A stretch of DNA of 40,249 bases, taken from contig NZ_MWXA01000010.1 of the NCBI RefSeq assembly GCF_002259795.1, forward strand, positions 1-40,249. Reading direction: 5' to 3'. Position 1 is the first letter of the stretch. Every line of letters starts with the position of its first letter. The position numbers and the translations under genes are program-made. The stretch comes from Bifidobacterium aquikefiri. Its GTDB lineage: Bacteria; Actinomycetota; Actinomycetes; Actinomycetales; Bifidobacteriaceae. The notes beneath the pieces were generated by a model. The model did no database searches. It had not been told where the DNA came from and was given only the letters and a program-made list of their open reading frames with translations. Shown in pieces: positions 1-40,249 of the stretch.

Positions 1-477
1 AGTGAACTCCTGCCACAGGCCCGCTACCAGCGGTGCATGGTGCACTTCATGCGCAACGTGCTCTCGAAAGTCTCCCCTCGTCACACCCGATGGGCCGGGG
101 ACGCGCTCAAGGCCGTGTTCGCGATGGAATCACGCGAATCGGCGTTGGCCAAGGCCGAGCAGGTCGCCACCGAGATGGAGGAGCGGAAACTCAGGGAGGC
201 CGCCAAGTGCCTGCGCGAGGGCATCGACGAGACCACCACGTACCTGCTCAAGGATTACCCGGTCGAGCATCGCCGGCGCATCCGAACGAACAACATGATC
301 GAACGGTTGAACCGGGAGATCCGCAGGAGAACCCGCGTGGTGGGCGCTTTCCCGGATGGTAGATCGGCATTGATGCTCATCACTGCGAGAATCCGCTACG
401 TCACCGGCAACCAGTGGTCGACCCGCCGCTACCTGGACATGTCCCGACTCCACGACACCATACAGGAAGCGAACTGA
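1..477 (+). CDS. IS256-family transposase, C-terminal fragment (5' end outside window)
   Basis: The frame is open from base 1 and gives about 158 residues beginning SELLPQARYQRCMVHFMRNV, the usual 'R-x-QRC-x-VHF-x-RN' region of the IS256 DDE transposase. Downstream is the conserved block NNMIERLNREIRRRTRVVGAF with the glutamate of the catalytic triad (IERLN) near residue 102. IS256 transposases are normally about 390-420 residues, so about 60% is missing to the left; this is a window effect, with no frameshift or internal stop in the visible part. The enzyme moves DNA by a copy-out mechanism through a circular intermediate (family knowledge). Its GC-rich codon use differs from the flanking AT-rich DNA, in keeping with recent acquisition. 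Confidence 0.9.
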   Translation, partial: SELLPQARYQRCMVHFMRNVLSKVSPRHTRWAGDALKAVFAMESRESALAKAEQVATEMEERKLREAAKCLREGIDETTTYLLKDYPVEHRRRIRTNNMIERLNREIRRRTRVVGAFPDGRSALMLITARIRYVTGNQWSTRRYLDMSRLHDTIQEAN

Positions 478-500
478 CAACGCACACAGGAAACAAAAAC

Positions 501-528
501 CAAAGTGCGCAAGAACCCGGGCACTACC
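501..528 (+). repeat. Putative right terminal inverted repeat of the IS256-type element
   Basis: The stretch read outward ends GAACCCGGGCACTACC. Read inward from the element tip it begins GGTAGTGCCCGGG, the layout seen at many IS256-family ends, where the last 20-30 bp lie just beyond the transposase stop. The matching left end is not in the window, so this is inferred from position and composition only. Confidence 0.5.
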
Positions 529-956
529 AATAAATCTTAAGAATTCTGAATTCATTTCACATGATTTCATTGATATATCAGTGTTTTAATGCGCAATTGA
601 TACAGAGATGAATACCTATTCATATGCTTGAGTCAATGCATGCCTTGTATCACATTAACCAAGTAGCGCTTTGTTTTACAGTCACACTCTTGTTTCAAAT
701 CGAGATATATGTATTGTTCATCACATGTGATGTGCACCATAACGATTAATTAAGTTCGTGGCAATAGCAGCGCTGCATTTTGGCAACAACGCTGCTGACA
801 CTGTTCGAAAGGCTCCTTGAAAGCAGCCCATCATATGCTCATCAAGGAGAGATTGCGCATATGCGCCGCATGTTCTCGAATTTCCATGCTTTTTCTGCTT
901 GAATGTCTCCTAGGAATTCCTGAGAGATCAGCAGATGATACGTGCGAGGAGAGAAT
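529..956. other. AT-rich intergenic region between IS end and beta-helix gene
   Basis: About 430 bp with no supported gene. A short frame at 817-1032 has no convincing ribosome-binding site and no recognisable composition. Several A+T-rich hexamers could serve as -10 boxes, but I cannot pick a promoter with confidence. A single CTTGAGT half-site (about 627-633) has no matching right half, so it is not a HAIR operator. Confidence 0.5.
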
Positions 957-2696
957 GTGCGCAGCATTCAGAAAGACCGCAGCAACACGAAAGGCGAGCA
1001 CATATTCAGCTCGCGCGTTCGCATATGCTTGATCGCAACACTATCAATGGCGAGTGCTCTGGTGCTGATCTACCTTTCGATGCTCACTTTCCACGCCATT
1101 GCCCAGGCTGCGGCGATACGAGGTTCTGCAGCGACCAAGCAAGTTGCTCATGCTATCAGCTTTGCCTCTCCCAGCACCGCGAAATCCATAAAGACCAGCC
1201 CATATGAATTGGAATTCATGGATGGCTATCGCCCGTTTGGTGAGGTGCAGGTCCCCAATAAACGTCCGGTCGATCATGTGGTGCGCATCGGCAAGGCCGG
1301 TGCAACCGAGAAATATGTGTGCTGGACGACGGGGTCACCGCTCAAAACCACGCTTACGATTCCCGCAGCGCATATCGAAAACAGCCAAGGATCGCCGGTG
1401 ACCATTCCGCTCACTCTGCGGCACAAACCGCGAGTGCTGTGGGGTACCCCATACGTAAGTTCTCACCACATCGTCAATGCTGTAAAGGCTGGTTTAGTGG
1501 CAAATGGGGTGAAAAACAATACACCGCGCCTGAATATCATTCTCCAACTTCTTCCCGTTGCCGTTGCGAAAACCATATCGTTTCCGGCAGGTCATTATGC
1601 TTTCAAGAATGTTGTCAACATGGTGAGCAACGTCACCATGCTCGGGAATAGGAATAAATCCTTCATTCAGATGCCGAAGCATGCTCGCGGCGGCATGGTT
1701 ATCTGGTACCCAACGGGCGGAGCAACCGAATATGGTGGCATGCACGATGTCACATGGAAAAACATCACATTTCGAGGCGAATATCACAATCTGATACCGA
1801 CACAGACCATCTATCAACCGCTCATTCATGCCAATCGCATTACCTTCGAATCATGCACCTTCTCCATGGTGCAACGCCCTTTCGGTCATCTCTTGGATGT
1901 TGATGGCAGCACAAATATTACCGTTCGCAATAGCACGGTCATCGGTTCTCCGAATCGAGGGCAGACTTTCAAAGAGGCATTTCAGATGGATGTCGCGGCG
2001 CTTGGAGCCAGCGGATACTACGACCGAGAGACGATCTTCGACAATCTTCCGACAACGCATATGTCGATTATCCACAATCGCTTTCTACCGTTGCGCAGCA
2101 AAACCGGCCGTCTGCTGCTCCCCGCAGCTGCACCGTTTGGCACACACATGGCCTATGCACGCACGACGAAGCTGAGCAGCTACATTCGTTTTGGCCTGTT
2201 CGAAGATAATTATGTTGAAGATCCAGCTGCCTATGAAGGTGCAGGGGGCTATAACAGTGCCGTGATCCATTTCGATGCAGCCGATGACATCACCATAACC
2301 CGCAATACCTTCAATTGGACAGGTGAAACCCCTCAGCCTTCGTGGGGAGTCGCTTTCTACGCGCGATCTCATCGCATGGTGAAACCTTCAGGCTGGCACG
2401 GCATCACGATAAGCGATAATGTCTTCAGAAATTTCGCTCCAACGCAAGGCGTTTTCGAACTGTATCGCGCATCCAACAGCATTGACATTCCAGGCAGATC
2501 GGTTTCGACCGTGCATATTCGCGGCAACCGATTCGATGGAACTCCGGTACAGCTTGCACTGTATTGGCTCCACCATTATTCCGAATCATTTATAGTCACG
2601 CACGATCAACACATTCGCGGTTTTGACAATGTGGCAGACGGAACGATATTCCTCGATACCCATCCCTCCAAGAATCACAACCGGACGTTTGCCTAG
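957..2696 (+). CDS. Secreted or membrane-anchored right-handed beta-helix protein (pectate-lyase-like fold)
   Basis: A 579-residue protein with a basic N-terminus and a hydrophobic segment at about residues 22-45 (LIATLSMASALVLIYLSMLT), a signal peptide or signal anchor. From about residue 190 there are repeated short strands typical of parallel beta-helices: ITFRGEYHN, ITFESCTFS, NITVRNSTVIG, ITITRNTFNW, ITISDNVFRNF and VHIRGNRFDG. This fold occurs in polysaccharide lyases, hydrolases and adhesins. No catalytic signature could be assigned, so substrate and activity are unknown. The start chosen is GTG at 957, because AGGAG (947-951) lies 5 bp upstream; the earlier in-frame GTG at 942 has no such site. 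It stands alone, between an IS end and an oxidoreductase gene, and may be part of a mobile or accessory patch. Confidence 0.8.
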   Translation: MRSIQKDRSNTKGEHIFSSRVRICLIATLSMASALVLIYLSMLTFHAIAQAAAIRGSAATKQVAHAISFASPSTAKSIKTSPYELEFMDGYRPFGEVQVPNKRPVDHVVRIGKAGATEKYVCWTTGSPLKTTLTIPAAHIENSQGSPVTIPLTLRHKPRVLWGTPYVSSHHIVNAVKAGLVANGVKNNTPRLNIILQLLPVAVAKTISFPAGHYAFKNVVNMVSNVTMLGNRNKSFIQMPKHARGGMVIWYPTGGATEYGGMHDVTWKNITFRGEYHNLIPTQTIYQPLIHANRITFESCTFSMVQRPFGHLLDVDGSTNITVRNSTVIGSPNRGQTFKEAFQMDVAALGASGYYDRETIFDNLPTTHMSIIHNRFLPLRSKTGRLLLPAAAPFGTHMAYARTTKLSSYIRFGLFEDNYVEDPAAYEGAGGYNSAVIHFDAADDITITRNTFNWTGETPQPSWGVAFYARSHRMVKPSGWHGITISDNVFRNFAPTQGVFELYRASNSIDIPGRSVSTVHIRGNRFDGTPVQLALYWLHHYSESFIVTHDQHIRGFDNVADGTIFLDTHPSKNHNRTFA

Positions 2697-2868
2697 TTGC
2701 AAAGCAGCGCCGAGGCGGCCATTCTGGAATTCAATTTCCATGCCAATGCAGCGATACGTATATGTCAAGCAGCACATTGCCCTCTGCGAAATCTTGATGT
2801 ACGAAACCTTCATTCAATTCGCGATGCCTAGGCTTGGACCGAATATAGATTGAAATTCAGGAGGCATG

Positions 2869-3720
2869 ATGAACATAACCGTTCTTGGTACGGGCATTAT
2901 GGGCGGTGGCATAGCCAAAGTTCTCGCTGCTCAGGAATTCAACGTAACAGCTTGGAATCGTACGATTTCGCATGCTGCACACTTGAAGAAAGACTCGGTT
3001 CATATTGAACCAGACATCAGGAAAGCAGTTTCACAGGCGGATATCATTGCCATCGTCGTATTCGACGCAGACAGTGTAATGAATGTTCTTGAGCAGGCAA
3101 GCGCTTCAGCACCCTCAGACGCAATCTGGGTGCAGATGTCGACGATTGGCAAACAGGGTGCTCGAAAGGTTGATGAATACGCGAAAAATCACGGCTTGAA
3201 CGTTATCGAAACCATGATGATGGGCAGCAAGGATCAGGCCAATTCATCACAACTGGTGCTTATGGGCGGGGGCAGTCAGACACTGTTTGATCGGGCGAAT
3301 CCTTTCACCAAGGCAGTATCAAAGAAACTCGTATTCTGCGGTCCGCATCTTGGAGATGGAACTGCCGTTAAGCTTGCCTGTAATCTCTGGCTTGGAAGCA
3401 TCACCGTTGCAGCCAGCCAATCGTTGAAAGTTCTCGAACAGCAACATGTCGATCCTCGTCTCTTCTTGAATGTGATAGACGGCGGCACTACGGATTCTCC
3501 ATATGCACACCTCAAGGGTGCGAAAATCCTCGCTCATGACTATTCAGCACAATTTGAGGTTTCGGCACTCGAAAAGGATCTTGGTCTGATGAAGGATGTG
3601 ATGCAAGACATCGGTTTTCGCAACGATCTTCTCACCACCGTGCTCGGCCTCTACACCGAATCTGACAAGAACGGCCACACCCATGATGACGTAAGCGCTG
3701 TCGCGACAACTTTCGACTGA
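2869..3720 (+). CDS. NAD(P)-dependent dehydrogenase of the beta-hydroxyacid / 6-phosphogluconate dehydrogenase-like family
   Basis: A 283-residue protein. The N-terminus NITVLGTGIMGGGIAKVL is the family's Rossmann motif (GxGxMGxxxA). Further on are a variant of the D-x-S-T motif (VQMSTIGKQGARK), a substrate-loop equivalent (MMMGSKDQANS), the active-site lysine region (GTAVKLACNLWLG) and the C-terminal K-D-L motif (ALEKDLGLMKDV). The family (3-hydroxyisobutyrate dehydrogenase, tartronate semialdehyde reductase, GLYR) oxidises or reduces beta-hydroxyacids; the true substrate is not readable from sequence. The family glycine pair in 'PVSGG' is replaced by MGSKD, so it may be a non-canonical imine- or aldehyde-reductase type. 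The ATG at 2869 is preferred over the ATG at 2866 because AGGAGG (2859-2864) is only 1 bp from the latter and 4 bp from the former. Confidence 0.85.
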   Translation: MNITVLGTGIMGGGIAKVLAAQEFNVTAWNRTISHAAHLKKDSVHIEPDIRKAVSQADIIAIVVFDADSVMNVLEQASASAPSDAIWVQMSTIGKQGARKVDEYAKNHGLNVIETMMMGSKDQANSSQLVLMGGGSQTLFDRANPFTKAVSKKLVFCGPHLGDGTAVKLACNLWLGSITVAASQSLKVLEQQHVDPRLFLNVIDGGTTDSPYAHLKGAKILAHDYSAQFEVSALEKDLGLMKDVMQDIGFRNDLLTTVLGLYTESDKNGHTHDDVSAVATTFD

Positions 3721-3769
3721 TTAGTGGCATGTTGTTGCTGTTCAGCCAGGAAAACTTGCCCCCGCACAA

Positions 3770-3890
3770 CGAGATTTTGAGTTTTGTGGCAATTTCAAAG
3801 TATCAATGGAAGAAATCATTGTTTTGCAGTCGATATTCCGCAAAAAACAGCTCTGCATATTTTGAAATTGCCACAAAACTCAAAATATCG
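3770..3890. repeat. Foldback element, copy 1
   Basis: Two 34-bp arms (3770-3803 and 3857-3890) are inverted repeats with two mismatches. The central 16-bp core GAGTTTTGTGGCAATT occurs at 3779-3794 and its complement at 3866-3881, so the core-to-core span is 103 bp. It lies 49 bp downstream of the dehydrogenase stop, between two convergent genes. The same core recurs at 13401 and 36028 with nearly the same span. There is no ORF inside. A 3-bp CAA flanks both ends of the long arms, too short to call a target duplication. Confidence 0.85.
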
Positions 3891-3908
3891 CAATATCGCA
3901 ATATCGCA
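3885..3908. repeat. Three tandem copies of ATATCGCA
   Basis: Three exact head-to-tail 8-bp units (3885-3892, 3893-3900, 3901-3908) begin inside the right arm of foldback copy 1 and run up to the following hairpin. They may come from slipped-strand expansion and are a candidate variable locus between strains. Confidence 0.85.
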
Positions 3909-3910
3909 AT

Positions 3911-3950
3911 GCATAATCGCGCAGCTTCTTTTGAAGTTGCGCGATTATGC
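3911..3950. terminator. Long hairpin between convergent genes (bidirectional terminator candidate)
   Basis: GCATAATCGCGCA (3911-3923) pairs perfectly with 3938-3950. After one mismatch, CTTC pairs with GAAG around a TTTT loop, giving a 40-nt near-perfect hairpin. It lies 18 bp from the stop of the minus-strand gene at 3969 and 190 bp from the stop at 3720. A short T-run follows on the plus strand (TTCTTT). It probably ends transcription from both sides. Confidence 0.65.
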
Positions 3951-3968
3951 TGCATTCTTTAAAAGAAA

Positions 3969-4352
3969 TCAGTTGAGAATCTGCTGTACCGAACCGCGAA
4001 TCTTTGAGGTGGCATCATCAACGGCCGAGCTGGCATTCTTCACAGTCTCGTTTACAGCGGAAGTCGCATTGTTCAACGACTCATTTACCGCCTTGCGAAC
4101 CTGCTTGTTACCGCGATCGATGGTCTTCTGCCAATCCTTTGGGATTTCAACCTTCGTTTCACGGCAATACTTGAAGTAGAGGAACAGTGCGATACTCGCA
4201 ATCACAGCTATGGCACAGAACAGCTTCATGTGCCCGTGCTGAGACTCTTCCTCATCACCCCAACCGTAGGTGTCATTGGTTTGCTCGGAATCTTTGAAGT
4301 CTTCCTCGTCGTCGCGGTTTTTATTCTTGTTTTTATTCTTGTCGCTTGCCAT
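3969..4352 (-). CDS. Hypothetical single-pass membrane protein with acidic/basic N-terminus and helical tail
   Basis: A 127-residue protein I do not recognise. It has three visible parts: a very hydrophilic head with KNKNKNKN encoded by a 12-bp tandem repeat, then acidic DDEEDF; one membrane segment at about residues 42-60 (MKLFCAIAVIASIALFLYF); and an Ala/Asn/Val-rich tail with heptad-like units AVNESLNNATSAVNETV and NASSAVDDATSK, probably an amphipathic helix or coiled coil. The start chosen is the ATG at 4352, with AAGGGGG seven bases upstream; a second ATG at 4358 sits directly against that site and is less likely. The tail resembles the LEA-like protein at 9876-10133 in style, so a role in envelope stress is possible but not shown. 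Confidence 0.7.
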   Translation of the reverse strand: MASDKNKNKNKNRDDEEDFKDSEQTNDTYGWGDEEESQHGHMKLFCAIAVIASIALFLYFKYCRETKVEIPKDWQKTIDRGNKQVRKAVNESLNNATSAVNETVKNASSAVDDATSKIRGSVQQILN

Positions 4353-4521
4353 AGTCATCCCCCTTGGGCACAAGGTTACTCTCATCTTACGGATTTCAGC
4401 TGTTGCACACTCTTAGAGAAATAATTTTCCCCAACCCTGTTACGAATGATATGGAGCACAGGGCATCATAAGCCGCGTGTATGTCAGATCGCGCATTCAG
4501 ATCATGACGCGCTCGAGAGCT

Positions 4522-5142
4522 TCAGACTCGTACGATGCTCTCGGAATCATCACGAATCACAATCGCTTCGCGATTTGATATGGCATGCAGATCGTAGCGA
4601 TGCGAATAGTCACGCTGGATTGCCTTGGCAGCTGCCTTGAACGGGAAGTTGCCGACATGCGGCAAGAGATAGAAGTCAAGCACCCCAAGCCCGGTATAAT
4701 CACCGTTGAGGCTGGGAACCGCATCTGTGGAATCCATGTGTGAGATGAAATCGATGCTGGGAGAAAGTATCACCGAACCTGCAGAAACTCCGATATACGT
4801 CTTCCCTGCATTGATGTGTTCGATTATTGCCTGGTCCGCACCACTTTTGCGCAATTCCTGCAGAAGGTAGAACGTATTGCCCCCGGTAACCATAATGTAA
4901 TCACTACGAGCGATCCGTTCTCGAATCTCCTTGAGAGAGGCTTTCGAAACTTCAAGATCTGAAACATTGATACCCAAGGCGGTCAGCGCGCGCCGATCCA
5001 CGTTCACGAAATGCTTGATGGTCTGCTGCGAGCTCGCGGTTGGAATAAGGCATGCGGTCTTCCCTCTGCAATCGCCACCAGCAAAAGTGCGAAACTCAGC
5101 GGCCAAAGGGGCGAACATCGAGGTAAGAAATAGCGAGCGCAT
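4522..5142 (-). CDS. Peptidase E-like serine peptidase (family S51)
   Basis: A 206-residue cytoplasmic protein with the class I glutamine-amidotransferase-like fold of family S51. Visible signatures are VTGGNTFYLLQ (about residue 85) and the nucleophile elbow YIGVSAGS with Ser120, the same number as in Salmonella PepE. The later motif LLPHVGNFP contains the likely catalytic His at about 162. PepE hydrolyses Asp-X dipeptides; other S51 members are cyanophycinases or of unknown specificity, so the exact substrate is uncertain. The start is set at ATG 5142, preceded by GGAGG with good spacing (TTGGAGGATATATG). It lies 94 bp after the uvrA-like gene on the same strand and may share its transcript. 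Confidence 0.85.
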   Translation of the reverse strand: MRSLFLTSMFAPLAAEFRTFAGGDCRGKTACLIPTASSQQTIKHFVNVDRRALTALGINVSDLEVSKASLKEIRERIARSDYIMVTGGNTFYLLQELRKSGADQAIIEHINAGKTYIGVSAGSVILSPSIDFISHMDSTDAVPSLNGDYTGLGVLDFYLLPHVGNFPFKAAAKAIQRDYSHRYDLHAISNREAIVIRDDSESIVRV

Positions 5143-5235
5143 ATATCCTCCAATTGACCATGCCCATCTTATTCCCTGCTTATTGCAAAACTGCATGGGA
5201 ACACCTGTTGCACATGTTCTGAATGCACGACAGGT

Positions 5236-7839
5236 TCAATGTCTGGACGCTTCGACTGTTTCATTGTTCAGATGCCTGTGCAGATACTTGCCGGTGATGC
5301 TATGTGGGTTGGAAGCTATTTCCTCCGGTGTACCGGATGCCACAATTCGTCCGCCCGCCTGCCCTCCGCCGGGGCCCATATCGATTACATAATCGGCATT
5401 GGCAATCATGTCAAGGTCATGCTCGATGAACACAACCGTCGCACCTTTGTCGATAAGGCGTTGCAGAACCTTGAGCAGGGTTCGCACGTCAAGCGGATGC
5501 AGTCCTGTTGTCGGCTCGTCAAGTATGAACATCGTGCTCGTGTGCCGCTTGCCCAGTTCATTGGCGAGCTTGAGACGCTGTGCCTCACCACCGGAAAGCG
5601 AGGGAGTATCCTCACCGAGCTTTACATATCCAAGTCCCAGATCGCTCAGGGTAGCGAGCGCCTTGTAGATACGCCGTAGACTTGCGTGCGGAATCGAAGC
5701 ATCAGTTGCAGTCCGATCTTCGACACCACGATCAGCAAAGAGTGGCAGCGCATCATCCACTCCCATATTGAGCAGCTCAGGCAGCGTAAGGCTTTGAATA
5801 CCTTCAGCCGATGCAAGCTTCACATGAATATCCCCAACATTCGGTCTGTAACGAGAGCCCTGACACACTGGACAAGTGATCGTTACATCAGGCAGGAACT
5901 GAATATCCAGGCTGATTTGACCCGTTCCATCGCACTCCGGGCAACGCAGCGAACCGGTGTTATACGAAAAGTCGGAAAGCTTAAGCTTGCGCTTGCGAGC
6001 ATCGTCGGTCGCCGCGAACACGCGTCTCAATGCGTCCATGACACTTGTATATGTTGCAACCGTTGAACGCACATTGATACCGATAGGCGTTGAATCAACG
6101 ACTCGAACGCGTGTGATTTCAGCATTGTCAAGGCTGTTCACATGTGCCGGTAACTTTTGGGCGTCGGCGAGCGCTCGCAGACCGGACACCAGTGACTCAA
6201 GCACCATCGTGGTTTTGCCAGATCCGGATACGCCGGTGACGGCGGTCATTCTGCCTTTCGGCACTTGCACATCGAGGGCATGCACCGTGTGAATCGGTGA
6301 AGTCTTCATATGAATGCATGAGCCGCTCTGCAAGTCAACTGTGTTGCGATCTCTGCACATTACCGGCTCGGAACCGTCCAGGAAACCACCAATTCGCGAT
6401 ATTGGGTCTGCAGCGACTTCACTCGGCGTTCCTTGAGCTATCACGGTACCACCCAATCGACCCGCACCACACCCCATCTCAATGAGGTGGTCGACTCGCT
6501 TCAAGACACCGGTATCGTGATCAACCAGCACAACCGAATTGCCATCCGCCAGCAAGTCGCGCATCACTCCCATTAGACCCTCGATATTGCTAGGATGCAG
6601 ACCTGTTGATGGCTCATCAAGCACATACAGTGCGCCGGTCGTCTCGTTGCGGACTGCACGCGAAAGTTGTGCGCGCTGACGTTCGCCTGTTGAGAGTGAT
6701 GCGGAAGAGCGATCAAGGGTCAAATATCCTAGGCCCAGCTGCACCAACCTTCGGCTCATCAGCATGAATGCATCAACGAGATCCTGCGCCATCATTCGCA
6801 TGGAAGTCGGCACAGTGTCAGGAATCGTCCGGACCCACTGCTGAATTTTCGTGAGAGGCCACGCGGTCACTTCTGCCAGATTGTGTTCTTCGATCCTCGG
6901 TGCTCGAGCCAATTCACTGAGCCTTGTACCCTCGCACGTTGGACATTGTCGCTCAACCACAAACTTAGTTACCTTTGCCAGGCGCTTCTCATCATTGGCT
7001 CGCTTGAGTTCGTCCAACACCGTGAGACGTGCATTGCGAAATGTGAAATCCAGCTCGTGCACGCCCTTGACCGAAGTGAAGGTAATATGCTTCTTCTCTT
7101 CAGGACCGTTGAAAACTATGTCTTTTTCACGATCTGTCAACTGGTTCCACGGCACGTCAATGCGAACGCCGAATTCGTGCACTATTGCAGGCTGCACATT
7201 GAATCCGAATGTGCGCCAAGGGACCACTGCGCCTTCATCAATGGTCAACGTGGGATCGGGAACAATCGTCGAGTCATCGACATCCCGAACGATTCCAGTT
7301 CCCTGGCATGTCGGGCATGCCCCGAGAGAGTTGAACGCCAGTTCCTCGGCACTCGGCGCATGTATCGGTTTGCCGCACACCTCGCAGTTGAATGCGATCT
7401 CTGCGGCTACCTTGAGTGTGGGTGCGTTGTAATGTCCGTTCGGGCAACGATGAGATGCCAAGCGCGAGAACATCAGACGCAGGACGTTCAGCAGTTCCGT
7501 CGAAGTTCCAAAGGTCGAACGCACTCCTCCAATACCTGGTCGCTGGCGCAATGCCAAGGCTGGCGGAATGTATTTCACCGAATCCACTTGTGGCTTTGCG
7601 GTCTGCGTCATGCGTCTGCGCGTGTATGTCGAAAGCGCATCCAGATAGCGTCGTGCCCCTTCCGCATAGAGAATCCCCAAGGCAAGTGAAGATTTTCCAG
7701 AGCCCGAGACTCCCGCAATTCCGACAAGCTGGTGCAGCGGAATCGAGAGATCAATATTTTTAAGATTATGGACGCGCGCACCATGGATTTCTATCGCTGA
7801 TGGTTCTCGCCTTGCTGCACAATTATTCGATTCTGTCAT
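5236..7839 (-). CDS. UvrA2-like ABC ATPase (excinuclease UvrA paralogue without UvrB-binding domain)
   Basis: An 867-residue protein with two ABC ATPase cassettes. The first Walker A is GVSGSGKSS (residues 43-51) with signature [15 protein letters not shown] and Walker [14 protein letters not shown]. The second Walker A is GVSGSGKTT with signature [16 protein letters not shown] and Walker [14 protein letters not shown]. Zinc-binding pairs CEVCGKP / CPTCQGTG and CPECDGTG / CPVCQGSRY are present. Between HRCPNGH and CEVCG there are only about 20 residues, where UvrA1 has a UvrB-interaction domain of about 100 residues. That shortening and the total length (UvrA1 is about 940) mark it as a UvrA2/DrrC type, linked in other bacteria to tolerance of DNA-binding drugs rather than UvrB-dependent repair. 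The start is ATG 7839, with only a weak ribosome-binding site. The upstream region carries a symmetric twin-operator element. Confidence 0.9.
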
Positions 7840-7940
7840 TTTCTGTTCAACTTCTTGCCATTTCTCGCAAATTTTCAGCCATCTCCGGCATCGATTGCTG
7901 CCAAAACCACTCTGCTCAGTCTCAACGACAAGACAGACCC

Positions 7941-8043
7941 GTTCATTGTGAACTCCACAAAGTAGAGAGGCCGAATAACAGCGAAATCACGTCGATTGAA
8001 TGCGGAAAATGTGCTTCTATACTTTGCGAAGTTCACAATGAAC
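7941..8043. repeat. 103-bp inverted-repeat element with twin palindromes; diverged foldback copy or twin operator
   Basis: The 24-bp arms 7941-7964 and 8020-8043 are inverted repeats with two mismatches. Each arm starts with the palindrome GTTCATTGTGAAC (GTTCA-N3-TGAAC), an operator-like shape, with centres 90 bp apart. The region lies between the divergent uvrA-like gene (start 7839) and aldehyde dehydrogenase gene (start 8320). The total length equals that of the foldback core at 3779-3881; aligned without gaps, the two share TTGTG, CAAAGTA, GTCGAT and CACAA at identical offsets. The rest of the 480-bp intergenic region (7840-8319) holds no gene I can support. Confidence 0.75.
7996..8023 (+). 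promoter_or_regulatory. Candidate promoter for the aldehyde dehydrogenase gene
   Basis: TTGAAT (7996-8001) and TATACT (8018-8023) are separated by 16 bp. Transcription would start near 8030, directly on the right GTTCA-N3-TGAAC palindrome (8031-8043), so a repressor bound there would block it. The leader would be long (about 290 nt), which weakens the case. Confidence 0.35.
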
Positions 8044-8319
8044 ACCACTGTTCGTCGAATTGAATCTTGCACACCTCTCCAATGGCATTTTCACTTCGCC
8101 GACGGCAAATAATTGTCAATTGGCTCACACTTTCAGCTCATTTAGTCACAACGGGTGCATAATTAATGCAGGCAAGGGGGCCGGTGATGCATCAATGTAT
8201 GCATGTCAGCTCTCCCGCCCCAGACAATTCACATGCTGCGTTGATCTGAAAAGACCTTGCACAACACATGAAGAATCTGACCTGCACAAGCGACATAATC
8301 GCCCAAGGAAGAGTGACTC

Positions 8320-9711
8320 ATGGCATATCAATCAATTAATCCGTATACCGGCGAACTTATTGAATCGTTCGATACCGCAACTGACGATGAGGTCAGATGC
8401 GCCATCACCAAGGCAGATGAAGCATTCCAGTCCTGGAAGGAAACATCGTTCGCAAAACGTGCAGAGATTCTGGCGAACATTGCCAGAATTCTTCGCGAGC
8501 GTCACACCGACTATGCGCGCATCCTCACCACCGACATGGGTAAGCTCATCGGCGAAGCAGAGGCAGAGGTCGAACTTACCGCAAAGATGCTCGACTATTA
8601 CGTTGAGCATGGTGAGGAAGAGCTTCAGCCTCGCACGATCCATGTGGAAGGTTTCCCCGATGGCAAGGTCAAGCTTGATTACGAACCACTTGGCGTGCTT
8701 TATATGGTCGAACCTTGGAACTTCCCGTATTACCAGATCGTTCGAGTCGCAGCGCCACAGCTCATTGCTGGAAATACGCTGCTACTCAAGCATGCTTCGA
8801 ACGTGCCTCGTTCAGCCGTGGCCTTCGAAAAGCTGTTCAAGGAGGCGGGCCTGCCTGATGGCGTTTTCACCAATCTGTTTGCGTCACACGACCAGAACGA
8901 ACTCATTCTCGCCGATCCACGTGTCAAGGGCGTGGCCCTTACCGGTAGTGAAGGCGCTGGCGCGGCGATAGCATCGACGGCTGGCAAGTATCTCAAGAAG
9001 AGCACCCTCGAACTCGGTGGTTCCGATCCATTCATCATTCTCGAAGATGCGAATCTGGACAAAGCTGTCAATTGGGCGGTTATCGGTCGCCATTGGAATG
9101 GCGGTCAGGTCTGTGTGTCTTCGAAGCGCATCATCGTCGTCGATTCCCTCTACGACGAGTTCCTTGAGAAATACCGCGCCGGTGTCGCCAAGCTCAGGAT
9201 GGGAGATCCTCTTGATCCAAGTACGACGCTTGCTCCGCTCTCAACGCAGTCGGCCGTTGATATTCTGGACAAGCAGGTCAAGGAGGCCATAAAGCATGGA
9301 GCCCATGCAGAACGGCTCGGAGATCCTGTTCCGCAAACGGGCGCCTTCTACCAGCCCACCATCCTGACCGGCATCACACCCGATAATCCAGCGTATACGA
9401 CCGAAATGTTCGGACCGGTGAGCTCGATCTACCGTGTGAAGGACGAAGCTGAGGCAATCAAGGTTGCCAATGGAACACCATTCGGACTCGGCGGATCCGT
9501 GTTCACCGAGGATTCCGCCCGCGCCTGGGATGTCTCCCGCAAGATCACGACCGGCATGATGTTCATCAACCATCCGACCGGTGTGAAAGCTGATATTCCA
9601 TTCGGCGGCGTGAACCGTTCTGGATATGGCCACGAGCTGATCGATCTTGGCATTCACGAATTCGTGAACATCAAGGTCATAGCCGAACCGAGGATCGACG
9701 ACGCTTTCTAA
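8320..9711 (+). CDS. NAD(P)-dependent aldehyde dehydrogenase, succinate-semialdehyde dehydrogenase-like
   Basis: A 463-residue cytoplasmic enzyme of the ALDH superfamily. Visible catalytic elements are PWNFPYY with Asn134, the coenzyme loop LTGSEGAG, the general base in LELGGSDPF (Glu231) and the nucleophile in GGQVCVSSKR (Cys265). The C-terminal EMFGPVSSIYRV and PFGGVNRSGYG motifs are intact. The start INPYTGELIESF and the short N-terminus (superfamily usually 450-500) resemble the Sad/GabD-like succinate-semialdehyde dehydrogenases. The substrate is a family-based guess, because no GABA transaminase lies nearby. It would oxidise an aldehyde to its acid with NAD+ or NADP+. AAGGAAGAG precedes the ATG. 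It appears monocistronic, with a hairpin 30 bp after the stop. Confidence 0.88.
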   Translation: MAYQSINPYTGELIESFDTATDDEVRCAITKADEAFQSWKETSFAKRAEILANIARILRERHTDYARILTTDMGKLIGEAEAEVELTAKMLDYYVEHGEEELQPRTIHVEGFPDGKVKLDYEPLGVLYMVEPWNFPYYQIVRVAAPQLIAGNTLLLKHASNVPRSAVAFEKLFKEAGLPDGVFTNLFASHDQNELILADPRVKGVALTGSEGAGAAIASTAGKYLKKSTLELGGSDPFIILEDANLDKAVNWAVIGRHWNGGQVCVSSKRIIVVDSLYDEFLEKYRAGVAKLRMGDPLDPSTTLAPLSTQSAVDILDKQVKEAIKHGAHAERLGDPVPQTGAFYQPTILTGITPDNPAYTTEMFGPVSSIYRVKDEAEAIKVANGTPFGLGGSVFTEDSARAWDVSRKITTGMMFINHPTGVKADIPFGGVNRSGYGHELIDLGIHEFVNIKVIAEPRIDDAF

Positions 9712-9741
9712 GTCGGGCCGTGGCATCAGGTCGAGTGGGGC

Positions 9742-9782
9742 GCAGTCAGCCGGGAAACACTCGGCGTTTCTCAGCTGACTGC
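9742..9782. terminator. Hairpin terminator after aldehyde dehydrogenase
   Basis: GCAGTCAGC (9742-9750) pairs perfectly with 9774-9782. After a 3-nt internal loop, GAAAC (9754-9758) pairs with GTTTC (9766-9770). The stem is strong, but no clear T-run follows. Confidence 0.6.
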
Positions 9783-9875
9783 TGATAACACGCCAATAAC
9801 ACCCAAATTCAACACTTTTGGTCTCTGAACCTGTATATTCAGAATCGTTATATTCAACAAGCGAAGGGGGTTGCA

Positions 9876-10133
9876 ATGGGATTAATGGATGATGCCAAGA
9901 AAGCTGCCAGAGACGCTGGTGATAAGGTTTCGGATGCTGCAGCAGACTTGAAGGATGCAGTCAGCGAAAAATTTGCAGATGCAAAGAAGGCTGGTTCTGA
10001 CAAGGCCGACGAGGTAAAAGACATTGCCTCGGATAAAGGCGACGAGCTGAAGGCCAATGCAAAAGTCGCAGGAGCCAAGGCTGAAAAAAAGGGTGTCGAG
10101 ATCAAGAACGATGCCAAGGATGCAGCCCGCTGA
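9876..10133 (+). CDS. Small LEA-like, Ala/Lys/Asp-rich helical protein
   Basis: An 85-residue, highly charged protein with no hydrophobic segment and no cysteine. Repeated motifs are DAKKAARDAGDKVSDAAADL, KFADAKKAGSDKADEVKD and AKVAGAKAEKKG; the 11-residue-like A/K/D spacing predicts one long amphipathic helix. Such proteins resemble group 3 LEA and CsbD/YtxH-like stress proteins that are often induced in stationary phase or desiccation; no specific function is assigned. GAAGGGGG ends six bases before the ATG, and TATATT boxes lie about 20-40 bp upstream. A strong terminator follows, so it is likely an abundant single-gene transcript. Confidence 0.8.
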   Translation: MGLMDDAKKAARDAGDKVSDAAADLKDAVSEKFADAKKAGSDKADEVKDIASDKGDELKANAKVAGAKAEKKGVEIKNDAKDAAR

Positions 10134-10207
10134 AGCATCACATGTAATCGGATAACGCCTTTCGGCAGATTCATGCGAATGAACAGCCCTGGCTTCCGGT
10201 GAGTGAT

Positions 10208-10250
10208 ATGAAAATCCCCTGTCCGTTTTATACGGATGGGGGATTTTCAT
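10208..10250. terminator. Strong bidirectional hairpin terminator
   Basis: ATGAAAATCCCC (10208-10219) pairs perfectly with 10239-10250. An inner stem (TCCG with CGGA) closes on a short T-rich loop. The A-run on one arm and T-run on the other fit intrinsic termination in either direction. It follows the LEA-like gene. Confidence 0.8.
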
Positions 10251-10355
10251 ATATGGATTTTATAGTCTGTGTATAAACCAGTTGCGTGTCTTACCTCATT
10301 GTTGTCAATATCGAGTTATCATTGACTATCCATCTACCAAGCTGAGGTGATCACG

Positions 10356-10565
10356 ATGATGTGTCAACCTTTTTACACCGAAACTGGTGGCCGACGCAGG
10401 TTTTATCACGATGATGACGACTGCCCCTTTGGAAGGGCGATACCGATTGATACACGATGCGAAGGCATGGGAAATAGACCACATTGCTGGCTTTGTGCAG
10501 GACTGTTACGAGACCAGCAGGGCGTTCCTCGACCAGACCCGAATCTTGTCGAGCGCTTTTCCTGA
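10356..10565 (+). CDS. Candidate Cys/His-containing miniprotein
   Basis: A 69-residue frame starting at ATG 10356 with GAGGTGA 6 bp upstream. The protein has a TETGGRRRFYHDDDD stretch, then CPFG, CEGMGNRPHC and CWLC-type spacing (RPHCWLC), which could bind a metal ion. I do not recognise a family. A second frame (from GTG 10387 to 10593) overlaps it on the same strand and also reads plausibly, but lacks a ribosome-binding site. Only one of the two is likely to be real. Confidence 0.45.
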   Translation: MMCQPFYTETGGRRRFYHDDDDCPFGRAIPIDTRCEGMGNRPHCWLCAGLLRDQQGVPRPDPNLVERFS

Positions 10566-10623
10566 ATCTGCGAGTACTCCACCAAGCGGCTAATGCCAGT
10601 CGCGTGTGGAGCATCGCTTTGAT

Positions 10624-11304
10624 TCAGCTATGCTGGATACTGCGCTTCTCAACGAGTTCGGAGAGCATCTTTACACTGGTCTGGGCATACGTCTCAATCG
10701 ATGCGAACTCCTGGCCGTATGCATTCGGACTCTTCGAATACCCTGTAATTGCAACCGTAGTTGCGCCGGAAGCCACCGCTGATTGCAACCCTGGCCGCGA
10801 ATCTTCGATGGCGATGCATTGTTGGATTTCGGCGAGTGGCACGTTCGCCACTTTACATGCCTGAAGATACGGCGCAGGATCGGGCTTCTTGGGCAAATTA
10901 TCGTCACCGCAGACGAAGCCAGAGAAAACATCGTCGGGGGCCTGATGAACTGCTGCTTCGGCCATACGTCTGGGTGATGCCGTTACCAGAATCGATGGAA
11001 TGTTGTGCTTGGCCAACTCGATAAGCAGTTCGATAGTGCCTGGAATCCAAGGCATGCGTTCCTCTTCAAGCTGAGCAACTCGCTCAATCAGCATCTTGAC
11101 GATGGTAGGAACCGCGAGCTGGGTGCCGTGGTCAACCATGGCCTGCGCGCACATAGACACCGGAAAACCTGAGTGTTGCCAACCGATCTCTTCGTTCCAC
11201 TCGCCGCCGTGTGCGTGAGCAATCTCAATTTCAGCCTGATGCCAATAAGGCTCGGAGTCGATAAGGGTTCCATCCATATCCCAGAAAACGGCTTTGAGCT
11301 TCAT
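10624..11304 (-). CDS. HAD-superfamily hydrolase, beta-phosphoglucomutase/phosphatase-like
   Basis: A 226-residue protein with all four HAD motifs. Motif I is FWDMDGTLIDSE, with Asp9 the phospho-acceptor and Asp11 the acid/base. Motif II is VTAS, motif III the lysine in LPKKPDPAPYL, and motif IV is AIEDSRPGLQSA. The alpha-helical cap between motifs I and II (residues about 18-90) places it in subfamily IA, with sugar-phosphate phosphatases and beta-phosphoglucomutases. The exact substrate is unknown. AAAGG lies upstream of the ATG. It is downstream of the RNA helicase gene on the same strand, separated by a 151-bp gap with a hairpin, so it probably has its own promoter or depends on read-through. 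Confidence 0.88.
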   Translation of the reverse strand: MKLKAVFWDMDGTLIDSEPYWHQAEIEIAHAHGGEWNEEIGWQHSGFPVSMCAQAMVDHGTQLAVPTIVKMLIERVAQLEEERMPWIPGTIELLIELAKHNIPSILVTASPRRMAEAAVHQAPDDVFSGFVCGDDNLPKKPDPAPYLQACKVANVPLAEIQQCIAIEDSRPGLQSAVASGATTVAITGYSKSPNAYGQEFASIETYAQTSVKMLSELVEKRSIQHS

Positions 11305-11404
11305 TAATCATGCCTTTCATCGTTCGTCAACTTGCACACCCCGGGGTCAATACAGCCGTCGGAGCATATCGGGCTGCGGAGCACCCCTGTTGCAGAGTAC
11401 ACGA

Positions 11405-11443
11405 ATGGGTACCATCACTGCCCGATGGAGCGATGGCACCCAT
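11405..11443 (-). terminator. Hairpin after the RNA helicase gene
   Basis: ATGGGTACCATC (11405-11416) pairs with 11432-11443 with one mismatch. It begins 12 bp beyond the helicase stop. No clear T-run follows on the minus strand, so termination may be partial. Confidence 0.5.
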
Positions 11444-11455
11444 CGAGACAAACCT

Positions 11456-13114
11456 TCAGCGACCGGAAATTCTGAATGGTGCGCGATTTTTCTTGCTGTG
11501 TCTGCGTGGTGCAGATCCACGGGAGTCGCTACCGCGCATCGGGCTGTGCTCCGAGTTGTGCTGATGCTCGGAACGACGGCTACGAGCATGCTCATTACGT
11601 GATCCTGGACGTGAAGAAGAGCTGTTCTGACCATGCCTGCGACCAGAGCGCTCACCACGGCTGCCACGACGATGGCTGCCTGAACCTTGAACCGGCTCAA
11701 GCGGTTCAAGGGTCCAGTCATCAACACGAGCGGCATGCTGACCGACGAGCGACTCCACGACTGGTGAATCACTGGTCACCGAAACGGGCTTGCTGGTGAT
11801 GTTCGCCATACGAAGCATGCGACGCACATCTCTGCGCTGCTCGGGGAGCACCAAGGTCACCACATCGCCTTCGTGTCCTGCGCGAGCGGTTCTTCCCGAA
11901 CGGTGCAGGAATGACTTTGCATCTGCCGGTGGGTCGACCTGCACAACCAGCTCGACACCGCTGATATCCACACCACGAGCGGCAACATCAGTTGCAACCA
12001 GCACACGAACAGAGCCGTTGCTGAATGCATTGAGGTTTCGGTCACGCTGGTTCTGTGAAAGATTACCGTGAAGCTCGGCGGCAGGAATGCCGCTGTTGGT
12101 GAGGTTCTTGGCCAGTTTCTTCGCCTGATACTTGGTTCTGGTGAAGAGAATGCGCTTGCCTTTGCCAGACGCCAAGGTACGCACAAGTTCATGCTTGGTG
12201 GCCTGAGTCGTTTCAAAGATGTGATGCGTCATGGTCGATACATGTGCTGTGGCATCATCGATCTCGTGCACCTTTGGATTATGCAGGAATCTGTGCACCA
12301 ACTCATCGATGCCATGGTCAAGTGTTGCCGAGAAGAGCATGTGCTGAGCTTCGCTGGGAATCTGCTCCAGCAAGCGCTCAACAGCAGGCAAGAAGCCCAT
12401 ATCTGCCATCTCATCAGCCTCATCAAGGATGGTCACTTCGACTGCATCGAGCGAAAGCAAATGCTGCCTGAGCAAATCTTCGAGACGACCTGGGCATGCG
12501 ACAACGATATCCGCACCCGCGCGAAGAGCATCGACCTGACGTTGCTGGCGTACACCACCATAGACAGTTGTGGTCTGCAGGCGGCATAGAGCGGCCAGAG
12601 GTTCAACAACCTCGTTGATCTGGTTTGCAAGTTCACGAGTCGGAGCGAGAATCAAACCGCGCGGCTCTGGCAAAGGCATGCGTCGTTGGCTCTTGCCTGA
12701 TCGGCGATTGCCACCGCGGTTTCTTCCGTTGCGACCCTCGTCTTCAAGCTGCCCGCCACGCTTGCGCATTACGCGTTCATAGCGCTCAAGAGCTTCATCG
12801 TCTTCAGCACCACCTTGCATGCCGAGTCTTACAACCAAGGGAATCGCGAACGCGAGTGTCTTACCCGAACCTGTTTTTCCACGGCCAAGAATGTCTCGTC
12901 CTGCAAGTGAATCCGGCAGGGTATCTTTTTGAATCGGGAATGCGGTCGCCTTGCCCTCTGAGGCGAGAGCCCTGCAAATCATTTCAGGAACGCCAAGTTC
13001 TGAGAATGGAATTTTCTTCTCATCCGCATGCTGGGAGTCATCTTCCTGCATATGCTTCAAGTCTTGGGTTGGGTGTGTTTGTGTCTGTGAATGTTGTGAA
13101 ACCGAAGTGGACAC
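11456..13114 (-). CDS. DEAD-box ATP-dependent RNA helicase with basic C-terminal tail
   Basis: A 552-residue protein with the ordered motifs of superfamily 2: Q motif AFPIQKDTLP, motif I GRGKTGSGKT, Ia PTRELANQ, Ib CPGRLEDL, II DEADEMADMGF, III SAT, V ATDVAARGVDI and VI HRSGRTARAG. Between motifs I and Ia is an unusual Gly/Arg-rich insertion (RMRKRGGQLEDEGRNGRNRG). The last 75 residues are rich in Arg, Ser, Gly and His, a disordered RNA-binding tail as in RhlE/CsdA-type helicases. It probably unwinds mRNA or rRNA during growth at low temperature or ribosome assembly (family knowledge). It starts at GTG 13114, with AAAGG about 9 bp upstream. The leader is long and contains a hairpin. Confidence 0.93.
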   Translation of the reverse strand: MSTSVSQHSQTQTHPTQDLKHMQEDDSQHADEKKIPFSELGVPEMICRALASEGKATAFPIQKDTLPDSLAGRDILGRGKTGSGKTLAFAIPLVVRLGMQGGAEDDEALERYERVMRKRGGQLEDEGRNGRNRGGNRRSGKSQRRMPLPEPRGLILAPTRELANQINEVVEPLAALCRLQTTTVYGGVRQQRQVDALRAGADIVVACPGRLEDLLRQHLLSLDAVEVTILDEADEMADMGFLPAVERLLEQIPSEAQHMLFSATLDHGIDELVHRFLHNPKVHEIDDATAHVSTMTHHIFETTQATKHELVRTLASGKGKRILFTRTKYQAKKLAKNLTNSGIPAAELHGNLSQNQRDRNLNAFSNGSVRVLVATDVAARGVDISGVELVVQVDPPADAKSFLHRSGRTARAGHEGDVVTLVLPEQRRDVRRMLRMANITSKPVSVTSDSPVVESLVGQHAARVDDWTLEPLEPVQGSGSHRRGSRGERSGRRHGQNSSSSRPGSRNEHARSRRSEHQHNSEHSPMRGSDSRGSAPRRHSKKNRAPFRISGR

Positions 13115-13164
13115 CGGTTACCTTTCGTATTGGGCATGAAAATATATGCAGCAGACATGCCGAA

Positions 13165-13191
13165 GCCTTGCCGCGTAGTCGCAAGCAAGGC
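13165..13191 (-). promoter_or_regulatory. Hairpin in the 5' leader of the RNA helicase gene
   Basis: GCCTTGC (13165-13171) pairs with GCAAGGC (13185-13191). It lies 51-77 nt upstream of the GTG start, with a six-base A/T run on its upstream side. Long structured leaders that control DEAD-box helicase genes at low temperature are known in other bacteria. Here the role is inferred. Confidence 0.4.
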
Positions 13192-13268
13192 AAAAAATTC
13201 GTGAATTAAATCCCGATAATCAGAGCGTTCCAGCGACGGGGACTTAATGCAGTCCCAAACGGGTCTTA

Positions 13269-13274
13269 ACTATA
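13269..13274 (-). promoter_or_regulatory. Candidate -10 box of the RNA helicase promoter
   Basis: Read on the minus strand this is TATAGT. Transcription from it would give a leader of about 148 nt including the hairpin at 13165-13191. No good -35 box is seen at 17 bp, so the assignment is weak. Confidence 0.3.
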
Positions 13275-13392
13275 CAGCATCGTCCCTATTTCGTTATGAA
13301 TCACGCAAATCTTCACATTCTCCCGCACCATCGAATTGAAAATTGGCCCAAAAATATGTGAAAGCCGACCACGAAATTCGCGTTGGACAACA

Positions 13393-13512
13393 AGATTTCC
13401 GAGTTTTGTGGCAATTGCACGGTATAGATCGCTAAGATCCGCTTGTTTCGATACACCATTTCAACAATTCTGCGCGTTTATGCTGTGCAATTGTCACAAA
13501 ACTCGGAAATCT
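13393..13512. repeat. Foldback element, copy 2
   Basis: The arms 13393-13420 and 13485-13512 (28 bp each) are inverted repeats with one mismatch. The 16-bp core GAGTTTTGTGGCAATT is at 13401-13416 and its complement (one change) at 13489-13504, so the core-to-core span is 104 bp. It begins 45 bp downstream of the hspR stop. Its right 41 bp (13465-13505) match copy 3 (36091-36131) at 35 of 41 positions. The rest of the 442-bp gap 13115-13556 holds only the helicase leader. Confidence 0.85.
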
Positions 13513-13556
13513 CATCTGAAACGCACCGGAGTAAGAGCAAGCAACCCGCAAATCTC

Positions 13557-14120
13557 TTAGAATTCTTGATCCGAACCCCAAATAATCAGAGAACGCGACG
13601 AACCTAGCTCATCCGTCTCGTCAAAAGCAACGAGCTCCTCATCATTACGATGCGTTTCGTGACGCCACAGGCGCGCACGCTCGGAACGCTGCACTTCAAT
13701 AACCTCGCCATTGCGCCCAGCAGCGAATACGCTCGAACCGCTGGGTACACGCATGCGTCTTATTTCACGTCGGAGCTGGCGATTTTCCTCTTGCAAGGCA
13801 AGAATACGCGTGACTCCCGCCAGATTAATCGACTCGTCCTGACTTAAGTGCTGCGCCTGACATAACCTATCAATGTCGCGAAGTGAATATCGACGAGCAC
13901 CGCCCCGCGTGCGCTTCGGTACCACCAAACCCAAACGGTCATACTGTCGCAAAGTCTGCGGGTGAATTTTCGCCAGTGTCGCGACCTTGCCAACCGTGAA
14001 CACGGGCAGATCGCTGTCGAATCCGGAATCCTCTACATTGTCAAGATCAAGTCTTCCATCAACGAGTGAGTGGGCGCAGATGATATACATCTGTCGCAAG
14101 TCTCGCGTTATCTTCTGCAC
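13557..14120 (-). CDS. hspR: Heat-shock repressor HspR (MerR family)
   Basis: A 187-residue DNA-binding protein. The winged helix-turn-helix reads FTVGKVATLAKIHPQTLRQY then DRLGLVVPKRTRGGARRYS, the hallmark HspR sequence, starting at about residue 41. A leucine- and Arg-rich helix (ALQEENRQLRREIRRMR) follows for dimerisation. HspR usually has a short N-terminus before the helix-turn-helix; here a roughly 40-residue extension is predicted. The start GTG 14120 is supported by GGGAGGTGA with good spacing. It is the last gene of the dnaK operon and should repress it through the HAIR site at 18106-18126 with DnaK as co-repressor (family knowledge). The C-terminus is acidic and variable. Confidence 0.93.
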   Translation of the reverse strand: MQKITRDLRQMYIICAHSLVDGRLDLDNVEDSGFDSDLPVFTVGKVATLAKIHPQTLRQYDRLGLVVPKRTRGGARRYSLRDIDRLCQAQHLSQDESINLAGVTRILALQEENRQLRREIRRMRVPSGSSVFAAGRNGEVIEVQRSERARLWRHETHRNDEELVAFDETDELGSSRSLIIWGSDQEF

Positions 14121-14205
14121 GCTCGCTCACCTCCCTGATCCCTAGGTCAGCCATGTACCAGCCGCCGAGCCACGCGCCGGCACTCGGTCAATCGGCTGAC
14201 TGAAC

Positions 14206-15243
14206 TTATTTATTCAACCGCTCATCGGCAATTTTTTGAGTAAAGCTGTCGCTCGCCTTCTCGAATTCCTTCAATGCCTTCTTTTGAGCCACGCTCAAAC
14301 GACCAGGCATGCGGATTCCAACCTTGGCGACCAAATCACCGTTTCCACGCCTCGATTGCACGCCCTTGCCCTTGATGCGAACTGTATCTCCGGCAGAACT
14401 TCCCGATGAGAGCTTGAATGTGACTTCCTCACCATCGAAGTCCAGCGCTTCCACTTTCGCTCCGAAAGCGGCTTCGGTTACAGTCACGGGAAGGGACATC
14501 ACGATATCGCGACCATCAAGGCTGAACTGCGGATCGGTGCGCACATGCACACTGAGGTACAAATCGCCGCGCGAACCGCCATTCTTTCCGGCAGCACCCT
14601 TGCCAGCCAAACGTATACGCTGACCGTCATGTACACCAGCAGGAACATGAGTCTTGAACTTCGAACCGCCTACGCTCAGAGAAACGGTCGCGCCTTTGAC
14701 TGCCTGCCTGAACGTCAGGGTGATATCCGACTTCAGATCCTTGCCCTGGGTAGGCGCAGCCTGTCGAGTCTGCTCATATGCGGAACCGCCAAAACCTGAA
14801 CTCCCAAATCCGGCACGACGGTGGCCTGCTCCCCCACCAAACGCAGAGAAGATATCAGAGAAATCACCCTGCTGTCCGCCGCCCGAAGTGGTAAAACGAA
14901 CGTTTCCGCCGTTGCCCCCGCCGTTGCCGAACATAGTGCCAAACATATCCTGGAATGAGTCTGCAGAGAATCCTCCCTGCCCAGATCCGCCCGAGAACCG
15001 GGCTCCTCCCATGCCAAACTGACGGATCGCATCATACTTCTGGCGCTGTTCCTTGTTGTTCAAAACGTCGTAGGCCTCCGAAATATCTTTGAACTTCTCT
15101 TCGGCCTCCTTCGTCTTGTTCAGATCCGGATGGTATTTTCGAGCCAACTTACGATATGCCTTCGTGATCTCCGCGGCACTTGCGTCCTTGGAGATGCCAA
15201 GGACACGGTAAAAATCCTTGTTCAGCCATTCATTCTCAGCCAT
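14206..15243 (-). CDS. dnaJ: Chaperone DnaJ, type without zinc finger
   Basis: A 345-residue J-domain protein. The J domain (residues about 8-75) has YHPDLNK with the HPD triad at 38-40. A Gly/Phe-rich linker follows ([14 protein letters not shown]), then two C-terminal substrate-binding domains ([19 protein letters not shown]). The four CxxCxGxG zinc repeats of classical DnaJ are absent, so it is a type II (CbpA-like) partner of DnaK. The ATG at 15243 is chosen because AAGGAGAT stands six bases before it; a longer frame begins at 15348 but has no such site. It sits 64 bp after grpE and 85 bp before hspR on the same transcript. It stimulates DnaK ATPase and delivers unfolded clients. Confidence 0.93.
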
Positions 15244-15307
15244 GTAATCTCCTTTTGTGGACTGTTTGAACGTGAGCTCAATGCTGTGTGATGATGCCTC
15301 GCCGCCG

Positions 15308-16096
15308 TCACTTCTCCTTTGGAGAGGAGACCACAACGCGAGCTGCACGAATCACGCGATCTCCGATTCGGTATCCGGCCTCCACAACGGTGTCTACGGT
15401 CTCCTTCTCGGCTTCGGCATCAGGCTTGTGCAAGATCGCCTCATGCTTGGTCGGGTCGAAGTCCTCGCCTTTTTCACCGAACTTCTCGACACCAAATTTC
15501 TTGAAAGTTGCATCAATCTTGGTCGAAACAGCCTTGAAGGAATTGTCGATCTCACCGTGTTCCTTAATGCGATCAATGTCGTCGAGTGCGGGCAGCAGAG
15601 CCGTCAAAACATCGGTGATGCCGTGCTGACGGAACAGTGTCTGCTCCTTCAATGCACGATTGCGATAGTTCACGAACTCCGCACGCTCACGTTGCAGCGC
15701 CTCGAGATATTCCGCGGCTTCCTTCTTTGCCTTGCCCAATGGCGTCAACTCCCCGTCGTCGGTATCTGCTTCGGCTGATTGTTCCCCTTGCTCAGAATCT
15801 TCATCCTTGCCAGACCTGGTCGATTCTGATTTTTCATCTTCAGAACCCATATCATCTGACGACTTTGCATTATCTGAACCGGTTGAAGGAGCGTTGGGAT
15901 CTATGTTCGTCCCCGCTTCTGGTGAGGGCCCTTCAGCAGCCTCATCCGCTGCAGCGCTGGGTGCATCACTCGACGCTGGCGTCTGATCACTTTCATCGGT
16001 GACATGCCCCAACTTACCGGCAGATGCCGGGTCGTTCTTCAACGACTCGACATCTTCCATATTCTGCAAGTAATCGTCCTTATCAAAATCGGACAT
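15308..16096 (-). CDS. grpE: Nucleotide exchange factor GrpE
   Basis: A 262-residue protein. The C-terminal half is typical GrpE: a long helix with [20 protein letters not shown] and the beta domain ending [19 protein letters not shown]. The first 115 residues are an unusually long, acidic, low-complexity region (Ser, Asp, Glu, Ala), likely disordered. The ATG at 16096 overlaps the dnaK stop by one base (TGATG), so the two are translationally coupled; AAGAAGGA precedes it. It releases ADP from DnaK and works as a dimer in the cytoplasm. Confidence 0.93.
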
Positions 16097-17985
16097 CACT
16101 CGCCGTCCTTCTTCTTGTCGTCATCCACAACCTCGGCATCTACGACATCGTCATCATCGGATGAACCTGCCGCATTGTCAGAAGCCTGACCAGCGCCAGC
16201 TCCGGCAGCACCTGCCGCACCGGCAGCCTGCTGCTGCGAGTAGAGAGCCTCGCCGATCTTCTGTGCAGAAGTGGTCAGCTCGGTTTGAGCGGACTTGATC
16301 TTCTCGATGTCGTCACCCTTCAAGGCTTCCTTCAAGGCATTCACCTTGTCGGTGACTTCCTTGGCGACATCATCGGAAAGCTTAGCCTTGTTGTCGGTTA
16401 CGAGCTTTTCGGTCTGGTATGCGAAGGACTCTGCATTGTTGCGGGTCTCTGCATCTTCACGACGCTGCTTGTCTTCGCCCTCGTGAGCCTCAGCCTCCTT
16501 GACCATGCGGTCAATCTCGTCCTTTGGCAGACCTGAGCCACCGGTGATCGTCATAGACTGTTCCTTGCCAGTGCCCTTGTCCTTTGCAGAAACGTGCACA
16601 ATGCCGTTGGCATCAATGTCGAAGGTGACTTCGACCTGAGGAACGCCACGTGGAGCTGGAGCAATGCCGGTCAACTCGAAGGTTCCGAGCGGCTTGTTGT
16701 CGCGAGCGAACTCACGTTCACCCTGATAGACCTGAATCAGCACGCTTGGCTGGTTATCTTCAGCGGTTGAGAAGACTTCCGAGCGCTTGGTAGGAATTGC
16801 AGTGTTGCGGTCGATCAGCTTGGTCATGATGCCACCCTTGGTCTCGATGCCAAGGCTCAATGGCGTCACATCAATCAAGAGAACGTCCTTGCGGTCTCCC
16901 TTGATAACGCCGGACTGTACGGCTGCACCAACGGCCACAACCTCATCTGGGTTGACAGACTTGTTGGCTTCCTTGCCGCCGGTAAGCTCCTTGACGAGCT
17001 CCTGCACTGCTGGCATACGTGTTGATCCACCAACGAGCACGACGTGGTCGATGTCGTTGACAGAAATGTTTGCATCGGAGAGCACGTTGTTGAATGGTGT
17101 GCGGCAACGACCAAGCAGATCTGAGCTCATCTCTTCGAAGTGTGCGCGGGTCAGCGTCTCGTCCAAGTGCACTGGAGTGCCGTCCTGGGTCATTGCCAGG
17201 TACTGCATTGAGATGTTGGTCGAAGTCGAGGAGCTGAGTTCCTTCTTAGCCTGCTCAGCGGCTTCCTTCAAACGCTGCAGAGCGATCTTGTCCTTGGCGA
17301 GATCAACTCCATACTTGTTCTTGACCTCACCGACAAGCCAGTCAATGATCTTCTGATCCCAGTCATCACCGCCGAGACGGTTGTCGCCGTTGGTCGCCTG
17401 AACCTGAATGGTCGAGAAGCCGTCGTCATCCTTGCCAATCTCCAGCAGGGACACATCGAATGTGCCGCCACCGAGATCGAAGACCAGAATGCGTTCGTCT
17501 TCCTTGCCCTTTTCAAGACCATAAGCCAGCGCTGCTGCCGTTGGCTCGTTGATGATACGAAGAACGTTCAATCCAGCGATCTTGCCGGCATCCTTGGTTG
17601 CCTGACGCTGTGCATCATTGAAGTATGCAGGGCAGGTAATGACCGCGTCAGTGACTGGACCGCCCAGATATGCCTCGGCATCTCTCTTGAGCTTGATCAG
17701 GATCTGTGCTGAAATCTCCTGTGGAGTCCACTTCTTGCCGTCAATGTCTACCGTCCAGTCAGTGCCCATGTGGCGCTTGACTGAGCTGATGGTGCGGTCA
17801 ACGTTGGTGACTGCCTGACGCTTGGCGACTTCGCCCACCAGAATCTCACCGGACTTGCTGAAAGCAACCACCGATGGTGTGGTACGAGCGCCTTCTGCGT
17901 TCACGATTACTGTTGGCTCGCCACCTTCGAGCGTTGCAATGCAGGAATTTGTGGTTCCCAGATCGATACCTACTGCACGTGCCAT
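16096..17985 (-). CDS. dnaK: Chaperone protein DnaK (Hsp70)
   Basis: A 629-residue Hsp70. The N-terminus is [20 protein letters not shown] with phosphate loop 1; later come the signature [15 protein letters not shown], the phosphate loop [17 protein letters not shown] and the linker [14 protein letters not shown] before the substrate domain. The tail is rich in Ala, Gly and Asp. The start ATG 17985 fits family length and has GAAGGAATA upstream; a frame reaching 18087 has no support. It is the first gene of dnaK-grpE-dnaJ-hspR. It folds client proteins in an ATP-driven cycle and, in actinobacteria, acts as co-repressor of HspR. Confidence 0.97.
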
Positions 17986-18105
17986 GTTATGTATTCCTTC
18001 TGTTGTCGTTGTGCATCGCGGTTCTGGCGCAATGCCTGTTTCTACGGTTTCCCGCTCATGTTCTCGACCAGCTGCTGAAGTTCGCACCTCGCAGCCTTTC
18101 CAAAA

Positions 18106-18126
18106 CTTGAGCCTACATCACTCAAC
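18106..18126 (-). promoter_or_regulatory. HAIR operator (HspR site) at the dnaK promoter
   Basis: CTTGAGC (18106-18112), a 7-bp spacer and ACTCAAC (18120-18126) match the HspR-associated inverted repeat CTTGAGT-N7-ACTCAAG at 12 of 14 defined positions. It overlaps the -10 box of the presumed dnaK promoter. This is the expected autoregulatory site of the operon. Confidence 0.85.
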
Positions 18127-18138
18127 TTCTGAACGCAA
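18110..18138 (-). promoter_or_regulatory. Candidate dnaK promoter
   Basis: On the minus strand, TTGCGT (18133-18138) and TAGGCT (18110-18115) are separated by exactly 17 bp. The HAIR repeat covers the -10 box and part of the spacer. The predicted leader is about 118 nt. Confidence 0.5.
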
Positions 18139-18181
18139 ACTATTATTCCCGATTATGAAACATTCTGAGTGTTGAACAGAA

Positions 18182-18222
18182 AAATGACCAACCTCGAGCC
18201 TTCCGACCGAGGATGGTCATTT
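18182..18222. terminator. Terminator hairpin of permease operon 1
   Basis: AAATGACCA (18182-18190) pairs with TGGTCATTT (18214-18222). Inside, after an A-A mismatch, CCTCG pairs with CGAGG. It is about 30 bp after the stop of the leftward permease operon and just upstream of the dnaK promoter, so it insulates the two. Confidence 0.75.
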
Positions 18223-18252
18223 ATGACATGTGCATTGACTGGGCCTGCTGTA

Positions 18253-19089
18253 TCACCCCTTCACAGCGCCGGCCATCACACCTTTGATGATGTACTTTTG
18301 GCAGATCAGATAGAAAACGACAATGGGAATAATCGCCAGCACCAGGCAGCCCATCATGGCTCCCATGTCGACCGAACCATACCCTCCACGAAGATACTGG
18401 ATTGCTATGGGCATCGTCTTGTATTTGCTCATATCCAATGTCAGATATGGGAGGAGGAAGTCATTCCATATCCACATGGTCTGCAGAATAGCTACGGAAA
18501 TGATCGAAGGTCGCATTATCGGAACAACGATCTGGAAGAAGATTCGAGGAACGCTCGCTCCATCGATCATGGCCGACTCCTCTAACTCCTGAGGTATTGA
18601 CTTGATGACACCGGTGAAGATGAACACTGACAAGCCAGCGCCAAAACCGAGATAGATGATCCATAGGCCCCACGGAGTGTTGAGACCAAGCATGTCGGAG
18701 ATCTTCGAGAGGGTGAACATCACCATCTGGAATGGAACAATCATATTGAACAGGAAGAGAATGTACAGTGTCTTGGCAGATGCATTTCCCACACGAACGA
18801 TCCACCAGGCGCACATTGACGTGCAGATCAGGATGAGCACTACCGATCCTACCGTTATGACGACTGTCCAGACAAAGCTGGCCAACAGGTTGGTCTGCTC
18901 AATGCCATTGATGTAGTTGGTGAATCCCACGAAGGTTTTCTTGAAGGGAATTGAGAATGCATTGACGGTAATGTATGTCTTGTCTTTGAACGAGTTCAAA
19001 AGGACGAGAAAGAGCGGGAAAATCCATACGATCGAGATAACCGTAAACAGCAGGGTCCACAACCAACCGTGCTTGACTTTGTCATTCAT
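18253..19089 (-). CDS. Sugar ABC transporter permease, MalG type (module 1)
   Basis: A 278-residue inner-membrane protein with six predicted membrane helices; the first is LLFTVISIVWIFPLFLVLL. The cytoplasmic EAA loop that docks the ATPase reads LEESAMIDGASVPRIFFQIV. It is of the carbohydrate-uptake-1 (MalG/MsmG) family and pairs with the MalF-type permease, whose gene overlaps it by 4 bp (ATGA), so translation is coupled. From the IPQELEE motif to the C-terminus it differs from the module 2 paralogue at only 6 of 114 residues, while the N-terminal third is less conserved. The substrate is probably an oligosaccharide of glucose, inferred from nearby glycosidases. Confidence 0.9.
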   Translation of the reverse strand: MNDKVKHGWLWTLLFTVISIVWIFPLFLVLLNSFKDKTYITVNAFSIPFKKTFVGFTNYINGIEQTNLLASFVWTVVITVGSVVLILICTSMCAWWIVRVGNASAKTLYILFLFNMIVPFQMVMFTLSKISDMLGLNTPWGLWIIYLGFGAGLSVFIFTGVIKSIPQELEESAMIDGASVPRIFFQIVVPIMRPSIISVAILQTMWIWNDFLLPYLTLDMSKYKTMPIAIQYLRGGYGSVDMGAMMGCLVLAIIPIVVFYLICQKYIIKGVMAGAVKG

Positions 19090-19940
19090 GCTGCCACTTC
19101 CTTACTGGTAGTCAGGCGATTTTGAATAAGCACTATGGCGCCAACGATAAGGAAGAACACAACTGCCTTCGCCTGACCGACGCCTTCAAATCCGATTCGC
19201 CCATAGAACGTTCGATAGATGTTCAGTGCCAACAATTCAGATGTGTTTCCTGGCGCACCGTTCGTCAATGCGAGATTCTGATCGAATAGTTTGAAACCAT
19301 TGGTGACTGTGAGGAACGTGCACACAGTAATCGATGGCATCATCAAAGGCAACGTGACTTTGAACAGCGTCTGCGTTTTCGAAGCACCATCAACTGCAGC
19401 AGCCTCCAGAACATCGCCCGGCAGACTCTGCAATCCGGCGATATAAATGATCATCATGTATCCAATCTGCTGCCACGAAACGAGAATCACGATTCCCCAA
19501 AACCCATACGTTCCCGAGAAGGTGATGGACCTGCCCCACTTGGCGAGCACACCATTGATGAGTAGAAGCCAAATATAACCAAGAATGATGCCACCTATGA
19601 GGTTGGGCATGAAGAACACCGAGCGGAATAGACTCGAACCGCGTATCGACTTGGTCAGGAAATATGCAATGGCGAATCCAAAGACATTCACGATGATTGT
19701 CGTAATGATTGCGAATGCAATGGTTCTCCAAAGCGCATTGACAAACTCGGGATCGCTGAACACTCCTCGATAGTTTCGCAATCCAACCCACCTTGAATTG
19801 GTTACCGTGGAGAACTTGGTGAAACTCAGGTAAATACCCATAATAAAGGGAACTACAAATCCAATGATAAAAGCAGCAAATGTGGGAAGGACAAATAATG
19901 CCCACCACTTTCGCACTGCTTTTCCTGCCATCGTTATCAT
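19086..19940 (-). CDS. Sugar ABC transporter permease, MalF type (module 1)
   Basis: A 284-residue inner-membrane protein with six predicted helices. Conserved parts include PTFAAFIIGFVVPFIMGIYL near the N-terminus and the EAA loop VLEAAAVDGASKTQTLFKVT. It forms the translocation pore with the MalG-type partner. The start chosen is ATG 19940; the frame stays open to 19988, but those codons include the Shine-Dalgarno-like GAGGAGGAAG, about 13 bp upstream of the ATG, so the spacing is longer than usual. The module 2 homologue shows the same arrangement. It is first in a two-gene leftward operon, with a TTGACA promoter overlapped by a LacI-type operator. Confidence 0.9.
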   Translation of the reverse strand: MITMAGKAVRKWWALFVLPTFAAFIIGFVVPFIMGIYLSFTKFSTVTNSRWVGLRNYRGVFSDPEFVNALWRTIAFAIITTIIVNVFGFAIAYFLTKSIRGSSLFRSVFFMPNLIGGIILGYIWLLLINGVLAKWGRSITFSGTYGFWGIVILVSWQQIGYMMIIYIAGLQSLPGDVLEAAAVDGASKTQTLFKVTLPLMMPSITVCTFLTVTNGFKLFDQNLALTNGAPGNTSELLALNIYRTFYGRIGFEGVGQAKAVVFFLIVGAIVLIQNRLTTSKEVAA

Positions 19941-20062
19941 AAATCGCTCACTTCCTCCTCGTTGAGAAAATCCCAGAATGAATTCCACGCGTGTTCTGGA
20001 GTGAAGAAAACAGCAGAAATATCGTTATTGACACATCTGTCAAGGAACCCAAACCCAAGAAA

Positions 20063-20091
20063 AAAATAACAAAATTTCATAAAAATGTCAA
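20063..20091 (-). promoter_or_regulatory. Promoter of permease operon 1
   Basis: On the minus strand a perfect TTGACA (20086-20091) is followed after 17 bp by TATTTT (20063-20068). Module 2 has the same -35 and spacing at 26933-26961. Confidence 0.75.
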
Positions 20092-20100
20092 ACGCTTGCA
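20086..20100. promoter_or_regulatory. LacI-type operator 1a (TGTCAAACGCTTGCA)
   Basis: An imperfect palindrome with a central CG, the usual shape for LacI/GalR operators. Its first six bases are the complement of the permease -35 box, so binding would block RNA polymerase. The module 2 counterpart TGTCAAACGCTGTCA is at 26956-26970. Likely bound by either LacI protein of the island. Confidence 0.65.
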
Positions 20101-20237
20101 GCCATCATGAACCAGTGTTTATATCGTTAGCGCTCACATTGCCCCAAGTCCAAACGTTCATATCAGCGATCTCACCCTACCCCAGCTTCTGGGATCTCAC
20201 TATTTGGACAATAGATAATCTGATGCCAGAAAAAATA

Positions 20238-20276
20238 TTGCAAGCGCTGTCATCAATAATTATTGGAAAATATAGT
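20238..20276 (+). promoter_or_regulatory. LacI-type operator 1b and promoter of binding-protein gene 1
   Basis: TTGCAAGCGCTGTCA (20238-20252) is an operator-like palindrome with a central CG; TATAGT (20271-20276) is a -10 candidate 33 bp after its start. The module 2 region has ATGCAAGCGCAGTCA at 27110 with TATCAT 34 bp after its start. The operator would overlap the -35 region. A further site-like TTAGCGCTCA occurs near 20127. The rest of this 521-bp intergenic region has no gene. Confidence 0.6.
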
Positions 20277-20461
20277 GTTAAGCCTCATGAAGACCACACA
20301 TACACAACAAGCAATTCCATTGCAAAAGATTGCAGCTTGATTTAATGAAAAACTACAGCTATCGTTTGCATTGAAACGAAGGCAAGGAGGCTTTCGTTCT
20401 GGATTGCGAAAAATACACAATGTCATTTGGGGAATTTCGCACCTTAGGGGAGGGTCATTAC

Positions 20462-21799
20462 ATGAAAATCGTAAAAAAGGTTCTTACGGCAGCAGTTGCC
20501 GTCACCATGATCTCAAGCATGGCAGCATGCGGCAGCAGTTCCGATAGCTCAGATTCAGCAGGATCCATATATTTCCTCAATAACAAACCGGAAATCGCCA
20601 ACAGCATGAAGGCACTGGCAAAGGAATACACCAAGGAGACTGGCGTCAAATTCACTGTTGAGACCGCTGCCTCGCAAACTTACGAGCAGACTCTGAAATC
20701 CGAACTGTCAAAAAGTCAACCTCCTACCCTATTCCAAGTGCTAGGTCAGGTTGGTCTGGAGAACTGGAAAGACTACGCTGCCAACATGAGCGATACTGAA
20801 ATGTACAAGCAGCTCACCGACAAGTCATTGGCGCTGAAGCTCAATGGCAGCAGTGAGGTGCAGGCCGTTCCTGTGGTTAGCGAAACCTACGGCATCATCT
20901 ACCGCAAGGATCTGCTGCAGAAGTACTTTGAGATGCCAGGAGCCTCGATCACAGATGTCAAGGACATCAACAGCTTTAGCGCCTTAAAAACAGTCGCAGA
21001 TCAAATTCAGGCAAATAAGTCGAAGCTCGGCCTCAAGGGAGCCTTCACCTCGATGGGATTCGATGCTTCGACAAGCTGGCGTTGGAACACGCATCTTGCC
21101 AGCATTCCCTTGGCCTATGAATTTGCCAAGGACAAAGTAACCAAGCAACCTGCCACGATCAAGGGAACATATCTGAAACAGTTCAAGGCCATCACAGATC
21201 TGTATATCAAAGATTCCACCGTCAAGGCATCTGAACTGAGTGGAAAGACCATGAACGATGCCCTATCAGATATCAACACAGGTGCGGCGGTATTCTTCCA
21301 AAATGGCTCATGGGCATGGCCAGACTTGCAATCCGGTGGTCTCAAGGCTGATCAGATTGGAGTTCTGCCAATCTACATGGGCATTCCTGGGGAAACGAAT
21401 TATGGAATGTCTACAGGTTCAGAAACATTCTGGACGGTGAACAAACAGGCACCAGAAGCTTCTCAGGTCGCAACCAAGAAATTCCTGAAGTGGCTCATCA
21501 CTTCCGACTATGGTCGCAAGACATGGGCAGATACCATGGGCTTCACAACATCATTCAAGACCTTCACCGGTAAATACGAAACCGACAATCCCATCATGAA
21601 GGCGGCCGAGGAATATCAGAAAGAGGGAAAGAAGAATGTCAACTGGGCGTTCCTTTACGACCCAAGTGACGAATACAAGACCAATCTCAGTGATTCCATG
21701 CTCCAGTATGTTCAGGGTACGGGCAACTGGGAAAGCGTAAAGACTGCGTTCGTCAACGGCTGGGCCACAGAATACAAGACGGCCCAAGAGAATCAATAA
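20462..21799 (+). CDS. Extracellular sugar-binding lipoprotein of ABC transporter (module 1)
   Basis: A 445-residue family 1 solute-binding protein. The lipoprotein signal is MKIVKKVLTAAVAVTM followed by lipobox SMAAC, with lipid-modified Cys23. The mature part has the MalE-like pattern: IYFLNNKPEIANSMKALAKE, PTLFQVLGQVGLENWKDYA, ETYGIIYRKDLL and ETFWTVNKQAPEASQ. It captures a sugar outside the cell and delivers it to the two permeases encoded divergently. ATG 20462 is chosen, with GGGGAGGG seven bases upstream and the signal peptide starting there. It is a close paralogue of the protein at 27351-28685. No ATPase gene is linked. Confidence 0.93.
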   Translation: MKIVKKVLTAAVAVTMISSMAACGSSSDSSDSAGSIYFLNNKPEIANSMKALAKEYTKETGVKFTVETAASQTYEQTLKSELSKSQPPTLFQVLGQVGLENWKDYAANMSDTEMYKQLTDKSLALKLNGSSEVQAVPVVSETYGIIYRKDLLQKYFEMPGASITDVKDINSFSALKTVADQIQANKSKLGLKGAFTSMGFDASTSWRWNTHLASIPLAYEFAKDKVTKQPATIKGTYLKQFKAITDLYIKDSTVKASELSGKTMNDALSDINTGAAVFFQNGSWAWPDLQSGGLKADQIGVLPIYMGIPGETNYGMSTGSETFWTVNKQAPEASQVATKKFLKWLITSDYGRKTWADTMGFTTSFKTFTGKYETDNPIMKAAEEYQKEGKKNVNWAFLYDPSDEYKTNLSDSMLQYVQGTGNWESVKTAFVNGWATEYKTAQENQ

Positions 21800-21827
21800 C
21801 GCTGCAATTCAGACACACACATTACAC

Positions 21828-21884
21828 GCACAGCTGAGTCATACTGATACAACACGAAGATTTCTATGTGTGACTCAGCTGTGC
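21828..21884. terminator. Bidirectional terminator between binding-protein and YesL genes
   Basis: GCACAGCTGAGTCA (21828-21841) pairs perfectly over 14 bp with 21871-21884, with a 29-nt loop. It lies 28 bp after the binding-protein stop and covers the last codons of the convergent YesL gene. Confidence 0.7.
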
Positions 21885-22474
21885 TTCGTATATTGCTTCA
21901 TGCTATATTCCAGCAACGGCACGTGCAACACCACCAGCGCGCCATAGCCGAAAAGCACCAATATGAACAAACCGCCGGGCATAAAAAACCACGATGCGAT
22001 AAGAATCGCGCAATACACTGCATCGATGGCAAACATTGCCAAAGTCACACCGATTTTAGATATACCAAAGAGAAGCGATTTGGCAATGGTGCCGAAAACC
22101 TTGTTTTCAAAGCGCGCCTGCATAGGCCACACCCACAAAAAGGCAATGATCCACAATAGCGACAAAGCAATCTTGATTATCAGTACCGGAAGGATCTGAA
22201 TATAGATCCAGCTACCCACAATTAGCGCTCCGACGGGTCCAATCAGGAGCCATATCAGCGTCGATTGAACGAAGTTGAGCCGAAACGAACGGAAGTAGTT
22301 TGCCGTAAGATTGCCTCTTCCCTCGTTCAACCGGCGAGCGGCATCATAGGAAGCCGTCAAGGATGCACCAATCGTAATTATGGGAATGCTTGTGACTATC
22401 AGCAGGACGTTAATCCAAATTGAGTCGACTGTCGTTGACAAGCCTCTCATAAAGGCAGAATCAGGTTCGAACAT
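21875..22474 (-). CDS. YesL-family (DUF624) membrane protein
   Basis: A 199-residue protein with four or five hydrophobic helices. The N-terminus MFEPDSAFMRGLSTTVDSIW and the motif TIGASLTASYDAARRL then YFRSFRLNFVQSTLIW are diagnostic of YesL/DUF624. Members are often found beside carbohydrate ABC transporters, such as rhamnogalacturonan uptake in Bacillus, but the biochemical role is unknown. GGAG lies 11 bp before the ATG. Encoded convergently to the binding-protein gene and divergently from the LacI gene, it belongs to module 1 only; module 2 has no copy here. Confidence 0.85.
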   Translation of the reverse strand: MFEPDSAFMRGLSTTVDSIWINVLLIVTSIPIITIGASLTASYDAARRLNEGRGNLTANYFRSFRLNFVQSTLIWLLIGPVGALIVGSWIYIQILPVLIIKIALSLLWIIAFLWVWPMQARFENKVFGTIAKSLLFGISKIGVTLAMFAIDAVYCAILIASWFFMPGGLFILVLFGYGALVVLHVPLLEYSMKQYTKHS

Positions 22475-22672
22475 ATTCGCTACAGCTCCTCACATTTGTT
22501 TGATATTCACGATAGTCTATTCCACAAGCAAGGCTGCGATACCATATCATCCAGTTCATGATCGGTGCCATATTGGGAGCCATTGCATTCTCGCTGATTC
22601 TTCGCTTCAGATTCAGCGACCATTGGAAAACCGCAACGCATCATGCGAGATACACACAGAGGAGCGTGAATC

Positions 22673-23698
22673 TTGAACCCGAGCATCAACGATGTCGCCA
22701 GAAAAGTCGGTGTATCCATATCTACAGTTTCACGGTCTTTCACACACCCAGAAATGGTGTCACAACAACGCAGACAAGAAATTCTGCGAATTTCCAGGCA
22801 GATGGGTTTCTCAATATCGCGCTCGGCAACCGCATTGAAATCAGGATTGTCCCTCAGAATCGCAATGCTGATCAGTGATTCTGCAAGTTCCTGGTTCAAC
22901 GCATCAGTGTATGAGGGGTTGAACGAGATTTTTCATCCCGCAGATTTCGACATCTCGCTATATCAGATTAAAGATAGCTCGGACCGTAACAAGTTCTTCG
23001 AAACACTACCTACCCGACGAAATGCCGATGCTGTCATCGTCAACTCATTCGATGTTGCACGCGAAGAAGCAGCAAGGCTTGAGTCTCTGCATGTCCCTCT
23101 TATCGGAATCAATTCGGCAAGCAAAGGGCTCTACACAGCCAGCACTGCCATCGATGACGTCCTTGGTGCACAGTTGTCAGCCAAGCATCTGATTCATCTA
23201 GGTCATACCAATATGATGTATGTACAGACTGGTTCGCCGGCATCGCTCTTTTTCAGCGTTGAACGTCGAAAACTGGAATTCATGCGATACTGTGCTGATG
23301 CAGATATACCAGAACCCAAGGTAATCACCGTATCCGATCTTGATTCGGCGCAGCGAATCAGCGATATTCTCTCACAAATCCTCGTCATGAACACTCAGCC
23401 GACTGCAATCGTCTGCCAAGAAGATGACATCGCAATTCCATTAATATTCCAGTTGAACAGGTGCGGAATTCGCGTGCCTGAAGACATTTCCGTGATTGGA
23501 TTCGACAACAGCACCTATGCCGATTCAATCGGTCTGACCACCATTGCCCAAGACCCATGTGGCATGGCAAAGGAAGCTGCTCGCATGACCCTCAAACTGA
23601 TCAGAGGCGAGCAGGTCTTGCAATCCGAAAAATCGTACGAACCCAAACTGATTCTCAGGTCAAGCACAGGTCGGATCGGATCTGATTCAGCGTCGTGA
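22673..23698 (+). CDS. LacI-family transcriptional regulator 1
   Basis: A 341-residue repressor. The N-terminal helix-turn-helix is SINDVARKVGVSISTVSRSF, with hinge residues near 50 (SATALKSG). A periplasmic-binding-protein-like effector domain follows, including VIVNSFD, PLIGINSAS, HLIHLGHTNMMYVQ and PEDISVIGFDNS. It starts at TTG 22673 with AGAGGAG upstream. The recognition helix region GVSISTVSR-x-FTHPEMVS is the same as in the second LacI protein at 31036 except for one residue, so both should bind similar operators. It probably controls the two importer modules and the alpha-glucosidase genes in response to a sugar. Confidence 0.92.
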   Translation: MNPSINDVARKVGVSISTVSRSFTHPEMVSQQRRQEILRISRQMGFSISRSATALKSGLSLRIAMLISDSASSWFNASVYEGLNEIFHPADFDISLYQIKDSSDRNKFFETLPTRRNADAVIVNSFDVAREEAARLESLHVPLIGINSASKGLYTASTAIDDVLGAQLSAKHLIHLGHTNMMYVQTGSPASLFFSVERRKLEFMRYCADADIPEPKVITVSDLDSAQRISDILSQILVMNTQPTAIVCQEDDIAIPLIFQLNRCGIRVPEDISVIGFDNSTYADSIGLTTIAQDPCGMAKEAARMTLKLIRGEQVLQSEKSYEPKLILRSSTGRIGSDSAS

Positions 23699-23738
23699 TT
23701 CCCGAGCGGTTCGAAGCAATATGGCAATCTCGGGAGTC
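23697..23738. terminator. Hairpin overlapping the LacI-1 stop codon
   Basis: GATTCCCGAG (23697-23706) pairs with CTCGGGAGTC (23729-23738) with one G-T wobble. It starts inside the stop codon and lies before the convergent phosphatase gene. Confidence 0.55.
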
Positions 23739-23786
23739 AAACAGCTCGATATATGCCAATATTGTCATCTCCGATCCGATTGGGCC

Positions 23787-24485
23787 CTATTGATTCCACA
23801 CCTGAATAACGTTGTCGCCCTTGTATTGTGAAAGCGTTGAAAAATGGGCCGTATCCATTCTGAAGAGGCGCGCAGCAGACGGGTCAAGTCCAAGCCAGCA
23901 GGTGGTCAGAATCCTCAGAATATGGGCGTGGGCGACCAAAACAACCATCTGGCCATCGGCCACCAGCGGTTCGACGGCATCGACGACACCCTGCGCTCGC
24001 CTCGCTACCTGCCTCAACGTCTCTCCCTCACCATTGCGGACGATGACCCGTTCGCCACTGGGAAGCGTCGTTTCCCATTCACCCAGCAGCCCGCGATTGA
24101 TTCCTTCTGTGCCTTGCCGCCAAAGATTCCATTCCTTACCGTTCGCATTGCGAATATCGGCACGGGTGCGCCCTTCTGCAGGGCCATAATCCCATTCCAT
24201 AAGGTCGCCGAGGAGCTGAGTCGTATGCAGTCCCGCAAACAGGGCAGTTTGACGAGCACGCTTGAGAGGGCTGCTGAATACATATTCAGGAGTCCGATCT
24301 GCAAAAACCGTTCGTAGACGTTTCCCCGCTGCTACGGATTGTCTCTCGCCTTCCACCGTAAGAGGAATATCTGTACGTCCAGTGTGCTGACCAGAAAGGC
24401 TCCACGCGGTCTGACCATGGCGCAAGAGAACGATGAGTCCCGACCTCGAAGCAACTTTGCTATCGATACATACGGATTTTGCCAT
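23787..24485 (-). CDS. Histidine phosphatase (phosphoglycerate mutase-like)
   Basis: A 232-residue cytoplasmic protein of the histidine phosphatase superfamily, branch 1. The catalytic LLRHGQTAWS has phospho-acceptor His23. TGRTDIPLTVEG, SSPLKRARQTA with the second phosphate-binding Arg, and the second His in VVLVAHAHILRIL complete the pocket. An acid residue EWDYGPAEGRT follows the family pattern. Members act on phosphoglycerates or other small phosphate esters; the substrate cannot be told here. The ATG at 24485 is chosen, although upstream spacing to GGAGA is long. It lies between the two sugar modules and is divergent from the DUF4235 gene with only 44 bp between. Confidence 0.87.
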   Translation of the reverse strand: MAKSVCIDSKVASRSGLIVLLRHGQTAWSLSGQHTGRTDIPLTVEGERQSVAAGKRLRTVFADRTPEYVFSSPLKRARQTALFAGLHTTQLLGDLMEWDYGPAEGRTRADIRNANGKEWNLWRQGTEGINRGLLGEWETTLPSGERVIVRNGEGETLRQVARRAQGVVDAVEPLVADGQMVVLVAHAHILRILTTCWLGLDPSAARLFRMDTAHFSTLSQYKGDNVIQVWNQ

Positions 24486-24529
24486 GTTTATACTGTACTC
24501 TCCAACACTGAATGTGGAATAATGGTCAC

Positions 24530-24898
24530 ATGAAGGATTCAGATGAGACAAAGCTCAGAGACCTGACAGACAAGGTCGGCACTCAGTTGGGAACCATCGA
24601 CAGTAAGGTCAACGATATGCGTGAACAAGTTGAGAATGATCCCGAAACAGTCGGGGATAAACTCATAAAGATTCTCATACCAGCGATTGCCGCAATGCTG
24701 ATCGGCCAACTCTTCAAAATGTTTTGGAACAAGACCACCAAGAACTCCGAAGATGATGTGGACGACGACCGGCAGGGAATTTTTATGACCATTCTCTTCT
24801 CCGGTCTTTCTGCAGCGATTTCCAGCGCCGTTCAGCAGTTTTCAGGCATCGGCTCAGCCGCATTCGTGAAGCACAGGCAGAAGAAGCGCCAGCTGTAG
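24530..24898 (+). CDS. DUF4235-like membrane protein
   Basis: A 122-residue protein with two hydrophobic segments, KLIKILIPAIAAMLIGQLF (about 44-62) and GIFMTILFSGLSAAISSAV (about 83-101), separated by an acidic loop (NSEDDVDDDRQ) and ending in a basic tail (KHRQKKRQ). This matches DUF4235, a small actinobacterial membrane family of unknown role. The amphipathic head TDKVGTQLGTIDSKVNDMRE is longer than in most members. The start is ATG 24530; a GTG at 24512 in frame is less likely. No good ribosome-binding site is visible, so the gene may be weakly translated or leaderless. Confidence 0.7.
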   Translation: MKDSDETKLRDLTDKVGTQLGTIDSKVNDMREQVENDPETVGDKLIKILIPAIAAMLIGQLFKMFWNKTTKNSEDDVDDDRQGIFMTILFSGLSAAISSAVQQFSGIGSAAFVKHRQKKRQL

Positions 24899-25031
24899 CC
24901 GGCTGCAGTGAACTGATCACTTCCGTACAGCCTTCGCCATTGGAACTTGCCTTAGCTAGCACTGTTTTGTGCTTCAACGCTCTCTTGCCATGCTCGGCAG
25001 AATTGCAGAGTTGACCATGATGTTGAGGATT

Positions 25032-25073
25032 TTCATTGGGTTACCCACGATTTGTTGCCAGTAACCCAATGAA
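25032..25073. terminator. Terminator hairpin of permease operon 2
   Basis: TTCATTGGGTTAC (25032-25044) pairs perfectly over 13 bp with GTAACCCAATGAA (25061-25073). It lies just after the stop of the leftward operon. Also 3' of the DUF4235 gene, so it may serve both. Confidence 0.7.
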
Positions 25074-25079
25074 TTGAAA

Positions 25080-25916
25080 TCATCCCTTGACTGCGCCTGC
25101 CATGACACCTTTGATTATGTATTTCTGACAGACAATATAGAATACAACAATCGGAACTATAGCCAAAACCAGGCATCCCATCATGGCACCCATATCTACC
25201 GAGCCATAGCCACCCTTAAGATACTGAATGGCGATGGGCATGGTCTTGTACTTGCTCATGTCCAAGGTCAGATAGGGAAGAAGGAAGTCGTTCCAGATCC
25301 ACATGGTTTGTAGAATCGCAACGGAAATAATCGAAGGACGCATGATTGGCACCACAATCTCGAAGAAGATTCGGGGCACGCTGGCGCCATCAATCATCGC
25401 CGCCTCTTCCAGTTCTTGCGGAATGGATTTGACCACACCGGTAAATATGAACACGGCAAGACCGGCACCGAATCCAAGATAAAGCACCCATAGACCCCAT
25501 GGCGTGTTGAGACTGAGCATATCCGCAATCTTGGAAAGAGTGAACATCACCATCTGGAATGGAACGATCATATTAAACAGGAACAGGAGATACAGAGTTT
25601 TAGCGGCGGCATTGTCCACTCGAACAATCCACCAGGCACACATGGATGTGCAGAGCAGAATCAGTGCGACAGAACCGACCGTCACAACCACAGTCCAGCC
25701 AAAGCTCTCTATGAGGTTGGTGCGTTCAACGCCACGCGTGTAATTGCTCATGCCGACGAATGCTTTTCCGAGCGGAATGGAAAAGGCATTTTGCGATATG
25801 TACGTCTTGTCCTTGAACGAATTGATGAGCACAAGAACTATCGGAAATATCCAAATCAGCGAAATCGCTGCAAATAGGGTGGCCCATAGCCCAGAATGCT
25901 TCATTCTTTCACTCAT
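25080..25916 (-). CDS. Sugar ABC transporter permease, MalG type (module 2)
   Basis: A 278-residue, six-helix permease. The EAA loop reads LEEAAMIDGASVPRIFFEIV. Its length and C-terminal 114 residues are almost those of the module 1 paralogue (108 of 114 identical), whereas residues 1-60 show many changes. At DNA level third positions differ widely, so the duplication is old and the protein is under purifying selection. It overlaps the MalF-type gene by 4 bp and is second in the operon. Confidence 0.9.
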   Translation of the reverse strand: MSERMKHSGLWATLFAAISLIWIFPIVLVLINSFKDKTYISQNAFSIPLGKAFVGMSNYTRGVERTNLIESFGWTVVVTVGSVALILLCTSMCAWWIVRVDNAAAKTLYLLFLFNMIVPFQMVMFTLSKIADMLSLNTPWGLWVLYLGFGAGLAVFIFTGVVKSIPQELEEAAMIDGASVPRIFFEIVVPIMRPSIISVAILQTMWIWNDFLLPYLTLDMSKYKTMPIAIQYLKGGYGSVDMGAMMGCLVLAIVPIVVFYIVCQKYIIKGVMAGAVKG

Positions 25917-26767
25917 GCCGTCACCTCCTTGCTGGTGGTCAGGCGATTCTGAATCAGTACGATTGCTGCAACGATTATGAAGAACACCACTGCCTTGGCC
26001 TGTCCAACACCTTCGAATCCAACACGTCCATAGAACGTTCGATATATGTTCAAAGCCAACAGCTCTGAATTATTCGATGGGGCACCGTTAGTAAGTGCAA
26101 GATTCTGGTCGAAAAGCTTAAAGCCGTTGGTAACTGTCAGGAATGAACACACGGTGATGGAAGGCATCATCAAGGGGATGATCACCTGAAACATCGTTTG
26201 GCTCCCATTGGCACCATCAACGGATGATGCCTCGATCACATCACCGGGCATACTTTGCAATCCAGCGATATAGATGATCATCATGTATCCAATCTGTTGC
26301 CAGGATACAAGCAGCACCATTCCCCAGAAACCATAGGTTCCCGAGAAGGTTATCGAGCGACCCCAATATGAGAGAACTCCATTCAGCAGCAGCAGCCATA
26401 TGTATCCGAGGACGATACCGCCAATCAGATTTGGCATGAAGAAGACCGAACGGAACAGATTCGAGCCCTTGAGTGTCTTGGTAAGCATATAAGCAATCGA
26501 GAAACCAACGACATTGACTATTATCGTTGTAACAACTGTGAACGCCACAGTAAGAATGAGTGCATGGATGAATTCCTTGTCACTGAATACCCCGCTGAAG
26601 TTTCGCAGTCCAACCCATCTGGCATTGGTTACCGTTGTGAATTTTGTAAAGCTGAGGTAGATTCCCATCACGAACGGAATAAGAAAACCTATGACGAAGG
26701 CAGCAAATGTTGGAAGCGCAAAAACGCCCCACCATTTACGTATCGCCTTGCCAACCATTGTTATCAT
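25913..26767 (-). CDS. Sugar ABC transporter permease, MalF type (module 2)
   Basis: A 284-residue membrane protein, the paralogue of the module 1 MalF-type permease and of equal length. EAA loop: VIEASSVDGANGSQTMFQVI. ATG 26767 is used, with an AGGAGGAG stretch about 15 bp before it, as in module 1; an ATG three codons later (26758) is also possible. It pairs with the MalG-type protein of module 2. Transcription starts in the intergenic region upstream, where a TTGACA -35 box overlaps an operator. Confidence 0.9.
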   Translation of the reverse strand: MITMVGKAIRKWWGVFALPTFAAFVIGFLIPFVMGIYLSFTKFTTVTNARWVGLRNFSGVFSDKEFIHALILTVAFTVVTTIIVNVVGFSIAYMLTKTLKGSNLFRSVFFMPNLIGGIVLGYIWLLLLNGVLSYWGRSITFSGTYGFWGMVLLVSWQQIGYMMIIYIAGLQSMPGDVIEASSVDGANGSQTMFQVIIPLMMPSITVCSFLTVTNGFKLFDQNLALTNGAPSNNSELLALNIYRTFYGRVGFEGVGQAKAVVFFIIVAAIVLIQNRLTTSKEVTA

Positions 26768-26932
26768 TGTGATCCCACTTTCTCCTCCTTGAGAAATATC
26801 TATGAATACCTCTGCGGATTTCAACAGCATATGCAAGGCAAAAGCCCAACATGGATCTCTCCACGCACACAGTCATCATTGATCTTTCGAGCCTGTGGGC
26901 AGTGTTGAGAAATCACGCGGAATATTTTTTAC

Positions 26933-26961
26933 AACATAACCAATATTACTAAATTTGTCAA
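26933..26961 (-). promoter_or_regulatory. Promoter of permease operon 2
   Basis: TTGACA (minus strand, 26956-26961), a 17-bp spacer and TATGTT (26933-26938). Same spacing as in module 1. Confidence 0.75.
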
Positions 26962-26970
26962 ACGCTGTCA
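26956..26970. promoter_or_regulatory. LacI-type operator 2a (TGTCAAACGCTGTCA)
   Basis: Overlaps the permease -35 box. It is identical to operator 1a over TGTCAAACGCT, then differs. Operator pair spacing 2a to 2b (154 bp) is nearly that of 1a to 1b (152 bp). Confidence 0.65.
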
Positions 26971-27109
26971 TTAATGCAAAACATTGGATGTTGCAAAATC
27001 TGCGAGGAACCGGGCCTTTGCTTTCGCCCATTTTCTTTGGCTTTCTGATTGGTGCCCTGCATCATGTCTCAGTATTCGGACATGCGTACTCATTCTTTTT
27101 GACTATTAA

Positions 27110-27149
27110 TGCAAGCGCAGTCATACCCCGTAAAGCCCGAGATATCATA
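27110..27149 (+). promoter_or_regulatory. LacI-type operator 2b and promoter of binding-protein gene 2
   Basis: ATGCAAGCGCAGTCA (27110-27124) matches operator 1b at 13 of 15 positions. The -10 candidate TATCAT is at 27144-27149. The remainder of the 583-bp intergenic region (26768-27350) shows no gene. Confidence 0.6.
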
Positions 27150-27350
27150 GAATTCATCCGTCATGTCTATTTTCCAGCCAACCAATTGGCGGTCGGTGCA
27201 TGCAATATGCACAATCACAATTTATTCATAGTGTTAATATTTTGAGCCAATGCAGGCAGAGACGCTTCCCAGCAGAAAATCCATTCGTCGCAAATCCACT
27301 TTCATACCGGGTTCATGCGAGCACAAGAAAGCCAGAGAGAGGCACCATTT

Positions 27351-28685
27351 ATGAGAAACACGAACAAGATACTATCCGCATCACTGGCGACGATGTTGAT
27401 CATCGGAGCGGCAGGCTGTGGAGGATCCGACGACTCAGCCAAAGCGGGTGGCATCTATTATCTGAACAACAAGCCCGAGATAGCCGAAAGCATGAAGGCG
27501 TTGGCCAAGGAGTACACCGAGGAGACCGGGGTTGCCTTCAACGTTCAGACAGCGGCATCCGGGACCTATCAGCAATCCTTGAAATCCGAGCTCTCCAAGA
27601 ACCAGCCACCGACGCTGTTCCAGGTCCTTGGGCAGGTTGGCTTGGATACATGGAAGGACTACGCAGGTGACATGAGCGACACAGAAATTTACAAACAGCT
27701 CAATGATCCCAAGCTTGCATTGAAGTCGGACGACGACAGTGAGGTTCTGGCCGTTCCAGTCGTTACCGAGACCTATGGCATCATCTATCGCAAAGACTTG
27801 CTCCAAAAGTACTTTGACATGTCTGGAGCAAGCGTCACCTCTGTAGAGGAAATCGATAATTTCAATACTCTCAAGACCGTTGCCGAAGAGATTCAAGGCA
27901 ATAAAGACGCGCTTGGTCTCAAGGGAGCATTCGCCTCCATGGGATTCGATCCATCGACGATGTGGCGCTGGAGCATTCATCTGGCAAACATTCCACTCGC
28001 CAACGAATTCGAAAAGGATTCCATCACCAAGCAACCAGCGACCATACACGGGACATATCTGAAGCAGTTCAAGAACATCTCCGATCTCTACATTCAGAAC
28101 ACCACCGTCAAGGCAACGGAACTCAGCGGAAAAACGATGGACGACGCACTTTCTGACATCAATTCCGGCGAAGCGGTCTTCTTCCAGAATGGATCATGGG
28201 CGTGGCCCGATCTGGTCTCGGGAGGCCTGGAGGCCGAGCAGGTTGGCGTCCTGCCGATATACACCGGGGTCCCAGATGAAGAGAACCAGGGAATAGCAAC
28301 AGGATCCGAAACCTTCTGGTGCGTGAACAAGCAAGCTTCCGAAGAATCGCAGAAGGCGACCAAGGACTTCCTGAAATGGCTCATCACATCCGACAAGGGT
28401 CGTGAGACATGGTCGAAAACCATGGGCTTTACCACTCCTTTCAAGACCTTCACCGGAGAATATGCAACAGACAACCCGATCGTCCAGGCTGCCAACGATT
28501 ACAACGAAGCTGGAAAGCAGAATGTGCCTTGGGCATTCCTCTATATTCCAACCGAGGACTGGAAGACCAATCTCGGCAATTCGCTCCTTGAGTATGCCCA
28601 AGGCACCGGCGACTGGAACGCAGTGAAGAACTCCTTCGTTGATGGATGGGCTTCAGAATATGAAATCGCCCAATCCAACAAATAG
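27351..28685 (+). CDS. Extracellular sugar-binding lipoprotein of ABC transporter (module 2)
   Basis: A 444-residue family 1 solute-binding protein. The signal peptide MRNTNKILSASLATMLII ends in lipobox GAAGC, with Cys23 lipid-modified. Mature motifs IYYLNNKPEIAESMKALAKE, PTLFQVLGQVGLDTWKDYA and ETYGIIYRKDLL match the module 1 paralogue, while differences concentrate in the middle and near the end (FAWL-type region LYIPTEDWKTN against LYDPSDEYKTN). ATG 27351 is chosen over a frame start at 27315 because AGAGG precedes it by 8 bp and the signal peptide begins there. It delivers the sugar to permease pair 2, and the enzyme to split it follows on the same strand. Confidence 0.93.
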   Translation: MRNTNKILSASLATMLIIGAAGCGGSDDSAKAGGIYYLNNKPEIAESMKALAKEYTEETGVAFNVQTAASGTYQQSLKSELSKNQPPTLFQVLGQVGLDTWKDYAGDMSDTEIYKQLNDPKLALKSDDDSEVLAVPVVTETYGIIYRKDLLQKYFDMSGASVTSVEEIDNFNTLKTVAEEIQGNKDALGLKGAFASMGFDPSTMWRWSIHLANIPLANEFEKDSITKQPATIHGTYLKQFKNISDLYIQNTTVKATELSGKTMDDALSDINSGEAVFFQNGSWAWPDLVSGGLEAEQVGVLPIYTGVPDEENQGIATGSETFWCVNKQASEESQKATKDFLKWLITSDKGRETWSKTMGFTTPFKTFTGEYATDNPIVQAANDYNEAGKQNVPWAFLYIPTEDWKTNLGNSLLEYAQGTGDWNAVKNSFVDGWASEYEIAQSNK

Positions 28686-29108
28686 AAGGATCATCTGTAC
28701 AGCGCAGATCAATAAAGAAATATGATTGCCACGTGCTGAGCGACATGCATCGTCAGACTTTCGTCTGCATGATGAATACGATGTCGTAGCGCAGTCCCAT
28801 AGACACATGTGCATTGCAAGTTGAAATTCTCGTTGACTCCAAAGAACGACACTTGCGATGCACATTTTGCCATCTTTGCCCAAGAAGAACAACGGCAGCT
28901 ATTTTTGAAAACGTTGTATATGAAAAAAATATATATATTTCAACATAAATTTGATTATTTTCATTGATTAATGCTATCGTTGTCATTCTGGGTTGCAATC
29001 ACGAAACATATGATTCATCCCGAACAATGAGGTTCACATGTCCCGTTCAGTGTGCCCCTCTGCTCACCATGTAACAACGCCGGAACCACCCGCGAGGAGA
29101 AAGAGACC
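28686..29108 (+). promoter_or_regulatory. Intergenic region upstream of the GH13 alpha-glucosidase
   Basis: A 423-bp gap without a supported gene. A 50-bp A+T-rich tract (about 28915-28965) is followed by ATGCTATCGTTGTCA at 28971-28985, which matches operator 2b at 10 of 15 positions including the flanking ATTA and central CG. GAAAACGTTG near 28908 is another possible half-site. A weak CAGAC-TTTC-GTCTG hairpin lies at 28754-28767. The gene probably has its own LacI-controlled promoter here. Confidence 0.4.
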
Positions 29109-30866
29109 ATGACAGATAACAATCTTAGAGATGACTGGTGGAAGCAAGCTGTGGTATATCAGGTTTACCCGCGAAGCTTCAAGGATGTCAATGGCGATGG
29201 ACTGGGCGATATCGCCGGCGTCACCGAGAAGATGCCTTATCTTCAGGCTCTTGGCATTGATGCCATCTGGCTCTCTCCTTTCTATCCGTCAGCTCTGGCC
29301 GATGGAGGATACGACATTATCGATTACCGAAATGTAGACCCTCGACTTGGCACGATGGAAGACTTTGACACGATGGAACGTGCAGCTCACAAGGCAGGCA
29401 TCAAGATCGTCGTCGATATTGTTCCCAATCACACTTCCAATGAGCATGTCTGGTTCAAGCAGGCGCTTGCGGATGGCCGTGGCTCCGCTGCACGCGATCG
29501 CTATATATTCAAGGAAGGCTCTGGTCCCAACGGTGAGCTGCCTCCTAATAACTGGGGATCACTCTTCGGCGGCCCTGCATGGGAACGCGTCGAAGACGGC
29601 CAATGGTATCTGCACATCTTCGCAAAGGAACAGCCAGATCTGAACTGGAACAATCCAGAAGTACATGAAGAATTCAAGAAGACCTTGCGATTCTGGGCAG
29701 ACCATGGAGCTGACGGCTTCCGCGTAGATGTTGCTCACGGCTTGGCCAAGAAGCTTGATGGCGCCTCAATGAAGGATCTCTCTCGCTGGACAGTCCACGA
29801 TTCGCTGAGCCACGATGGCACACATCCACTCTGGGATCGCGCGCAGGTTCACGACATCTACCGCGAATGGCGTCAGGTTTTCAACGAATACACGCCGCAT
29901 CGCTTCGCGGTTGGAGAAGCATGGGTCGTTCCCGAGCATCAGTACCTGTATGCCTCGCCTGACGAACTCGGCCAGGTCTTCAACTTTGAGTTTGCCAAGG
30001 CAAACTGGGACAGCACGGCAATGCGCACCGCCATAACCGAAGGCCTCAAGGCTGCAGAACGTTCTGGCTCTACTCCAACGTGGGTCATGAGCAATCACGA
30101 CGTACCACGCCATGCATCCCGGTATGGCTTGCCACAGGTTCCAAGTCAGGCGCATCATCAGCTTGCCAAGGATTGGATTTTGCGCGATGGCAGCAGCTAC
30201 TTTGAAGATCGTGCGCTCGGCACGAAGCGCGCCAGAGCGGCAATCATGATGGAAACCGCGCTCCCTGGCTCCGTATATGTGTATCAGGGCGAAGAGCTTG
30301 GACTGTTTGAAGTCGCCAACATTGCCTGGAATCGGCTGGAAGACCCCACACCGTTCAAGACGCGCAACAACTTTACCGACAAGGGACGTGACGGTTGCCG
30401 AGTGCCACTTCCTTGGGATTCCAATGATCTGCCGCATGAAGCCAGCTGGGATGAGTCATTCGGTGCCGGTGCATCGTTTGGCTTCTCGCCAAGCATCAAG
30501 CCTGATGGTTCCGCCGCGGCCGATCCACACCTTCCACAACCATTGTGGTTCAAGGATTTCGCGGTGAACGTCGAAGATGGCGATCCTGATTCGATGCTCA
30601 CTCTGTATCGAAAGTGCCTGGAAATGCGTGCTCAACTACTCACCCCAACCCAAATGACCACGATTGATTGGCTCAATTGTGGCGAGCAGGTGATTGCGTA
30701 CTCTCGAAAGGCAGCAGAGGACAGTGGATTCAATCACATCATCTCCATAACCAACTTTGGCAAGGAAGCCGTTGAGCTTCCAAAGGGAACGGTCCTGCTG
30801 AGCTCGCACCGGCTGCCACAAGATGGAACGGTTCCACAAGACGTAACCGTATGGATTGCTGACTAG
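29109..30866 (+). CDS. GH13 alpha-glucosidase (oligo-1,6-glucosidase-like)
   Basis: A 585-residue cytoplasmic glycoside hydrolase of family 13. Conserved region I is DIVPNHTSNEHVWF, region II GFRVDVAHG with nucleophile Asp207, region III VGEAWVV with acid/base Glu270 and region IV VMSNHDVPRH with Asp331. WWKQAVVYQVYPRSF at the N-terminus and the DGLGDIAGV motif are typical of alpha-glucosidases (AglA/MalL type). It releases glucose from alpha-1,4- or alpha-1,6-linked oligosaccharides or sucrose; which one is not decidable. ATG 29109 has GAGGAG about 9 bp upstream. It is downstream of the module 2 binding protein and upstream of LacI-2, so it probably digests the imported sugar. Confidence 0.93.
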   Translation: MTDNNLRDDWWKQAVVYQVYPRSFKDVNGDGLGDIAGVTEKMPYLQALGIDAIWLSPFYPSALADGGYDIIDYRNVDPRLGTMEDFDTMERAAHKAGIKIVVDIVPNHTSNEHVWFKQALADGRGSAARDRYIFKEGSGPNGELPPNNWGSLFGGPAWERVEDGQWYLHIFAKEQPDLNWNNPEVHEEFKKTLRFWADHGADGFRVDVAHGLAKKLDGASMKDLSRWTVHDSLSHDGTHPLWDRAQVHDIYREWRQVFNEYTPHRFAVGEAWVVPEHQYLYASPDELGQVFNFEFAKANWDSTAMRTAITEGLKAAERSGSTPTWVMSNHDVPRHASRYGLPQVPSQAHHQLAKDWILRDGSSYFEDRALGTKRARAAIMMETALPGSVYVYQGEELGLFEVANIAWNRLEDPTPFKTRNNFTDKGRDGCRVPLPWDSNDLPHEASWDESFGAGASFGFSPSIKPDGSAAADPHLPQPLWFKDFAVNVEDGDPDSMLTLYRKCLEMRAQLLTPTQMTTIDWLNCGEQVIAYSRKAAEDSGFNHIISITNFGKEAVELPKGTVLLSSHRLPQDGTVPQDVTVWIAD

Positions 30867-30880
30867 AATCAAAATCGCAT

Positions 30881-30923
30881 CACGTTTACTCACCACGTTT
30901 GCACACCGTGGTGAGTAAACGTG
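30881..30923. terminator. Hairpin after the alpha-glucosidase gene
   Basis: CACGTTTACTCACCACG (30881-30897) pairs perfectly over 17 bp with 30907-30923, with a 9-nt loop. There is no T-run. It may end the GH13 transcript or be an operator for the downstream LacI gene. Confidence 0.6.
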
Positions 30924-31035
30924 GTGCCTGAGCCAACCTTCGGATCAGAGAGGGTTCGTGACAACGCAGCAGAGCATCGTTGCCATGCTGCGTTAAGGCA
31001 TTCGACATAGTGTGATTTGAAATTGAGGATTAACA

Positions 31036-32055
31036 ATGAGCGCAACCATCCATGATGTCGCCGACAAGGCAGGCGTATCAATTTCAACGGTTTCACGCGC
31101 ATTCACCCATCCTGAGATGGTCTCGGCAGCAACTCGGGAAACAGTGGTGAAAGTAGCGAATCAGCTGAATTTCTCGATCTCAAGATCAGCGGCAGCTCTC
31201 AAATCTGGAATGTCGCTGCGCATTGCATTACTACTCAGCGATCACAGCAGCACTTGGTTCAACGCAACGGTGAATGAAGGTCTCAACGATGTGTTTCATC
31301 CGGCAGGATATGATCTTTCCATCTTTCAAATCAACAGCAGTCAGGATCGCAAGGTCTTCTTCGACACATTGCCCACACGCAGCAACGCCGATGCCGTTAT
31401 CGTCAACTCGTTCGATGTTGACGATAACGAAGTCACCCGTCTGAGCTCACTCCATGTTCCCTTGGTTGGCATCAATTCAGCCAGCACGAACGCATTCTCG
31501 GCTTCCGTATCGATTGACGACAGTCAAGGCGAGACGATTGCCGTCAAGCACCTCATTTCACTCGGACACAGACAACTGACGTATGTGCAGACGCGAACCG
31601 CTAATTCCTTGCTCTTCAGCGTCCAAAGGCGTAAGGAAGCATTCATGGAGCTCTGCAGAAAACAGTCACTCCCCCGACCACGCATCATCATGTCGTCTGA
31701 GCCACGCAATCAGGTTGCAGATATCGTGTCGCAAATCATTGCAATGGATTCCTTGCCTACTGCAATCGTTTGTCAGGAAGATAGCATTGCGATCCCACTC
31801 ATATTTCAGCTGAGGCGAAGCGGTGTCAGAGTCCCGGAGGATATTTCTATCATCGGCTTTGACGACAGCACCTTCGCCGAAGACATAGGGCTCACGACGA
31901 TCCGCCAGGATCCCTTGAACATGGCGAAGCTTGCTGCAGAGATGACCTTGAGGCTACTCAACGATGAACGCATCAACATGCCGCAACGCGTATTCACACC
32001 GCAACTGATCCTGCGGTCCAGCACGGGAAGCATTCGAAAAGGCAATCCCTGGTAA
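31036..32055 (+). CDS. LacI-family transcriptional regulator 2
   Basis: A 339-residue paralogue of LacI-1. Helix-turn-helix: TIHDVADKAGVSISTVSRAF. The effector domain is co-linear with LacI-1 (VIVNSFD, PLVGINSAS, HLISLGHRQLTYVQ, PEDISIIGFDDS). ATG 31036 with GAGGA upstream. The recognition helix is the same as in LacI-1 apart from one residue, while the effector domains have drifted, so the two may sense different sugars on a common set of operators. It sits at the end of module 2, next to the GH31 gene. Confidence 0.92.
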   Translation: MSATIHDVADKAGVSISTVSRAFTHPEMVSAATRETVVKVANQLNFSISRSAAALKSGMSLRIALLLSDHSSTWFNATVNEGLNDVFHPAGYDLSIFQINSSQDRKVFFDTLPTRSNADAVIVNSFDVDDNEVTRLSSLHVPLVGINSASTNAFSASVSIDDSQGETIAVKHLISLGHRQLTYVQTRTANSLLFSVQRRKEAFMELCRKQSLPRPRIIMSSEPRNQVADIVSQIIAMDSLPTAIVCQEDSIAIPLIFQLRRSGVRVPEDISIIGFDDSTFAEDIGLTTIRQDPLNMAKLAAEMTLRLLNDERINMPQRVFTPQLILRSSTGSIRKGNPW

Positions 32056-32068
32056 ACCAGGGATTGCC
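32041..32068. terminator. Perfect hairpin with the LacI-2 stop codon in its loop
   Basis: GGCAATCCCTGG (32041-32052) pairs perfectly with CCAGGGATTGCC (32057-32068); the loop is TAAA and contains the stop codon TAA (32053-32055). Convergent with the GH31 gene (stop at 32107), it may end both. Confidence 0.8.
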
Positions 32069-32106
32069 CACATGCCAAGACGCGGAAGTCACGCCCAGAC
32101 GCATCC

Positions 32107-34608
32107 TTATAAGTTGCGAGAGAAAACCTCTATAAGCGCTCCCAACACTGCATGCGGAAGATGCGACACCTCATCGGGATTGTTGCAATATTTTGCATCC
32201 CTTTCAATCGTCCCCAGGCTGGCAATCACATCTCGTCCCTGCTGACGAATCAGCTCATATGCCTCATCCTTGGAACGATAGAGCATCTCACTCCTGTTAA
32301 GCACTTCGTATGCGTCGTGAACAGTCGGATCATTCGCAAGTTGAACGACATTGGCGAAACCTATGGTCAAGGTGCTCGATGTCGGGCAATCCTTGATGGC
32401 AATGCTTATTGTCATCGTTTCGGCATCATAGCCTTGTTCGATTTTGTCAGCATCGATCGGATTGCCGTCTAGGGTCACCACAGCGTCGCAGTCTTCCACG
32501 CCTCTGAAAAGTATTCTCCAGTTCCTTCGTGCCGGCAAACTGTCCGTATGCCCATCGGCAGCATCAATCGTTATCGAGCAGTCACCCGACACACGATTTT
32601 CCTTGCCCCAGTGCAGCACCATGTCAGTCTTTGCCCATTGCACCCGATCCTGGGTGGCTCCGTCATCCTCCCACAACGAGAAATGACCGTCAGCGCCCGG
32701 GAACACGACCACATCCATATTCTTCGGATTTTCAGTACTGTTGATGCGCTCCTCATGCGAATCGATGTTCTGCATGGGCACGATGGCACCCGCTTTTGCG
32801 AAGACCGGCATATGCAGGATGTCACGCCAGATCTGCATACGCCGACCCGCTTCTGGAAGCGACTGATAATGACGACCATCAAAGAAGTCAAACCACTCGC
32901 CCTGTGGCAGCCAAGCATCAACCTCACCTCGGTGAGCATGCTTATCGGTCGGCTTGGTGATTGGCACGACCAGAAGCTCGCTTCCAAACATGGACTCATT
33001 GGGAACCTGATAGGCCTGACCCTGCTCAGGGTAGTTCCAGTACATCGGCTCGACCAACGGAAGATTGTCATATGCTGCTCGTCTATTCATCGAGTAGAGG
33101 TATGGCAGCAAACGCTGCCGCAGACGTAGAAAATAGCTCATGGATTCTCTGACCTCACCATGGAAATTCCATGGCTCCTTGCCGTTGAAAGGCGAATCCG
33201 AAGAATGCAGCCTGAGAATGGGTGAGAATACTCCCAACTGATACCATCGAGCTTCCAAATCCTCATCGCGATACCCGAAGATATGCCCGCCAATATCATG
33301 ACTCCACCAGCCATAGCCGATATTGCTCGCCGTTGCCGTGAAATAGGGTTGGAAGCGCAGCGACTCCCAAGTAACGAGCGTGTCACCCGAGAACCCAATT
33401 GGATAACGATGCGATCCTGGTCCTGCATACCGAGAGAAGGTGAGTGCGCGCTGACCTGTATGTGCCGAATCTAGATAATGCAGATAGTTCAGCATCCACA
33501 ACGGGTCAAGTCCCGCCATTCTGGTGATGCCACCTTGCTGCCAATCCAGCCACCAGAAGTCAACGCCCTCCTCTTCGAGAGGACGATAGACAAGGTCGAA
33601 ATAAGCTTCCATGAATTTAGGGTTGGTCAGGTCAAAATCGACCGACTTTTTCGATAATGGATCGATCCCCATATATTCAGCAACGCTCTTGTAAGCATCT
33701 TCGTATGCTCTGATCCCATCTCTGGGATGCACATTCAGTGTGGCCTTCAAACCATGTGCATGCAGAAAATCAAGGAAACTCTTCGGCTTAGGGAACAGTT
33801 CCCTGTTCCATGTGAACCCTGTCCAACCTGAGCCATATTGATGATCGATATTCACCAGATGCCAATCCATATCGATGACCGCCGTGGTGATAGGGATCTC
33901 TTCCTTCTCGAATCGTTGAACCAGACCTTCGTATTCCTTCTCGTCATAGCGATGGTACCTGCTCCACCAATTGCCGAGTGCAAAGCGTGGAAGCAGAGGG
34001 GTTGAACCCGTGAGCTTGTAATAATCCTGAATGGCATCCTTGTAACGGTGACCGTAACCGAAGAAGTAGAGATCGATAACGCCGTCCTGCCTCGGCTTCA
34101 CCCAGGTTCCGAAGGGATTTTTCGAGTCCTCCGTCAGCACCATGGATCCGGAATCGTCAAGAACCGACCAACCGTTTCTTGAGAGAATGCCCTCATCAAG
34201 CTCAACCGCTCCGTCGGCGCCATCAAGCGTGCGCACAGTTCCCTTGAGATTCTGTGTGGATGGCACACCGTAATACCAACTGTTGTCTGATGAATCCACA
34301 TCCTTGACCGTTACGGACAAACCGCCTGATGTGAATTGCTGCCGGTTATAGACCAGATGCAGATTCGCAGTCTCGATGTTGAGATATCCATCCTGATCCT
34401 CGACCTGGAACTGTACATCCGAGAAATCACGATTCATCACTACCTGCGTCGGGCGGTCCCGAAAAACGCCTGATGGATTCCATTCGATCCGCAGTAATCG
34501 TGAGGTGAGAACTGTTATTCTCCAGTGATCACCCTGCACGATCGAATCAGAGGATGGTTCTGGTCTGCTGTGCTGGGCAGCGAGAGAGAACAACTGTGCA
34601 TCAACCAT
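32107..34608 (-). CDS. Glycoside hydrolase family 31 enzyme
   Basis: An 833-residue protein. An N-terminal beta-sandwich (to about residue 190) is followed by a TIM barrel with LPRFALGNWWSRYHRY, TTAVIDMDWH, and nucleophile region DFWWLDWQQGG (Asp355). The acid/base is probably Asp409 in GFSGDT. The C-terminal beta domains contain FAKAGAIVP and FFDGRHY. GH31 covers alpha-glucosidases, alpha-xylosidases, alpha-galactosidases and others. The 'WWLDWQQGG' nucleophile loop differs from the usual GxWxDMNE of alpha-glucosidases, so specificity is open. AAGGAG lies 11 bp upstream of the ATG. No signal peptide is seen, so it acts on imported oligosaccharides. Confidence 0.9.
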   Translation of the reverse strand: MVDAQLFSLAAQHSRPEPSSDSIVQGDHWRITVLTSRLLRIEWNPSGVFRDRPTQVVMNRDFSDVQFQVEDQDGYLNIETANLHLVYNRQQFTSGGLSVTVKDVDSSDNSWYYGVPSTQNLKGTVRTLDGADGAVELDEGILSRNGWSVLDDSGSMVLTEDSKNPFGTWVKPRQDGVIDLYFFGYGHRYKDAIQDYYKLTGSTPLLPRFALGNWWSRYHRYDEKEYEGLVQRFEKEEIPITTAVIDMDWHLVNIDHQYGSGWTGFTWNRELFPKPKSFLDFLHAHGLKATLNVHPRDGIRAYEDAYKSVAEYMGIDPLSKKSVDFDLTNPKFMEAYFDLVYRPLEEEGVDFWWLDWQQGGITRMAGLDPLWMLNYLHYLDSAHTGQRALTFSRYAGPGSHRYPIGFSGDTLVTWESLRFQPYFTATASNIGYGWWSHDIGGHIFGYRDEDLEARWYQLGVFSPILRLHSSDSPFNGKEPWNFHGEVRESMSYFLRLRQRLLPYLYSMNRRAAYDNLPLVEPMYWNYPEQGQAYQVPNESMFGSELLVVPITKPTDKHAHRGEVDAWLPQGEWFDFFDGRHYQSLPEAGRRMQIWRDILHMPVFAKAGAIVPMQNIDSHEERINSTENPKNMDVVVFPGADGHFSLWEDDGATQDRVQWAKTDMVLHWGKENRVSGDCSITIDAADGHTDSLPARRNWRILFRGVEDCDAVVTLDGNPIDADKIEQGYDAETMTISIAIKDCPTSSTLTIGFANVVQLANDPTVHDAYEVLNRSEMLYRSKDEAYELIRQQGRDVIASLGTIERDAKYCNNPDEVSHLPHAVLGALIEVFSRNL

Positions 34609-35123
34609 GAATGTGCTTCTCCTTGTGAAGTGTAAATGTGTTCACGCAATACGTAGTTTTTGTAGCGTTGAATGGCCACACCTTGCAGTGCTCCCCACAC
34701 CCTTCAACGTTGAAAATAATGATATCTGCAGTGTGATATCAGCCCTTAACTACATCAGCGATAGTACCCTGAATAATCTATTTCGTGCATCTGACAAAAA
34801 TGATGGAAGGAACGAAAGATGGCACTCTTGAAACACTATGATTGACATCAGTCATCTGTGCATTTCTTTTTTGACTGCGTTGCGATTCCCCGCGTTGAAA
34901 ATCGTTTTCTGCGAATCGATAGAAGTAAGCAGTCATACCAATGTTTAACTTTGCTGACCCTTTGAAATGAAGCGCGATTACGTCTCATCCTGTTCAGAAG
35001 ACCTTGGATTCTGAAGTTTTCACCAGCGTTGACATACAGAGACAACATTGAACATTCTTCGTTCTCAGAAAAATAATATGACACACACCTTTATTTTCAT
35101 GAAAGCTTGGCACAATGTAATGA
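34609..35123. promoter_or_regulatory. 515-bp divergent intergenic region (GH31 / nitroreductase) with palindromes
   Basis: TTCAACGTTGAA (34703-34714) is a perfect 12-bp palindrome with central CG. TGATATC (34720-34726) and GATATCA (34735-34741) form an 8-bp-spaced inverted repeat beside it. A further GCGTTGAA occurs near 34664 and 34891. They lie about 95-130 bp upstream of the GH31 start and could be sites of a regulator other than the one at the importer modules. A TTGACA at about 35030 could belong to the nitroreductase promoter. No gene is supported in this stretch. Confidence 0.45.
34703..34714. promoter_or_regulatory. 12-bp palindrome upstream of the GH31 gene
   Basis: TTCAACGTTGAA is self-complementary and has the AACGTT centre frequent in LacI-type operators. 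Its sequence differs from the TGTCAAACGC type at the importer promoters. Confidence 0.5.
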
Positions 35124-36026
35124 ATGAAAGCAACAAACTATTCATCCTCATCGTCCGAAGAAACTCAAACGCTCTCTTCCAGCAGATCGGAAGTCTCCGA
35201 CCCCCTGCAAAGAGAGGCACCTGAACATAACAGTCACACCGTTGGCAACAACGACACCATCGCTACGCTGCTCAATCGCAGGTCAATCCGTCGTTTTGAG
35301 CCAAAACCAATATCCAAGGAAACGTCAGATCTACTCGAGCGAGTCGCACAGCGTGCCGCGAGCAGCAACTTTCTGAATGCCTGGTCCGCTTTGAGAATCA
35401 CCGATCCCGCCATTAAGCTGGAGTTGTCCGACATCGGTAACCAGAGCTACATCGCCGAAGCTCCCCTGCTATATGTATTCATCCTCGACCAGCGCCGCAA
35501 TGCGACAATTGCAGCCAAACAAGGTATCGACATCACGTCTGAAGACTTGGCCCTCAAGACCAGCTACCGCTTTATTCAGGCTCAGAACGATGCTGTTCTT
35601 GCACTTCACGCGATGGAGACTGCGGCTGAGTCTTTGGGACTTGGCTGCGTGATTCTTGGCTCTATCCTGAACGATCTCAATAGACTCATCACCATCCTGC
35701 ACCTGCCAGAATTCACCTTCCCCGTACTCGGTCTTGCGATTGGTGAACCGGCACAGAAGCCGGCTTTGAAGCCGCGCATGCAACAATCCATGCAGTTCTT
35801 CGAAAATCAATACCCAACTGATTTTGATGATGATGAGTTTGCCCAATCACTCAAGAACTTTGATAATATTCTGCACCAATACTATGATTTGCGTCATGCT
35901 GACCGCCCAGTCGAGGCGTTCAGCTCTCAAATCGCGAAAAACGCATCAGCTAAGCCATCTAAGCTGAACGATATCGTCAGATTTGCCCCGAAACAGGGAT
36001 TCGACATCACTTCGGAAGTTAAGTAA
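35124..36026 (+). CDS. Nitroreductase family FMN-dependent oxidoreductase (NfsA/Frp-like)
   Basis: A 300-residue protein. LLNRRSIRRFEPKPIS (residues about 49-64) is the FMN phosphate site. The second flavin motif GLGCVILGSILND and the C-terminal LPVLGLAIGEP-like stretch (FPVLGLAIGEPAQKPALKPR) identify the NfsA/Frp group. An about 40-residue Ser/Thr-rich N-terminal tail precedes the fold and may be disordered. It uses NAD(P)H to reduce nitro-compounds or quinones, or may be an azo or flavin reductase. The ATG at 35124 lacks a clear ribosome-binding site, so the start is uncertain. The stop codon abuts a foldback element. Confidence 0.85.
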   Translation: MKATNYSSSSSEETQTLSSSRSEVSDPLQREAPEHNSHTVGNNDTIATLLNRRSIRRFEPKPISKETSDLLERVAQRAASSNFLNAWSALRITDPAIKLELSDIGNQSYIAEAPLLYVFILDQRRNATIAAKQGIDITSEDLALKTSYRFIQAQNDAVLALHAMETAAESLGLGCVILGSILNDLNRLITILHLPEFTFPVLGLAIGEPAQKPALKPRMQQSMQFFENQYPTDFDDDEFAQSLKNFDNILHQYYDLRHADRPVEAFSSQIAKNASAKPSKLNDIVRFAPKQGFDITSEVK

Positions 36027-36027
36027 C

Positions 36028-36130
36028 GAGTTTTGTTGCCTTTTCAACGTGCAAAGACCTCACAACGTTGAAAACATGACGCGTGAAAGCCAATTCTTGG
36101 CGTTTATGCCCCGCAATTGCCACAAAACTC
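36028..36130. repeat. Foldback element, copy 3
   Basis: Left core GAGTTTTGTTGCCTTT (36028-36043) and right core AATTGCCACAAAACTC (36115-36130) are imperfect inverted repeats spanning 103 bp. Inside, TTTTCAACGT (36041-36050) pairs perfectly with ACGTTGAAAA (36065-36074). It lies exactly between two convergent stop codons (TAA 36024-36026 plus strand; TAA 36134-36136 minus strand). Its right 41 bp match copy 2 at 35 of 41. Confidence 0.85.
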
Positions 36131-36133
36131 GAG

Positions 36134-36382
36134 TTACCACCGCGGTTTATAGCCTCGTTTGCGGGAACGGGGCTTTCGTGAGCGCTCAATGCTGTAATGT
36201 GGCAGCGTTGTCGCTGGATCTCGACTTGTCAGATGCCATGTTCGACAATATTCGCATTGATATACCCATAATCTCACCCCGCGGCTGACGAAGCTTTCGT
36301 CAGCCGCTCGCTCTGCCATGGCTTTATCGTGATACATGATCTTCGACGTGGTCTGGCATCGTTGTGGAGTGAAAAAGTGCAT
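36134..36382 (-). CDS. Small conserved-type protein with Y-x-C-x2-C-x2-WHLTS motif
   Basis: An 82-residue basic protein. The centre reads LWVYQCEYCRTWHLTSRDP: a C-x2-C pair followed by WHLT, a pattern I associate with short actinobacterial proteins of unknown function, possibly metal-binding. A helix-like A-rich stretch (DKAMAERAADESF) comes before and a strongly basic tail (SRKPRSRKRGYKPRW) after, suggesting nucleic-acid binding. The start is unsure: ATG 36382 or ATG 36337. It lies 26 bp after the aldo/keto reductase gene, so it may be on the same transcript. Confidence 0.7.
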   Translation of the reverse strand: MHFFTPQRCQTTSKIMYHDKAMAERAADESFVSRGVRLWVYQCEYCRTWHLTSRDPATTLPHYSIERSRKPRSRKRGYKPRW

Positions 36383-36408
36383 ACCGCTATCGTAGGTCGG
36401 AGCTCCTA

Positions 36409-37344
36409 TTACGGCAGGTCGTTGCCAGCGGATACATACAGGTCATACCATTCCTGCCGCGTCAGCTCAACATCGGCACCTGCAATCATCTTGGTCAAAC
36501 GAGCCGGTGTCATTGAGCCGAGAAGCACCTGCATATTCGCTGGATGGCGTAGAATCCAGGCCACAGCAATGGCACTGATATCAACGCCATATTTGTCTGC
36601 CAGCTCTTCAAGCTTCTTATTGAGTTCGGGGAACTTCGGACTGCCAAGGAACACGCCCTCAAAGAATCCGTATTGGAAAGGACTCCATGCCTGAATGGTC
36701 ATCTTGTGAAGACGAGAATACGAGATAAGTCCACCATCGTGGTCCACACTCGCAGGATCGCCCATATTGACGTGCATCTCTTGTTGCACCATGCCCGTGT
36801 GCCCAAGCCCAAACTGCAGCTGGTTGACCTCGAGTTTCTCATCGAGCGCGCTCTGCAAAAGATCAATCTGACCAGGATTGACATTGCTCACGCCAAAGTG
36901 GTGCACCTTGCCCGCATTACGCAAAGTTTGGAAAGCATCTGCCAGATCATCAAGATCGACCAGAGTGTCTGGCCTGTGTAGCAGGGCAAAGTCAACATAA
37001 TCTACCTGCAGATTCTCCAGTTCCTTGTCCAAGGCTGAAACGAGATGCTTCTTGGAGAAGTCGTATCCTGTAATGCTGCCCTCATCATTTCGAGAAATGC
37101 CGAACTTGGTCTCTAAAACAACATCCGTCCGCTTCACTCCAAGATTGTCGAGAGCGCGGCCAAACCTGCGTGAACTCTCGCCGCCTGCATACACGTCAGC
37201 GGTGTCGAAGAAGTTGATGCCGCCATCCAATGCCGTTTTCACGACCTCATCGGCCTCATCCTGAGACTTATCCGCGATTCTCATGACACCAAGGGCCGTG
37301 CGCGAAGCGTGGACGCCTGTCGTGCCAATATTCAAAAACTTCAT
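36409..37344 (-). CDS. Aldo/keto reductase
   Basis: A 311-residue TIM-barrel oxidoreductase. Family residues are present: FFDTADVYAGGESS (Asp and catalytic Tyr), ETKFGISR (Lys) and FALLHRPDT (His), followed by FGVSNVNPGQ and the C-terminal AWILRHPANMQVLLGSM and NADP-binding loop. It resembles the YdhF-like subfamily that reduces carbonyl groups with NADPH; the substrate is unknown. GAGGAGGAAC directly precedes the ATG, an ideal ribosome-binding site. Upstream is the asparagine synthetase gene on the same strand, 187 bp away with a small hairpin. Confidence 0.9.
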   Translation of the reverse strand: MKFLNIGTTGVHASRTALGVMRIADKSQDEADEVVKTALDGGINFFDTADVYAGGESSRRFGRALDNLGVKRTDVVLETKFGISRNDEGSITGYDFSKKHLVSALDKELENLQVDYVDFALLHRPDTLVDLDDLADAFQTLRNAGKVHHFGVSNVNPGQIDLLQSALDEKLEVNQLQFGLGHTGMVQQEMHVNMGDPASVDHDGGLISYSRLHKMTIQAWSPFQYGFFEGVFLGSPKFPELNKKLEELADKYGVDISAIAVAWILRHPANMQVLLGSMTPARLTKMIAGADVELTRQEWYDLYVSAGNDLP

Positions 37345-37505
37345 TGTTCCTCCTCTGGATCAAAGCACTGTTTGGCTCTTACTCGATTTAACCTTATCGA
37401 TTGGTCTCCCGATACAACATCATCAGTATGAAACTATTCAATTAGCTAAATTGATCACAGAGATGTTATCTGCGGTCCATACCCAAAACTTCCAACAGCC
37501 GCATA

Positions 37506-37521
37506 TTGAGTCAACACTCAA
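37506..37521. terminator. Small hairpin after asnB
   Basis: TTGAGT-CAAC-ACTCAA, 6-bp perfect stem. It starts 11 bp downstream of the asnB stop. The spacer is 4 bp, not 7, so it is not a HAIR site. Weak for a terminator. Confidence 0.35.
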
Positions 37522-37531
37522 CAGCCTTCGT

Positions 37532-39436
37532 TCACTTCGTATTCTTTGTATTATCGGTAGACACCAGCTCGGGTTTCTTACCATCGTGAATGAAAAAGAC
37601 ATCGTACCAAGTCAAGAATGTAAAGATCGTCCATATTTTGCGTCGTCCATCAATATGGCCCTTGTAATTCTCATCCAATAGCTTAAGAAGCGCTGTCTGA
37701 TCAAAGAACTGAGATACGTATGGCTGTTCGAAGGTGGAGCGAACTATTGCATAGAATTTCTTATCACGTAACCAATCCCTTATAGGAACTGGAAATCCCA
37801 ATTTTTTCCGATGTGAAGACACGTGAGGAAGATGTCTGGCAGCCGCTTGTCGGAACGCAAATTTTGTGTGTTCGTTGGCAATGAGATACCGCGTTGGCAC
37901 ACGACCTGCAACTTTCATGAGTTCTTTATCCAGAAAAGGCACCCGCAATTCCAGTGAATGCGCCATTGTCATCTTGTCTGCTTTCAAGAGAATATCGCCT
38001 GGCATCCATTGGTGTATATCAAGATATTGCTTCTTTTTGAGTTCTGATATTCCAGAGCCCCTCACTTGTTCGTAACTTTGATCGACGATCTCTTGCACGC
38101 TGGGCGCATCACGGAAGTCCGCCTGTAGCAGGGACTCAGCCTCTGCTTCATCAAAGATCTTTGCCTGTCCGATGAAGCATCGCTCGGCTGGCGCTAGATT
38201 TGCATACATGTGCTTTGAACCAGGGAAACTTCTGCCTCTTACCATATCCGCTATTCGATGGCGAAGCTTTTTTGGTAGTCTTTGCAATAGCCTGGTGGTG
38301 CGCATGATGAATTTCGTTTTGGTGTGAACGCCGTAATCGATGTATCCCGCAAACAGTTCATCAGCGCCTTCGCCGCTCAGAACGACACGTAAGTCCCGAG
38401 AAGCTAGCTCGGAGAGAAAGAACAACGGGACACATGATGGATTGGAATCAGGCTCATCGAGGTGCCACAGAATCTGAGGAAAGTACCTGAATGCCTTGTC
38501 ACCATCAATACTCTCGGACACATTATTGAGTTTCAAAGATTGCGCAAGTTCCCTTGCCTGAACCGATTCGTCGAATCTCCCACCGCTAAAACCAATCGAA
38601 TATGTATGCTCGGGTCGTGTAACGGCCGCAACATAACTTGAATCCACGCCACTCGAAAGGAAAGAACCGACCTCTACATCAGCAATCTTCTGCGCCTGCA
38701 CCGAATCCAGTACTGCGGAATCAATTTCTTCTACGGTCTGTTCAAGAGTTTGCTGCGTTTCGATAAATTCTGAGTCATAATATCGGCTGATTTCCATATT
38801 GCCATCAACATAGGTAAAGTAATGGCCTTCTTTGAGTTTGAACACACCTTTGAAAAAGGTCTCTTCAATTGCTGGATATTGGAAAGTCAAATATGGCCTG
38901 AGTGCTTGGGGATTCAGCTCTTTCACGAATTGTGGATGTTGCAGCATGCTTTTAATTTCTGACGCATACATAAATACGCCATTCCCATGAGCATAGTAGA
39001 AGGGTTTAATTCCGAAGGGATCTCTCGCCCCAAAGAGTGCATGTGCCTTGGTATCCCAAATGACGAAAGCGAACATGCCGCGAATCCGATGTAAAACCTC
39101 TGCACCCCATTGCTCATACCCATGGAGTACAACCTCCGTATCGGAATGTGTGGTGAAGGTATGTCCAAGCCCAATAAGCTGATCTCTTAAGGGTCGGTAA
39201 TTATACATTTCACCATTGAAGGTTATTGCAAGAGAATCATCCTCGTTAAAAATCGGCTGATTTCCACCATCCAGATCGATGATACCTAATCTGCGAAAAC
39301 CAAGAGCGGCATGTCCATCCGTGAAAACCCCAGCTGAATCAGGACCGCGATGAGCTATGACATCTGTCATGTCCGTAACAATCTTTCGCTGAGAGTCGGA
39401 ATCCAAATCTTGAATAAATCCTGCGATACCACACAT
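37532..39436 (-). CDS. asnB: Asparagine synthetase (glutamine-hydrolysing)
   Basis: A 634-residue enzyme. The N-terminal class II glutaminase begins MCGIAGF with catalytic Cys2, followed by RGPDSAG, FNGEMYNY and SDTEVVLHGYEQWG. The synthetase domain has the PP-loop FLSSGVDSSYVAAV (residues about 259-272) and LSGEGADELFAGY. It makes asparagine from aspartate and glutamine with ATP in the cytoplasm. The start ATG 39436 is fixed by the need for Cys2 and by GAGGAAAAGT upstream; a frame to 39469 would hide the cysteine. Length is usual for the long AsnB type. Related amidotransferases modify other substrates, but the context gives no reason for that. Confidence 0.92.
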   Translation of the reverse strand: MCGIAGFIQDLDSDSQRKIVTDMTDVIAHRGPDSAGVFTDGHAALGFRRLGIIDLDGGNQPIFNEDDSLAITFNGEMYNYRPLRDQLIGLGHTFTTHSDTEVVLHGYEQWGAEVLHRIRGMFAFVIWDTKAHALFGARDPFGIKPFYYAHGNGVFMYASEIKSMLQHPQFVKELNPQALRPYLTFQYPAIEETFFKGVFKLKEGHYFTYVDGNMEISRYYDSEFIETQQTLEQTVEEIDSAVLDSVQAQKIADVEVGSFLSSGVDSSYVAAVTRPEHTYSIGFSGGRFDESVQARELAQSLKLNNVSESIDGDKAFRYFPQILWHLDEPDSNPSCVPLFFLSELASRDLRVVLSGEGADELFAGYIDYGVHTKTKFIMRTTRLLQRLPKKLRHRIADMVRGRSFPGSKHMYANLAPAERCFIGQAKIFDEAEAESLLQADFRDAPSVQEIVDQSYEQVRGSGISELKKKQYLDIHQWMPGDILLKADKMTMAHSLELRVPFLDKELMKVAGRVPTRYLIANEHTKFAFRQAAARHLPHVSSHRKKLGFPVPIRDWLRDKKFYAIVRSTFEQPYVSQFFDQTALLKLLDENYKGHIDGRRKIWTIFTFLTWYDVFFIHDGKKPELVSTDNTKNTK

Positions 39437-39693
39437 ACTTTTCCTCATTCGCCATATCGTAAAAATCAAAACCTACTGCTGTACAAGTTGGTGCTCATAT
39501 GCAGTTAAGAATCTATATTGTACATGTTGTATATCTTACGGATAATAACATAATACTTGTGGATGGCGGTATCAACGCCGAGGAACACAGATTCGGCATC
39601 AGAAAAATAGAGCGGGAAAAACAGACACACCACAAAGACCCACGTTTTGCCTATTCACTCTCATTGGTGCTGTGGTTGTGTGTGGGTGTGGTT
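39437..39693. other. Intergenic region between asnB and the rRNA terminator
   Basis: No gene is supported here. A frame at 39499-39741 runs into the rRNA terminator and has no ribosome-binding site. It must contain the asnB promoter, but I see no convincing boxes. Confidence 0.5.
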
Positions 39694-39727
39694 GAACCCT
39701 GGGGAGCTGTGCTCGAACCCAGGGTTC
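39694..39727 (-). terminator. Candidate terminator of the rRNA operon
   Basis: GAACCCTGGG (39694-39703) pairs perfectly with CCCAGGGTTC (39718-39727), a 10-bp stem with a 14-nt loop. It lies 13 bp after the 3' end of 5S rRNA. No T-run follows. Confidence 0.6.
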
Positions 39728-39739
39728 TGTATCGTGTAT

Positions 39740-39857
39740 AGCGGCAACGTGCTACTCTCCCACACCCTAACGAGTGCAGTACCATCGCCGTGCTAGGTCT
39801 TAGCTTCCAGGTTCGGAATGGAACTGGGCGTTTCCCCTAGGCTATGGTCACCGCAAA
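39740..39857 (-). rRNA. rrf: 5S ribosomal RNA
   Basis: Read on the minus strand, it starts TTTGCGGTGACCATAGCC and continues with the standard GGGAAACGCCCAGTTCCATT loop, then CCGAACCTGGAAGCTAAGAC and GGTACTGCACT, ending GTGGGAGAGTAGCACGTTGC. Length about 118, as for actinobacterial 5S. The ends are set by the pairing of the two termini and may be off by a few bases. It is the last gene of the rRNA operon. Confidence 0.95.
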
Positions 39858-40024
39858 TCTTCAATTATCACACACACGCTCGTGTGCATGGCTTGTGGTT
39901 GCTTGGGAACCGGATGGTGGACGCTTAACTATTTCATATGATCGCTTACAGTCAACAAGTGCTCCTTGCTGCTAGATGCTTCACTAGAAGGACTTGCATA
40001 TCCACTCACCATGAAAGATAAGTG

Positions 40025-40249
<225 letters not shown>

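Follow-up and report, generated by a model that had tools for sequence, protein, structure and literature searches.

An element family with several copies in one 40-kb window

The window analysed here is a stretch of 40,249 nucleotides from Bifidobacterium aquikefiri, in which an initial annotation had described a 16-bp core that, together with its complement, brackets 103, 104 and 103 bp at three places. All three pairs were confirmed at these positions, and a fourth element of the same superfamily lies between them. The elements and their neighbouring genes are listed here, with the arm types defined further below.

2866-3720, plus strand: gene upstream of copy 1, NAD-binding 3-hydroxyisobutyrate/6-phosphogluconate dehydrogenase-like (PF03446, PF14833)
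3770-3890, plus strand: copy 1, type A/A, 121 bp including the outer stem; cores 3779-3794 and 3866-3881, arms about 3770-3806 and 3854-3890
3969-4385, minus strand: convergent gene on the far side of copy 1, without a Pfam match
7941-8043, strand unassigned: fourth superfamily element, type C (GTTCATTGTGAAC core), between the divergent genes 5236-7839 (minus) and 8320-9711 (plus)
13392-13513, minus strand: copy 2, type A/A, core span 104 bp
13557-14120, minus strand: MerR-family regulator, 3' end about 44 bp from copy 2
35124-36026, plus strand: nitroreductase-family gene ending at copy 3
36019-36139, plus strand: copy 3, a hybrid with a B-type left arm (GAGTTTTGTTGCCTTTT) and an A-type right arm

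Measured against GAGTTTTGTGGCAATT, the left and right cores carry 0 and 0 mismatches in copy 1 (3779-3794 and 3866-3881, span 103), 0 and 1 in copy 2 (13401-13416 and 13489-13504, span 104) and 3 and 0 in copy 3 (36028-36043 and 36115-36130, span 103). A search of the window for the core with at most 3 mismatches returned 6 matches against a mean of 0.47 in 100 shuffles, and 0 of the 100 shuffles reached six. Complementarity around the core exceeds that first described, extending about 9 bp outside and 12 bp inside it. As the initial annotation had also reported, no copy is more than 50 bp away from a gene 3' end: copy 1 starts about 49 bp beyond the gene end at 3720, copy 2 lies about 44 bp from its gene, and copy 3 sits directly at the stop, its outer stem overlapping the stop codon of the gene at 35124-36026. 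The interiors of copy 1 and of copies 2 and 3 had been described as different; their sequences have indeed diverged, but they are not unrelated, all being diverged versions of one oriented interior, whose orientation in copy 2 is the reverse of that in copy 1. Folded as RNA, copy 1 reached -50.2 kcal/mol (z -11.1), a stability that tells little since any long palindrome would fold in this way.

An Rfam search of the window at the gathering score matched only rRNA and returned no family for the elements. The 5S rRNA and the end of the 23S rRNA occupy 39739-40249 on the minus strand. Elsewhere, the blocks at 18252-21150 and 25079-28036, about 6.8 kb apart, are similar (pieces 72-81% identical) and are apparently duplicated gene sets.

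Family size and anatomy

The expectation of many dispersed, fixed-length fold-back copies throughout the genome was borne out. In the whole 2.4-Mb genome that holds the window (G000; other G numbers denote relatives), the 14-mer core with at most 2 mismatches matched 88 times, against 11 for the reversed control, and most of the matches were in inverted pairs with starts 89-90 bp apart. With a covariance model trained on 35 copies, at least 116 matches were obtained in G000 among the 132 of 609 candidates scored; because most listed elements match on both strands, this corresponds to roughly 58 or more elements. At most 132 candidates were scored per genome, and the totals of three genomes may be lower bounds. 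Neither of the outcomes that had been named beforehand as contradicting such a family, only three copies or freely varying spans, was found; of the conditions named there, just the lack of a clean empty site was observed.

Each element of about 121 bp consists of two inverted 37-bp arms flanking an interior of about 47 bp, and alignment of 36 copies in both orientations yielded a 123-base consensus with an oriented interior. When left and right arms were compared in 127 elements of three species (127 of 135, the 8 hybrids being left out), agreement began about 9 bp outside the core and continued to about 28 bp within it. Positions 1-15 of the core hardly vary, with agreement of 0.84-1.00 between elements of one type and species, and AGTA at arm positions 21-24 is conserved; at arm positions 29-34 agreement between elements is just 0.25-0.39. 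Positions -3 to -1 and 17-20 are variable between elements and matched within an element, own-arm agreement exceeding cross-element agreement by 0.10 to 0.26. RNAalifold recovered 10 pairs only, in the core. In the complete G005 genome, 58 of the 73 exact A arms are matched by an exact partner; of the 15 that are not, 8 fall inside full-length model matches. G000 tolerates degraded and interrupted copies.

Arm types, shared interior and distribution

A fold-back scan of 39 G005 stretches found 50 fold-backs, 47 of which, on reading by eye, have one of three cores; behind the core there is usually a short variable stretch and then AAGTA. These are core A (GAGTTTTGCGGCAATT), core B (GAGTTTTGTTGCCTTTT, with intermediates) and core C (TTCATTGTGAACTT). 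G016 has type A and a fourth core, D (CAAGTTTTTGGCACTTG), while G015 and G024 have a fifth, E (GTTTGTGTAGGGATT), in an architecture like that of A-D. A Markov control of 420 kb contained zero fold-backs. On an interior profile built from the A1 set, which itself includes 5 B/A hybrids, 14 of 17 B, 17 of 19 C and 9 of 9 D interiors scored above the best of about 600 shuffles each; two of six E interiors did so, by 0.5 bits at most. Judged by these scores, arm types A to D appear to have one interior in common, and E only the architecture.

Two further fold-back families came to light. One, of 70-80 bp (GATAACTGCACTAAAAGGACAGC), is present in several copies per 100 kb at L210-L213 in G015 and L215-L218 in G024, and the other is a small family with a core like GTTGTGCTTTGGAAGT (L168:19603, L176:7380, L179:9362 and L181:10273), whose 30-nt loop equals the lower limit of the scan.

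Five species (G000, G005, G016, G015 and G024) carry the elements, and the exact patterns had no match in the 22 remaining genomes of the genus. The exact GTG form of the 14-mer occurred in 0 of the 26 other genomes of the genus, and its Y form (C or T), searched in 151 genomes of the family including all 27 of the genus, was confined to G000, G005 and G016, with zero matches for the reversed control. Exact-pattern searches placed C pairs in G000 and G005 only, D in G016 only and E in G015 and G024 only. No repeated fold-back of element size was seen in 100-kb samples of G002, G006, G010, G018, G021 and G023, the G021 sample containing one single 131-bp fold-back. The exact paired pattern and a protein query had zero matches in a genome-contig collection, copy 1 had no match in a plasmid collection, and a viral-contig collection likewise gave no match. 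In the open-access literature, no title or abstract was found that describes such a family in bifidobacteria, among MITEs/REPs, or with helical phasing.

Length is fixed and changes in steps of about 11 bp

The five arm types together supply 191 uninterrupted arm pairs. In 169 of them the length is no more than 2 bp from the mode for the type, and of the 22 others 21 are 9-12 bp off. For type A, 94 of 98 spans measure 102-105 bp, three 113-114 and one 154; for type B, 11 of 14 measure 102-104 and three 112-114; all eight A/B hybrids fall at 102-103, and type C has 14 of 19 at 101 and five at 111-113. Measured start to start, 19 of 20 D pairs are at 87-88 and one at 98, and the 32 E pairs comprise 7 at 86-88, 23 at 97-99 and two at 109-110 (79 of the 99 places in the E list of G024 were typed). 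The count covers spans of 50-180 bp in sampled DNA or 40-250 bp in lists; not included are three G000 copies into which other repeats intrude, at 235 bp (L011), 700 bp (L037) and 251 bp (L052). A binomial test of the 11-bp steps gave 1e-19, assuming an independence that shared descent breaks; the number of independent 11-bp events is uncertain, and the length classes may be partly common by descent. The long class forms no evident subfamily, because long elements were no more alike to one another than to short ones (0.676 vs 0.669). Descent of the 11-bp class from one ancestral subfamily of long elements is unsupported, on 12 long elements only.

Orthologous elements behave in the same way. 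Of the 35 orthologous pairs with matching arm types, 28 are equal in length and 34 differ by no more than 1 bp, the one exception being +11; among all 47 orthologous pairs, 41 agree within 1 bp. The orthologous elements L182:1472 (103 bp) and L129:6933 (114 bp) are inverted to each other relative to their flanks, and their alignment needs just one gap, of 11 nt. Two sites that must face the same side of duplex DNA would call for control of length at about 11 bp.

For comparison with these lengths, the distance from stop codon to element agreed within 1 bp in 26 of 51 gene-side comparisons, not all of them independent. Shifts of 10-13 bp look over-represented where the element-to-gene distance differs between species, and some of these have a remnant arm or tandem duplicate outside (e.g. 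L155:6717 and L145:18999).

Shared sites carry species-specific arms

The 43 G000 elements were mapped against about a third of G005, and 22 could be compared, 20 by both flanks and 2 (L001, L045) by one; L039, whose flanks lie kilobases apart in G005, and elements without a usable match were excluded. An element is present in both species at 19 of the 22 sites and not at the other 3, and since most mapped sites are common to both species the elements are old. One of the 3 sites without an element in G005 is occupied in G016, and none of the three showed a clean empty site with a clean junction. As for the window itself, copy 1, mapped by one flank, has a G005 element at its place whose interior matches in the inverted sense; copy 3 corresponds to an A/A element (GCG) of equal length at the syntenic place in G005, and no element was present at the syntenic place of copy 2 in G005.

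At these shared sites the arms are spelled differently. Elements of G005 and G016 have C instead of T at core position 9, in both arms. The 12 orthologous A/A sites provide 24 G005 arms, of which 23 have C at this position; every one of these is T in G000, and the last arm is T in both; in the comparison with G016, 16 of 16 arms have C there, where the same arms in G000 have 14 T and 2 C. Among sampled A arms, position 9 is T in 58 and C in 8 for G000, T in 1 and C in 70 for G005, and T in 0 and C in 56 for G016. For the ortholog tests, the DNA covered was about 0.43 Mb in G000, with short element loci in addition, 0.79 Mb in G005 and 0.395 Mb in G016. Because mean flank identity is 85.0 for G000-G005, 81.8 for G000-G016 and 81.1 for G005-G016, T at position 9 was probably derived in G000. 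The triplet outside the core is TTC in 26 of 86 cases in G000, TGC in 42 of 94 in G005 and TCC in 33 of 58 in G016.

A general mutation bias fails to explain the T in A arms, since the arms show the change in 23 of 23 cases, compared with 75 of 438 for GCGGC to GTGGC in aligned DNA away from elements. Deamination of m5C at GCNGC as the cause of the change from GCG to GTG was ruled out by the same count and by the undepleted state of GCGGC in G000 (observed/expected 1.01).

A proposed reading as paired binding sites in helical register

Our preferred reading, held tentatively and at a little under an even chance, is that each element offers two inverted binding sites, which a co-evolving putative protein reads on duplex DNA and in helical register. 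What the data show directly are the anatomy, the fixed length with its steps of about 11 bp, species-specific arms at shared sites, inversions, in-place changes of arm type and the 3' location; we infer the protein, its simultaneous contact with the two arms and selection for helical register. Such a sequence-specific protein would bind the conserved 16-bp core and the AGTATA of both arms, and would require the two arms at a fixed distance on the same helix face, so that the interior would be free to change sequence or to invert, and to change length only by about one helical turn. Its specificity would drift in each lineage and the sites would follow, which would account for the change of GCG to GTG seen in this species as well as for the remaining arm types. 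Correction of one arm by the other, with an inversion of the palindrome now and then, could keep the arms of an element alike at variable positions. The elements themselves would be of great age, passed on mainly by vertical descent and retained next to gene 3' ends. The putative protein might be a transposase, as in the REPIN/MITE class, or a factor of the host that loops or insulates DNA or acts on its topology; no candidate binding protein was found.

Dispersed sites that change together have a parallel in DNA uptake sequence dialects, in which many dispersed copies change spelling together in each lineage. The elements resemble these in their joint respelling, and differ in having only tens of sites, usually as an inverted pair at fixed distance.

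Turnover, copying and mobility

Arm type differs in 12 of 47 orthologous pairs, so something changes the elements in place. At L182:14891, G000 has a B element, G005 an A element and G016 a mixed one, their interiors having an identity of 0.81-0.84, and other in-place differences include B vs C vs A, C vs A, B vs D and B vs A, orientation and interior also changing. At sites orthologous by both flanks, 44 interior comparisons, limited to spans of 94-112 bp (the spacing and 47-pair arm-type counts have no such limit), exceeded the 99th percentile of unrelated pairs in direct orientation in 15 cases and inverted in 3, the rest being weak or without likeness. The interiors of G005 L134:7119 and G016 L200:8025, which by their flanks are non-orthologous, are 92% alike; this pair and the 12 type differences both point to copying or conversion between sites. 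Two type C elements on G005 contig C1 (837055-837155 and 843004-843104), 6 kb apart, are almost identical in the part shown, which suggests recent copying or segmental duplication. There are also nested copies: at L052 (about 2015-2286, G000 contig C17) the arms of a type A element enclose one of type C, and at L011 (1501-1735) a member of another palindromic family (GTCATCTCGAGCG..CGAGTCGAG) lies inside one type A element. This latter family is common in G000 (L165, L173, L174, L176, L178-L181).

These signs of turnover favour the main rival, REPIN-like mobility without RAYT. The elements would then be REPIN- or MITE-like and non-autonomous, without a host role; their arms would be conserved since intact copies are copied by a transposase in trans, and slow turnover would leave old sites, sometimes overwritten. 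The layout speaks for it as well: REPINs, according to PMC3116915, consist of two inverted 16-mers with a variable spacer, are extragenic and form lineage-specific classes, several per genome, and the elements likewise have an inverted pair of conserved 16-mers with a variable spacer, an extragenic location and several lineage-specific classes per genome. They differ from REPINs, for which a GI distance of 71 bp is given (PMC3116915), in their 37-bp arms, their A span of about 103 bp with steps of about 11 bp, and the lack of RAYT in the genus. The REPIN GTAG/CGTC tag is, on inspection, absent from the A core and the consensus; the E core contains GTAG. Prokaryotic MITEs, as characterised in PMC10969869, have terminal inverted repeats and are mostly intergenic, and terminal inverted repeats and short length are features of the elements too.

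The search for a mobilising partner or a trace of insertion weighs against this rival. The Y1 (RAYT) transposase domain PF01797 was found in 0 of 27 genomes of the genus and in 5 of 14 control genomes, and membership of the elements in a REPIN/RAYT system was rejected since the genus is without any Y1 transposase. Among 135 elements there was no clear signal of target-site duplication, the best excess over cross-element pairs being 0.10 (k=2, element boundary; many offsets tried); the flanking dinucleotide is identical on both sides in 17 of 135, and old duplications could have decayed. In complete G005, no inverted arm pair at 0.4-8 kb, as expected of a parent element, was present among the 15 unpaired of 73 exact A arms. 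Near-identical copies were absent among the 43 G000 A/B elements, and the best A/B interior identity was 0.75 in G000 (903 pairs), 0.82 in G005 and 0.82 in G016. Together with the 19 of 22 mapped sites that both species occupy, these results leave mobility without a host role somewhat unlikely.

Elements of about 100-130 bp are known from other bacteria as RUP, NEMIS/Correia and ERIC, and Correia elements are known to invert. Our elements are like these in size, terminal inverted repeats and mostly intergenic location; they differ in that no clear target duplication or parent IS was seen, in the one interior common to several arm types, and in arm sequence that changes species-wide at shared sites. 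The initial annotation had placed the family in the neighbourhood of MITE-like elements, and that neighbourhood, the MITE/REPIN class, proved apt. Its suggestion of a non-autonomous element in the usual sense fared worse, there being no clear target duplication, no parent among the exact A arms of complete G005, no Y1/RAYT in the 27 genomes of the genus, no near-identical copies among the 43 G000 A/B elements and no clean empty site.

Location beside gene 3' ends and transcript tests

Of 859 intergenic gaps, 144 separate convergent, 585 tandem and 130 divergent genes; the corresponding numbers for the 101 placed elements are 40, 58 and 3. Two further elements overlap called genes, and the median distance to a gene 3' end is 41 bp. 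These counts rest on simple in-house gene calls and include at least one G000 element twice, through the overlapping L182 and L183.

In a more far-reaching reading, the elements would be chromosome-wide DNA-pairing stations at gene 3' ends: inverted site pairs in register, with dedicated proteins that co-evolve with lineage dialects, several per cell. They would work for the host rather than for a transposon, for instance by insulating convergent genes from each other or stopping topological effects between them. We regard this as unlikely. BIMEs and DNA-gyrase or IHF sites offer a precedent as inverted palindromic units downstream of genes with a possible role in topology; by analogy the elements may be compared with them in their 3' palindromic placement, and would differ in their lineage-specific cores and their strict pairing and length.

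The location and the very stable fold of copy 1 also fit the proposal of a 3'-end RNA stabiliser made in the initial annotation. Read as an RNA element more broadly, a 3'-UTR hairpin would stabilise or process mRNA or bind an RNA-binding protein, compensatory change keeping the stem. Such change would fit the excess of own-arm over cross-element agreement at positions -3 to -1 and 17-20. Read on the transcript strand of elements between tandem genes, arm mismatches comprise 143 G.U and 106 A.C (p 0.022, orthologs not removed), which speaks for a role as RNA; this small excess is found mainly in the outer stem (60 vs 32), and the inner stem is without it (65 vs 61). The interior shows no preferred orientation to tandem transcription (25 sense, 34 antisense, p 0.30), interiors invert at shared sites, and spacing quantised at about 11 bp has no obvious meaning for an RNA loop, all of which count against the RNA reading and make it, in our estimate, decidedly doubtful. 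The layout of an intrinsic terminator, a GC-rich hairpin followed by a T run, was not seen, the arms ending in AATCTCG-like sequence; separate terminators beside elements were few, but the terminator rule detected few anywhere.

A mutational artefact, in which old insertions had their arms homogenised by palindrome correction and altered by a genome-wide C-to-T bias without selection, agrees with the arm-to-arm agreement at variable positions, the occasional inversion and the more AT-rich sampled DNA of G000 (GC 0.519 vs 0.540 and 0.561), and is very improbable given the different rates inside and outside the arms, the inability of correction within one element to synchronise dozens of loci, and a length held while sequence drifts.

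Implications

The paired-site reading itself has observations against it: the covariation of arms at the variable positions, which a pure DNA-site model does not require, the small G.U excess, the type changes in 12 of 47 orthologous pairs, the 92% pair and the toleration of degraded and interrupted copies. Small palindromic repeats are usually classed as dead mobile DNA. Here, shared sites, coordinated change at dozens of loci and length steps of about a helical turn point to DNA recognition by a protein evolving with its sites. Because three related species hold the same sites in different dialects, both the putative protein and the question of whether the elements serve the host are directly testable.
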